This document shows, one piece after another, positions 1 through 42,918 of a stretch of DNA of 42,918 nucleotides. Made by a program: the position numbers and the translations under genes. Each line of letters opens with the position of its first letter. Position 1 is the stretch's first letter. A model generated the notes under the pieces. That model worked only from the letters and a program-made list of their open reading frames with translations. It made no database searches and was not told where the DNA came from. The stretch covers positions 341 to 43,258 of the forward strand of contig JAGXNS010000008.1 in NCBI GenBank assembly GCA_019894855.1, written 5' to 3'. This DNA comes from Promethearchaeota archaeon (lineage in GTDB: Archaea > Asgardarchaeota > Lokiarchaeia > Sigyniarchaeales > SOKP01).

Positions 1-1
1 T

Positions 2-736
2 TTAGATAATATTGTATCTGCCGAAACCGCCGCTGCCACAGAGTGCAGACTTGTATCTCCCTTTTTCATACCGCTTTTTGCGGTTATCGGTATTCTGGCA
101 GGAATGATATGGCTAACAGCGGGTGTGGGCTTTCTCCAGAAAAAGGAGTGGGCTTATACCATCGGTGTAATCGCCGTAGTTATAACCCTTTTTGCCAGCT
201 TTTGGCCAAATATTCCTGCTATGGAAAGTAAAGCAGCGGTACCAGGTCCTTGGTTTCTGATTTTTTTCCCTAATTTATTGGTATATTTCATTCTAGTAAT
301 GAGAAAAGGGCATGAAAGGGGGAAGAAGGCATGGTTTGGTTTGGCCCTTGGCATGGCATTCATTCTGAATTTCATAAACGGAATTGCAGCAACTACCAGA
401 ATGTCAAATAGATTACCAGAAATTAATCCCTTGATTGATAGTTATGCTCCGGCCAGTATTTATATGCTCACTATGCCAACGAACATGATTGCATCCATCC
501 TTTTTGGAATTGCAACAATAGGGATTTTCCTAGCCAGAAATAAAGAAAAAGTGCGAATTGCTGGATTGGCTGGTGCATTCTTGGCAATTTCAGCAGGTTT
601 TCCTTTAGCCTTCTATTCCATGTTTATTGAAGGTGGGGTTCCCGCTTTCTCCATGTTCATCCTGGGTCCAGTAGTTAGCCTTTTGGTAGGGATCTTCATC
701 CTGTCTTCCAAAATGTGGAATAAAATCAATGGGTAA
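2..736 (+). CDS. Multi-pass membrane protein, 5' end cut off by window
   Basis: The reading frame is open from the first bases of the window, so the gene begins upstream; an internal ATG at 104 is not the natural start. The visible 244 residues form about six or seven hydrophobic helices separated by short Lys/Arg-rich loops, with no recognisable catalytic motif. The protein resembles the one at 29907-30734 in spacing and in local features: a Lys-Glu-Trp loop, a Pro-Gly/Gly-Leu-Pro segment opening a helix, and an Arg...Pro-x-x-Pro-Leu-x-Asp stretch followed by Leu-Thr-Met. The two are probably paralogues of an integral membrane family I do not recognise. The base composition is visibly less AT-rich than in the neighbouring genes. 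Function unknown. Confidence 0.8.
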   Translation, partial: LDNIVSAETAAATECRLVSPFFIPLFAVIGILAGMIWLTAGVGFLQKKEWAYTIGVIAVVITLFASFWPNIPAMESKAAVPGPWFLIFFPNLLVYFILVMRKGHERGKKAWFGLALGMAFILNFINGIAATTRMSNRLPEINPLIDSYAPASIYMLTMPTNMIASILFGIATIGIFLARNKEKVRIAGLAGAFLAISAGFPLAFYSMFIEGGVPAFSMFILGPVVSLLVGIFILSSKMWNKING

Positions 737-755
737 TACAAAGTGAGTAAAATCT

Positions 756-777
756 ATTTTCTTTTTTTTTTCTTTTT
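756..777 (+). terminator. T-rich tract, probable archaeal terminator
   Basis: A nearly uninterrupted run of T starts about 20 bases after the stop codon of the truncated membrane protein. Archaeal RNA polymerase is known to terminate on U-rich tracts without a hairpin, so this probably ends that transcript. No stem-loop is evident. Confidence 0.5.
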
Positions 778-817
778 AGATATTAATGAATAAAAATAGC
801 TTTGGATGTGAAAAAAA

Positions 818-1015
818 TTGGAACGGAAAAAAATGTATGGTATAATTCTATTTGTAGTAGGATTAGTATTTATTCTTTTAAATGTAATTGTTGTTTATCC
901 ATTTATTAGTTGCTTTTATGCTCCTTATGCATTTTGGCTTCTCGCAATTGTAGGTGTTACAGGTGGAATATTATTATTTTTTGATATAAACTTATTCCAT
1001 TCCGAGGAGAATTAA
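818..1015 (+). CDS. Small two-helix membrane protein, hypothetical
   Basis: A 65-residue protein with two hydrophobic segments (about residues 8-30 and 36-55) joined by a short loop, with a charged N-terminus (Glu-Arg-Lys-Lys) and an acidic C-terminus. The TTG at 818 follows a GGATGTG sequence at good Shine-Dalgarno spacing; an in-frame ATG lies at 833 and would give a 60-residue form that keeps both helices. It stands alone between two T-rich tracts and has no partner in the same transcript. No family recognised. Its size and hydrophobicity suggest a small membrane or regulatory subunit, but nothing in the sequence fixes a role. Confidence 0.6.
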   Translation: MERKKMYGIILFVVGLVFILLNVIVVYPFISCFYAPYAFWLLAIVGVTGGILLFFDINLFHSEEN

Positions 1016-1341
1016 AAAAAAAAGCATTCTAAAAAGTATTCTCTAAAATCAATTAATTTTTTTTTCTATTTCTTTTTATCCAGATCAAAGTTTTAAGTAT
1101 TTGGATTATTATTTATTGTATATTTAGCTCTACTACTACTAAGAAATCCTTTAATTCTATTTAGCTTTAGAATAATCTCAATTTAAATTTTAAAGCAGTA
1201 ACTTATTTAACTTCGTGTAACCTTAATTGAATACAGAGGAAGTATAATACTTGCCTTCTGTTTTGGTATAAGAATAGTATTTAAAAGGCTCTTTAACAAT
1301 CAGCTGTATTATTTTTAATCGTTTTGCTGAGATTTGAACTT
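1016..1341. other. Intergenic AT-rich stretch
   Basis: About 325 bases without a gene. It contains a T-rich tract near 1059-1077 that could terminate the small membrane protein transcript, and the promoter of the GTPase gene must lie in its right half. No open frame of useful length, tRNA or repeat was seen. Confidence 0.6.
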
Positions 1342-1893
1342 ATGGAAAAACTTAAATTAGCCTTCAAAATGTGTATCTTTGGAGATTCAGGTGTTGGTAA
1401 ATCAACATTGATTAATCGATATATTACTGCTAAGTTTGATCATGACCAAAAGTCGACTTTAGGAGCAGCAATTTTGATGAAATTCATAGAAACGGAAACT
1501 ATGAAAATTACACTACAAATTTGGGATTTTGCTGGAGAAGATAAGTTTAGTTCTCTTTTACCTAGCTATGCTAAAGGATCGTCTGCAGCAATTTTTATGT
1601 TCGATATCTCTAAGCGCGATAGCATTACGAACATAGATAAGTGGCTACTAAAGTTTAACGAGGGATCGAATATTAGTAACCCAAAATTCCCTGTGATTAT
1701 TGTTGGTGGAAAGCTAGACTTAGAAGAACATAGATCATTGAATAAAAAGGATATAGAAACTTTTCTTACAGTAATGGAAGAATTTGATTACATCGAATGC
1801 TCTTCAAAAACTGGAGAAAATGTGGATTTACTATTTCAAACTATCGTCGATAAAATGTTGATTCATGGAGATATTCAGCCACATCCGAGATAG
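1342..1893 (+). CDS. Ras/Rab-like small GTPase
   Basis: A 183-residue single-domain GTPase of the Ras superfamily. G1 is the P-loop at residues 14-21 (GDSGVGKS), switch I carries the Thr of a Ser-Thr-Leu-Gly segment, G3 is Trp-Asp-x-Ala-Gly-Glu, G4 is Gly-Lys-Leu-Asp in place of Asn-Lys-x-Asp, and G5 is Ser-Ser-Lys. These place it with the Rab/Ras-like GTPases that are abundant in Asgard archaea and that switch between GTP- and GDP-bound states in trafficking or cytoskeletal regulation in eukaryotes. The C-terminus ends in His-Pro-Arg without cysteines, so prenyl anchoring is not expected. The ATG at 1342 puts the P-loop at the usual distance; the upstream in-frame TTG at 1324 is less likely. 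Its partner is unknown. Confidence 0.93.
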   Translation: MEKLKLAFKMCIFGDSGVGKSTLINRYITAKFDHDQKSTLGAAILMKFIETETMKITLQIWDFAGEDKFSSLLPSYAKGSSAAIFMFDISKRDSITNIDKWLLKFNEGSNISNPKFPVIIVGGKLDLEEHRSLNKKDIETFLTVMEEFDYIECSSKTGENVDLLFQTIVDKMLIHGDIQPHPR

Positions 1894-1962
1894 AACACAA
1901 TCTCAATTTTCCTTTTAGGCTTAAATTAACTTTTTTAGTAGTGTATCTTTTAATTTTATAAG

Positions 1963-2691
1963 ATGGAAGGGGTAAACATTTGGGAAAATGCCGAATGGAC
2001 CGTACAAACGCGCAATATTATTAAAGCTCTCAAGGAATTCCCAGAGAACTCTAAAATAATTCTACTTCTGCGACATTCGCACAGAAATAATCCTACAGCG
2101 TCTGAAAAGATGTATGAGTTAAAATTAACGCCTCAGGGTCATCAAATAGCGACAATTTTTGGTCAAAAGTTACCCATATCAAGATCAATAAGATTGTTTC
2201 ATAGTGTTGTCGAACGCTGTCAAGAAACAGCAGAAGACATTTTGGCGGGATTTGAAAGTGTTGGGGGGAAAGGAGCATTAAATGGGACTCTAACTCCGCT
2301 ATTCCATGCGGGAACCGCTCCAAAATTCTTTTTAAATGTTTTTAAAAATGAAAACCCCCTTGAATTTATGTATCGTTGGGCAGTTGGTTTCTATTCTCCT
2401 GATAAAATAACCCCATTTCAATCATACTGTCAAAATGCGGCAAATGTTATCTGGAACAGAATCAAGGATGCTCAAGAAAATGGTATAGATATCCATGTCA
2501 CTCATGATATCTTTCTAATTGCGTTAAAATACGGGTGGTTTGGGTTACCTCCTGACCAAGATTGGGTTCCTTTCTTGGGTGGTGTTGCCTTTGTTTTAAC
2601 CGAAAACGAAATAAAGTTATTTGACAGAGATCGATTTCACTCTATCCCTAATCCTTATTGGTGGAAAAATAAAAATTCATTAAGATTATAG
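1963..2691 (+). CDS. Histidine phosphatase (phosphoglycerate mutase-like) superfamily protein
   Basis: A 242-residue protein with the catalytic signature Arg-His-Ser-His-Arg at residues 37-41, equivalent to the RHG motif that carries the phosphohistidine, and a second conserved His in Val-Thr-His-Asp near residue 180, as in the two-His active site of this superfamily. The substrate cannot be told from sequence. The ATG at 1963 has no ribosome-binding site upstream; a GGAAGGGGT sequence (1965-1973) lies inside the predicted coding region, four bases before an in-frame ATT at 1978. Initiation at that ATT would remove five residues (see findings). The gene lies 69 bases after the small GTPase on the same strand. 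Confidence 0.85.
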   Translation: MEGVNIWENAEWTVQTRNIIKALKEFPENSKIILLLRHSHRNNPTASEKMYELKLTPQGHQIATIFGQKLPISRSIRLFHSVVERCQETAEDILAGFESVGGKGALNGTLTPLFHAGTAPKFFLNVFKNENPLEFMYRWAVGFYSPDKITPFQSYCQNAANVIWNRIKDAQENGIDIHVTHDIFLIALKYGWFGLPPDQDWVPFLGGVAFVLTENEIKLFDRDRFHSIPNPYWWKNKNSLRL

Positions 2692-2726
2692 CAGTATATT
2701 CTTCAATTAGTAAAGAAAAAAGGGGT

Positions 2727-3140
2727 TTAGAACTCAAATCTGCACTTGGTACATACTTTCTTTTTCATGTAAATTTTTCTTGGGACATATGTAATAATAC
2801 GAGTTTTATCGTCTACTTCTTTAATGGAAAAACCCGATGCTTCACAATTTGGACATTTTCTTTTATTTTGTCTAATATTTGTATCAGAGGGAGTAACAGT
2901 AGCGACAATTTCTTTTGGCACTTTAATAGTCTCGGCTTGGGAGCTTTTAAATTGAGCTGGTTTTGATTGTTGCTGCAATTTTTGGATTTGACCTTTGAGT
3001 TGGAAATTTTCATCTTGCAATAAACTTATTTGAATATCACTTTTTTCCAGAAGTGTGAATAATTCTGAAATCTGGGTTTCTAATTGGCTAAGTTCCTCCT
3101 CGTGTTCTGGTGGTAAATCATCTAGATTATTATACATCAT
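2727..3140 (-). CDS. Coiled-coil zinc-ribbon protein
   Basis: A 137-residue soluble protein. The N-terminal half (about residues 10-60) is acidic with heptad-like Leu/Ile spacing, suggesting a coiled coil; a Gln/Ser/Lys linker follows; the C-terminus holds two Cys pairs, C96-x2-C99 and C130-x2-C133, typical of a zinc ribbon. No catalytic motif. The ATG at 3140 is preceded in frame by a stop codon, so the start is well fixed, with a GAGGT sequence about ten bases upstream. Possibly a nucleic-acid-binding or adaptor protein. I do not recognise the family. Confidence 0.8.
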   Translation of the reverse strand: MMYNNLDDLPPEHEEELSQLETQISELFTLLEKSDIQISLLQDENFQLKGQIQKLQQQSKPAQFKSSQAETIKVPKEIVATVTPSDTNIRQNKRKCPNCEASGFSIKEVDDKTRIITYVPRKIYMKKKVCTKCRFEF

Positions 3141-3273
3141 TTATTCGTATACCTCGCCTTTTTAACAGAATTGTATTTCTTTGGCTAATTAAAATTTAGG
3201 CTAGATTAGAATATATAGTTTATTCGTCTATGAAAAAAAATTGTTTATAAACGAGAAATCAAACTATAGAATT

Positions 3274-4221
3274 ATGAAGAAAAAATACTATTTCCTCATA
3301 TATTTAATTCTTAGCATCGTTGCGATACTTGTAATTTACCTCTCTACATGGACGCAAGTGGAAAAAAATCTAATTGTAATAAATATTATCATTTATATAA
3401 TACGCAAACCTCTCAGCAGCATTACAGCGTTTATCTTTAAAAAGCGATCTTATCGAATGATTGTTTCTATTAGTATAAATCTAATTTGGATCGTATTTTT
3501 ATTCTGGTTTCTAATAGAGTTTGATTCTACACTGTTTTTTGCTATAGTGCCATTTTTAGTAGTAGCAGTTTCATTGAATTTTAAAAATATTATTAATAAT
3601 ATGGTTTCAGGAGCGCTTTTATTATCATCGGACCAATTTGAGATTGGAGATCTAATCGAAACAAATGAAATTCAAGGAATTGTAAAAGAAATCAATTTAA
3701 ATTATACAAAAATACGAGAATTTGATGGAGTAGAAGTTATTATACCAAATAGTAATGTGTATGGTTCTACCACAGTTAAATTTACTCACTATAAATTCAA
3801 AATATATGAACCGTTAACAAGGGAAGAATTTCGCAAAAAGCGACACTATAAAGAGTATATAAAGCTTATTAATAAGACTCTATCCGCTAAAATAAAAACA
3901 ACTATATATGTTAAGAAGTTAGAACTCTTGGGGAGTTTAAATCCTAACTTTCTTGATGAAATGTTAATGAACGTCTTTAAAGTGTATGAACCAATATTCG
4001 GGATTATGCCTGATTATGCAATAGACACTACAAGATTCGAACGTGTTCGTATTAATTTGTATGTGAAATCAGGTAACCCTACGATCATTTTGAATTATTT
4101 AGATTCCTTTCTGAGGGACATTCTATTTACTTTATACCCAAATAGAATCTATAGAGACTGGGAAGAATACCAAAAAAGTCTCCCAGAAACAACATTTAAG
4201 AGCGAGGGTGATGAAAAATAG
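3274..4221 (+). CDS. MscS-family mechanosensitive channel (first of tandem pair)
   Basis: A 315-residue integral membrane protein with N-terminal transmembrane helices followed by the MscS pore helix and beta domain: a segment Val-Ser-Leu-Asn-Phe-Lys-Asn-Ile...Asn-Asn-Met-Val-Ser-Gly, then Gln-Phe-x-Ile-Gly-Asp and the conserved Gly-x-Val-x-x-Ile...Thr-x-Ile-Arg...Ile-Pro-Asn-Ser. MscS channels open under membrane tension and release osmolytes. The ATG at 3274 starts just before the first helix; an in-frame TTG at 3241 is possible but adds a polar, unlikely N-terminus. The last codons also contain the ribosome-binding sequence for the next channel gene, so the two are almost certainly co-translated. 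Confidence 0.88.
   Translation: MKKKYYFLIYLILSIVAILVIYLSTWTQVEKNLIVINIIIYIIRKPLSSITAFIFKKRSYRMIVSISINLIWIVFLFWFLIEFDSTLFFAIVPFLVVAVSLNFKNIINNMVSGALLLSSDQFEIGDLIETNEIQGIVKEINLNYTKIREFDGVEVIIPNSNVYGSTTVKFTHYKFKIYEPLTREEFRKKRHYKEYIKLINKTLSAKIKTTIYVKKLELLGSLNPNFLDEMLMNVFKVYEPIFGIMPDYAIDTTRFERVRINLYVKSGNPTIILNYLDSFLRDILFTLYPNRIYRDWEEYQKSLPETTFKSEGDEK
4204..4212 (+). promoter_or_regulatory. Ribosome binding site that points to an ATA start
   Basis: GAGGGTGAT, a strong match to the archaeal Shine-Dalgarno sequence, lies in the final codons of the first MscS gene and is followed after five bases by ATA at 4218. The nearest canonical in-frame start, GTG at 4260, is 47 bases away and would delete the N-terminus. 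The site therefore argues for initiation at ATA. Confidence 0.55.
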
Positions 4222-5126
4222 ATCCTCTTTTTGAAAATAATATTTTCGCACTCATTGTTGTGGTGTATATTGCTTTATTGTTATATATTTTTAATAGGCT
4301 TCTCTCAATTTTGTTTAATCGCCTAGGAAGAATTCCAATCGCAAGGAAGAATAAAATATTATTCGCTTTCAGAATAATATCAATTTTAATTTTATTATAT
4401 CTCATAATCAATGGATTTCCCTCTTTCACTACTCTTCCTCCAGAGTATACCGCAATAATAACAGGAACCGTAAGTACAGCGTTAGCATTCATATCCAGCG
4501 GAGTTTTTTCAAATTTTGTATCCGGAGTCCTAATATGGATCGTCGATCCTTTTGACATTGGCGATGTAGTTAAAATAGGTGGCCATAAAGGCATAATAAA
4601 ATCTATAACACTTACAAAAGTGGTTATTGAAACTATGGATCGTATTATTGTCGAAATTTCTAATTCTGATATTGTATCCTCAATAGTGTTAAACTATACA
4701 ATAAAGCTATCATCGAGGAAGAAATACATTCATTTCAAAAGACAAACTCGAGCACCACAAGACATAGGAAATGCAAGGTTAGATATTGATGTGTACAACG
4801 AAGAGATTAGAAAACAAGAAGAGACGGGTATTAAAAACTTCTTTACATCGTTCTCTGAGAATAACCAAAATATAGTGCATACTTACAATTTTAAAATGAG
4901 AGTACCTTATGGGCAATTCCGCATTATAATTGATAAATTTAACGAGCTTTGTGCGAAATATGCTGATATTTTTGGTATTAGGCCAAGATATCACATTCTA
5001 GAATACAGCAACGAAATTATCGTAAAATTTCGAATCTTAACCTTGGACTCTAACAAAATTCTAAACTATCAACCAGAATTTGCTAAAGATCTCTATAAAG
5101 TTATTTTAAGCAAAATAGAGATTTAA
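4218..5126 (+). CDS. MscS-family mechanosensitive channel (second of tandem pair)
   Basis: A 302-residue MscS-type channel if read from the ATA at 4218; initiation at GTG 4260 would give 288 residues. It shows N-terminal hydrophobic helices, a pore-lining segment with Ala-Phe-Ile-Ser-Ser-Gly...Asn-Phe-Val-Ser-Gly-Val, then Asp-Pro-Phe-Asp-Ile-Gly-Asp-Val-Val and Gly-x-Ile-x-x-Ile-Thr, the standard MscS core and beta domain, and a soluble alpha/beta C-terminus. In-frame stops sit at 4209-4214, so the true start is between 4215 and 4260; the Shine-Dalgarno at 4204-4212 favours 4218. It overlaps the stop region of the first MscS gene, so the pair probably form one operon and perhaps mixed heptamers. 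Confidence 0.87.
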   Translation: MDPLFENNIFALIVVVYIALLLYIFNRLLSILFNRLGRIPIARKNKILFAFRIISILILLYLIINGFPSFTTLPPEYTAIITGTVSTALAFISSGVFSNFVSGVLIWIVDPFDIGDVVKIGGHKGIIKSITLTKVVIETMDRIIVEISNSDIVSSIVLNYTIKLSSRKKYIHFKRQTRAPQDIGNARLDIDVYNEEIRKQEETGIKNFFTSFSENNQNIVHTYNFKMRVPYGQFRIIIDKFNELCAKYADIFGIRPRYHILEYSNEIIVKFRILTLDSNKILNYQPEFAKDLYKVILSKIEI

Positions 5127-5153
5127 CAAAGGTAAAACTTCTATATTCCTAGC

Positions 5154-5175
5154 TTTTTTTTATTTATTATTTTTT
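5154..5175 (+). terminator. T-rich tract after the MscS pair
   Basis: Two runs of T separated by a few A bases follow the second MscS stop by about 28 bases, consistent with U-tract termination of the channel operon. Confidence 0.45.
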
Positions 5176-5255
5176 AGGAAAATGTTCATAAAGAAATATG
5201 AATTGTATACAGCGTTAACACAACTCACAATAACTAGTTTAAGAGTAGAACAAAA

Positions 5256-6623
5256 ATGGAAATAAATAACTCAACAAAAATACTCCCTTTAATTGATAAA
5301 TATCCATTAGTTTACGATGAATTATATAAGCTTTCTTCTAAAGCTAAGAGATTTAAAAATCCAATCGTAAGAAAAACCATAGGAAAAAAAGCAACTCTAG
5401 AAATGGTTGCTGTGATATTAGAAGTTTCTATAGCGAGGATCATTTCAACCGTTAATAGCGCTATTGAAGCTAGTGCCGATATACCTCCAGAGAAAGATCG
5501 AAAAGAAATGTTGAAAAAGCTATTACTTGACATGCATAAAGGCGTCGAAATTGAAATATTAAAAGCTCAATTTAAAGAAGCTGTTGGCGACATAACATCT
5601 TATGAAATCGCTCAGTTGGAGCAGCAACTCATAAACGAAGGACATTTAGATCCGAAAGAGATAACAAAATTAAGTGATTTACACGTTGAATTATTTAGGG
5701 ATTCTTTAAATATGAAAGAAGAGTATGAAACGATCCCTGGACACCCAATCCATACCTATTTACAAGAAAACTTAGAAATTGCAAATTTAATACGACAAAT
5801 CAGATCAGCCCCGGAATCCGACAAAGTTGAACTTTTTCGTAAATTAGGCGAGATTACTGTACATTATGCTCGAAAAGAAAATCAATTATTTCCAATCCTT
5901 GAGAAACATGAAATTTCTGGACCACCTCAAGTCATGTGGGCTGTTCACGATGAGATACGCCCTTTGCTAAAATCAACGCAAAGTGAAGAAATAGAATTAG
6001 CTTTGCAAAAAATAGAGGATATGATTTACAAAGAGGAACATATTCTCTTCCCCATGACATTGGAGTTTTTCAGTGAGTCAGATTGGGTTAGCGTTCGTGA
6101 AGGTGAAGAGGAAATAGGCTTTGTATTTGGAGTTACGCCTGGCGACCAATGGAAACCCGTAACTAATACCGATCTTCATAAACCCCTCCCTACAATAACT
6201 AAAAAAGCAGAAGGGGCTCTCAACCTTGACATCGGAAATTTAACTATAGAACAAATCAATGTCATGTTGAAAACTCTACCCGTAGACTTAAGTTTTGTAA
6301 ACGAGAACGATGAAGTAGCATATTATTCCGATACAGAAGATCGAATTTTTCCAAGGAGTCGAGGTGTCATTGGTCGAACCGTTCAAAAATGCCATCCTCC
6401 CAAAAGTGTGGATATCGTAGAGGATATTTTGGAGAAGTTTAAATCAGGAGAAAAAAAGGTAGCAGAATTTTGGATTCAAGCAGGAGAAGCTTTTATTATG
6501 ATTAGATATTTTGCTATGCATGATGACGCAGGAAAATATGTTGGAACTTTAGAAGTTTCTCAAGAACTTTCTCGGTTAAGATCTCTTGAAGGTGAACAGC
6601 GTCTTGTTCAATGGGGAGACTAG
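5256..6623 (+). CDS. DUF1858/DUF438-hemerythrin-PAS protein
   Basis: A 455-residue soluble multidomain protein. Residues 5-75 match the DUF1858 (ScdA N-terminal-like) helical domain; residues 80-155 the DUF438 helical region; residues 160-275 a hemerythrin-like four-helix bundle with candidate di-iron ligands H163, H166, H203, E207/E208, H231, E233, E260/E261 and H262; the C-terminal 130 residues a PAS_10-type sensor domain with the family's Cys-His-Pro-Pro motif. Related proteins are thought to sense or handle oxygen, NO or iron, but no enzymatic activity is established. It is a single gene flanked by T-rich DNA. The start ATG is supported by the alignment of the DUF1858 domain to the N-terminus. 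Function inferred as redox/iron sensing. Confidence 0.88.
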   Translation: MEINNSTKILPLIDKYPLVYDELYKLSSKAKRFKNPIVRKTIGKKATLEMVAVILEVSIARIISTVNSAIEASADIPPEKDRKEMLKKLLLDMHKGVEIEILKAQFKEAVGDITSYEIAQLEQQLINEGHLDPKEITKLSDLHVELFRDSLNMKEEYETIPGHPIHTYLQENLEIANLIRQIRSAPESDKVELFRKLGEITVHYARKENQLFPILEKHEISGPPQVMWAVHDEIRPLLKSTQSEEIELALQKIEDMIYKEEHILFPMTLEFFSESDWVSVREGEEEIGFVFGVTPGDQWKPVTNTDLHKPLPTITKKAEGALNLDIGNLTIEQINVMLKTLPVDLSFVNENDEVAYYSDTEDRIFPRSRGVIGRTVQKCHPPKSVDIVEDILEKFKSGEKKVAEFWIQAGEAFIMIRYFAMHDDAGKYVGTLEVSQELSRLRSLEGEQRLVQWGD

Positions 6624-6660
6624 TTTTAATTTGAACTAGATTTACACGCCTGTCCAATAC

Positions 6661-7692
6661 TTAATAATTAGTAGTGTATTTTCCGCAATAAGGACAAATT
6701 TTAGCGCCATATTCAACTAACTTCTCACAAAATCGACATTTTATTTTTAACCCCTTACGCGATAAGATATTCGCTCCCACTGATAAGTCTTCTATAAATT
6801 CCTTAGCAGTCTCTTGGTTAATAATTAAATAATCTCCATCGATTAAAAAGTTAAATTCTTTAGCCCATTGGAAAACCTTTTGAGTGAATAATTTTTCGTC
6901 CATGTCTAAAGCAACTCTGATCATGTCAAGTCTTAAACGATTAGAAACTTCCATCATCGACTTGATTCGTTCAATTTTTTCCTGCTCATCCTTTTCCAGA
7001 CGGATTTGCTCAGACGATTTATATATTTTAGCTTGGTTTAAGAGTTCGTAAAGTTTTTCGGTTTTTGACTTATCTTTAGCATACATCTTTAATTGTTTTT
7101 TGAGTGCCATCAAAGTGTAAGACTTACCCTCTCTTGTTTGAATATTTACCGCTGGGCCAATATTTGATCCGTCAATTATGATTTTAAGAATGTTCAATAT
7201 TGGTATTTGATAAATCAATTTTTCTGTAAACGGTTTAAAAGATAAAAAATCTTCGCTTAAAAATATCATACCCCTTAGAGAATCTGCCACCGTCTTTCCG
7301 TCGCTTAAATCGTAATCTCTAAAGCTGCCTATGATTTCAAACAATATCGGGCTTTCTTTTTTGAATATCGATCTTGTCAACTGTCTAAAAAGATCTGTAG
7401 TAGCTTTCTTGGAGGTTGCACGTGAACTTCCTTCTTTCTTGTGAGGATAAAATGTATATAATATTCCTTGAACGCTTACTAGTTCAATGGTTGGAAGCTG
7501 AAATCTTGTTTTCATCTCGAAATTTTGAATATCGCTGAATCTCAAGTGGAATATTATTTTGTCTTTTTCAGATTTAAACAAAAACTCTTTTTCTGTTAAA
7601 GTAATAGTTCCTCTGGACTTTCTTGAGACAAGTGCCATATAAGATGTCTGTCCCGTAGTAAAATTGCCAAAGGATTCGAAAAGGATTACCAT
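6661..7692 (-). CDS. Tandem PH/GRAM-like, winged-helix and zinc-ribbon protein
   Basis: A 343-residue soluble protein. Residues about 20-110 and 130-215 each have the strand-rich pattern of a PH/GRAM-like fold (Gly-x-Ile-x-Leu-Thr-x-x-x-Phe-Leu-Phe, then alternating hydrophobic strands and a final helix). A charged helix (about 216-240) links to a region (240-305) that looks like a winged helix, and the protein ends in a zinc ribbon, C319-x2-C322 and C333-x2-C336. The order of lipid-binding-like folds, winged helix and zinc ribbon is reminiscent of Asgard membrane-trafficking or ESCRT-type adaptors, but I cannot assign an orthologue. Domain calls are by pattern only. Confidence 0.78.
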   Translation of the reverse strand: MVILFESFGNFTTGQTSYMALVSRKSRGTITLTEKEFLFKSEKDKIIFHLRFSDIQNFEMKTRFQLPTIELVSVQGILYTFYPHKKEGSSRATSKKATTDLFRQLTRSIFKKESPILFEIIGSFRDYDLSDGKTVADSLRGMIFLSEDFLSFKPFTEKLIYQIPILNILKIIIDGSNIGPAVNIQTREGKSYTLMALKKQLKMYAKDKSKTEKLYELLNQAKIYKSSEQIRLEKDEQEKIERIKSMMEVSNRLRLDMIRVALDMDEKLFTQKVFQWAKEFNFLIDGDYLIINQETAKEFIEDLSVGANILSRKGLKIKCRFCEKLVEYGAKICPYCGKYTTNY

Positions 7693-7914
7693 TTCACTTT
7701 TAAAAATTTAGTCAATTATGTTTTTTTTATATTATAATTATAATTTTGATTTATATCTATTTGATGCTTACAATCTTACTTGTTAAAAAAAATAATAAAA
7801 AAAAGGGGAAAAATCAAAACTAATAAAAAGTAAAAATCTCCTCCTATTTTTCTGACATTTCCTTGAATATTTCTTACTCTTGTACGCGTTCCAAATTAAC
7901 TTCTACATTAATTT

Positions 7915-8166
7915 TTAATAACGACTTTCTGATCTAAAACTCTGACGTGGACCTTTTTCTACAACTGTTAAATCCGTTGCTTGAGGACCTTTGTCACCTT
8001 CTGTTACTTCAAATTCTACGATATCTCCTTCGTAGATGATTTTAAAATCGTCGCTTTCTCCTTTGATCGCAGAGAAATGTACGAAAATATCACCAGCACC
8101 ATCTTCTCGAGTTACAAATCCATAGCCTTTTCGGCTATCAAACCACTTTACTGTTCCTTTAACCAT
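7915..8166 (-). CDS. Cold-shock domain protein
   Basis: An 83-residue protein with a complete cold-shock (OB-fold) domain. RNP1 appears as Lys-Gly-Tyr-Gly-Phe-Val and RNP2 as Ile-Phe-Val-His-Phe, preceded by Gly-x-Val-Lys-Trp-Phe at the N-terminus. These proteins bind single-stranded RNA/DNA and act as RNA chaperones. An AAAGGT ribosome-binding site lies seven bases upstream of the ATG. The C-terminal extension is short and Arg/Ser-rich. Cold-shock proteins are common in bacteria and patchy in archaea, so a bacterial origin by transfer is possible. Confidence 0.95.
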
Positions 8167-8436
8167 TAAAAAAACCTTTCAAACATATATAGAGTACTAT
8201 GGAAATTCTGTACTCTTCACCTTTGATGTAACAATCATTTATAATAAATCTTGGTAAAAATGATTTTAAGAAAGAAATAGAAATAGATTTAAATTGAAAT
8301 CTTAACAATTTTATTAAGTTATGAACTAAAGTTATTAAATCGAGATTAAAAAGTTATATAGGAGATTTGATTTAAAATAATAACTCCCTAAACCCAGATT
8401 TTTTTGCCACCACGAAATCGTAATGGATGAATTGCT

Positions 8437-8982
8437 ATGGCGAATTTGAACGATCTAACCGTTGACTTATTGGATAAATTAGCAAAGGAAATTGGAATCA
8501 AACCTAACAAAAAGGATAAGAAAACAGATAAAATTTCAAAAATAAATAGTGCTGGTCTTGAAGATATACGACTTGATCAATTAGTTCAAAAATATTACGA
8601 GCAAAAATCCACACCAAAAAAGAGAAGCAAAGATGTGATTTCAGAGATAAAAGGTAGAGTTAAGCTACTTGAAGAACAGGTCAAATTTTTGATGTCAGAA
8701 ATAAGCGTATCGAAAGTGTCCGTAATGAAAGAAAATGGACACGGTCTTTTAACCGTTACCACAGATTTAGCCGAAATCAAGAAATTTATTAAATCCCTTA
8801 TATCTCCGGGAGAATCTATTACGATCGATGAGTTAATTGAATTAAAAGAAATTCAAAAAATACCTCTAATTACTCTAAAGCATTCTATTTACGATCTCAT
8901 TGACGAAAACGTGTTTGACGTAGCGGAAGGCAACTCAAGGCAAAAAATTGGTGGAAAAATCGGAGTATTGGTAAGAAAGTAA
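8437..8982 (+). CDS. Hypothetical coiled-coil protein with possible winged-helix C-terminus
   Basis: A 181-residue soluble protein of unknown family. Residues 1-75 are very Lys-rich with short helices; residues about 70-100 look like a short coiled coil (Ile-Lys-Gly-Arg-Val-Lys-Leu-Leu-Glu-Glu-Gln-Val); the last 60 residues (Gly-Glu-Ser-Ile-Thr-Ile-Asp-Glu-Leu... through a final beta-hairpin) resemble a winged helix-turn-helix. No metal-binding or catalytic residues are evident. It stands alone. A DNA-binding or scaffolding role would fit the composition, but this is inference only. Confidence 0.72.
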   Translation: MANLNDLTVDLLDKLAKEIGIKPNKKDKKTDKISKINSAGLEDIRLDQLVQKYYEQKSTPKKRSKDVISEIKGRVKLLEEQVKFLMSEISVSKVSVMKENGHGLLTVTTDLAEIKKFIKSLISPGESITIDELIELKEIQKIPLITLKHSIYDLIDENVFDVAEGNSRQKIGGKIGVLVRK

Positions 8983-9053
8983 TTAATTATAACGATTAGA
9001 TTAAATAATTTTAAAAAATTTTATTCAAAAATAAAATAAAATTAGGATTTATT

Positions 9054-9557
9054 ATGAATGAGGATAAGGATTTAAGATTATTAAAAGAAAGAAGAAGCAT
9101 AAGAAGCTATGATTCCCGACCCATCGACGATGAAATTCTTACTAAAATTCTTGATACTTCTCGATGGTGCTGGAGTGCAGTAAATCGTCAACCTTGGAAG
9201 ATTTATGTTATCAGAAACAGCGATCTTATTTCACAAATAGCTAAGGAATGTACTACTGGGCCGTTTGCCGCAGAAGCTCCTGTGTTAATAGCTCTAGTCG
9301 GCGATATCGAAGCACAGCCAAATTGGTATGTGCATGATTTAAGTTTTCTTTCTTTACAATTAGCTTTAGCGGCATGGGCTTATGGAATTGGTACCTGTTT
9401 CATAGGAAATGTAAACCGAGATAACGTAAAAAAAATATTAGGGTTACACGAAAAAGACTTTTTATTAACTGTTCTTCCCTTAGGATATCCTTCGGGCAAC
9501 ATTCCAAAAGCGAGACCCAGAAAACCGTTGGATGAAATAGTAAAATATTTTGATTAA
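9054..9557 (+). CDS. Nitroreductase family FMN-dependent oxidoreductase
   Basis: A 167-residue protein of the nitroreductase superfamily, which uses FMN and NAD(P)H to reduce nitro-compounds, quinones or related substrates. It begins with the typical Glu-Arg-Arg-Ser-Ile-Arg FMN-phosphate-binding motif (about residues 11-17), has Ser-Ala-Val-Asn-Arg-Gln-Pro-Trp after the first helix, and a later Gly-Ile-Gly-Thr-Cys-Phe-Ile-Gly. The length is typical for the short archaeal forms. AGGAT five bases before the ATG is a clear ribosome-binding site. It precedes the sulfur-carrier cluster by about 125 bases and may or may not share its promoter. The natural substrate cannot be told. Confidence 0.93.
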   Translation: MNEDKDLRLLKERRSIRSYDSRPIDDEILTKILDTSRWCWSAVNRQPWKIYVIRNSDLISQIAKECTTGPFAAEAPVLIALVGDIEAQPNWYVHDLSFLSLQLALAAWAYGIGTCFIGNVNRDNVKKILGLHEKDFLLTVLPLGYPSGNIPKARPRKPLDEIVKYFD

Positions 9558-9681
9558 CTAAGAATCTATTTTTTTCTTTATAATGTGCGTTGTTTCAAAT
9601 AATAATGTAATAATTGCAGTTTTTTTTAAATATAATGATAAACAATTTCACTCTTAGAAATTTTTTTTAAGATGAATACAA

Positions 9682-10491
9682 ATGGATTTAACTGAAGAAC
9701 AAATAAATAGGTATTCCCGGCAGATTGTGCTAAAGGAAGTCGGAGGAAAAGGTCAAAAAAAGCTTTTAAATTCGAAAATTTCGTTAATCGGATTGGGTGC
9801 TCTCGGATCCTCTGCTGCTTACTATTTAGCTGCTGCGGGTGTTGGAACTCTACAAATAATTGACTTTGATACTGTTGAAATATCAAATTTACATAGGCAA
9901 ATACTTCATTTTACGAAGGATATTGATAGTAAAAAAACTATGAGTGCAACAGAAAAACTAAATTCCTTAAATAACGATTGTACTATTGAGATAATTAATG
10001 ATAGAATTACCCCTAAAAATTCAAAAGAATTACTTAAAGATTCGGATTTTGTTATTGAAGGTTCTGATAACCTCCCAACCAAAATGCTCATAAACGATAC
10101 ATGTATTAATTTAAAAATCCCTTTCACGATTGCTGGTGTATTAAGATTTCATGGACAAATTATAACTGTTGTTCCAGAAAATAAGACTTCGTGTTATAGA
10201 TGCGTGTTTGGCGATATTACCGAGGGGGATTCAAGTATGTCGTGTTCACAAGCGGGAGTAATTGGTTTCGTTCCTGGAGTTTTAGGTTGTTTAGAAGCCA
10301 ATGAAGCGTTGAAATGCCTACTAAATATAGGCGATTTATTAACAAACAAAATAATGTACGTAGATCTTTTAAGAAACAGTTTTGATTCTATCGAGGTGCA
10401 CAGAGATAATAAATGCATGGCTTGTGGGGATGATGCTAAGGATTTAGTTGAAGAAGCAAATTATGGGGGTTTAGATGCTTGTAATGAGTAG
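9682..10491 (+). CDS. ThiF/MoeB/HesA-family E1-like adenylyltransferase
   Basis: A 269-residue E1-like enzyme that adenylates the C-terminal Gly-Gly of ubiquitin-like sulfur carriers such as MoaD/ThiS. Visible are the nucleotide-binding G37-L-G-x-x-G, the Asp/Glu acidic strand after it, Asn-Leu-x-Arg at 69-72, zinc ligands C171/C174 and C245/C248, and a candidate catalytic Cys188 in Ser-Cys-Ser-Gln-Ala-Gly-Val. No rhodanese domain is attached, so sulfur must come from a partner. The next gene, tusA, overlaps its 3' end by 17 bases and a MoaD/ThiS-like carrier is encoded nearby at 11839-12126. It probably supplies sulfur for tRNA thiolation, molybdopterin or thiazole; which one is not decided by sequence. 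Confidence 0.95.
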   Translation: MDLTEEQINRYSRQIVLKEVGGKGQKKLLNSKISLIGLGALGSSAAYYLAAAGVGTLQIIDFDTVEISNLHRQILHFTKDIDSKKTMSATEKLNSLNNDCTIEIINDRITPKNSKELLKDSDFVIEGSDNLPTKMLINDTCINLKIPFTIAGVLRFHGQIITVVPENKTSCYRCVFGDITEGDSSMSCSQAGVIGFVPGVLGCLEANEALKCLLNIGDLLTNKIMYVDLLRNSFDSIEVHRDNKCMACGDDAKDLVEEANYGGLDACNE

Positions 10492-10747
10492 TACAAATAA
10501 ACCATATTATAAAAACAGCTCTCAATTAGATATTAGAGGTAAAGTCTGTCCATTAACATTTGTTTACACTAAATTAGCATTAGAGGAATTGGAGAAGGGT
10601 AAGATTCTAGAAGTACATTTAGATTTTCCTGCAGCTCTCAAGAATATTCCCGAAAGTTGTAAAAGACAAAATATTGCTGAATTGTTAGAAATAAAAGAAC
10701 ACCTTTCTGATAAACAGGAATGGATAATGATATTGAAAAAACTATGA
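10475..10747 (+). CDS. tusA: TusA-family sulfur carrier protein
   Basis: A 90-residue TusA/SirA/YeeD-type persulfide carrier. The sulfur-accepting cysteine is C25 in Asp-Ile-Arg-Gly-x-x-C25-Pro-Leu, and the rest follows the two-layer alpha/beta pattern with Leu-Glu-x-Leu-Glu-x-Gly after the first helix. TusA relays sulfur between cysteine desulfurases or rhodaneses and acceptors. The ATG at 10475 sits four bases after a GGGGGT ribosome-binding site inside the upstream ThiF gene; a second ATG at 10484 is less well placed. It is translationally coupled with the ThiF-like E1 and followed 18 bases later by a PP-loop sulfurtransferase, so it probably feeds that enzyme. Confidence 0.93.
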   Translation: MLVMSSTNKPYYKNSSQLDIRGKVCPLTFVYTKLALEELEKGKILEVHLDFPAALKNIPESCKRQNIAELLEIKEHLSDKQEWIMILKKL

Positions 10748-10765
10748 ATAACAGTGAGTTAAATC

Positions 10766-11782
10766 TTGAATGGTATTAAAAATGACCCCCCTATTGGGTT
10801 AGGTCTGATTTCTGGTGGTTTAGATAGTTTAATTGCTTGTTTGGTTTTAAAGTTACAGAATATTGAAGTGATTGGATTAAATTTTAAATCTCCGTTTTGC
10901 ATTTGTGATAAGGCCTATCAAAATGCAGAATGCGGATTAAATCTTTACGATAAGTTAGGAATAAAAACCTATTTTCTTCAAAAAGAAGACGATTACTTAG
11001 AAGTAATTAAAAATCCTAAATTTGGCTACGGGAAAAATTTGAATCCATGTATTGATTGTAGGATTTACATTTTAAAGAAGGCAAAATTATTCGCTGAAAA
11101 AATTAATGTTGATTTTATTTTTACTGGTGAAGTCATAGATCAAAGACCTAAGTCTCAAAATCTTAAAGCTTTAAGGATAATCGAGGAAGAATCAAATCTT
11201 AAGGGAAAATTACTTAGACCTTTATCTGCTTTAATGTTAAAACCAACTATTTTAGAAGAAAAAGGATTGATAGATAGATCAAGGCTATTAGGGATTAAAG
11301 GGAGGAGTAGAAAAAAGCAGTTGGAACTTGCGAGAACTCATGGAATTTTGAACGAATACAATGCATGTGGAGGATGTCTCCTTACAGAAAAAGAATTTGC
11401 TAATAGAATGAGAGATTATCTTAAATTTAATAATAAACCTACTATGGATGGGGTAAGCCTTCTAAAGTATGGCAGACACTTCAGGTTTAACGGAGCTAAA
11501 ATTATTGTTGGAAGAAATGAGTTAGAAAATAATTTTTTAGTTCATCTAAAGGGATCAAATGGAATAATAATGGAGGCTTCCAATGTAAAAGGGCCTATAA
11601 CTCTTATTCAGGGGAACATTGACGCGACTGTAATAAAAATTGCTGCGAGATTGACATTGAGATATTCAGATGCTATAAAACCCCAAGGAGAAGTGAAATA
11701 TGGTAGAGGTTCTAACATCCTTAACGAGTATTTAACAGTAGAAAAAGCTACTCAAGAATTCTTAACACCCTACCTTCTATAG
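10766..11782 (+). CDS. PP-loop ATPase, tRNA-thiolase-like, with NFACT-R-like C-terminus
   Basis: A 338-residue protein. The N-terminus has the PP-loop S16-G-G-L-D-S21 that activates a substrate with ATP, followed by a Cys-x-Cys and the conserved Asn-Pro-Cys-x-x-Cys segment, then Phe-Thr-Gly-Glu-Val...Gln-Arg-Pro-x-Ser-Gln as in MnmA/ThiI-type tRNA sulfurtransferases. Residues about 245-330 contain Ile-Val-Gly-Arg-Asn-Glu-x-Glu-Asn-Asn, resembling the NFACT-R (DUF814) domain. Members of this type are usually annotated as tRNA-thiouridine synthase-like, but the modified base is not known to me. It begins with TTG at 10766, right behind tusA; no ATG lies near the PP-loop. Context with TusA and an E1-like enzyme supports a sulfur-transfer role. 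Confidence 0.87.
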   Translation: MNGIKNDPPIGLGLISGGLDSLIACLVLKLQNIEVIGLNFKSPFCICDKAYQNAECGLNLYDKLGIKTYFLQKEDDYLEVIKNPKFGYGKNLNPCIDCRIYILKKAKLFAEKINVDFIFTGEVIDQRPKSQNLKALRIIEEESNLKGKLLRPLSALMLKPTILEEKGLIDRSRLLGIKGRSRKKQLELARTHGILNEYNACGGCLLTEKEFANRMRDYLKFNNKPTMDGVSLLKYGRHFRFNGAKIIVGRNELENNFLVHLKGSNGIIMEASNVKGPITLIQGNIDATVIKIAARLTLRYSDAIKPQGEVKYGRGSNILNEYLTVEKATQEFLTPYLL

Positions 11783-11838
11783 TTCAATATTAAACGTAGG
11801 ATAACAAAAAATTATATTTTATCTTGACCAAATTCTAT

Positions 11839-12126
11839 TTATCCTCCAGCTATTGCTGGCAAAAGTAAAATTTCATCGTGATGACTGACAACTGTATCTA
11901 AATTTTCAAGTGTACGAATATCCTTGCCGTTTAAACCTAAAATTATGTATTTGCTTAAAGAATCTGGGGAATCTAATATCTTTCTTTCGAAATCCTTTCC
12001 AAACTTAGAAATAAGTTTTTCTAAAATCTCTTTAATTGTAGAGTTGTCCTGGATCGATAAATTTAATTCTTTAATTTTGGTAATATCCGCTAATAACGAT
12101 AAGAAATTTATTTTTACATCAATCAT
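11839..12126 (-). CDS. MoaD/ThiS-like ubiquitin-fold sulfur carrier
   Basis: A 95-residue beta-grasp protein ending in Ile-Ala-Gly-Gly, the C-terminal Gly-Gly that is adenylated and converted to a thiocarboxylate by ThiF/MoeB-type enzymes. The internal Leu-Leu-Leu-Pro-Ala-Ile-Ala-Gly-Gly end is typical of MoaD rather than ThiS. It is encoded convergently to the ThiF-TusA-PP-loop operon, 56 bases from its end. In archaea such carriers (SAMP/TtuB-like) serve molybdopterin synthesis, tRNA thiolation and protein conjugation; which applies here is open. The ATG start gives the standard first beta strand. Confidence 0.93.
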   Translation of the reverse strand: MIDVKINFLSLLADITKIKELNLSIQDNSTIKEILEKLISKFGKDFERKILDSPDSLSKYIILGLNGKDIRTLENLDTVVSHHDEILLLPAIAGG

Positions 12127-12257
12127 TTGGATACTGTTAGTTTTTTTTACAATTTCAATATTATATTCAATAACATAAAAAAATTATAAGAAATTAATTA
12201 TTGTGGTTATAAATTGAAAATATAATATTCTTAGTGCGATTACATATTAATCAAATC

Positions 12258-12261
12258 GGTG
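12258..12261 (+). promoter_or_regulatory. GGTG ribosome binding site before an ATT start
   Basis: GGTG followed after six bases by ATT at 12268, directly after an in-frame stop (12265-12267). The first canonical start in this frame (ATG 12331) would delete the first conserved strand of the encoded ligand-binding protein. Confidence 0.45.
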
Positions 12262-12267
12262 CTTTAA

Positions 12268-13206
12268 ATTAGAAAAAATAAATTAAGGATTGGGCATCTC
12301 TCTACAGCCTACCATGCGAATTTCATATTAATGGGAAATAAAGACTTAAATAATGATTTTAATATGGAGATTCGATGGAAAATGTTTGGTACAGGTCCAG
12401 CAATGGTTAAAGCATTTCAAGACAACAAGTTAGATATTGGCTATATGGGATTACCTCCCGCTATTATAGGGATAGAAAAGGGAGCTCCAATCAAGTGTGT
12501 AGCGGGAGGTCATGTTGAAGGGACTATTATGGTTGCTAACAAAAAATATAACACAATGGCTCACCTTAATAATAATCTCTCAGATTGTTTTTCTCAATTT
12601 AAAGGTTGTACTATTGGAGTTCCAAGTAAAGGCTCGATTCATGATGTAATCCTTAATTTTTATCTAAAAAAATACAACCTATTAGATGATGTTGAAGTAA
12701 AACATTATAAACAAGCAGAATTTATAGCTACAGATATGCAAAAAGGAATTATGGACGGAGGTGTTGGTACACCAGCTTTAGCGGTTTTTGCTTCAACAAT
12801 TTTTGATTCTCATTTGATAATCCCTCCAGAATTTTTATGCAAGGATAACCCTAGTTATGGAATATTCTTTCATGAGGATATTATAGACAAAGAGCCTGAA
12901 ATAGTGTTAAAGTTCTTAAATTATAATAAAGCTGCTTCTTTAATGCTTAGGGAATCTCCCACCAAGGCAGCTGATATTATATCAACCACTTTTGAAATTT
13001 TAACAAAAAGTTATGTTTCAGCGGTCTTAGAAATTTCACCTAAATATTGTATAGCTCTTTCAGAAGGATACGTTAAATCTACAATGGAATTCGTAAGGAC
13101 ACTCAAAGACTTGGACTATGTTAAAAACGAACTTAAAATTAGCGATATTTTTGATTTTAAATTTATACAAGAAGTGCATCCTGAGCCGGAACATTATTCT
13201 AAATAG
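12268..13206 (+). CDS. NMT1/SsuA-type periplasmic-binding-fold protein without signal peptide
   Basis: Read from ATT at 12268 it is 312 residues and opens with Lys-Leu-Arg-Ile-Gly-His-Leu-Ser-Thr-Ala-Tyr-His, the usual first strand of NMT1/SsuA-like substrate-binding proteins (nitrate, sulfonate, thiamine-precursor type). Starting at ATG 12331 would give 291 residues and lose it. Further on are Leu-Asp-Ile-Gly-Tyr-Met-Gly-Leu-Pro-Pro-Ala, the second-lobe Gly-Cys-Thr-Ile-Gly-Val-Pro and Gly-Gly-Val-Gly-Thr-Pro, all family hallmarks. No signal peptide, lipobox or membrane helix is present and no ABC permease or ATPase lies nearby, so a cytoplasmic binding or enzymatic role is possible. Ligand unknown. 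Confidence 0.85.
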   Translation: MRKNKLRIGHLSTAYHANFILMGNKDLNNDFNMEIRWKMFGTGPAMVKAFQDNKLDIGYMGLPPAIIGIEKGAPIKCVAGGHVEGTIMVANKKYNTMAHLNNNLSDCFSQFKGCTIGVPSKGSIHDVILNFYLKKYNLLDDVEVKHYKQAEFIATDMQKGIMDGGVGTPALAVFASTIFDSHLIIPPEFLCKDNPSYGIFFHEDIIDKEPEIVLKFLNYNKAASLMLRESPTKAADIISTTFEILTKSYVSAVLEISPKYCIALSEGYVKSTMEFVRTLKDLDYVKNELKISDIFDFKFIQEVHPEPEHYSK

Positions 13207-13446
13207 GAAAATCAGTATAAATTATAAATATTGGTTGTTTCAAAAGATTTAATTTTCATTTTAAGAAGAGAAGAGTTTAAATGGGTTTTAACCTAGTGTG
13301 ATCTTTCTTCTTAATGAATTATAATTTCAGAAGATTTAAAGGATAAATTGAAATTTTATTTTTAAAATTTAAGGAAAAAATAATTAAATGATTCATAAAT
13401 AAACAATCACAAAGGAAATAAACTAAGTTTTAAACCAAATTAAATT

Positions 13447-14010
13447 ATGCAATTTGATAACGTAGACAAACAAATCATAAATGCGCTCTATCAGAGTGGT
13501 CGAGAGAGTTTAACTAGTTTAAAAGACATTATCTTCAAAAAAGATGACGAAACTATGAGCCATACAGGAATTGCTAAGAGAATTACAAAGTTAGAAGACA
13601 AAGATATTCTTAAGGTTCAAGGTAATATCAATATTAACGAAATTAACTATAAAACACTGTTCATACTCATGGAATGGAGCAACTACGAGGAAATAAAAAG
13701 TATAGTGAGCTCCTATTCTGAATGTCCAAGAGTTTTTTTGTTAGCACAAGTCACTGGTCAATATAATTTAATAATGGGTGTTCTTGGACAGAGTCTAGAT
13801 GTTCTACACAGATATGTAAATCACTGTGGCCCAACCAATAAAAAAGGATTATTACATTCAGCATTAATTTTCGGTTCTGATTTTATCAGACCAAAATATC
13901 TTCCCCTCAATCTTTTTAGCAACGAAAGTAATGAGCACAATTGCGGTAATATTTGTGTTGATTGTGAAGCCTATCTTGACGGTAAATGCGATGGATGTGG
14001 TAACTTCTAA
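13447..14010 (+). CDS. Lrp/AsnC-type regulator with C-terminal cysteine cluster
   Basis: A 187-residue regulator. Residues 5-60 form an Lrp-type helix-turn-helix (Asp-x-x-Ile-Ile-Asn-Ala-Leu...Gly-Ile-Ala-Lys-Arg-Ile), and residues 65-150 an RAM/ACT-like effector domain (Val-Thr-Gly-Gln-Tyr-Asn-Leu-Ile). The unusual part is the tail: C166-x3-C170-x2-C173-x7-C181-x2-C184, with Cys-Gly and Gly-Cys pairs similar to the DUF3795 metal-binding motif. It may bind zinc, an iron-sulfur cluster or heme, which would make the regulator redox- or metal-responsive. It lies 116 bases upstream of ccmC on the same strand and is a good candidate to control the Ccm genes. This link is inferred from position only. 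Confidence 0.88.
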   Translation: MQFDNVDKQIINALYQSGRESLTSLKDIIFKKDDETMSHTGIAKRITKLEDKDILKVQGNININEINYKTLFILMEWSNYEEIKSIVSSYSECPRVFLLAQVTGQYNLIMGVLGQSLDVLHRYVNHCGPTNKKGLLHSALIFGSDFIRPKYLPLNLFSNESNEHNCGNICVDCEAYLDGKCDGCGNF

Positions 14011-14126
14011 TTAATTTGAGCAATACGATTTTACTGCATGATTTAGTTTTTCTTAAATATAACAAAATAATTTCATTAATCGACTGAATTCAAAATTAAA
14101 AGCCAAAGAAGTGAGGTTTTAGAATA

Positions 14127-14834
14127 TTGACTTACAGATTAAAAAAAAACTCATATCTCCTTATAGTTTCTTTGTTATTATTGATAATCAATTTATTCTT
14201 GATTATTGGTTTAGCATCATTTGAAAGAATTGTGTATATAATATTTTTTTATCATGTATCAGCTGCTTGGTTGTCTTACTTTTCATTCGGTGTCAGCTTG
14301 ATAGGTCATCTATTATATCTTAAACAAAATAAGATGAACTGGAGTAATTTAGGAAAAAATAGCATAATAGTTGGAGTTTTTTTTGTTGCCTTTACGTTAA
14401 TAACAGGATCGCTATGGTTTAATGCGACTTCTGGCTCGTATAATAATATATACTGGCAATGGAGTGATGCAAGACAAACTACGACGCTAATATTATTCTT
14501 CTCCTATGTTTCATACTTAATATTTAGAAGCTTTATTGAAGATAGGGAGAAAAAAGCTAAACTTTCTGCGATTTTGGGAATAGTTTTTTTTCCGACCGTC
14601 CCTTTAAGTTACCTTTCAGCAATCCTTTTCACAAGTTTGCATCCTCTGATAAATCCCAATCCAGGCGAACCAGGAAATATATACTGGGATTCCATTAAAC
14701 TTTTTATTCTAATTTTTAACTTATTTGCTATAACTCTTCTATTTGTCTACTTGATTCGCGAATTGAAGGAGTTAGATATAGCGAAAGAAAAGTTACAAGA
14801 AAAATTATACATAAAAATGGAGGAAGGAAGATGA
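14127..14834 (+). CDS. ccmC: CcmC heme-handling membrane protein
   Basis: A 235-residue six-helix protein of the HHP (heme-handling) family. It has the WWD-type loop (Trp110-Gln-Trp-x-Asp114, then Ala-Arg-Gln-Thr-Thr) and the two heme-ligand histidines of CcmC, H43 in Tyr-His-Val-Ser-Ala-Ala-Trp and H172 in Ser-Leu-His-Pro. CcmC binds heme at the outer membrane face and loads it onto CcmE. The TTG at 14127 lies nine bases after a GTGAGGT ribosome-binding site; an ATA at 14124 is also in frame and better spaced. The stop codon overlaps the next ATG, giving tight coupling to the ccmD-like gene. Confidence 0.95.
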   Translation: MTYRLKKNSYLLIVSLLLLIINLFLIIGLASFERIVYIIFFYHVSAAWLSYFSFGVSLIGHLLYLKQNKMNWSNLGKNSIIVGVFFVAFTLITGSLWFNATSGSYNNIYWQWSDARQTTTLILFFSYVSYLIFRSFIEDREKKAKLSAILGIVFFPTVPLSYLSAILFTSLHPLINPNPGEPGNIYWDSIKLFILIFNLFAITLLFVYLIRELKELDIAKEKLQEKLYIKMEEGR

Positions 14835-14974
14835 GCGAGTTAATCTTAGATATAACTACAATAAGTATAAGCTATGTGCTATTTTGGTTATTGATTATAA
14901 TTCTAATTGTATATCCTAAATTATCAAAAAGAAAAGTTCAAAGAAGGCTTAATAGATTAAATCAAAGTAAGTAA
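14831..14974 (+). CDS. ccmD: CcmD-like small membrane protein
   Basis: A 47-residue protein with one transmembrane helix (about residues 12-29) followed by a strongly basic cytoplasmic tail (Lys-Arg-Lys, Arg-Arg, Asn-Arg), the layout of CcmD. CcmD stabilises the CcmABC complex and helps release holo-CcmE. It starts at an ATG overlapping the ccmC stop (ATGA), with a GGAGGAAGG ribosome-binding sequence just upstream, and lies between ccmC and ccmE exactly where ccmD is found in other genomes. Sequence similarity in this family is minimal, so the call rests on size, topology and position. Confidence 0.82.
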   Translation: MSELILDITTISISYVLFWLLIIILIVYPKLSKRKVQRRLNRLNQSK

Positions 14975-14977
14975 TCA

Positions 14978-15325
14978 GTGTTAAATGTGAGAAGATCGCG
15001 AATTGTTGCAGGTTTAGGGATCATTGGAGCAGTTAGTATCATTACAGTAATTTTGATTTTCAATTTCAGACCCTATCTTCAAATATCCCAAGTTTTTGAA
15101 GATCCATCAAGATACCATAATCAAGAAATTCAAGTAATTGGAATAGTAGAAGGGTATTCAGGAGGAAATTTCAATTTAACACAAGGTAATGATAAAATTT
15201 TTATTGATGTTTCAGATATTACAGTTCCTGATGATGTAGAGAATGGGATTCAAGTAGTTGTAATGGGCTGGTTTAATCAATTATTATACTTAAACGCAAC
15301 ACAAATTCTTGTGCAATGTAGCTAA
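14978..15325 (+). CDS. ccmE: CcmE heme chaperone, cysteine type with truncated tail
   Basis: A 115-residue protein: a cytoplasmic basic N-terminus, one signal-anchor helix (residues 11-30) and an exported OB-fold of about 80 residues (Gln-Val-Phe...Gln-Glu-Ile-Gln-Val-Ile-Gly-Ile-Val, then Val-Val-Val-Met-Gly-Trp-Phe). In classical CcmE the heme-binding His lies in a flexible tail (His-x3-Tyr); archaeal and some delta-proteobacterial forms use Cys-x3-Tyr. Here the tail ends at C114-Ser115, so the Cys is present but the Tyr and the rest are missing. GTG at 14978 is the start, three bases after the ccmD-like stop; a second GTG at 14987 is possible. It ends six bases from the convergent ccmB stop. 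Confidence 0.88.
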   Translation: MLNVRRSRIVAGLGIIGAVSIITVILIFNFRPYLQISQVFEDPSRYHNQEIQVIGIVEGYSGGNFNLTQGNDKIFIDVSDITVPDDVENGIQVVVMGWFNQLLYLNATQILVQCS

Positions 15326-15331
15326 TTTATA

Positions 15332-16057
15332 CTATTCAGATAATAGTTCTTCCGAAACTAATACTAAAATTGAAAACATCAGGATAACGTGAGCCACTAA
15401 AAACAAAATTTCAATAACTACCATTGAAATTAATTCACCTTCTAATAGTCTTATATTTAGCGATATAATAGGAGAAGTTATTGGAAGTATTATTGGGAAA
15501 AGTAATAAAGGTAAGACGAAAGATTTATTTTTTGAATACATTGATAAAGCGGAAACTAAAGTCCCACATATAGATATGTCCAGAGTAGGTAACACAATTC
15601 CTATTAAAATATAATACAAAAATTCATTAAAATTCAAAATTTGAACCGAAGGAACTGAGATAAAAAAACTAAAAAGAAGTAAAATCAATTCAATAAAACT
15701 TAATAAAATGAAACAAAAAACAACTTTACTAATTAGAAGAATGTTATTCGAAACTGGAGAGGATGTAAGCCCATCAAGTGTACCTCTTTCTTTTTCTTGA
15801 ACAAATAACTTGATCATTATAAAAATAAGCGTAAAGAAAATAATCAACCATATTTGAATAACAAATATCTCAATAGGCATCCTAACACCTAGATTAATTG
15901 TGTTATATGACGAAGAAAAAATAAATATTGAAATAATTCCAAACAAAATAATCGAAATGATGTCATTAGCTTGTCTAATTTCGGATTTAATATCCTTTTG
16001 CAGAATTGTTATGAAGAGTTTTCGGTCAGATTTAGCAGATTTCTTTTTGGTTTTCAC
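15332..16057 (-). CDS. ccmB: CcmB heme-exporter permease
   Basis: A 241-residue protein with six predicted membrane helices and the CcmB signature Glu-Lys-Glu-Arg-Gly-Thr-Leu-Asp-Gly-Leu in the first cytoplasmic loop, which contacts the ATPase. CcmAB uses ATP hydrolysis to release holo-CcmE from CcmCD. A GTG start at 16057 is fixed by an in-frame stop just before it, with AAGGTG eight bases upstream at the end of ccmA, so ccmA and ccmB are coupled. The length is close to that of bacterial CcmB (about 220 residues). Confidence 0.92.
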   Translation of the reverse strand: MKTKKKSAKSDRKLFITILQKDIKSEIRQANDIISIILFGIISIFIFSSSYNTINLGVRMPIEIFVIQIWLIIFFTLIFIMIKLFVQEKERGTLDGLTSSPVSNNILLISKVVFCFILLSFIELILLLFSFFISVPSVQILNFNEFLYYILIGIVLPTLDISICGTLVSALSMYSKNKSFVLPLLLFPIILPITSPIISLNIRLLEGELISMVVIEILFLVAHVILMFSILVLVSEELLSE

Positions 16058-16069
16058 TCAACTCGCACC

Positions 16070-16795
16070 TTAAAAGTAGGATTCAATTTTACTTCTGTCT
16101 ATCTCGTTTTTTAGAGCAAATTTACTTATTTTACCTCTTTTTAAAATTAAGATTGCGTCGCTAATCTCCTGAACAACCTCAATATTATGAGAAGCAATAA
16201 TCATTGTTAGGTTTTCCTTTTCCTTTAATTCTTTTAAAATTTTTATCAATAATTTTATAGTATTGAAGTCTAGTCCCAAAAAAGGTTCATCTAAAAGTAG
16301 TATTGATGGATCGTGGATTAATATTCGGATTATTTCCACTTTTTGTTTCATTCCAGTAGATAAGTTACTAATTGGTTCAAAAATCCAGTCAGAAAGGTTA
16401 AATTGCTCTGTGTAATGTTCAATTTTCTCTTTAAATGTATGTTTATCGTAGACTGAGTATAATTTACTATAAAATTTTAGGTTTTCATAAATTGTTAGCT
16501 CTTCATATAAAAACGATTTGTTAGTTAATGTTCCGATAATTTGTTTGATAGATTTATCATTTGTTTTATAATTCTTTCCTTTAAATACAACTTTACCAGA
16601 AGTTAGAGATGTCAAACCAGATAAGATTCTAATAAGTGTAGTTTTTCCTGCACCATTAGCACCAATTACACCCAAAATAGTACTTTCGTCTAAATGAAAA
16701 GATATTTTATTCAGAGCGTAGAAAAAACCATATTGTTTAGAAATATTATCACATTCTAATAAAAATGTATTAAAATTGCTCATAATAAACTTCAT
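16070..16795 (-). CDS. ccmA: CcmA ABC-type ATPase
   Basis: A 241-residue ABC ATPase: Walker A Gly-Ala-Asn-Gly-Ala-Gly-Lys-Thr-Thr near residues 42-50, signature Leu-Ser-Thr-Gly-Met-Lys-Gln-Lys, Walker B Ile-Leu-Leu-Leu-Asp-Glu-Pro, and the switch His in Ala-Ser-His-Asn. Assignment to CcmA rests on the adjacent ccmB, 12 bases downstream, and the presence of ccmC, D, E and F in the same island; by sequence alone it could belong to other exporters. A second ATG at codon 5 is an equally possible start. It lies 61 bases downstream of the large surface protein on the same strand. Confidence 0.9.
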   Translation of the reverse strand: MKFIMSNFNTFLLECDNISKQYGFFYALNKISFHLDESTILGVIGANGAGKTTLIRILSGLTSLTSGKVVFKGKNYKTNDKSIKQIIGTLTNKSFLYEELTIYENLKFYSKLYSVYDKHTFKEKIEHYTEQFNLSDWIFEPISNLSTGMKQKVEIIRILIHDPSILLLDEPFLGLDFNTIKLLIKILKELKEKENLTMIIASHNIEVVQEISDAILILKRGKISKFALKNEIDRSKIESYF

Positions 16796-16856
16796 TAAAG
16801 GTTAATTTAAGGCTGAATAAAAATTGTAATAAAAAATAATAAAATAAAAACAATTA

Positions 16857-19800
16857 TTATTTAAGAAATCGTTTTGGCCTAAGCGAATTTACTAGAACTA
16901 CTGCCAGAGCCCCTAATATACCTAATGTACTAAATACCACAATTGATTCAAAATCTTCATCAGCCATACCATTATTTCCGTCTTCACCTTGCATATTCAC
17001 CATAATTGTATCACTTATTAAATTCCAATTACCGAGTGAATCTCTAGCATAGATAGTATAACTCAAAATACCTGTGTTGCTTGGTGTCCAATTATCTATA
17101 CTCCAAGTATCTCCGATCACATTGGTCATCGTATAGTTAGAATTTTCAAACTCAATGAATACATCATTTATACCAGATAAATCTGTAATATCAACTTGAA
17201 CAGATATCGATTGTCCTAAGAAAATTGATTCTGCGCTTTTAATAATGTTGAATAATGTAGGACCTACTGTGTCTGTAACAGTAATATTTCTATACAATGA
17301 AACTTTGTTATCGCTTGTATCATTTGCATGAATTACGTAAGACTTTAATCCGATAATTGTTGGATTCCAGTTGCTATATTCCCATGTTGTTCCACCAATA
17401 TATACCATAGTATAATTCAAGCCCCCAAGTTCTATTAGCACATGACCGATTCCTGATAAATCGGTTGCATCAATTTGAATTGTTTCAACTTGACCTAATT
17501 CTAATGGATCCGCACTTTCAACCAAATTTGTTAATGTTGGATAACTTGTATCTATTACAGTAATGTTATTGCTCACAAAATCCCAATTATTGTTTGAATC
17601 CTTTCCATATAATGTATATGATTTTGTACCTATGGAATTTGGAATCCAACCGTTATATTGCCAAGTCACGCCACCTATATTTGTCATTGTGTAATTAGCG
17701 TTTCCAATTTCTATCAATACCATATTTATTCCAGATATATCAGTAGCATTAATTAGGATAGTTTCGATCTCACCTAATTCTAATGGATCTGCACTTTCTA
17801 TTAGGTTTGATAATACTGGTTGTATCGTATCTTGAACTGTTATTGAATCGATTAATAGATTCCAATTTCCTTCCGTGTCATTTGCGTAAATTGTATACAA
17901 TTTTAATCCAGTAGTACTTGGGATCCAGCTATTGTATTCCCATGTCGATCCATTTAGATGATTCATAGTATAATTCACACCATCAAGTTTTATCATCACA
18001 TGACTGATTCCTGATAAATCACTAACATCAACTTGAATAGTTCCCCATTGTCCTAATTCTAACGGATCTGCATTTTCATATAGGTTAGATAAACCCGGGC
18101 CATTTGAATCTAATATCGTAATATTATTGTTCAGAGAATTCCAATTTCCGTTAGAATCATTTGCGTAAATCGTATAAAATTTTAATCCAGAGGCATCTGG
18201 AGTCCAGGTATTATATTCCCACGTATTACTACCTATGAATCCCATGGTATAATTCACGCCATCAAGTTCTATTAGTACATTACTTATTCCAGATAAATCA
18301 ATGACATTAATTTGAATTGTCTCTGTCTGACCTAATTCTAACGGATCCACATTTTCAAATAAGTTAGATAAAACAGGACCGCTTGTATCTACAACTGTAA
18401 AATTCGTGGTTAAAGAAATTCCGTTATTGCTCGAATCATTCGCGTAAATTGAATAGAATTTTAAACCCGTACTACTTGGAATCAAGTTGTTGTATTCCCA
18501 AGTTTTGCTACTTATTTTTGTCATAGTATAATTTACTCCTTCAAATTCAAGCAACACCAAACTTATAGAAGCTAAATCAGTAATATTAACCTGAATCGTT
18601 TGACTTTGTCCTAATTCTATTGGATCGTATTCTTCATATAAGTTTGATAATTCCGGTGATATTGTATCTATTACTTCAATAAAACCGACTGTACTATTCC
18701 AATTATTCGAATTATCCTGGATAAATATAGTATATGAATAAATATCAACAGCCTCAGGAACCCATGTATCATTTACCCATGTATTACCTCCAAGATTAGA
18801 CATTGAATAATTCACACCATCAAATTCAATTTTAACTTGATTGATACTTGATAAGTCTGTAGCATCAATAGAAATTGTTACAATATTTCCCAATTCTATA
18901 GGATCGCTATTTTCTATTAAATTTTCATAATTTGGAGGTGTTGTGTCCTGAACATAGATATTATCACTTAATTGATTCCAATTATTTAAAGAATCATTAG
19001 AGTAGACTGTAAACAATTTCATCCCAATTAAATTAGGTGTCCAGGCATATTCATATATGATTCCACCAATATTTGCCATCGTATAGTTTTGTCCCCCGAT
19101 TTCTATAAATACATCACTAATCCCCTCAGTATCATTAACATCAACTTGAATAGTTTCGATTTGACCTAATTCTAAAGGATCTGCACTTTTAGATATGTTT
19201 TGAATTGTCGGACCCGAAGATATGATAACTTCAATAGAACCTGCTGTTGTATTTAAATTGTCGCTATTATCTACCATGTAAACGATATAATTAAAAATTC
19301 CTGTGGATGTTGGCTTCCAATTTGACCATGACCAAGTGTCGAATCCCATAAAAATCATAGTGTAATTAATATTGTTATATTCTAGAATTACATCCTTCAA
19401 TCCAGAACCTGGACTGTCATAAACTTTAATGGAAATTGTTTCATTCTGACCAAGTGGGAGCGGATCAGCACTTTCAATTAAATCGGAATATTTCGGTGCT
19501 TTAGTGTCTTCTACTGTGATATCATTTAATACTGAATTCCAATTGCCTTCAGTGTCATTAGCATAAATAGTATAATATTTTAATCCTGCAGTTGTTGGTG
19601 TCCAACTATTAAATTCCCAGGTTGTACTACTAATTTTCGTCATCGTGTAATTTGAACCACTGATTTCAATTAACACGTGACTGATACCAGATAAATCAGT
19701 AGCATTGATTTGGATCGTTTCTGTTTGTCCTAACTCTAAAGGGTCTCCGCTTTCTACCAAATTTGTTAATGAAGGTTGACTTGTATCTTGAACTGTTATT

Positions 19801-21398
19801 GAATCGCTTAAAGTATTCCAATTGCCTTTAGTATCATTTGCAAAAATGTTATAAAATTTAAAACCGGTAGACAATGGCGTCCAACTATTGTATTCCCAAG
19901 TTGCGCTACTGATTTTTGTCATCGTGTAATTTACGCCACCAATTTCTATAAGTACGTGACTAATACCTGATAAATCAGTTGCATTGATTTGAATCGCTTC
20001 TGCTTGACCTAGCTCTATAGGATCAGTATTTTCAACTAAATTAAAAAGAGACGGAAGAGTAGTATCTTGAACTGTAATTGAATTACTTAAAGAATTCCAA
20101 TTTCCTTTAGTGTCGTTAGCATAAATACTGTAACCTTTTACTCCCACTGATGTCGGACTCCAGGTATTAAATTGATACGTGTTTGTATCAATTTGGTTCA
20201 TGCTATAATTCGCACTTTCGATTTCAATTAACACATGACTGATACCAGATGGATCTGATACATTGATTTGAATCGTTTCTGTCTGTCCTAACTCTAGAGG
20301 ATCTGCACTTTCCACTAAACTTGTCAATGAGGGTTGGACAGTATCTTGAACGGTTATTGAATCAGTTAAAGAATTCCAATTTCCCTCAGTATCGTTCGTA
20401 AAAAGAGTATATAGTTTCAATCCAGTGGTAACTGGAATCCAGCTGTCGTATTCCCATATTGTCCCACCAATATTTACCATCGTGTAATTTGTGTTTTCAA
20501 TCTCTATTAAAACCTGACTGATACCAGATAAATCTGTTGAGTTGATTTGAATCGTCTCTGTTTGACCTAACTCTAAAGGATCTGCGCTCTCAATTAAATT
20601 AGCCATGGTTGGATTTGTAGTATCAATTACGTTAATACTTCCATTTGTTGAATTCCAACTTCCATTTGTATCATTAGCATAATAGATATAATTCTTTATG
20701 CCAACAGTATTTGGAGTCCAATTGTAATTGTATGTGTCTCCAACAGTGTTAACCATAGAATAGTTAGTACCTTCTAATTCAATAAAGACTTCACTAATAC
20801 TTGATTCAGAATCAACAACATCAACTTGAAAAGTTTCTTGTTGACCTAATTCTAAAGGATCGCTACTCTCAAGAATATTGATAAATTGAGGTGGTGTATT
20901 TTGTGATTCTACAGTAATGATAAAATCTCCATGAGCAAAATATGAGGATGAACCTCCCGCCCTGTAAATTGCATCAGAATGGAGAGTATAAGTTTGTTCC
21001 GTTGCTGGTGCAGTAACTTGAAAATCTATAGTAACTGAATCTCCAGAACCACTTATAGAAGCTGACTGTTGAGTAGAATCAAAGGAAAAATCCTTATTAT
21101 CACCTAAACCAGGCGATCCGCTAGGAAAACCTACTTCAATACTATTCCCTTGAGCTTCAGTGAAACTTAACACTTGAATAGTAATTGTAAAAGTTTCACT
21201 TGGATCTACGGATGAACCTGAACTTGACGATAAAGATACATAGCCACTAGTGCTTTCTGTTATATTTCCATGGCAACTTGAATGGCCTTCTCCAGTAAAA
21301 TCGTTGAATTGACTCGTTCTGGCTATTACAAGCCCCGTAATCGATAAAAACAATATGGTTGTGATTAAAAAAGATGAAATTTTCTTGTTTATTTTCAT
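16857..21398 (-). CDS. 1513-aa surface protein: HxxCH domain, 14 repeats, C-terminal membrane anchor
   Basis: An exported protein with a signal peptide (residues 1-26), a candidate single-cysteine heme site H39-S-S-C42-H43-Gly, and a beta-sandwich domain to about residue 165 that resembles the bacterial 'choice-of-anchor V'/Reeler-like domain, where the equivalent motif is Cys-x-x-Cys-His. C42 is the only cysteine in the whole protein; H140 and H156 could be distal heme ligands. Fourteen repeats of about 93 residues follow, each with Asp-Pro-Leu-Glu-Leu-Gly-Gln, Asp-Leu-Ser-Gly-Ile and Asn-Tyr-Thr-Met, rich in Asn-x-Ser/Thr sequons. Residues 1486-1504 are a membrane helix followed by a basic tail. 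The protein should project a heme-bearing tip far from the membrane. It lies between ccmF and ccmA, in their orientation. AAGGAG and AAGGGG sequences precede the ATG. Confidence 0.93.
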   Translation of the reverse strand: MKINKKISSFLITTILFLSITGLVIARTSQFNDFTGEGHSSCHGNITESTSGYVSLSSSSGSSVDPSETFTITIQVLSFTEAQGNSIEVGFPSGSPGLGDNKDFSFDSTQQSASISGSGDSVTIDFQVTAPATEQTYTLHSDAIYRAGGSSSYFAHGDFIITVESQNTPPQFINILESSDPLELGQQETFQVDVVDSESSISEVFIELEGTNYSMVNTVGDTYNYNWTPNTVGIKNYIYYANDTNGSWNSTNGSINVIDTTNPTMANLIESADPLELGQTETIQINSTDLSGISQVLIEIENTNYTMVNIGGTIWEYDSWIPVTTGLKLYTLFTNDTEGNWNSLTDSITVQDTVQPSLTSLVESADPLELGQTETIQINVSDPSGISHVLIEIESANYSMNQIDTNTYQFNTWSPTSVGVKGYSIYANDTKGNWNSLSNSITVQDTTLPSLFNLVENTDPIELGQAEAIQINATDLSGISHVLIEIGGVNYTMTKISSATWEYNSWTPLSTGFKFYNIFANDTKGNWNTLSDSITVQDTSQPSLTNLVESGDPLELGQTETIQINATDLSGISHVLIEISGSNYTMTKISSTTWEFNSWTPTTAGLKYYTIYANDTEGNWNSVLNDITVEDTKAPKYSDLIESADPLPLGQNETISIKVYDSPGSGLKDVILEYNNINYTMIFMGFDTWSWSNWKPTSTGIFNYIVYMVDNSDNLNTTAGSIEVIISSGPTIQNISKSADPLELGQIETIQVDVNDTEGISDVFIEIGGQNYTMANIGGIIYEYAWTPNLIGMKLFTVYSNDSLNNWNQLSDNIYVQDTTPPNYENLIENSDPIELGNIVTISIDATDLSSINQVKIEFDGVNYSMSNLGGNTWVNDTWVPEAVDIYSYTIFIQDNSNNWNSTVGFIEVIDTISPELSNLYEEYDPIELGQSQTIQVNITDLASISLVLLEFEGVNYTMTKISSKTWEYNNLIPSSTGLKFYSIYANDSSNNGISLTTNFTVVDTSGPVLSNLFENVDPLELGQTETIQINVIDLSGISNVLIELDGVNYTMGFIGSNTWEYNTWTPDASGLKFYTIYANDSNGNWNSLNNNITILDSNGPGLSNLYENADPLELGQWGTIQVDVSDLSGISHVMIKLDGVNYTMNHLNGSTWEYNSWIPSTTGLKLYTIYANDTEGNWNLLIDSITVQDTIQPVLSNLIESADPLELGEIETILINATDISGINMVLIEIGNANYTMTNIGGVTWQYNGWIPNSIGTKSYTLYGKDSNNNWDFVSNNITVIDTSYPTLTNLVESADPLELGQVETIQIDATDLSGIGHVLIELGGLNYTMVYIGGTTWEYSNWNPTIIGLKSYVIHANDTSDNKVSLYRNITVTDTVGPTLFNIIKSAESIFLGQSISVQVDITDLSGINDVFIEFENSNYTMTNVIGDTWSIDNWTPSNTGILSYTIYARDSLGNWNLISDTIMVNMQGEDGNNGMADEDFESIVVFSTLGILGALAVVLVNSLRPKRFLK
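16988..20894 (-). repeat. Array of 14 coding tandem repeats (about 279 bp each)
   Basis: Fourteen imperfect repeats of an immunoglobulin-like or cadherin-like beta-sandwich unit lie within the 1513-aa protein. The most conserved block encodes Asp-Pro-Leu/Ile-Glu-Leu-Gly-Gln. Copies differ at many codons, so the array is old or diversified and is not a recent slippage product. Its length may vary between strains. Confidence 0.9.
21270..21284 (-). other. HxxCH candidate heme-attachment motif (surface protein)
   Basis: Codons CAT TCA AGT TGC CAT encode H39-S-S-C-H43 about 13 residues after the predicted signal-peptide cleavage. The Cys-His pair matches the second half of a c-heme site; the first cysteine is replaced by histidine. 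The same arrangement occurs at 23744-23758. Confidence 0.6.
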
Positions 21399-21730
21399 TA
21401 AAACCCCTTTTTCTCCTTAAAACTAAAGATTTAAATGCTCCTTAATTGCATTTCTTTTTTTTAATAGTTTGAACAAGTTCATTTTGAATTTGAACTTATC
21501 AAATATATTATAAATTTACTTAATTTGAAGAAATTTCTTATAATTTATAACTTTTATTAAATCGGGTTAATTTAAACAATCAAATCGACCTTAGATTCAT
21601 TTTTAAACTATAATTGATTATTGAGTTTCAATTTGAATTAATTTTGAACGATTGTGTTTTGAGGTTCTATCCAAATTAAAATTAAGACAACTACTAAAAA
21701 GATACATTTCTTAATCTATTCCATAGATTT
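21399..21730 (-). other. Intergenic region between ccmF and the surface-protein gene
   Basis: About 330 bases with no gene. It contains a TATA-like stretch near 21504-21514 (read on the minus strand) and AAGGAG/AAGGGG sequences just before the ATG of the surface protein, suggesting that this gene has its own promoter instead of depending only on ccmF read-through. Confidence 0.5.
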
Positions 21731-23443
21731 TCATTTTAACTTATTTCTCCTGATAAAAAAAAAGATAAAAATAGAGGGAATTATTCCACCCATGAAAAAA
21801 ATAAACCCCGAAATGTAGAAAATATCTTGAAATATCCATGCCCCTGGTTCAATTAAAGTCCCAATTAATATTAACGATAAACCTATATGTACATAAGTTT
21901 TCGAATTTATTCTAAAATACTGCTTTAAACTCGTATCCTTGTCAAAATCCTTTATTAGTTTCAAAATTGAAGATAGTAATGATATAATAAATATTGAGAT
22001 CACGGGATTTATCCAGACACCAGAAATGGAAAATACCACAAAGGAGATTATAGTTTGTAATATTCCTCCTATAGTTAATATTATAGCTATTACTTTAAGC
22101 TTATATGCCCCATAAAGAGAACAAAAAACTAATGATGTAGCCAATACAGATGCTAATATTAATGTTGTTATAATGAAGTAATCTGTTCCCACATATAGGA
22201 CATTTATATTAGAAAAAAGAGAAAGGAAATATGTAAGAGGAGAAATTAATAAACCAAATGTACAAACAAAGGCAAGCATAAACAAGCATAAATAACTTAT
22301 ATAATCTAAAAAGAGTCTTGTTTTCTTGAAATTTTCAGATAAAGAATTCAATGTGTCATAAATCACATAAAGTGAAAAACCAACTAATATAGAACCAACT
22401 ATTAAAGTCCAAATAATAAGATTATTTTCGCCTGTAAAGGCATGCAATGATGTTAAGCCTCCTCCTCGCGTGATTAAGGTAGAAAAAACTATTGATAAAA
22501 AAATCAATATAACATTAATTTTTACAAGTTTACTGTTAATTTTCTTAAAGGTTATCGTGTGAAAGTAAGCTGTACTAAAGAACCAAGGGATAAGCGAAAC
22601 AGTTTCAACAGGATCCCATCCCCAGTACCTACCCCATGTCAATGCTATTTTTGCCCAATATGCTCCCAATCCTATACTTAAAGTCAAAACTAACCATCCA
22701 AACTTCAAGCTAAAATCGTAAAAAGATTTCTGATATGTATTTTGTAACGATAGATTTGGACTTACCATCCTAAAAATTGAAATAGTAAAAGGAATTAAGA
22801 AAATTGAGTAAGCTATAAATGTAAATAAGGGATGCCATATCATAAATGGTGACAATAAAAGAGGATTTAAACCTGATCCGTTAGGAAATATAATTGGAGG
22901 CTCTATTTGAAAGGGATTATAGATAAATAAAATTATTAGAAAGACCGAAGAAATTAGCATAGATAATATAGTTGACATTATAAAGACAGCGTCATCTCTA
23001 TTTTGATTCTTGAGCCTATAGAAGAAAATAACTATAGTATTAAATACCATCCAAGTCATGATTGAACCTGCTTCGCCAGCCCAAATTGCTACAAATTTGT
23101 ATATAAGTGGGAGAGTAGTTTCACTATAGCTCCAAACATATATAATATCAAAGTAGTCGTTAACAAAGCAATATTCAAGGAGGAAAAATAAAGAAATTGA
23201 GAAAGTCATGCTCAAAGAAGATAAAAGATAAATATTTCTTTTAACTTTTAGAAGATAAAAAAGATCTACCGCAGTAATTAAGATAGTAGAGATGATTAAG
23301 ATGTTCCCAAGAAATGAAATGACTAATATTTTGATATTTAGCCCGAATAGATCTAAAACGAGAGGAATAACAATAACGATACTGAGGATCACAATTAAAT
23401 CAATAAGTAATATCTTCTTGAGTGAAGAGTGATCAAACTTCAT
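21731..23443 (-). CDS. ccmF: CcmF cytochrome c heme lyase, shortened periplasmic part
   Basis: A 570-residue multi-helix protein of the HHP family. The WWD signature is at Trp270-Gly-Arg-Tyr-Trp-Gly-Trp-Asp-Pro-Val-Glu, and the four heme-coordinating histidines of CcmF appear to be kept: H204 (Trp-His-Pro), H295 (Tyr-Phe-His), H334 (Thr-Ser-Leu-His-Ala-Phe) and H519 (Val-His-Ile-Gly). CcmF transfers heme from CcmE to apocytochromes. Bacterial CcmF is about 650 residues with a large external loop between the last two helices; here that part is reduced to about 15 residues, which fits with no CcmH partner being encoded nearby. It is the first gene of the minus-strand Ccm set, divergent from the 23645 gene. 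Confidence 0.94.
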   Translation of the reverse strand: MKFDHSSLKKILLIDLIVILSIVIVIPLVLDLFGLNIKILVISFLGNILIISTILITAVDLFYLLKVKRNIYLLSSLSMTFSISLFFLLEYCFVNDYFDIIYVWSYSETTLPLIYKFVAIWAGEAGSIMTWMVFNTIVIFFYRLKNQNRDDAVFIMSTILSMLISSVFLIILFIYNPFQIEPPIIFPNGSGLNPLLLSPFMIWHPLFTFIAYSIFLIPFTISIFRMVSPNLSLQNTYQKSFYDFSLKFGWLVLTLSIGLGAYWAKIALTWGRYWGWDPVETVSLIPWFFSTAYFHTITFKKINSKLVKINVILIFLSIVFSTLITRGGGLTSLHAFTGENNLIIWTLIVGSILVGFSLYVIYDTLNSLSENFKKTRLFLDYISYLCLFMLAFVCTFGLLISPLTYFLSLFSNINVLYVGTDYFIITTLILASVLATSLVFCSLYGAYKLKVIAIILTIGGILQTIISFVVFSISGVWINPVISIFIISLLSSILKLIKDFDKDTSLKQYFRINSKTYVHIGLSLILIGTLIEPGAWIFQDIFYISGFIFFMGGIIPSIFIFFFIRRNKLK

Positions 23444-23644
23444 ACTAAAAAAAAAAACCTTGAATTAAAAAAGATTTTCATAAAAATTTATAAATTAGAA
23501 CTTAACACTTTCTCTCTTATGGATGCATTTAGAAAAAAGGTGCAATTTTCGCATCAATATTTAAAATCCACTTATAATTTTTAATTAAAAGCTTTATTTG
23601 TTTTACAACATCAATTAAGATTATTACAATACGATGTAAGGATT

Positions 23645-24550
23645 ATGAAAAAGAAAATTTTTGTGCTATTTATCATAATGATTAGTTTACCATTATTGCT
23701 ACTGTTCCTGAATGGAAGTGCATATCCAAGTCAAGAATTAGACCATGAAATTTGCCATACAGTGCCCGGAGGATATACAATTTCAGCTGATATAAGTGGC
23801 ACCATTACCGTAAATCCCTCTGATGTTATAGTTTTTAATATAACTGCCACTGGAACCAATTTATTTGTTCAAGCTCCTAATGAAAACACGAGCATAATGC
23901 AAAATGGGCATTTAATGATTACGCCTACTACTGATAAAATATGGGATGACTCTGGAGAAGATAAAGATTCTAATCCAAATGTGATGATTATTACTTTTAA
24001 TATTACAGTTCCTGAAACAGTAGGTTTTTACAATCTTTTCATACTAGCAGGAGACAACTCATCAGCCTCCGGTGTACCACCCGATTTTGCATATATAGAA
24101 ATTGGGTTTAGTGTTGGAGGAGTTGCCCAACCTGAACCTGAGATTGTAATATTCGATCACTTTGGATTAATTCTCGGCATGTCTGCTTTGTTACTTCTTT
24201 CTGTTGGAACTATCCTCGTATTAATAAACGAAAACAAATTTGTGAAAATCCATGGAATATTTAGTGGAGCTTCTTGGATATTAACATTGATCAATGCTAT
24301 TTCTTTGATTACCCTCAATAAAAATGAGCTTCCATTTGAAGAATTAATCCAAATTTGGTTTTCTTTTGATCCTTTCCCCGTTCATGTAATCCATATCATT
24401 TTAGGTGCAGTGGGATTATTTACAGGACTTCTTAGCATGTTGTTTGGCATAGCTGCTGAGCGTAAATACGCTAAACTTACAGGATATATTACTTTGATTT
24501 GTTGGTGGACAGGATTCTTTTTAGGTCTTATATTAGTTCCCTTATTTTAA
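23645..24550 (+). CDS. HxxCH domain fused to four-helix histidine-rich membrane domain
   Basis: A 301-residue exported membrane protein. A signal peptide (residues 1-26) is followed by H34-E-I-C37-H38, the same HxxCH motif as in the 1513-aa protein, then a beta-sandwich (residues 43-160) with a matching strand pattern (Val-x-Pro-Ser..., Ile-Thr-Phe-Asn-Ile-Thr-Val-Pro, Tyr-Asn-Leu). The C-terminal part has four membrane helices with H172, H203, H247 and H250 near their ends, reminiscent of cytochrome b561/DOMON-linked proteins; K278-Leu-Thr-Gly-Tyr occupies the last helix start. C37 is the only exported cysteine. I infer one c-type and one or two b-type hemes, making it a transmembrane electron carrier. 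AAGGATT precedes the ATG, and a flavoprotein gene follows 17 bases later. Confidence 0.88.
   Translation: MKKKIFVLFIIMISLPLLLLFLNGSAYPSQELDHEICHTVPGGYTISADISGTITVNPSDVIVFNITATGTNLFVQAPNENTSIMQNGHLMITPTTDKIWDDSGEDKDSNPNVMIITFNITVPETVGFYNLFILAGDNSSASGVPPDFAYIEIGFSVGGVAQPEPEIVIFDHFGLILGMSALLLLSVGTILVLINENKFVKIHGIFSGASWILTLINAISLITLNKNELPFEELIQIWFSFDPFPVHVIHIILGAVGLFTGLLSMLFGIAAERKYAKLTGYITLICWWTGFFLGLILVPLF
23744..23758 (+). other. HxxCH candidate heme-attachment motif (b561-like fusion)
   Basis: Codons CAT GAA ATT TGC CAT encode H34-E-I-C-H38, just after the signal peptide. As in the surface protein, histidine stands where the first cysteine of Cys-x-x-Cys-His would be. Confidence 0.6.
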
Positions 24551-24567
24551 ATGGAAGTGTTAAAAAA

Positions 24568-26073
24568 ATGAATGAGACAATAACTAAGGAAAAAGTAAAC
24601 GGGAAGTTAACTCGAAGCCCGAGCAAAGTAAAGAAAAGGGGAAAAAAGCGTAATTTCGAGGAAATTGTTAAAGAATTCATTTCCCCATACCATGTAAGCA
24701 CTAATAGATACGAACTTGAATCTGCATCTGCTGACCTTACATCATTACCCTCGTATCATTACAAATTTAAAAAAAATTATCTTGCGAGTATCATTGTTCG
24801 ACCTGCTGATACAGAGAGCTTATCCCTATTAATTAAGAAGTGTTGGGAACTTTCACTACCTATAACAATAAGAGCTGCCGGTACATCATGCTTTTCCTCA
24901 GCAACTCCAGCTATGGGGGGCGTGATAATTGATATGCGTCGTATTAACAAAGTTGAGCACATCGACACTGAAAAAATGACGGTTAGAGTAGGAGCGGGAA
25001 TATCATGGTTAAATCTAATGGAGAAACTTTCAGATTACGGGCTTGCACCTAAAGTTTACCCAACTAGTTTCAAAACTTCTTGTGTGGGTGGTTTCATTGC
25101 AACGCCTGGGAAAGCAGGAATCGGGGTGCCAAAGTATGGTACAATGGCCGATTCAATCATATCGTTAACATTAGTTCTTCCTAATGGGAAAGTCGAACAT
25201 ATTTCGAAGGATTCGAATGGAGAAATATCACTTGATGATATCACTGGAACTTATGGTATATACGGTGCGATCTCAGAGGTAGAGTTATCTCTTACAAATT
25301 TACAAACTTCGTTAGAGATTGCAGGCTATGGATTTTCCTCTCTTGAAGATGCAGTTAATTATTATAAAGCCCTACTAAGTAAAGTACCGGATAAACCATT
25401 TTTTCTTTCTATTTCAGAACGAAAATTTGAACAATACTCACACATCAATTTTCCAAGTCAGGATTGGTTGGTTTGGGCCGTTTATTACGATGATCCCGAA
25501 GTAACTATTAGAAGTATCTCAGCGGCTGAGAACCTAGCTCAAAATTTGAAAGGTATCAAAGTAGATGAATCTTATTTAAAAGAAAAATGGCGCGACATTA
25601 GTGATGCTGAAGTAGCTATAGGAAGGACGAGTAGGAATATTATCTTCCAAGAATATTGGATTTCAAATGAGAATCTATTGTCCTTCTATGAGAGTTATTT
25701 GAAAAGAGCCAGTAAGTATAAATTTCCTATTGCAACTTATACGATTTCTGGGGAAGAAGGATGGAGCCGAGTAAAAGTGTTTGGCCTCTCAGATATTACT
25801 AGACCCATCGAATTTTTTTCTGTCAAGGCATTTTTGCACGATTTGTCAATGGAATCTTTTAAACAAGGGGATAGCCTCTACACTATTGGGATAGTTAATA
25901 CCTTTTATTTGCTAAAATATCGACGTGAAGTTGTAAATCAAAGGAAAATATTGAAAAAAAAGGTAGATCCTAAAGATTTGTTTAACTCCTATCGTATAGT
26001 TAAAGCTAGAATGAAACACTGGCGTATTTCACTACTCTTTACAACAGCAAAATTACTATATAAAATTTTTTAA
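24568..26073 (+). CDS. GlcD/FAD-binding-4-type oxidoreductase
   Basis: A 501-residue flavoprotein with the FAD-binding-4 (vanillyl-alcohol-oxidase-type) fold: Pro-Ile-Thr-Ile-Arg-Ala-Ala-Gly-Thr-Ser near residue 85, Met-Thr-Val-Arg-Val-Gly-Ala-Gly-Ile-Ser-Trp, and Gly-Gly-Phe-Ile-Ala-Thr-Pro-Gly-Lys-Ala-Gly. The C-terminal end has Lys-Lys-Val-Asp-Pro-Lys-Asp-Leu-Phe-Asn, the usual family close. Such subunits oxidise 2-hydroxy acids such as lactate or glycolate, or related substrates, and pass electrons to a GlcF/HdrD-like protein, which is encoded next. The N-terminal 40 residues are very basic. The ATG at 24568 is chosen over an upstream TTG at 24499 that lies inside the preceding gene; GGAAGTG is the ribosome-binding site. 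Confidence 0.92.
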   Translation: MNETITKEKVNGKLTRSPSKVKKRGKKRNFEEIVKEFISPYHVSTNRYELESASADLTSLPSYHYKFKKNYLASIIVRPADTESLSLLIKKCWELSLPITIRAAGTSCFSSATPAMGGVIIDMRRINKVEHIDTEKMTVRVGAGISWLNLMEKLSDYGLAPKVYPTSFKTSCVGGFIATPGKAGIGVPKYGTMADSIISLTLVLPNGKVEHISKDSNGEISLDDITGTYGIYGAISEVELSLTNLQTSLEIAGYGFSSLEDAVNYYKALLSKVPDKPFFLSISERKFEQYSHINFPSQDWLVWAVYYDDPEVTIRSISAAENLAQNLKGIKVDESYLKEKWRDISDAEVAIGRTSRNIIFQEYWISNENLLSFYESYLKRASKYKFPIATYTISGEEGWSRVKVFGLSDITRPIEFFSVKAFLHDLSMESFKQGDSLYTIGIVNTFYLLKYRREVVNQRKILKKKVDPKDLFNSYRIVKARMKHWRISLLFTTAKLLYKIF

Positions 26074-26208
26074 CTAAATATTAGAATAATTATAGGGACG
26101 AGCAAATATCATAAAAGAATGGCTCAAATAAAATATAACAATTAAAAATAACTATGTAAAACCTTTTCTTGAAATTGGTTACTAATAAAAAGAACAGAGG
26201 TTAAAAAT

Positions 26209-27588
26209 ATGAGTGAAGGTAAAGATAAAAAGGACATTCGCAATGTTGTAACAACAGGTCCACCAGTTGCTGGTTTAGTTTCTCCGTCTAGAGAGAATTT
26301 AATTGAACCAAAAACAAAAGAAAAAGAAGAAAAATTCGGTTATGATCGTTGTACTCATTGTGGGTATTGTCGTCATGTTTGTAAAGTCTACAATACTTCT
26401 TGGTCAGAAACTGATTATGCTGGGGGACGAAATAGAATTATTAAAGCATTAGATCGTAAGGATATCAAGTTCGATAATGAAGAAATAATACCCTCTGTTT
26501 TTCGATGTATGCTCTGCGGGAATTGTAAAGTAGTTTGTCCTGTAGGAATTGATACACTTGAAGTATTTCAGAATTTTCGTAAAACCGTTGTTAAAAAGGG
26601 TGCCATGCCAAAAAAGTTAATAGGGCTTCGAAAATCAATACTTGACAATAATAATCCTTTTCTTGAACAACATACTGATAGGTTTAATTGGTGTGAGGGT
26701 TCCGAAGAAGGTAAACTAGCTTATGAACGAGCAAAAGAAGAACTTGCAAAAATTGATAATACACTTGCAGCTGGAGATATAGAGGCAAGAAAACAAAAAA
26801 TCCATAAAGTTGGTTACTTTGTTGGTTGTACATCGTCTTATCGAAATAAAGAACTGGTCAATGCAACAAGTTCAGTTTTAGGAAAGCTGGGAATTGAATT
26901 TGTTGTTTTTCCGGAAGAAAGATGCTGTGGATCGGTATTATTTCGGACAGGATTAGAGGATGACGCTTTAGAGCTCGTTAAACATAACTATAACATGATT
27001 CGTGAAAGCGGGGTTTCTGAAGTTGTTTTTTCATGTTCAGGATGCTTTTCGACATTTACTTTAGAATATACGAAGTTTGCTGGAGGAAACTTAGGTTTTG
27101 ATCTTCTTCATTTAACGCAATATGCCTTGAAAATTGTAAAAGAGAAGAACCTAAAAATAAGGTATACCAAACGAACAAAAGAAGACCCTCTGTTGATTAC
27201 TTATCACGACCCTTGTCATTTAGGGAGATATTGTGGAGTTTATGAAGAACCACGAGAATTACTTCGAATGATTGAAGGTATAAAATTATTTGAAATGAAA
27301 CATAATAGAGACATGTCTTGGTGTTGTGGCGCAGGAGGCGGAGTTAAAGCTCTGTATGGAGATATCGCTGGCGAGATCGGAAGAGATAGAATAAATGAGA
27401 CTCGTACGTGTATGGTAAGGATACGTGAGGATCGTTTGAAAGAGGCATTAGAAACGAACGCTGAGGCTTTGGTGAGTTCATGCGTGTTTTGTAAGAATAA
27501 CTTGTTCCAAGTAGCAAACGAAGATAATTCTCTGATAAAAGTGATTGACATTTCCCAACTTTTAGACGATTGTGAATTTTATCAGTAA
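26209..27588 (+). CDS. HdrD/GlcF-like iron-sulfur oxidoreductase subunit
   Basis: A 459-residue protein with two [4Fe-4S] ferredoxin motifs (Cys-Thr-His-Cys-Gly-Tyr-Cys-x3-Cys near residue 48; Cys-Met-Leu-Cys-Gly-Asn-Cys-x3-Cys-Pro near residue 104) and two CCG domains. These include Arg-Cys-Cys-Gly-Ser...Cys-Ser-Gly-Cys and Asp-Pro-Cys-His-Leu-Gly...Trp-Cys-Cys-Gly-Ala...Ser-Cys-Val-Phe-Cys, which bind clusters of the HdrB/HdrD type. This architecture is shared by heterodisulfide reductase HdrD, glycolate oxidase GlcF and GlpC. Next to a GlcD-like flavoprotein and a b-heme-like membrane protein it most likely carries electrons between flavin and membrane. The 45-residue N-terminal extension is not part of the family core. 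GAGGT precedes the ATG at good spacing. Confidence 0.93.
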   Translation: MSEGKDKKDIRNVVTTGPPVAGLVSPSRENLIEPKTKEKEEKFGYDRCTHCGYCRHVCKVYNTSWSETDYAGGRNRIIKALDRKDIKFDNEEIIPSVFRCMLCGNCKVVCPVGIDTLEVFQNFRKTVVKKGAMPKKLIGLRKSILDNNNPFLEQHTDRFNWCEGSEEGKLAYERAKEELAKIDNTLAAGDIEARKQKIHKVGYFVGCTSSYRNKELVNATSSVLGKLGIEFVVFPEERCCGSVLFRTGLEDDALELVKHNYNMIRESGVSEVVFSCSGCFSTFTLEYTKFAGGNLGFDLLHLTQYALKIVKEKNLKIRYTKRTKEDPLLITYHDPCHLGRYCGVYEEPRELLRMIEGIKLFEMKHNRDMSWCCGAGGGVKALYGDIAGEIGRDRINETRTCMVRIREDRLKEALETNAEALVSSCVFCKNNLFQVANEDNSLIKVIDISQLLDDCEFYQ

Positions 27589-28289
27589 TAAATTATAATT
27601 AGTAGTTTAGAATTCTATTTTTGACTTTTTTTAGCTTTCTATATCAAATTCCGTCTATTTTAAAAAACAAAGATAGAAAGGAGTAAAGGAGAACCAAATT
27701 CAAATAAAAGTTATACTAAGAAATTAGATTTTTTAATTATAATGCTAAGGGCGAAGTTCAAGTTTAATTTGAATTAATATTCTTCCTTTTTTGAAGAAAA
27801 ATAACACTATGGAGCATTATAAAGATATGTGCAAGTTTTGCATAATTGTTGTTCTATTAAATTTATTATAGAAATCTAGGATTTTTACAAAGTAAGGAAA
27901 ACTTTTAGATACCCTGATAAGAAAAGAAAATTGATTCAATAAGCCTTATATTTACCCCATTGCGCACCAATGAATCTATTTTAATCTATGATATTGCTAA
28001 AAACAATAAAAACAATAAGATTTGGAGTGCAGGGAGTTATTATTAGATAAATTATGCGTGATCGTGGTAAATTTGCTGTAATTTATAGCGTGATTCTCTT
28101 TTTCATCAGTAGTTGATAGGTTTGAAAAGTTTCAATTTTAAACTTTTTTTTCAAAATTGTATCTAATTGAAACACTGCCTTATTTAGAAAATTATTTTAA
28201 TCCATTAGCGTTAATCTTAAATATACATAAATTTTATTATAAACTGAGCAAAATAATAACATCTAAATAATTTTAATATAGGTGATTTC
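27589..28289. other. 700-bp region without recognisable gene
   Basis: The longest gene-free stretch of the window. Frames on both strands are short and lack family features; the best is a 20-codon ATG frame near 27810. No tRNA cloverleaf or repeat was recognised. T-rich runs near 27618-27632 may terminate the iron-sulfur gene. The right end must hold the promoter of the regulator at 28290, whose GGTGAT ribosome-binding site lies three bases before its ATG. A structured RNA or a decayed gene cannot be excluded. Confidence 0.5.
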
Positions 28290-28547
28290 ATGATAGTAGA
28301 AGATAAATACTTCATAGGAGATTATGAACAAAAAACTAATTTATTTTCATTATCTCCCTCGAGTAAGTTTATTTTATATCTATTGAAGCAAAGAGGTCCT
28401 CTGAAACAGCAAGAAATTATCGAAAAAACGCTTCTTCCAAAACGAACAACTGCCTACGCTCTTAAGAAGCTGCAAGATGAAAATTTTATTAAAAAATCTA
28501 AAGATTTAATCGATAAGCGCGTGAGCATTTTTGAAATAACAATTTGA
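28290..28547 (+). CDS. Small winged-helix (MarR-like) regulator
   Basis: An 85-residue protein that is essentially one winged helix-turn-helix: helix 1 (Ser-Lys-Phe-Ile-Leu-Tyr-Leu-Leu), helix 2 (Lys-Gln-Gln-Glu-Ile-Ile-Glu-Lys-Thr), recognition helix (Pro-Lys-Arg-Thr-Thr-Ala-Tyr-Ala-Leu-Lys-Lys-Leu) and a beta wing (Lys-Arg-Val-Ser-Ile-Phe-Glu-Ile). MarR/ArsR-type regulators of this size bind DNA as dimers. GGTGAT three bases before the ATG is a strong ribosome-binding site. It is convergent with the FTR1 iron permease gene, 120 bases away, so a regulatory link is possible but not shown. Confidence 0.85.
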   Translation: MIVEDKYFIGDYEQKTNLFSLSPSSKFILYLLKQRGPLKQQEIIEKTLLPKRTTAYALKKLQDENFIKKSKDLIDKRVSIFEITI

Positions 28548-28667
28548 GAATATATTAACTTTTTTTAACAAAATCACGCTTCTTTGTAAGAAAGTGTTTA
28601 ATTTAAGATATAAAATTAAAAAAAAAAAGAATCTCTATAGTGTATAGCTCAAAATAGATAAAATTTT

Positions 28668-29543
28668 TTAATATTTATTTCGTTTCCATATCAAGGCTGA
28701 AATTATACTAATTGAAACTAATAATACCGGATATATAATTACTTCTAGCAAAGCAGGATTAGCATTATACCCAAAGAGAGCTTTTAGTAGTGCACCTATA
28801 ATCTCCAAAAATTCAGGGGTTGCTGGATTTCCATCGGGAAAGCTTTCAGGTAATACATGTTTAATATTCCATACTTCTCCAATAATCGGATTAATTATTC
28901 CTGCTTCAATAAATTCGTGAATTCCATATGTAATTAGCCCAGCAGCGAATAATATTAGCATTATATTTGTTATTTTAAAAAATAATCTCAAGTTTATTGA
29001 TTTTATACCATAAAAAATTAATAATCCAATGAGAATCGAGATTACTAAGCCAATGATAGATCCTAATATAACGCTTACTTGATTTAAAGAGCCTATAGAT
29101 GCAGCACCAGATGTGAGCAGAACTAATTCAATTCCTTCTCTAATTATAATAATAAATGTGGTTATCGAAATTGAGAATACTTTTTGTGTATTAATAGATT
29201 CTTCTACTTTTCCTTCGAGATTTTCTCTCATCTTAGGGCCTTCCTTGCTAACCCATAAAACTAAGGTTAAAATGAAAATCCCTGAAATAATAAATGTAGT
29301 TCCCTCAAAAATTTTTTCAAGTATTCCAGTAAATCCACCAAATACTGTTGAGAATATTATAGCAAATACAACGCTCGCAGCTATAGCTAGAATTATTCCT
29401 AAATACACGTATTTATAATAGATCCTTTGGTTAGTCTTCCTTAAGTATAATAAAATTATTACTACTACTAATACCGCTTCTAATCCTTCCCTCAGTGCTA
29501 AAAATATCGGAATTGATAAGTCAACAAATGATATCTGATTTAT
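28668..29543 (-). CDS. FTR1-family high-affinity iron permease
   Basis: A seven-helix iron permease with both family motifs: Arg-Glu-Gly-Leu-Glu at residues 18-22 and Arg-Glu-Gly-Ile-Glu at 135-139, which bind and pass iron ions. The first motif is essential, yet no ATG, GTG or TTG lies upstream of it in frame; the nearest canonical start (GTG 29408) would delete it. The frame is open from 29549, and ATA at 29543 (nine bases after a GGTGAT) gives a 291-residue protein with a normal N-terminus. Alternatively ATG 29560 is the start and one A is missing from the run read at 29548-29551. It is probably iron-regulated by the palindrome at 29616-29635. Substrate is ferrous or ferric iron. Confidence 0.88.
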   Translation of the reverse strand: MNQISFVDLSIPIFLALREGLEAVLVVVIILLYLRKTNQRIYYKYVYLGIILAIAASVVFAIIFSTVFGGFTGILEKIFEGTTFIISGIFILTLVLWVSKEGPKMRENLEGKVEESINTQKVFSISITTFIIIIREGIELVLLTSGAASIGSLNQVSVILGSIIGLVISILIGLLIFYGIKSINLRLFFKITNIMLILFAAGLITYGIHEFIEAGIINPIIGEVWNIKHVLPESFPDGNPATPEFLEIIGALLKALFGYNANPALLEVIIYPVLLVSISIISALIWKRNKY

Positions 29544-29552
29544 CGTGTTTTA

Positions 29553-29558
29553 ATCACC
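29553..29558 (-). promoter_or_regulatory. GGTGAT ribosome binding site of the FTR1 gene
   Basis: Read on the minus strand, GGTGAT lies nine bases before the ATA at 29543. It also overlaps an ATG-GTG at 29560 whose frame stops after six codons. Spacing to ATA is longer than at the other sites, so this start is less certain. Confidence 0.4.
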
Positions 29559-29615
29559 ATATAATGTATTTTAAAGTAAGTTTCCTATGAAAATAAAGGT
29601 GAATTAGAGATATAA

Positions 29616-29635
29616 ATATTAGGCTTATCTAATAT
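29616..29635 (-). promoter_or_regulatory. Perfect inverted repeat upstream of FTR1, DtxR/IdeR-like operator candidate
   Basis: ATATTAG, six bases, CTAATAT: a perfect 7-bp inverted repeat resembling the TTAG...CTAA cores of DtxR/MDR1-type metal-regulator boxes. On the minus strand it lies next to a TATA-like TTTATAT (about 29609-29617), about 70-90 bases before the FTR1 start. A repressor bound here would block the TATA box, which fits iron control of an iron permease. Confidence 0.5.
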
Positions 29636-29906
29636 AAAAAAAAAACCCTTACTCGAAATAAGATATTTCTTTCAAATCGTTAAAATTTATTAAACAAAAG
29701 CAATATTTAAATATTTAAATAAAAGATAATGAAAATAACTAATTATAAACAATTGTATCTTTTATTTACAGCCTTATTATATAAAAACAAAAGTTAATTA
29801 AAATAACTTTACCGGTAAGGTAATATCTTTATCTACTTCTTTAACGTTATAATTAACAAAAATTATATTTTAAAAACAAAAAAACACATAATTTCGTGGT
29901 ACATAA

Positions 29907-30734
29907 ATGAAAAAATCTAATATTCCAAAATTAATTAAAAGTATAATAGCTGTAGTAGTCGGTCTCTTCATGCTTCTCGTTGCGCCTATTCTAGTGCAGA
30001 TATCTCTGGAAGCTATCTTAAATGAGCTTCTCATTGCTGACCCTAAGTTCGCTAGTGGGATTGATCTTTTTTCCTTATTTTATCCCCTATGGCGAGCTCT
30101 AGGATATGTAGCGGGAATTGTTTTATTAGCCATAGTCCCATCAATCTATAAAGGTAAGGAATGGACTAGGAAGGTGGAATTAACTGCTTATGCAGTGGCA
30201 GCCGTTGGTGGGATGTTTATGTTTCTCCCTTACATAAGTTGGGTGGGAGGTCTCCCGATTCCTCTGTTTATTTGCTTCGTTGGATTACTGGGCTACATAA
30301 GCGTATTTCTGTTTCATAGATATGATAGCACTCTTGAAAAAATAGGGAACCTAATAACGTTCACATTTATCGGCATGCTGGCTACACACGCGTTCGTTAT
30401 AGGTATTGGAGCACAAAGAATGTTGCTCACACGAGCAGCGGCTCCTCTTTTCGATGGCTTAGAGTGGTGGATATTAACAATGTCCGGTGAGATCAACTGG
30501 ATTGCTGTTCTCATGCTTTTTGGTTCTATTCCCCTGATGGCAGAGCGTAAGAAGAATGGATGGTGGTTAGCATTTGTCGCGGCATTAAGTATCATAACGA
30601 TAAATGTTCCAACACAGATTATTCGAACAGCTACACCCGATTATCTGATAGGAGCGTTGCTTGCTGCTGGCTTACTAGCACTTCTTTTGATTTTCAAAAG
30701 CCGCTTGGTTGATGAGAATCAGAGTAGAGATTAA
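29907..30734 (+). CDS. Seven-helix membrane protein, paralogue of the protein at window start
   Basis: A 275-residue integral membrane protein with about seven helices and a Lys-rich N-terminus. No enzyme or transporter signature is visible. It shares with the truncated protein at 2-736 a Lys-Glu-Trp loop, a Gly-Gly-Leu-Pro-Ile-Pro/Pro-Gly-Pro turn opening a helix, and Arg-x-Ala-x-Pro-Leu-x-Asp followed by Leu-Thr-Met and Asn-x-Ile-Ala, so I take them as one family. Like that gene it is less AT-rich than its surroundings, which may indicate a different origin. GTGGT just before the ATG is a plausible ribosome-binding site. Function unknown. Confidence 0.82.
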   Translation: MKKSNIPKLIKSIIAVVVGLFMLLVAPILVQISLEAILNELLIADPKFASGIDLFSLFYPLWRALGYVAGIVLLAIVPSIYKGKEWTRKVELTAYAVAAVGGMFMFLPYISWVGGLPIPLFICFVGLLGYISVFLFHRYDSTLEKIGNLITFTFIGMLATHAFVIGIGAQRMLLTRAAAPLFDGLEWWILTMSGEINWIAVLMLFGSIPLMAERKKNGWWLAFVAALSIITINVPTQIIRTATPDYLIGALLAAGLLALLLIFKSRLVDENQSRD

Positions 30735-30737
30735 AAT

Positions 30738-30752
30738 TCTCTTTTTTATTTT
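30738..30752 (+). terminator. T-rich tract after the membrane protein gene
   Basis: A T-rich run starts four bases after the stop codon, and another follows at 30778-30797. These probably end the transcript before the DsrE-like operon begins at 30850. Confidence 0.45.
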
Positions 30753-30849
30753 ATGAAAGTTTAATAACTAAACAATTCTTTTTCTTTTTCTATTTTTGAT
30801 GTAAATATTAGCATTAACTATATATTCAAAAAAAATTTATTTTGTTAAT

Positions 30850-31218
30850 ATGGTTGTTTTTACCTTTGTCGTATGCGCTGAGCCTTATAAATTCGAAGCA
30901 CTCGATACTATGCTTAACTTAGGACAAGCAATCCTAAAGAAAGGTCATCAAATATTGGGTATTTACTTCTATGGAAGTGGTGTGTATAGTGCCAAACGGG
31001 ACTTAAAGCTAAGCTCGTCAATGAGAGACTTACCTAAACGGCTCGAGAATTTTATAGATGGGAATAATATGAAACTCTTTGCTTGTAGTACTTGGATGAA
31101 CTTTACTGGCTTAAAACCCGAACAATTAATCGAGAATGCTAGTCAAGTAGGTTTAGGGGATTTATCAAAATGGATGGCGGAATCAGATAGAGTAATCGTA
31201 TTTGGTCCTGGAGGGTGA
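30850..31218 (+). CDS. DsrE/TusD-like sulfur-relay subunit
   Basis: A 122-residue DsrE-family protein. The persulfide-carrying cysteine is C79 in Lys-Leu-Phe-Ala-Cys-Ser, after the typical Phe-Tyr-Gly-Ser-Gly-Val loop. In TusBCD/DsrEFH the D/E subunit takes sulfur from TusA and passes it on to tRNA modification or dissimilatory sulfur enzymes. Three genes in the order D-C-B follow each other here, as in the known operon. The start ATG has almost no leader before it (possible leaderless mRNA). TusA itself is encoded about 20 kb away at 10475. Confidence 0.92.
   Translation: MVVFTFVVCAEPYKFEALDTMLNLGQAILKKGHQILGIYFYGSGVYSAKRDLKLSSSMRDLPKRLENFIDGNNMKLFACSTWMNFTGLKPEQLIENASQVGLGDLSKWMAESDRVIVFGPGG
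31210..31215 (+). promoter_or_regulatory. GGAGGG ribosome binding site fixing the TusC-like start
   Basis: GGAGGG followed seven bases later by ATG at 31223. It lies over the stop region of the DsrE-like gene and excludes the longer in-frame TTG start at 31202. Confidence 0.6.
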
Positions 31219-31222
31219 TTGT

Positions 31223-31591
31223 ATGGTTAAATCAGTAGTAATTTTGTGCGAGGATTCGCCAATCGGTAAGAATTCAGCTATCGAAGCAATCCGGATGGGT
31301 GCGGGAATTATGGCAGTAGGCGATCTCGAAGAGTGTAAGATAATCTTTATGGGGGATTCAGTTTACTTTTTATCCAAGAATTTTGACCCCGAGAAGGTTA
31401 ATATGAATGCCCCTTCGAACATATTTAGAATGATGGAACTTTCTGATCTGGATGTTTATGTGTTAGACTCTGCATTAGAGATTGCGGGAATAAATCAATC
31501 AGATTTAGTCGAATTTGATAATGTAAAAGTAGCAAGCAATAAAGAAATTTCAAAATTTATTCTAAAAGCAGATGTAACGTATAGGTATTGA
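31223..31591 (+). CDS. DsrF/TusC-like sulfur-relay subunit
   Basis: A 122-residue DsrF/TusC-type protein with the alternating strand/helix pattern of the DsrEFH fold (Ser-Val-Val-Ile-Leu-Cys-Glu-Asp-Ser-Pro at the start; Ile-Ile-Phe-Met-Gly-Asp-Ser-Val in the middle). The C/F subunit is structural in the TusBCD hexamer. The start at 31223 is set by the GGAGGG sequence; the DsrE-like stop is four bases upstream, so both are one operon. Confidence 0.88.
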   Translation: MVKSVVILCEDSPIGKNSAIEAIRMGAGIMAVGDLEECKIIFMGDSVYFLSKNFDPEKVNMNAPSNIFRMMELSDLDVYVLDSALEIAGINQSDLVEFDNVKVASNKEISKFILKADVTYRY

Positions 31592-31615
31592 TATCTTAGG
31601 GGGTGTATAAAAGAA

Positions 31616-31951
31616 GTGAACGAAGAGTTAGCGTATTTATTTGGGTTTAGTACGAGAAAACTACCGTATCTAGATAACTTGTTGAGTATTGTAAGTGAAC
31701 AGACTAAAAATAATGTTAGTATTGCAATCGTTCTCATTCACGATGGAGTAATAGGAACGTCGCAAAGTGGTACAATACCAAACTCATTAGATAAATTGTT
31801 AAGCCTTTCAGTATCTGTCTTTGCGATGACGCCCGATCTTCTAGCACGAGGAATTGAACCAAGTACGGTCGATCCTAGAATTAAATGCATTGAATACGAC
31901 GATCTTGTGGACATTCTGGCTAAAACTCCAAAAATTGCTTCTTGGATGTAA
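31616..31951 (+). CDS. DsrH/TusB-like sulfur-relay subunit
   Basis: A 111-residue DsrH/TusB-type protein, the smallest subunit of the TusBCD complex; the Trp near the C-terminus (Ala-Ser-Trp-Met) and Ile-Val-Leu-Ile-His-Asp-Gly-Val are typical. It starts at GTG 31616, ten bases after a strong GGGGGTG sequence; an in-frame ATA at 31607 is too close to that site. It completes the D-C-B set. The acceptor TusE is not found in the window. Confidence 0.85.
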   Translation: MNEELAYLFGFSTRKLPYLDNLLSIVSEQTKNNVSIAIVLIHDGVIGTSQSGTIPNSLDKLLSLSVSVFAMTPDLLARGIEPSTVDPRIKCIEYDDLVDILAKTPKIASWM

Positions 31952-32044
31952 CAATATTTATCAAATCAGACTTCTAGAAAATATAAATAGAAATAAATAT
32001 TTAAAGATATTTTAAATTATTATAAATAAAAATGAGGTTCTGTA

Positions 32045-32446
32045 ATGATATTTGAGATTTTTAACGAAGATTGGGCTCAAACATTTGGCACCCTTGAAGA
32101 AATAATGTGGTTTCTTCTCCTTTACGTGATCTTTCTAATAGTAATGGCGATATTTCTTAAAATAGCTTTGAGTTTTTTCAGTAGTGCTAGGCACAGGGAG
32201 TTTGGATCAGTGTTTTTAACTTCTTTCGTAATAACGGTTATCTATGCACTAACATTTTTGTTCCTAGGTACTTGGGTAGCGTGGGTAATTGTTTTAATTG
32301 CGGCGTGGTTGTTAATTAGTGCAAGACATAATACTGGAATCTTTGGAGCAATAGGGGTAACCATCCTTGCTTTTATACTCTATGTTATCGTGGCGTATTT
32401 ACTTGGCTTATTATTAGGGGTAACTTTAATAAGTCTACCCTTCTAA
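32045..32446 (+). CDS. Four-helix membrane protein with internal duplication
   Basis: A 133-residue membrane protein with four hydrophobic helices. Two halves align: one with Ser-Ser-Ala-Arg-His-x3-Phe-Gly and one with Ile-Ser-Ala-Arg-His-x3-x-Phe-Gly, each followed by a Thr-containing helix with a Tyr about ten residues later. So the protein arose by duplication of a two-helix unit with an Ala-Arg-His entry motif. GAGGT before the ATG is the ribosome-binding site. Function unknown; the Arg-His pairs could face the cytoplasm. Confidence 0.8.
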   Translation: MIFEIFNEDWAQTFGTLEEIMWFLLLYVIFLIVMAIFLKIALSFFSSARHREFGSVFLTSFVITVIYALTFLFLGTWVAWVIVLIAAWLLISARHNTGIFGAIGVTILAFILYVIVAYLLGLLLGVTLISLPF

Positions 32447-32450
32447 TTTC

Positions 32451-32459
32451 TTTTTTTTT
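32451..32459 (+). terminator. Oligo-T terminator after the four-helix protein
   Basis: Nine consecutive T bases five bases after the stop codon, in keeping with U-tract termination in archaea. Confidence 0.45.
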
Positions 32460-32536
32460 AAGTAGACATAAGTAGTAGGTAATAAGGGAATATTGCACTA
32501 GACTAAATGGTTAGTAGATATTTAATAAAATACCGT

Positions 32537-32983
32537 TTAGCAAGTTTCACCATCTTTTTCGTAGCAATCAAAAATACTATCTAAATTTTCAATATGTTTT
32601 ACCATAGATTTATACCACCTGTCAAGTAAATCGCGTAATTGAACTCTTACAATTTCAAGATCTTTGGCACCGTAAACATATAAGTATCCGCGTTTATTTG
32701 TTCCTTCTTTACCATCTTTCTCGTTGAATTCTTTTAGCGACATTGATCGTTTCTCTATAATATCGAGAGCACTCAACTGCATTAAAGCTCTTTGAATTGA
32801 ACTTCTATCTTTTTTAAATTCACCCGTCAATTCCATAGTAGTCACGTTGTCGTGTTTTAATAAATATGAAAAAACGTTTGATTCTATTACGTTAAGTCCT
32901 AATATACATTTAAACAGCTTTCCACTTTTGAAAACTTTCTTCTCTTCGACCATATCTTCTAATTGTTTTGATATACTTTCCAA
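32537..32983 (-). CDS. Winged-helix transcriptional regulator (TrmB/MarR-like)
   Basis: A 148-residue protein. Residues 25-95 form a winged helix-turn-helix (Ile-Glu-Ser-Asn-Val-Phe-Ser-Tyr-Leu-Leu, then Thr-Met-Glu-Leu-Thr and Asp-Arg-Ser-Ser-Ile-Gln-Arg-Ala-Leu-Met-Gln-Leu), with a Gly-Tyr-Leu-Tyr-Val-Tyr wing strand; the C-terminal helix may dimerise. C26, C141 and C148 are possible redox residues but form no clear motif. It follows the thioredoxin gene on the same strand after 58 bases, so both may be one unit. TTG start at 32983 with GGTGA six bases upstream. Confidence 0.82.
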   Translation of the reverse strand: MESISKQLEDMVEEKKVFKSGKLFKCILGLNVIESNVFSYLLKHDNVTTMELTGEFKKDRSSIQRALMQLSALDIIEKRSMSLKEFNEKDGKEGTNKRGYLYVYGAKDLEIVRVQLRDLLDRWYKSMVKHIENLDSIFDCYEKDGETC

Positions 32984-33041
32984 GGATATTCACCAAAAAT
33001 AATTAGTTTATAACTATTTCTTACAAAATTAAAAAAAAAAT

Positions 33042-33506
33042 TTAAGTAAACGATCTTAACTTTTCTAATACTTTCCTAATATATTCCTCGTTAACAGCAC
33101 CAACAACTTTATGTATTACTTCATCGTTTTTTATAAACATCGTTGTTGGAATTCCCGTAATTCTATATGTTTGGGCAATAGAACCAACTTCGTCAACATT
33201 TATTTTTACAAATATAAATTCTTGATAGTGCTCCTTCTGTATTTTTTCAAAAACCGGAGCGAACATCATGCAGGGGCTGCACCACACTGCCCAGAAGTCT
33301 ACGATTAAAATCTTATCGGGGTACTCCTTTTTCAGATTTTCAAATTCTTCTGCCGAATGGATTTTAACAATATCTTTTGGCATGGATTGAGATTTTAACA
33401 GCGTTTCAGCCTTTCTTAGCCTAATTTTATTCAGGTCGTTTTCAGTCATTTTCTTAGCTTTTTCGCGTATTTTAAAGATGTGAGATAGTTCCACACGATC
33501 ACACAA
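33042..33506 (-). CDS. Thioredoxin with extended N-terminus
   Basis: A 154-residue protein whose last 105 residues are a thioredoxin fold with the redox motif Trp75-Cys76-Ser-Pro-Cys79 and the cis-Pro in Ile-Pro-Thr-Thr. The first 50 residues are a basic helical extension. No signal peptide or lipobox, so it is cytoplasmic and is not CcmG. The active-site spacer Ser-Pro is unlike the usual Gly-Pro. TTG at 33506 gives the longest form; GTG codons slightly downstream are also possible starts. It could reduce the neighbouring regulator, but this is speculation. Confidence 0.9.
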   Translation of the reverse strand: MCDRVELSHIFKIREKAKKMTENDLNKIRLRKAETLLKSQSMPKDIVKIHSAEEFENLKKEYPDKILIVDFWAVWCSPCMMFAPVFEKIQKEHYQEFIFVKINVDEVGSIAQTYRITGIPTTMFIKNDEVIHKVVGAVNEEYIRKVLEKLRSFT

Positions 33507-33661
33507 CTTTCTTATATGGGATCATTTAAGTTTCTATTTAAAGATCACGATTATGAAAAAAAGGATGGTTTTTTTTTATTTTTTATACTAATTAGAACTT
33601 CGTTATCATTTAAAAATACTTAAAAGGGTAAATTTCTATAACTTTCTATAATTATCATTCA

Positions 33662-34426
33662 ATGCAGTTCAAGATGAAGTTACACTCACTTTTTATTTTG
33701 ACTAAGGCGGGAGCTTGCCTATACAGCAGGAATATTACAGAACATTTTGAGAATATCGAACCAAATCTGATAACGCCCTTTTTTTCGGCTATTTTTTCCT
33801 TTTCTGAAAGCGTTATTTCTAAAGAAACGCCCGAAGTCCTCGAAATGGGTGGTTTTAGAATAGTTTTCAAGGTTGAAGGTGAGCACATTTACGCGATTCT
33901 AGCAGATACAAGCGCCAATATATTATATATTAACTCTAGATTAGCGAGCATTGTAGAAGTTTTTAAAGAATTCCTCGAGGATAACATTGTTGAAGATTAC
34001 GAGGAAATCCATAATAGTGAATTTGATGCCAAAATTGTTTCAATTATAAAAGGGGACGATGAGTTATCTTCAAGTCAACCATTATATAAAAAGATAATCG
34101 AGCTCATTAAAAGATTAACTCTTGAAAACGAAATTCTAGGAGCTGGATTATTTACTATAAATGGAAAGATAATTTTTACATCCTTACCACAAGATATACT
34201 ATTGTCCTCTCTAAAAGAATTAGAAATTAGACATATTGCAAACACTGAATACTCTTTAACGTTTTATAGTTTGGAGAACAATCAAAAAGTATTTTCGAGA
34301 ATAATTGATATTCCTTGGAAGTTAGATCCATTATTAATCGTTGTGTTATACGAGTCTTCAGTCCCTCTCGGGATGGCAGAAGTAAATCTAGAAAAAATAA
34401 CAAAAACAATTCAAAATATCATTTGA
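33662..34426 (+). CDS. Longin/roadblock-like protein
   Basis: A 254-residue soluble protein with two halves of similar alpha/beta pattern. The first (residues 6-125) resembles a longin or MglB-type domain: Leu-Phe-Ile-Leu-Thr-Lys-Ala-Gly-Ala-Cys-Leu-Tyr, then a helix Phe-Phe-Ser-Ala-Ile-Phe-Ser-Phe-Ser. The second (140-250) has Gly-Ala-Gly-Leu-Phe-Thr-Ile-Asn-Gly-Lys and Val-Val-Leu-Tyr, resembling roadblock/LC7. Such folds act with small GTPases in vesicle trafficking and are abundant in Asgard archaea. The ATG is nearly leaderless. Domain calls are by pattern; a profile search would be needed to separate longin from roadblock. Confidence 0.75.
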   Translation: MQFKMKLHSLFILTKAGACLYSRNITEHFENIEPNLITPFFSAIFSFSESVISKETPEVLEMGGFRIVFKVEGEHIYAILADTSANILYINSRLASIVEVFKEFLEDNIVEDYEEIHNSEFDAKIVSIIKGDDELSSSQPLYKKIIELIKRLTLENEILGAGLFTINGKIIFTSLPQDILLSSLKELEIRHIANTEYSLTFYSLENNQKVFSRIIDIPWKLDPLLIVVLYESSVPLGMAEVNLEKITKTIQNII

Positions 34427-34516
34427 TTTTTTTTATTAATTCTAATAATTAACCAGATTTCTAAGAATCGGAAAAATAAAATAATCTTTTTTTATGGTTA
34501 ATGATTTTTGGACTTT

Positions 34517-35782
34517 ATGTATGATTTTATTGTTATTGGTGCTGGAATTTCCGGAGCTTCCTTCGCTTACAAAGCTTCAAAATACGCAAAAACGCTTCTT
34601 GTAGAAGCACAAGACTACGATCGAGAAATACCTGTGAGAACAAACATATTTGCTGAACATAACAAACCCTTTGTTGATGATTTATTCTGGAACGACGATT
34701 CGATATTTCCTCGACCATTTGTTCAGCTGAATTACAAAAGCGAGAAACATGATGGGCTATTACACTCTAAAGAATTTGGAGCACCACTCGGTAAAATATC
34801 TCATACAGAAATATTAATCAAAAAACTTATCGATAAATTTCGAGACCAAGGTGGCACTACTCAATTTAGCGAAAGTATTGCCAAAATTGAACGGCACTCT
34901 GACCACATTGAAGTCATCAATAACAAAGGAGAATCTTTTTCTACTAAACTTCTAGTTCTAGCTACCGGCTCTCGAGGCTTTCCCTTGCAAAAATCTCTTG
35001 GTTTTGAAATTCCCGATTCATCTATGGGAATATATACTAATATTTACGCAGATGAGTCTCTTTTAGAAGAAAATTTTAACTTCCAGTACATGTTTCACTT
35101 AAATCCTAAAATTAGCCAGAACGGTCCCTTTTTCTTCAATGTTGGAAAAGGAAGAATTGCAACAGGATACTTAGGAAATAAAGAAAACCCCGCAGAGCTT
35201 AAAAGTAAATTAATTAGAATTCTCAAGAACTATCAAAAGATTCAACCTTTTATGAAAGGAATAAAATGGGACGAATCTATTCCATTTGTAAGTGGAGGCA
35301 TTTCGAAGCATCCAATAAGTTCCTTTTCAAAAGATCGTGTTATTGTGTTAGGAGAAGCGGCAGGATTAGTTACAGCATTCTTTTACGAAGGAATCTTATG
35401 TGGATTAGCTAGCGCTGATATTGCAGCTACATTATTAAAAACTTTACTCGCAGATAATTCGAATTTTTCAAGAGCTGAATTAAAGAAATACGACGACGAG
35501 GTTGCCCGAGTTTTGTTCACTTACTTTAGAAACGGCAATGCTTGTGAATATCTCTTTTATAATGAGAGTTCTTCGACCAAAACGCTGTGGAATTCTTATT
35601 CAAACCTATTAAATACTAATAAGACTGTGAGAAAATATGTGTACGAAGCACATATTAACCAAGATTTATCAAAACATAACACTGATAACGACAGATTTGT
35701 AGGAGAAAAATTATTCGCAACAATACCTGTTCTTTCTAAAATGACGCTATGGCCAAAGTTTCTAAAAGCAATGAGTTTTTAA
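34517..35782 (+). CDS. Geranylgeranyl-reductase-like FAD oxidoreductase
   Basis: A 421-residue flavoprotein: N-terminal Rossmann motif Val-Ile-Gly-Ala-Gly-Ile-Ser-Gly, and a second FAD motif Asp-Arg-Val-Ile-Val-Leu-Gly-Glu-Ala-Ala-Gly-Leu-Val followed by Tyr-Glu-Gly-Ile, as in geranylgeranyl reductases, which saturate isoprenoid chains of archaeal lipids or menaquinone. The homology is to the wider GGR/UbiH-like family, so the exact substrate is open. The start ATG at 34517 leaves the Rossmann motif at the very N-terminus; the in-frame TTG at 34508 adds three residues. No signal peptide. Confidence 0.88.
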   Translation: MYDFIVIGAGISGASFAYKASKYAKTLLVEAQDYDREIPVRTNIFAEHNKPFVDDLFWNDDSIFPRPFVQLNYKSEKHDGLLHSKEFGAPLGKISHTEILIKKLIDKFRDQGGTTQFSESIAKIERHSDHIEVINNKGESFSTKLLVLATGSRGFPLQKSLGFEIPDSSMGIYTNIYADESLLEENFNFQYMFHLNPKISQNGPFFFNVGKGRIATGYLGNKENPAELKSKLIRILKNYQKIQPFMKGIKWDESIPFVSGGISKHPISSFSKDRVIVLGEAAGLVTAFFYEGILCGLASADIAATLLKTLLADNSNFSRAELKKYDDEVARVLFTYFRNGNACEYLFYNESSSTKTLWNSYSNLLNTNKTVRKYVYEAHINQDLSKHNTDNDRFVGEKLFATIPVLSKMTLWPKFLKAMSF

Positions 35783-35912
35783 ATTTTTTAAAAGCTATTT
35801 TGACTTTATTTGTGTGTAAAAAACTTTTTATTTTATAAACTACTTAATCGTTAAATTAGTGTATATTAAAGCTTTTATCACAAAATGAGAATAAGTATTA
35901 TATGGAAAAGCG

Positions 35913-38270
35913 TTATTTATTGTTGAACTTCTCTAATAAATTTTTATCAAGCTTTTTTATTGACTCCTTAATGGTGTCAATAACGGATTTAATCTCTTTT
36001 CCAAGATCCGGTTTAATTTCAATTGCTTTATCGAGGTTTTGAAGTGCTGAATAGTAATCGTTCTTATCTAAATAGGTGTAACCCATAAAAAGCCAAGCGG
36101 ATGCATAATTCGGATCTATTTCTGTTGCTTTTTTATAGGATTCAATTGCTACATCATATTGCTTCTCGTGTTTATATGCGTTTGCTAAATTATAATGTGC
36201 TAAAGTATAAGTGGATTCAAATCCAACTGCTATTTTATAAGAATCTATTGCTTGATCAAATTGCTCTAATTTTTCGTAACTAAAACCCATGTGGTTCCAA
36301 GCTTTTGCGTGGTTCGGATTGAGATCGATTGCTTTTTTGAAGTATTCAATAGCGGTGTTATAATCTTGTTTCTCGTTATTTGCAATGCCGATGTAGTAAT
36401 AAGCGTCGATATAAGTGCTATCTAATTCTATCGCTTTATTACAATCTTTAATAGCGATATCGTAAGATCGTTTTTCAATTTCTAATTTAGCTTTATCAAT
36501 CAATTTTAATTTGAACTCGTATTTGATAGCGATGCGATTTTTAAATTCTGGACTTTTTATTGAATCATTAATATTAATTGCATTTTCAAAGTTTTTAAAG
36601 GATTCACCAAAATTGTCACTTTCTGCTAATTGGACGCCCTGTTCGACTAGTAGTTTAATTTTAGAATAAAATACCTCGTCAATGGATTTCTTGATCAGCT
36701 CCATCTCTTGAAATCTACGTGTAGGGTCATCTATTGTTTTTGCATAATCCATTTTTTTATTTAGTTTATCTAACTCCTTTTCAAATTTCTGGATTTCTTC
36801 AGATAAATCCCCACGATCTACTAAGTCTTTTAATTCTGCTTGATACACTAAACCTTTAATTTTATTAATTTCTTCTTCCATTTCTTGAGTGAGGTACATT
36901 TTATTAGTCATTTCTAAAGCTCTGTTAAAGGTTTTAATAGCTTCGTCATAATTTTTGCTCGCCAATTTATTAGTTCCCTCCCTGACGACCTCATCTATTT
37001 GAGCTAAATACACTTTGTTGACTGTATTTTTTAAATCTTCTAAGTCTTCGTTAGTTTCATCAGAGATTGGCAATCTTTTTGCTACGCTAATTGCCCCATA
37101 TAGATCACTAATAGCCTTTTCGTAATCTCGTTGCCCAATTTTTTGAATAGTTTTTTCTTTAATAAATTTGATTCGAATTTTGCAGGTTTTGTTAATAGAA
37201 TTAGTTATTTCACTTAAAATTTCGCTCTTCTCGTTTGAATCAGCCATTTTGTCTGCCAATTCTAAGGACTTGTCAAAAAAGTCTAATACATCATTCACTA
37301 CAACTATATCTTCTTCAAAGTTTTCTTTTATTGATAGTTCTTTTCCTTTATTAAAGAGAGGATTAATTTTCTCCAAATAGATTGGATTTAGCACTACTGA
37401 TGCCATTGAATTAATTCTCTGTATTTCAGATTTCTTGTAATCTGTATCATACATTTTTTTAGAGATACTTATAGCTTCTTCGAATTTTTTAGCAGCGTCC
37501 TCGAAAGTGTTTTCTTCATATAGTTTTTTACCATCTTCCATGATTGCTTTTATTTTCTCTGAGTATAATTGATTAATTAAATATATTAAGTTCTGTTTGT
37601 CTGTGTTTTTTAAGTCAGAATCAAAATATTTATCAACTATCTCCAAAGCCTGCTGGAATTCTTCAAGGGCTTTATCTAGATTACCATTATCTTTAAATTG
37701 ATTAGCTTTTTCAATTACAGTGGAAACTTTTAATGAAAAAGTTTGATTAATAGTATCTTCAATTTTTTTAATCATTTGATCTTCTAAATCTTCCATGTAA
37801 AAATCTTTTGCAGCGTCTAGTGTGTCGTATAACATGCTTATGGCTTTATCTAACTCTTGTTTATTCTTCACTAGGATGGCTTGAAAGAGAGATTCTTCGA
37901 TCCTTGTTTTATTTATTAGATAACTAATCTCTTTAACATCATAATCTTTCATATCTTTATCTACTATTTTGTCAGCAATTCTCGCTGCTTCGTCGAATGT
38001 GTTGAAAGCAGAATCAAAATCTTTATTTATTATGAAATTTCTTGCCTCTTCAATAATATCAATGATTTTCACAGAATATATTTGGTCGATTTGGGATTTA
38101 ATGTTTCTAGTTTCATCATTGCGCTCCTCTGGTTCTTTAACTCTCTCTTCAACGAATCTTAGAGCTTCTAAATACTTTTCAACGGCATCATTGTATTTTT
38201 TAAGATTTTTAAATTCATTCCCTTCTTGCATGATGGAATTAAGTTTCTTTAAGTCAGATTTCTTTACCAT
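35913..38270 (-). CDS. 785-residue TPR/helical-repeat protein
   Basis: A long soluble protein made of helix pairs. Residues 1-590 contain about eight degenerate units of about 70 residues with Phe-Asp-x-Ala-x-x-x-Phe-x-x-Ala-Leu and long charged linkers; residues about 610-750 hold four classical TPRs (Tyr-Asn-x-Ala-Ile-x-Tyr-Phe-x-Lys-Ala-Ile-x-Leu-x-Pro-Asn). TPR arrays mediate protein-protein contacts. The C-terminus is Lys-rich and helical. AGGCGA lies about nine bases before the ATG. No partner can be inferred from neighbours. Confidence 0.9.
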   Translation of the reverse strand: MVKKSDLKKLNSIMQEGNEFKNLKKYNDAVEKYLEALRFVEERVKEPEERNDETRNIKSQIDQIYSVKIIDIIEEARNFIINKDFDSAFNTFDEAARIADKIVDKDMKDYDVKEISYLINKTRIEESLFQAILVKNKQELDKAISMLYDTLDAAKDFYMEDLEDQMIKKIEDTINQTFSLKVSTVIEKANQFKDNGNLDKALEEFQQALEIVDKYFDSDLKNTDKQNLIYLINQLYSEKIKAIMEDGKKLYEENTFEDAAKKFEEAISISKKMYDTDYKKSEIQRINSMASVVLNPIYLEKINPLFNKGKELSIKENFEEDIVVVNDVLDFFDKSLELADKMADSNEKSEILSEITNSINKTCKIRIKFIKEKTIQKIGQRDYEKAISDLYGAISVAKRLPISDETNEDLEDLKNTVNKVYLAQIDEVVREGTNKLASKNYDEAIKTFNRALEMTNKMYLTQEMEEEINKIKGLVYQAELKDLVDRGDLSEEIQKFEKELDKLNKKMDYAKTIDDPTRRFQEMELIKKSIDEVFYSKIKLLVEQGVQLAESDNFGESFKNFENAININDSIKSPEFKNRIAIKYEFKLKLIDKAKLEIEKRSYDIAIKDCNKAIELDSTYIDAYYYIGIANNEKQDYNTAIEYFKKAIDLNPNHAKAWNHMGFSYEKLEQFDQAIDSYKIAVGFESTYTLAHYNLANAYKHEKQYDVAIESYKKATEIDPNYASAWLFMGYTYLDKNDYYSALQNLDKAIEIKPDLGKEIKSVIDTIKESIKKLDKNLLEKFNNK

Positions 38271-38435
38271 ATTCTATTCGCCTAATCTATTTAGCAGAAA
38301 CATTTTACATTTTAACAATTAATCCACTAGAATTATTCTAAATTTTAAAAACTTTTCTTATAAATAAAAAGCTCTACATAGAAATTAATTTTTAATTAAT
38401 TAAATCAATTTATTATAAATAAGATAATTTTTAGT

Positions 38436-38442
38436 GAAGGTG
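38436..38442 (+). promoter_or_regulatory. GAAGGTG ribosome binding site before an ATT start
   Basis: GAAGGTG overlaps an in-frame stop and is followed after four bases by ATT at 38447. The canonical TTG at 38459 is 16 bases from the site, which is too far for good initiation. Confidence 0.45.
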
Positions 38443-38446
38443 CTTT

Positions 38447-40060
38447 ATTACGACAGATTTGAATAATAAAATTCTGTTTGGCGGACCTATTATAACTATC
38501 AATAGTAATCAACCTTATGTAGAAGCTGTAAGAATTAAAGGAGATAAAATAGCTTCTGTGGGAACCTTGGAAGTTGTTAAACTTGATATGGGAGAAAATT
38601 GTGAGTTCATTGATTTAAAGGGAAATACATTACTTCCAGGTTTTATTGACTGTCATTTGCACCCGATGGGTTATATAAACCATTTATTGAATCCTGATTT
38701 AGCTAATGTGAAAAGTCTCAAGGAATTAAAGGTTTTGTTAAAATTTTTATCAGAAGAAACAAAAACAGATGAATTTATAGTCGCATATAATTTTAGTGAA
38801 GAAAGATTCGATGATCCGATATTACCCAATAGATGGGATCTTGATGAAGTATGTCCTAATCAACCCGTTTTCATTTTACGATATGATGGTCATATTGGTA
38901 TTGCTAACACAAGAGCATTGAATCTGGTAGAATTAGATGAAGATACTCACGCTCCCGAGGGTGGTGAAATCAGAAAAGATAAACGTGGCAATCTTACTGG
39001 TGTCATTTCAGAAAATGCGTTAAACCTAATCTTTAAAAAAATTCCTATTCCAAATGATGTAAAAATTACTGCAGCTACTAAAAAAGGCTCTAATAATTTA
39101 GCTCAAAAAGGTTTAACTTCATTTCATGGTATAATCAATGCTGATGCTCGTTCTAAAACTAACAATCGAAAAACAGATGAATTTTCCCTCTTTACATCGA
39201 TTCAGAACTATTTTTTGCAGGATTGTTACACCTTTATAGAAACTAATTATCCTGAAAAAGTAATTGAATTAAGTAAAAGCTCTCTAAACGAATGTAATTC
39301 TGATAGTAGAGTAAAAATAGGAGGATTAAAACTTTATCTCGATGGTTCATTCGGAGCAAAAACTGCATGTATGTTTGAACCCTTTACTGATGCACCGGAA
39401 GAATGCGGGTTTTGCGTAATTGAAGAAGAAGATATATATGAAAAAATGAAAGTTGCTCATAACAATAGACTTCAAATTATAATTCACGCAATCGGAGATA
39501 AAGCAAACCGGATAGCTATGGATTTGTATAAAAAACTATTGACTGAATTTCCTAGGAATGATCCCCGTCATCGAATAGAACATGCGTCTATGCTAACTGA
39601 AGATGTTATTAATGATATGTCTAAATATGGTGTTATCGCTTCTTGTCAACCTCCCTTTATTAATTCTGAATACAACTGGATAGCAAAACGAATTGGTGAA
39701 GCGCGATGCAAGTATACATATCCAATGAAATCAATAGTTCAAGCTGGTGTTGTTTTAGCTTCAGGATCAGATTGTCCAGTTGAAGACCCTAACCCGATTT
39801 TGGGGCTATATGCGTTAGTAACAAGAAATTCCTTCGTCCCTGAAGAATGTCTAAGTGTAGAAGAGGCTTTAAAATCGTACACTATTAATGCCGCATACGC
39901 CGCTTTTGAAGAAGATATTAAAGGCAGTATAGAAGTGGGAAAATTAGCTGATTTTGCATTATTAGATCGTAATCCTTTAGAAGTTCCAAAAGATGAAATT
40001 AAAGAGATACGGGTAATTGAAACTATTATAAGAGGTAAAACGGTTTTTAAGGCGAGTTAA
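38447..40060 (+). CDS. YtcJ-like metal-dependent amidohydrolase
   Basis: A 537-residue (533 from TTG 38459) amidohydrolase of the YtcJ-like branch. Metal ligands are visible in Gly-Phe-Ile-Asp-Cys-His-Leu-His-Pro, in Ile-His-Ala-Ile-Gly-Asp, and in Arg-Ile-Glu-His-Ala; the final Asp lies in Ala-Ser-Gly-Ser-Asp-Cys-Pro. The N-terminal Gly-Gly-Pro-Ile-Ile-Thr-Ile and C-terminal Ile-Arg-Gly-Lys-Thr-Val-Phe form the small beta domain. Substrates of this branch are mostly unknown (amides, formamides). It stands alone between the TPR gene (divergent) and a convergent unknown gene. Confidence 0.92.
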   Translation: MTTDLNNKILFGGPIITINSNQPYVEAVRIKGDKIASVGTLEVVKLDMGENCEFIDLKGNTLLPGFIDCHLHPMGYINHLLNPDLANVKSLKELKVLLKFLSEETKTDEFIVAYNFSEERFDDPILPNRWDLDEVCPNQPVFILRYDGHIGIANTRALNLVELDEDTHAPEGGEIRKDKRGNLTGVISENALNLIFKKIPIPNDVKITAATKKGSNNLAQKGLTSFHGIINADARSKTNNRKTDEFSLFTSIQNYFLQDCYTFIETNYPEKVIELSKSSLNECNSDSRVKIGGLKLYLDGSFGAKTACMFEPFTDAPEECGFCVIEEEDIYEKMKVAHNNRLQIIIHAIGDKANRIAMDLYKKLLTEFPRNDPRHRIEHASMLTEDVINDMSKYGVIASCQPPFINSEYNWIAKRIGEARCKYTYPMKSIVQAGVVLASGSDCPVEDPNPILGLYALVTRNSFVPEECLSVEEALKSYTINAAYAAFEEDIKGSIEVGKLADFALLDRNPLEVPKDEIKEIRVIETIIRGKTVFKAS

Positions 40061-40078
40061 TAATTAATGTGTGTGAAA

Positions 40079-41230
40079 CTAGTCTGTAAAATAAAGGTGT
40101 TCATCGAACCCCGTTTCGCTTATAAGATCTTGACCAAGCTTTTGAATTGCTTTTTTAGTTGGCTTCTGTAAAATGCGTCTACAAATGTTAACTACTTTAG
40201 TTAATTTGGCATCGGAAAAATCCCGTACAATATTATCATATCTTGAAAAATCTATTCCTGCTGTGTAAACTCCAGCACTTGAGTGGTCTGCAGCTGATGA
40301 GACTTGCCAATGCTCTACTTTTAACTCAATTTTTGAAAGTAGTAAACTATCGGTAAACCATTCAATGTACAAATCCATTCTTTTTGATTTTCTTTTTGTT
40401 GTTTTAAGTACTTTAAGCGCACGAGTTAATCTATCGGGGTGCATTTGTCTAAATACTTTCTCTTGAAGTTCGGAGAGTTCATCTTTAACATGTGCTTTTA
40501 TCTCTTCTAGAATAGCAATAACTTTTTGCGCTCTTTCTTCTGTAATATCTTGATGAATCGCTTGTATATGTTGAGCAATTGATGCATTTAAGCCATTACT
40601 TTGATCTATCGAAGTTTCTTGAGGACTTGGAGCGGAGGTAGAGGAAGATTGTTGTATTTCCGAAGGTAGATTATAAATTTCTCTTTGTTGTATGTTGAAC
40701 AAGGACTCTAATCTCGAAGGATCTTGTCGCACTTCGTTAAATTTTTCTTGAATATCTTCTCGAGAATATCCCATGTTCATTAAATAAAAGGCAGCGCTTG
40801 CCAATTGGTTTTCTAGTGCCTCTGAAGAGTTGTAATTACCGCCACCAAATTGTTGTCTTAGTTGGTCATCTGCTACCAAGCTAATTTTTTCTTCGATTAT
40901 TTCATTGATCTTGAGATCATTTATTTTCGTTAAAATGTATTCTACTTGATCGCTTCCCATATAGCTAAGATTCCCAATAGGACCAACCATATAAGCAATT
41001 TTTTCCATCTTCTTTAATAAGTCGGCTACGTCGTTCTGAGATTTACCCTTTGAAACCGTTAAAAAATGTTCCAAGAAGTTTTTATCAAATCCCGCTATAA
41101 TTTTAACATAGTTCTCATCGAATTTATTAAGATGATCATTTAATCCATTGCCCTGAAATTCTGGAAACAGATTAATATTATAGATCAACACATTATCTAA
41201 AACCATGTAAACATAATCAGATTTGTTCAT
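40079..41230 (-). CDS. Unknown 383-residue protein with possible UBA-like segment
   Basis: A soluble, mainly helical protein. Residues about 138-180 (Leu-Ala-Ser-Ala-Ala-Phe-Tyr-Leu-Met-Asn-Met-Gly-Tyr-Ser-Arg-Glu-Asp-Ile) resemble a UBA-type three-helix domain with its Met-Gly-Tyr loop; a Ser/Pro/Gln-rich linker follows (190-215), then a conserved-looking basic C-terminal region (Met-His-Pro-Asp-Arg-Leu-Thr-Arg-Ala-Leu-Lys). I do not recognise the full-length family. The ATG at 41230 has AGGCG upstream. If the UBA call holds, the protein may bind ubiquitin-like modifiers. Confidence 0.72.
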   Translation of the reverse strand: MNKSDYVYMVLDNVLIYNINLFPEFQGNGLNDHLNKFDENYVKIIAGFDKNFLEHFLTVSKGKSQNDVADLLKKMEKIAYMVGPIGNLSYMGSDQVEYILTKINDLKINEIIEEKISLVADDQLRQQFGGGNYNSSEALENQLASAAFYLMNMGYSREDIQEKFNEVRQDPSRLESLFNIQQREIYNLPSEIQQSSSTSAPSPQETSIDQSNGLNASIAQHIQAIHQDITEERAQKVIAILEEIKAHVKDELSELQEKVFRQMHPDRLTRALKVLKTTKRKSKRMDLYIEWFTDSLLLSKIELKVEHWQVSSAADHSSAGVYTAGIDFSRYDNIVRDFSDAKLTKVVNICRRILQKPTKKAIQKLGQDLISETGFDEHLYFTD

Positions 41231-41335
41231 GAGCGCGCCTATCGTTTAGAATTGTTAATCTATCTTTAGTGATACTGCATTTATTGTATCACAAATTTAG
41301 TAAACTAATAAAATTTGTACAATAAATACTTTACA

Positions 41336-41827
41336 TTATCGGATCTTTTGATATTTTTTTGCCATTTTTCGAGCAAAATTCATTTGTTCTTTAGTCTCAA
41401 GGCTGCATGATCGGTACTTTCTTATCCATTTTACGGGGTCCATTAACTTTGGTATATAACCGTTCTTTGCTCCCCATGCGACTAAAAATTGTCCAGTTCT
41501 TCCACAACCTGCAACACAATGAACAACTATTGATTCATTGTTTAGTTCATGTTTATCACAGATGGACAAAAAAATTTCGATTTGACTTTCTGTAGGTAAT
41601 CCATAATCTGGAACATTTATATGATAAAATTCAAACGAATTTCGAATCTCTTTGCTGTTTTCAATTTCTGAACAGTTTATAACAACATTTATCTGTTCTT
41701 CTTTAAATTTTTTGATTACAGGTGGGTCTGGCCACCAACTTGCTGCTATTCTCCCTTTAACTATCCAAGTAAATGGTTCAGATTTATAAGGCATCCCATC
41801 TATAGGCCAGTAAGTTGGTCTAACCAT
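41336..41827 (-). CDS. Dual-specificity/tyrosine phosphatase
   Basis: A 163-residue protein tyrosine phosphatase of the dual-specificity type. The P-loop is H103-C104-Val-Ala-Gly-Cys-Gly-R110-Thr-Gly with the nucleophile C104, and D74 in Val-Pro-Asp-Tyr is the likely general acid. The compact length is typical of archaeal forms. The N-terminal Trp-rich section (Gly-Arg-Ile-Ala-Ala-Ser-Trp-Trp-Pro) is common in this group. It removes phosphate from tyrosine, serine/threonine or possibly lipids or RNA caps; the substrate is not given by sequence. It lies divergent to the Nudix gene. Confidence 0.93.
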   Translation of the reverse strand: MVRPTYWPIDGMPYKSEPFTWIVKGRIAASWWPDPPVIKKFKEEQINVVINCSEIENSKEIRNSFEFYHINVPDYGLPTESQIEIFLSICDKHELNNESIVVHCVAGCGRTGQFLVAWGAKNGYIPKLMDPVKWIRKYRSCSLETKEQMNFARKMAKKYQKIR

Positions 41828-41914
41828 AGCAATCTTATCATAGTTTAATTAATCTTAAATCTTTATAATCTTTGAAGAGTATTAATAATTAATACAATTT
41901 AGAGCTTATTAAAA

Positions 41915-42382
41915 ATGACAAATAAAGAAGGTTTAAAACCTTTTGAATTACGGCGCTACCCCATTGTTCCTTTGATAGGTGTTGGCGTGTTGTTAACCCG
42001 GAATAATTCTTTATTACTAGTGAAAAGGAAATATGAGCCCGATGCGGGTTATTGGTCAATTCCCGGAGGACACTTGGATCTGGGTGAAAAAGTTGAAAGC
42101 GCTGCAGAAAGAGAGGGTTTTGAAGAAACCGGTTTTAAAGTGCGGGTGTCTAAATTAGCAGGTATTATAGACAAAATTATGTACGATGACAAGGGAAAAA
42201 TTGAATATCATTATGTCTTAATAAATTATTTTGTAGAACAAATTGAAGGCGATAAGGATCAACTTCCTATACCCGATTCTGACGCCTTAGACGCTAAATT
42301 TGTGCTTTTTGATGAATTAAAAAAGTATAAATTGTCCGAATCTTTAATGGAGCTTTTAAAGCAACTAAAACTAGGATTTTAA
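41915..42382 (+). CDS. Nudix hydrolase
   Basis: A 155-residue Nudix hydrolase with a complete Nudix box from G52 to G73: Gly-x5-Glu58-x7-Arg66-Glu67-x2-Glu70-Glu71-x-Gly73. The surrounding Trp-Ser-Ile-Pro-Gly-Gly-His-Leu-Asp and the C-terminal acidic helix fit nucleotide-diphosphate-linked substrates such as oxidised nucleotides or ADP-ribose, with Mg2+. It probably acts as a housecleaning enzyme. The start ATG follows a weak GAGC sequence; nothing nearby forms an operon. Confidence 0.95.
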   Translation: MTNKEGLKPFELRRYPIVPLIGVGVLLTRNNSLLLVKRKYEPDAGYWSIPGGHLDLGEKVESAAEREGFEETGFKVRVSKLAGIIDKIMYDDKGKIEYHYVLINYFVEQIEGDKDQLPIPDSDALDAKFVLFDELKKYKLSESLMELLKQLKLGF

Positions 42383-42559
42383 TAAATCTATTAGCAAAAT
42401 TTTAAGATAATTATTAAAAAGTTACGTGTTGCTTGTTTTTCGCTTTTCTAAACCCATAAAATGCAATACAAATTTTACATAAAAGTAAAGTATTAAATAC
42501 TATAATATCACATTTACACCCACAACGAAATCTAACTAAAAATTATTTAATAATTAAAA

Positions 42560-42565
42560 GAGGTG
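42560..42565 (+). promoter_or_regulatory. GAGGTG ribosome binding site before an ATT start
   Basis: GAGGTG is followed after six bases by ATT at 42572. The only canonical candidate, GTG at 42563, lies inside the ribosome-binding sequence itself and has no such site upstream. Confidence 0.5.
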
Positions 42566-42571
42566 GTAGTT

Positions 42572-42901
42572 ATTACTTTACTTTTAAATAGAATTTTTCT
42601 CCCTCCAGATCAAGCTAGCAAATTGGGAAAGAAATATATAGAATGGTTGAAAGAAAATCCTCCCGATAAAACAGTTGATAAAACACTATGTATCTTTGCG
42701 ACTTCAACTGAGGACGGCAATGTAATGGTTATTGGTATTGGTCAAATAGGAAAAGGAAAAGAAAAGGAAGCACTATCAGAAGCTACTAGGCAGAATATAT
42801 TTTTAGCTAAGGAAATTGATGGCTTAAAGTATAAAGTTGATGTTGTTCTTGATTTCACAGAAGCTTATAAGATTCTAGGAATGGACGCTCCAGAGATTTA
42901 A
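42572..42901 (+). CDS. Small conserved soluble protein, function unknown
   Basis: A 109-residue protein if started at ATT 42572 (112 from GTG 42563). It begins Thr-Leu-Leu-Leu-Asn-Arg-Ile-Phe-Leu-Pro-Pro-Asp-Gln-Ala, has a middle strand Val-Met-Val-Ile-Gly-Ile-Gly-Gln, a Glu/Lys-rich helix, and ends in Glu-Ala-Tyr-Lys-Ile-Leu-Gly-Met. The pattern fits a ferredoxin-like (dimeric alpha/beta-barrel) fold. I believe related short proteins are frequent in Asgard genomes but know no function. It is the last gene of the window. Confidence 0.75.
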   Translation: MTLLLNRIFLPPDQASKLGKKYIEWLKENPPDKTVDKTLCIFATSTEDGNVMVIGIGQIGKGKEKEALSEATRQNIFLAKEIDGLKYKVDVVLDFTEAYKILGMDAPEI

Positions 42902-42918
42902 ATCAACTCAGAATATGA

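Follow-up and report, generated by a model that had tools for sequence, protein, structure and literature searches.

In the Lokiarchaeota genome analyzed here, two exported proteins are encoded inside a Ccm island, and each carries a HxxCH motif. Gene content, motifs, co-occurrence, coordinated changes, and selection were determined directly; heme binding, the single thioether, and the electron route were inferred from these sequence data. The island probably encodes an archaeal System I* in a derived form, in which heme is attached via one Cys-His of the clients. The data suggest that the heme would be held by a single sulfur bond, elsewhere reported only from euglenozoan protists.

Gene Organization of the Ccm Island

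The window, the whole stretch of 42,918 nucleotides that was analyzed, contained an intact ccmC-D-E-B-A/ccmF island with both client genes inside. On the forward strand, ccmC (14127–14834; PF01578, 1.5e-17) was followed by a ccmD-like small membrane ORF of 47 aa (14831–14974), whose start overlapped the ccmC stop, and by ccmE (14978–15325; PF03100, 1e-7). The ccmD-like ORF was found at the same place in 6 genomes of the window's Lokiarchaeota family with a dN/dS of 0.08. On the reverse strand lay ccmB (15332–16057; PF03379, 4.7e-10), the adjoining gene of the ABC ATPase CcmA (16070–16795; PF00005 (ABC_tran), 1.6e-31; NCBIfam TIGR01189, 3.2e-32, under the curated cut-off), the client gene P0002 (16857–21398), and the gene of the heme lyase CcmF (21731–23443; PF01578, 3.2e-28; PDB 6zmq, 8.4e-24), which was also assigned by alignment. 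The client gene P0001 (23645–24550, forward strand) was followed on the same strand by its partner, a GlcD-like FAD-linked dehydrogenase gene (24499–26073, likely start 24568; PF01565, 1.3e-32; TIGR00387, 7.1e-30, under the cut-off), and by the gene of a GlcF/HdrD-like electron carrier with Fe-S/CCG domains (26209–27588; PF02754, 9e-34). The GlcD-like gene kept its order beside P0001 relatives in other genomes, and the carrier gene was a conserved neighbour.

Contamination of the bin is unlikely, as the Lrp-like gene adjoining the island was also found in G007, G150, and G153. SsuA/NMT1-like and sulfur-transfer genes farther upstream of the island were common to the window genome and G007. Loss of ccmF from G007 is unproven. 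Both parts of the G007 island reach the ends of their contigs, and about 145 bp separate the P0001 orthologue from one such end; therefore, the ccmF of G007 probably falls in the gap between contigs.

Properties of the Exported Clients

P0001 (301 aa) consisted of a signal peptide, a HEICH motif (H34–H38; 23744–23758, forward strand), a beta-sandwich, and four membrane helices, in which His172, His203, and His250 were invariant. P0002 (1513 aa) had a signal peptide, a HSSCH motif (H39–H43; 21270–21284, reverse strand), a choice-of-anchor-V-like domain, many Big_7 Ig repeats, and a C-terminal membrane helix. The motif contexts were ELD-H34-E-I-C37-H38-TVPGGY in P0001 and GEG-H39-S-S-C42-H43-G in P0002. 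C42 was the only cysteine among the 1513 residues of P0002, and the other cysteine of P0001, C286, was within a predicted membrane helix. Thus, the original prediction that both proteins carry HxxCH, with C42 and C37 as the sole exported cysteines, was confirmed by sequence. A chance motif was ruled out by the recurrence of HDICH, HETCH, HTGCH, HASCH, and HGSCH in relatives and by the invariance of Cys-His. A literature search of limited scope gave no match for the HXXCH motif.

The client CH is located in a linker predicted to be disordered, ahead of an Ig-like beta-sandwich, which is not a known cytochrome c fold. The fold search with P0001 returned Ig/MSP-like beta-sandwiches only and no heme fold, and no conserved distal His or Met was found in the clients. 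The N-terminal domain of P0002 aligned with most of the choice-of-anchor V model (NCBIfam NF041895; 2.9e-6), at 27.4 bits against a curated cut-off of 42 bits, and was not assigned to that family. A protein of 407 aa with an EB_dh fold, ATKCH, and one cysteine, encoded next to ccmC in a sister genome, is a possible third client.

Loss of the First Cysteine and Co-Occurrence with Ccm

The survey of 228 genomes of the phylum yielded 66 CH-bearing client proteins of the searched domain. The Cys-His pair was invariant in 66/66. The first-Cys position split the clients perfectly by lineage: for the searched domain, the first Cys was absent in 16/16 clients of the window's Lokiarchaeota family (8 genomes) and present in 49/49 Thorarchaeota clients (CX1-4CH), counts of related sequences for which nominal p-values overstate independence. 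Its loss was forced at least two times on the client tree, in at least two client clades in parallel. A His at −3, −4, or −5 occurred in 12 of the 16 Lokiarchaeota-family clients (seven, one, and four, respectively) and in none from Thorarchaeota. The first Cys of the latter was at −3 in 26 clients, at −4 in 3, at −5 in 19, and at −2 in 1. It had been proposed that the first-position His may be functional. The matching spacing favours this idea, but the His is not obligatory, as TLSCH, TLGCH (twice), and NDNCH in the other four clients and ATKCH show.

Within the genus, client and Ccm co-occurred in 4/4 versus 0/20 genomes, and Ccm was patchy (4/24 genomes). Across the phylum, 24 genomes had client and Ccm, 3 client only, 8 Ccm only, and 193 neither. 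The clients without detected Ccm were in G162 (93% complete), G043 (78%), and G191 (60%). G155 had genes for CcmF, a CcmE-like protein, and CcmA, and no CcmC was found in it. The seven genes measured had dN/dS values of 0.04–0.26 and are under purifying selection. The comparison strongly supports the predicted Ccm set devoted to single-Cys clients.

Changes in CcmC, CcmE, and CcmF

CcmC, CcmE, and CcmF were altered only in the lineage whose clients lost the first Cys, which further supports a devoted Ccm set. CcmE, which ends in ILVQCS*, kept the heme-binding Cys114 (15317–15319), aligned with the Cys in CPSKY of Thorarchaeota, and the Tyr of CxxxY was gone. The protein ended with QCS* directly after the heme-binding Cys in 6/6 genomes of the Lokiarchaeota family, whereas the other archaeal tails were C[PS]S[KR]Y, and hence had the CxxxY Tyr, in 36/36. 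Three different stop codons occupied the same place in the 6 genomes, which rules out a sequencing error or frameshift. The CcmE profile had no match in PDB.

The WWD loop of CcmC was rebuilt in 6/6 genomes of the family, with SGSYNNIYWQWSDARQTTT in place of the usual WGxxWNWDPRETTT. The CcmC model matched E. coli CcmC (8ce1_C; E 4e-6, TM 0.74), and the Lokiarchaeota-family CcmC sequences were monophyletic (support 100/99). CcmF kept its WWD (WGRYWGWDPVE) and had no C-terminal extracytoplasmic domain in 5/5 complete sequences of the family.

Thiol-Reduction and Heme-Synthesis Genes

According to the original prediction, the missing CcmG/H would be unnecessary for single-Cys clients. This argument was not supported as stated, so that the interpretation as a whole was supported in part. 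CcmH (PF03918) was detected in the E. coli control and in 0/22 genomes, two-Cys Thorarchaeota included; therefore, its absence is not a consequence of single-Cys clients. Moreover, System I* without CcmG/H matures CxxCH (PMC3601427). A CcdA-type membrane thiol reductase was present in 1/7 genomes where clients have one Cys versus 11/13, Thorarchaeota usually having it, and this mostly absent CcdA rescues part of the thiol-reduction argument. For the AhbD heme synthase, the Lokiarchaeota-family genomes had sub-threshold matches only. One of these resembles a radical-SAM protein whose ends are rich in Cys.

Proposed Pathway and Alternative Explanations

In the proposed pathway, CcmABCD would move heme to CcmE, whose penultimate Cys would hold it without the usual tyrosine ligand and hand it to CcmF lacking the C-terminal domain. 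CcmF would then link the Cys in the client Cys-His to a single vinyl group of heme, which under the usual stereochemistry would be the 4-vinyl, and the His after this Cys would ligate the heme iron. The first client Cys, the normal 2-vinyl partner, would have been lost, most often with His in the same place. Since a single Cys cannot form a CxxC disulfide, the CcdA-type reductase would be dispensable and could be lost. P0001 would probably receive electrons from the adjoining FAD and Fe-S proteins and relay them via a b-type domain in the membrane to its exported heme. The other client, P0002, would be a cell-surface protein carrying the same kind of heme domain.

It is unlikely that the H..CH site is instead a metal ion site, a noncovalent heme site, or a structural thiol, with another job for the Ccm set. 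The missing cytochrome fold, the lack of AhbD above the cut-off, and the three genomes with clients and no detected Ccm are consistent with such a site. However, all Thorarchaeota clients have CX1-4CH at the homologous site, the clients cluster and co-occur tightly with ccm, CcmE retains its heme-binding Cys, and the genes measured are under purifying selection. The His replacing the first Cys might also bond covalently to the 2-vinyl, with Cys on the 4-vinyl, in a mixed attachment chemically like CcmE His130. Its spacings (HX2CH, HX3CH, HX4CH) match those of the Thorarchaeota first Cys, and the 2-vinyl is the bonding partner of CcmE His130 as well as of the canonical Cys1 (PMC10663686). Nevertheless, four clients in the family lack this His, and the CcmE His-vinyl adduct is labile by design and termed unique in biology (PMC10663686), which makes this attachment rather improbable. 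If true, cytochromes linked through both His and Cys would form a new class, made by a Ccm machine with Cys in the chaperone and His in the client, the opposite of how E. coli divides these roles at the 2-vinyl.

A decaying pathway, in which the client Cys losses and the Ccm changes would be drift independent of each other, is very improbable. The patchy Ccm in the genus and the apparently incomplete set of G155 would fit decay, but the low dN/dS, the CcmE stop position kept through three stop codons, the Cys-His never lost among CH-bearing clients, and the parallel losses of the first Cys argue against it. A lipobox Cys for membrane anchoring was rejected. The Cys comes soon after the signal peptide, and TLSC and TLGC are lipobox-like; yet this Cys is well past the hydrophobic segment, neither HEIC nor HSSC matches a lipobox, the following His is invariant, and both proteins already have membrane helices. 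Single Cys-His attachment remains the preferred explanation. Counting against it are the lack of a known cytochrome c fold and of a conserved distal His or Met, the sub-threshold AhbD matches, the clients without detected Ccm, the G155 set in which no CcmC was found, and the inability of E. coli Ccm to attach heme to single-Cys variants.

Comparison with Known Systems

System I* is the archaeal/Desulfovibrio Ccm with CcmABC(D)EF, a Cys-type CcmE, and no CcmG/H (PMC3601427, PMC9084895). The window was consistent with it in having CcmA, B, C, E, and F, Cys as the heme-binding residue of CcmE, and no CcmH. It differed in the CcmE end, the CcmC loop, the shortened CcmF, and the clients, for which CxxCH would be expected. 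Archaeal CcmE was stated to carry CxxxY universally (PMC9084895), and the window's CcmE is an exception. CcmA, B, C, E, and F are shared with the E. coli-type System I, whereas CcmH was not found anywhere in the window's genome and its CcmE has no HxxxY.

The Thorarchaeota Ccm with choice-of-anchor-V-like clients (family f8) shares the client domain and the gene set with the CcmD-like ORF, and G055 has the same P1-FAD-CCG gene order. In contrast, Thorarchaeota have two Cys, CxxxY CcmE, and canonical WWD, and their relatives of the choice-of-anchor V domain have the first Cys that P0002 lacks.

The clients have the Cys-His of the c-type cytochrome heme motif, and their covalent heme is a prediction. 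Of CxxCH they retain just the second Cys and the His (XXXCH), as do the euglenozoan single-thioether cytochromes c with AxxCH/FxxCH and the kinetoplastid synthetase KCCS (PMC8262978). Unlike the window with its Ccm set, Euglenozoa use a divergent HCCS synthetase and a mitochondrial cytochrome c fold, with Ala or Phe rather than His at the first position. The literature describes natural single-thioether cytochromes as exclusive to Euglenozoa and the reason for their existence as a mystery nearly 50 years old (PMC8262978). According to Allen 2002, as cited in PMC3420020, E. coli Ccm attached no heme to single-Cys variants, unlike the proposed pathway. With changes in its substrates and in three of its own proteins, such a Ccm allows a test of which regions of CcmC, CcmE, and CcmF impose the two-Cys rule. 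It would also give Lokiarchaeota, which are related to the ancestor of eukaryotes, a redox feature that was not expected of them.

Cys-His Motifs of the Client Proteins

The original prediction of two exported proteins, each with an HxxCH motif near the signal peptide, held on re-reading the sequence: the 1513-aa P0002 (window 16857–21398, minus strand; HSSCH) and the 301-aa P0001 (23645–24550, plus strand; HEICH). P0002 had a single cysteine among its 1513 residues. P0001 had two, one of which was inside a membrane helix.

The client-domain alignment was searched against 228 genomes of the phylum and the loci were then read, giving 67 proteins. Cys-His was found near the signal peptide in 66 of the 67; of these, 16 belonged to the window's Lokiarchaeota family (f1; 8 genomes) and 49 to Thorarchaeota (f8), with the last from another family (G043, CX1CH). 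No f1 client (0/16) had a cysteine within six residues ahead of Cys-His, whereas all 49 f8 clients had an upstream cysteine, at −3 (26), −5 (19), −4 (3), or −2 (1). An upstream histidine was present in 12 of 16 f1 clients, at −3 (7), −5 (4), or −4 (1), and in none of the 49 f8 clients. Nominal Fisher p values for f1 against f8 were 1.5e-15 (Cys) and 4.5e-10 (His); kinship of the proteins makes them overstate the difference. The first cysteine of f1 clients was not merely lost; in most of them, histidine takes the same set of positions. The other four f1 clients had neither residue upstream (TLSCH, TLGCH twice, and NDNCH). Since the f1 proteins formed at least two supported groups in the client-domain tree (unrooted, with some long branches), the first cysteine probably disappeared on more than one occasion among this lineage's paralogues. 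Repeated loss fits altered machinery rather than the quirk of one protein.

Other motif forms were also observed. Contracted CX1CH (DCNCH, SCGCH) occurred in the same client domain at L042:9150–10058 (G043) and L044:5694–6546 (G055). Two proteins of genome G155 (L147:7713–9053 and 9284–11980, plus strand) had CxxGH (NCGSGH, SCDTGH) near the signal peptide, where the lost cysteine would be the second, not the first; the client-domain profile reached only the 898-aa protein (9e-8).

Altered Ccm Machinery

The ccm set of the window island is genuine, comprising ccmC, a ccmD-like ORF of 47 residues, ccmE, ccmB, ccmA, and ccmF. The window genome (G000) is 84% complete, and its same-genus relatives carry the public name Candidatus Lokiarchaeota. 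CcmE terminated in QCS plus stop in all six f1 genomes where ccmE was found beside ccmC, and the stop codon varied (TAA, TGA, or TAG). In contrast, C[PS]S[KR]Y was present in 36/36 readable tails of other archaeal CcmE, in accordance with the CxxxY stated to be universal in archaeal CcmE (PMC9084895).

CcmC retained two conserved histidines (H43, H172), the GSxW Trp, and W-x-W, D, and R, and its model still matched E. coli CcmC (TM 0.74). In the f1 loop, the WG Trp was replaced by Ser, four residues were inserted, and one residue was added between the last Trp and Asp. The WWD domain is the site that positions heme for CcmE attachment (PMC12077264). WGRYWGWDPVE was intact in CcmF; the C-terminal extracytoplasmic stretch, about 95 residues in Thorarchaeota CcmF, was missing in 5/5 complete f1 copies. 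The f1 CcmC proteins formed a single clade (support 100/99). The dN/dS values across ccmA, B, C, D, E, F and the P0001 gene were 0.04–0.26, which indicates that these genes are not decaying.

The ccmD-like ORF (window 14831–14974) is a conserved small membrane ORF between ccmC and ccmE. It was found in the same gap in G003, G007, and G017 (ccm loci L196–L198), and in G150, G153, G055, G196, and G189, although ccmD is said to be uniformly absent from archaea (PMC9084895). Next to the island, in no fewer than four genomes (G000, G007, G150, G153), was an Lrp/AsnC-like regulator (window 13447–14010) whose C-terminus carries a Cys cluster; it may control the island. Upstream, window 9682–13206 contained ThiF/MoeB-like, TusA-like, ThiI-like, and SsuA/NMT1-like genes, a block largely common to G007; the SsuA-like protein had no obvious signal peptide.

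Co-occurrence and Thiol Reduction

The co-occurrence of clients with ccm in Asgard genomes was borne out. In the genus, ccmC was found in 4 of 24 genomes and a client in the same four. Across the phylum (228 genomes), 24 had both client and Ccm, 3 client only, 8 Ccm only, and 193 neither; every absence is bounded by genome incompleteness. The client-only genomes were G043 (78% complete), G162 (93%), and G191 (60%). The Ccm-only genomes were family f18, with multiheme CxxCH proteins at 2/6 loci read. G155 had two adjoining ccmF genes and an 89-aa CcmE-like protein ending TYCCDRSTGV (L147:12047–15627 and 16761–17030), as well as a CcmA-like gene; this genome, a single contig, yielded no detected CcmC.

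CcmH was absent in 22/22 genomes tested, one-Cys and two-Cys alike, so the proposed tie between missing CcmH and single-Cys clients fails. CcdA/DsbD (PF02683) was above cut-off in 1/7 Ccm-bearing f1 genomes versus 11/13 two-Cys genomes (nominal p 0.004). Methanosarcina can dispense with CcmG and CcdA in reducing conditions (PMC9084895).

Roles of the Clients

Downstream of the P0001 gene lie genes for a GlcD-like FAD dehydrogenase and, next, an Fe-S/CCG protein, an order repeated in G003, G007, G150, G153, and more distant genomes including G055. G162 had the same three genes, and G043 a fused version. The membrane part of P0001 had three invariant histidines (H172, H203, H250), as expected for b-type heme. 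P0001 most likely provides an electron route from an organic-acid dehydrogenase to exported heme. Its four-helix membrane domain (residues 172–298) had many stand-alone paralogues (~50% identity; e.g., L017, L006, L008), which occur in Lokiarchaeota without ccm; one is in G000 itself. P0002 is a surface protein built of Ig-like repeats.

In the sister genome G003, the gene adjoining ccmC encoded a heme-domain protein resembling ethylbenzene dehydrogenase (PF09459, 5.8e-24), whose 407 residues include a single cysteine, within ATKCH. Its relatives in Thorarchaeota show one CGH and lack CH, so this further single-Cys client candidate is suggestive only.

Proposed Heme Attachment

In the standard scheme, the heme 2-vinyl is bonded to CcmE His130, which must be ejected; Cys1 of CxxCH then bonds to the 2-vinyl and Cys2 to the 4-vinyl (PMC10663686). 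With Cys1 missing, the simplest outcome would be a single thioether from the remaining client cysteine to the 4-vinyl, with the adjacent histidine ligating the heme iron. The chaperone-held vinyl would find no Cys acceptor in the client, a shortfall that may account for the changes in CcmE, the CcmC loop, and CcmF alike. A bolder outcome, in which the substituted histidine itself bonds to the 2-vinyl, is rather improbable. As points of doubt, the predicted structure placed Cys-His in a linker of low confidence (pLDDT ~40) that precedes an Ig-like beta-sandwich, and no distal His or Met was conserved in the clients. The heme synthase AhbD was above the curated cut-off in 0/65 genomes of the window's family, so heme would need another route or an outside source. 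E. coli Ccm, by the account of Allen 2002 cited in PMC3420020, does not attach heme to single-Cys variants; the Lokiarchaeota system would therefore differ from it in substrate rule as well as in parts.

Follow-up and report, generated by a model that had tools for sequence, protein, structure and literature searches.

Cytochromes c that hold their heme through a single thioether bond have been described as unique to Euglenozoa, whose mitochondrial cytochromes c carry the single-cysteine motifs AAQCH or FAPCH and are diagnosed by a pyridine hemochrome band at 553 nm (PMC8262978). For archaeal System I (Ccm), CcmABCEF have been reported to be sufficient, and archaeal CcmE has been stated to carry CXXXY universally (PMC9084895). 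In this work we describe a locus in a Promethearchaeota archaeon, lying within a window (the whole stretch of DNA analysed) of 42,918 nucleotides, in which a set of three genes is found next to a modified Ccm system (Table 1). Among named relatives, the closest is the Candidatus Lokiarchaeota MAG RDOA01000040.1. We infer the heme content, the single thioether bond, the formation of a complex and the direction of flow; taken together, the set probably encodes an outward electron-transfer complex which ends in a single-cysteine heme c made by the modified CcmABCEF.

Table 1. Features of the window, with positions counted from its first nucleotide.
Feature	Position	Strand	Description
Membrane subunit gene (gene 1)	23645..24550	+	301 aa; signal peptide, extracytoplasmic beta-sandwich with HEICH, four TM helices
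HEICH (residues 34-38)	23744..23758	+	Proposed one-cysteine heme c site; His34 at the first-Cys position of relatives
Four-helix domain with four invariant His	24158..24544	+	Proposed heme b domain; AF2 pLDDT 89
GlcD-like FAD subunit	24568..26073	+	FAD_binding_4; without HxGDGN metal motif
GlcF/TfrB/HdrD-like Fe-S subunit	26209..27588	+	Two 4Fe4S motifs, two complete CCG (noncubane cluster) motifs
CcmC	14127..14834	+	PF01578 and TIGR01191
CcmE	14978..15325	+	PF03100 1e-07; ends QCS-stop, without CXXXY tyrosine
CcmB	15332..16057	-	PF03379 4.7e-10
CcmA-like ABC ATPase	16070..16795	-	
1513-aa surface protein	16857..21398	-	HSSCH in N-terminal choice-of-anchor V domain; Ig-like repeats; TM at C-terminus
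HSSCH of 1513-aa protein (residues 39-43)	21270..21284	-	
CcmF heme lyase (WWD and histidines retained)	21731..23443	-	

The three open reading frames lie where the sequence-only reading had placed them, with 17 bases between the stop of gene 1 and the ATG of the GlcD-like gene and 135 bases between the latter and the GlcF-like gene; the external motif of gene 1 reads HxxCH and not CxxCH. The GlcD-like frame stands as described, but the listed version of 524 residues takes as its start a TTG that lies within gene 1; translation more likely begins at the ATG at 24568. The same order of four-TM protein, GlcD and GlcF was found in G003, G007, G064, G052, G059, G047 and G083; it is kept within genus and family, with gaps that are mostly short or overlapping, and its recurrence far exceeds chance. 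Genomes of the other family in which a full-length b561-type gene was read have GlcD directly downstream, and in G071 GlcD and GlcF form one fused gene, which argues for a shared function of the two. The earlier claim of an electron-transfer trio was upheld, and the trio is conserved: a flavin subunit is joined by an Fe-S subunit of the HdrD/GlcF type and by a membrane subunit whose four helices carry invariant histidines and which is fused to an external domain. That reading had overlooked the Ccm genes, the exchange of Cys for His and the breadth of the two-cysteine layout among Asgard archaea. A paralogous locus with the same gene order (L039, G000:C81, 5691-10154) lacks the external domain and adjoins a UbiA prenyltransferase (CtaB-like) and a 510-aa membrane protein without assigned function.

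The two soluble subunits share with GlcDEF, D-lactate dehydrogenase, TfrB and HdrDE the combination of a FAD_binding_4 protein (Pfam, E 1.2e-32), a Fer4 and CCG partner and a membrane anchor. The GlcF-like protein matches Fer4_8 plus two CCG stretches (Pfam, 9e-34), and its sequence has both CCG motifs in full (C207, CC239-240 and C276/C279 in the first; C336, CC372-373 and C425/C428 in the second). The set differs from these enzymes in that its scores fall far under the equivalog cut-offs, its anchor bears an external domain and the HxGDGN metal motif is absent, as it is from all nine GlcD-like proteins checked; given this absence, the hydroxy acid that had been suggested as substrate was not confirmed. 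In the scheme that we propose, the cytosolic GlcD-like flavoprotein would oxidise a substrate, and the GlcF/HdrD-like subunit, with its 4Fe4S and CCG clusters, would relay the electrons to a heme b of the four-helix domain, liganded by some of the invariant histidines. From there they would reach a heme c carried by the external beta-sandwich and then an external acceptor, perhaps by way of the 1513-aa stalked HxxCH surface protein. This heme c of Lokiarchaea would be held by one thioether bond to the cysteine of H-X2-4-C-H, with the following histidine as axial ligand, and its attachment would be catalysed by the neighbouring modified CcmABCEF. Flow in the inward direction, in which an external donor would reduce the heme and the HdrD-like subunit would reduce a cytosolic disulfide or the GlcD substrate, is an unlikely alternative that nevertheless carries some weight: HdrD-type CCG subunits can reduce disulfides, as established for HdrDE, and a variant in G053 and G017 pairs a like membrane protein with HdrB/HdrC-like proteins. 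The paired GlcD-like flavoprotein, however, suggests a substrate dehydrogenase, and no external donor enzyme is encoded alongside.

The distribution of the one-cysteine motif was addressed by searching 228 genomes of the phylum with a profile built from the external domain. Every sequence read from the other Asgard family (f8) carries CX2CH, CX3CH or CX4CH; this two-cysteine form of the layout is widespread in Asgard archaea, and one other-family ortholog of this kind has CcmF as a neighbour. A first cysteine at these spacings, the motif of c-type cytochromes, occurs in none of the 19 Lokiarchaea domains, HEICH included, and most of them have a single cysteine, so that a cysteine pair is impossible. 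Instead, 12 of the 19 have histidine in the first-cysteine position (seven HX2CH, one HX3CH and four HX4CH), the remainder being AATLGCH (two), AATLSCH, NDNCH, CNCH and two CxxGH proteins; the membrane proteins of G053 and G017 are among those without the histidine (AATLGCH, AATLSCH). The full-length alignment places this histidine in the cysteine column for both spacings present, and 12 such histidines would arise by chance with a probability of about 7e-10 at 2.5% His, calculated ignoring shared ancestry; the tree is compatible with one origin of the Cys-to-His change as well as with two. Among membrane proteins the cysteine and histidine of the motif are invariant down to 25% identity. Two points count against a heme here: the alignment of 15 full-length orthologs shows no obvious distal ligand, Met or His, that the external domains have in common, and the motif region is of low confidence in the structure model. 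A fold search with the whole gene 1 model matched only Ig-like sandwiches. A Pfam search of gene 1 gave no Reeler match, and the proposed membership of the Reeler family was not borne out. Counting CxxCH patterns genome-wide was uninformative, many of the matches listed being chance or zinc-site matches. L065 (G020) and L032 (11295-12179) encode secreted proteins in which CSAYH or CAHEH, both recalling CxxxH, stands close to the N-terminus; these are possible further single-cysteine heme candidates.

The five ccm genes span 14127-23443 with the 1513-aa gene interleaved, and CcmF adjoins gene 1 in divergent orientation. CcmA, B, C, E and F, the same five components as in Methanosarcina acetivorans (PMC9084895), are all present in the window with intact reading frames, while no CcmD, CcmH or CcmI was seen there. 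Unlike the Methanosarcina system, the Lokiarchaeal CcmE has no CXXXY tyrosine, ending instead in QCS-stop (G000, G007, G017, G052 and G064), and the putative substrates lack CxxCH; further CcmE copies in G053 and G017 end YCCDRS(T/G)GV, and the CcmE of the control genome G083 has CPSKY. The 1513-aa protein is a second candidate heme protein: its domain is of the same type as NCBIfam choice-of-anchor V (NF041895; E=2.9e-06, under the curated cut-off), but it carries HxxCH in place of two cysteines, and the gene 1 membrane protein gives no match to this family. An Lrp-like protein with a C-terminal Cys cluster and no Pfam match (window 13447-14010) is possibly a regulator, and in several relatives (L030, L031, L116 and L120) its gene again neighbours ccm or the GlcDF genes. 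At locus L034 (G053:C1, 7465-18999) a tandem CcmF pair adjoins two secreted CxxGH proteins (CGSGH and CDTGH), together with a choice-V protein carrying HDYMGCH, after which a CcmE copy follows; the membrane protein is paired here with a multi-TM HdrC-like protein and not with GlcD/GlcF, and at the sister locus L035 an HdrB-like protein is also found, replacing GlcD/GlcF.

When Ccm presence was scored by strong CcmC or CcmF matches (in G017 and G053 other ccm genes are present as well), the system was found in eight of 117 relatives, all of which carry the external domain (G000, G003, G007, G017, G052, G053, G064 and G083), and the association is strong (Fisher p ~7e-11 over the 117 relatives, phylogeny ignored). 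Within the genus four genomes have both and 20 have neither. The contigs of G007 and G017 stop where CcmF would be expected. Counting against the reading, the domain occurs without detected Ccm in two genomes, G047 and G071, both of them incomplete, in which CH is kept and the first-position His is missing. A dedicated maturation system, as expected for c-type cytochromes, is encoded in the genome by the CcmABCEF genes of the window. Family searches, to which the absence of other cytochromes refers, found no PF13435 multiheme cytochromes in the seven Lokiarchaeal Ccm genomes, as against two such proteins in the control G083 (one encoded next to the ccm genes), and no PF13442 cytochromes in ten genomes. 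The siroheme decarboxylase PF17805 was not found above cut-off in 21 Asgard genomes, including G083 with its canonical multiheme proteins, and heme may therefore be imported; the heme synthase profile TIGR04545 was discarded, matching generic radical SAM proteins in all genomes and none over the cut-off.

The adjacent Ccm genes and the two-cysteine orthologs lend strong, if indirect, support to the external heme predicted by the sequence-only reading, although its covalent attachment, by the single cysteine, is something that we infer from these orthologs and from the co-occurrence with Ccm. That H-X2-4-C-H might instead bind a non-heme metal (copper, zinc or iron), the complex still being redox and Ccm serving other cytochromes, appears improbable. 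His-Cys-His is a usual soft-metal ligand set, the histidine is kept in 12 of the 19 domains and no distal heme ligand was identified, but the histidine sits exactly at the place of the heme cysteine of the orthologs at each of three spacings, Ccm tracks the external domain, and the PF13435 or PF13442 cytochromes that Ccm might otherwise serve were not found in these Lokiarchaeal genomes.

The histidines H172, H203, H247 and H250 of the membrane domain are all present in the gene 1 protein as had been noted, and do not vary across 21 aligned four-TM domains or across 15 full-length orthologs from two Asgard families; H247 is missing from the divergent G053 and G017 proteins. The AF2 model of this domain is a confident four-helix bundle. 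Since the signal peptide places the beta-sandwich outside, H203 would lie towards the inner side of the model, and H172, H247 and H250 would be close to its external surface. Each chain could in this way carry a single heme b on the outer side, and any second heme would depend on different ligands or on a partner. With three of the four histidines near the outer end, the classical two-heme pairing of b561 is not obvious. The domain shares membrane helices with conserved His and weak profile matches with cytochrome b561 and DUF420 (CtaM), but every match is under cut-off: Cytochrom_B561 reached at best E=0.0068, in only two of 21 members, and DUF420 E=0.012, at 14.7-16.4 bits against a Pfam gathering score of 30.5 (the connection between DUF420 and heme A synthase is itself contested; PMC8239418 versus PMC12808453). 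The window protein has no Pfam b561 match, and a fold comparison of the domain with the PDB returned nothing significant (best E=0.35). Membership of a b561 or ferric reductase family was accordingly rejected. A ferric reductase for iron uptake, on the analogy of Reeler/DOMON-b561 proteins and feeding a nearby permease, would accord with the FTR1 gene at 28668-29408, which is nearby also in G007, but is similarly improbable, as the regions around the set that were read in G064 and G052 showed no FTR1, and no b561 or Reeler match reached threshold.

A variant of the single-cysteine heme c, which we regard as quite improbable, is that the histidine replacing the first cysteine bonds covalently with the second heme vinyl to give a mixed His-Cys heme c, and that the CxxGH proteins of G053 may bind heme solely via the other cysteine, served by a second CcmF of their own. 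Such a bond is conceivable because bacterial CcmE forms a His-heme bond (PMC3601427), and it would represent a new class of heme attachment. Decay of the site, with the first cysteine lost by drift and the Ccm genes a remnant, would explain a motif that differs among lineages (CNCH, NDNCH, CxxGH) and the patchiness of Ccm in the genus, but is very unlikely given that C and H do not vary among membrane proteins sharing as little as 25% identity, that His takes the Cys place at the same spacing and that the ccm frames of the window are intact.

A single-cysteine heme c in Lokiarchaea would have in common with the Euglenozoa cytochromes c (PMC8262978) the loss of the first cysteine of CxxCH and the retention of Cys-His, but the fold and the domain of life are different. 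The first residue is Ala or Phe and the spacing fixed at two in Euglenozoa, whereas in Lokiarchaea it is mostly His and the spacing varies; furthermore, the kinetoplastid proteins are matured by KCCS and not by System I, whereas the Lokiarchaeal set adjoins Ccm. Surveys based on CxxCH would miss the Lokiarchaeal HxxCH proteins. If our reading is true, Ccm can be retuned to one cysteine, which would give a reason for these Ccm systems managing without the parts that reduce a CXXCH disulfide. It would also point to outward electron transfer in Lokiarchaea, and would place a prokaryotic single-thioether cytochrome, a product of System I, among the closest archaeal relatives of eukaryotes.
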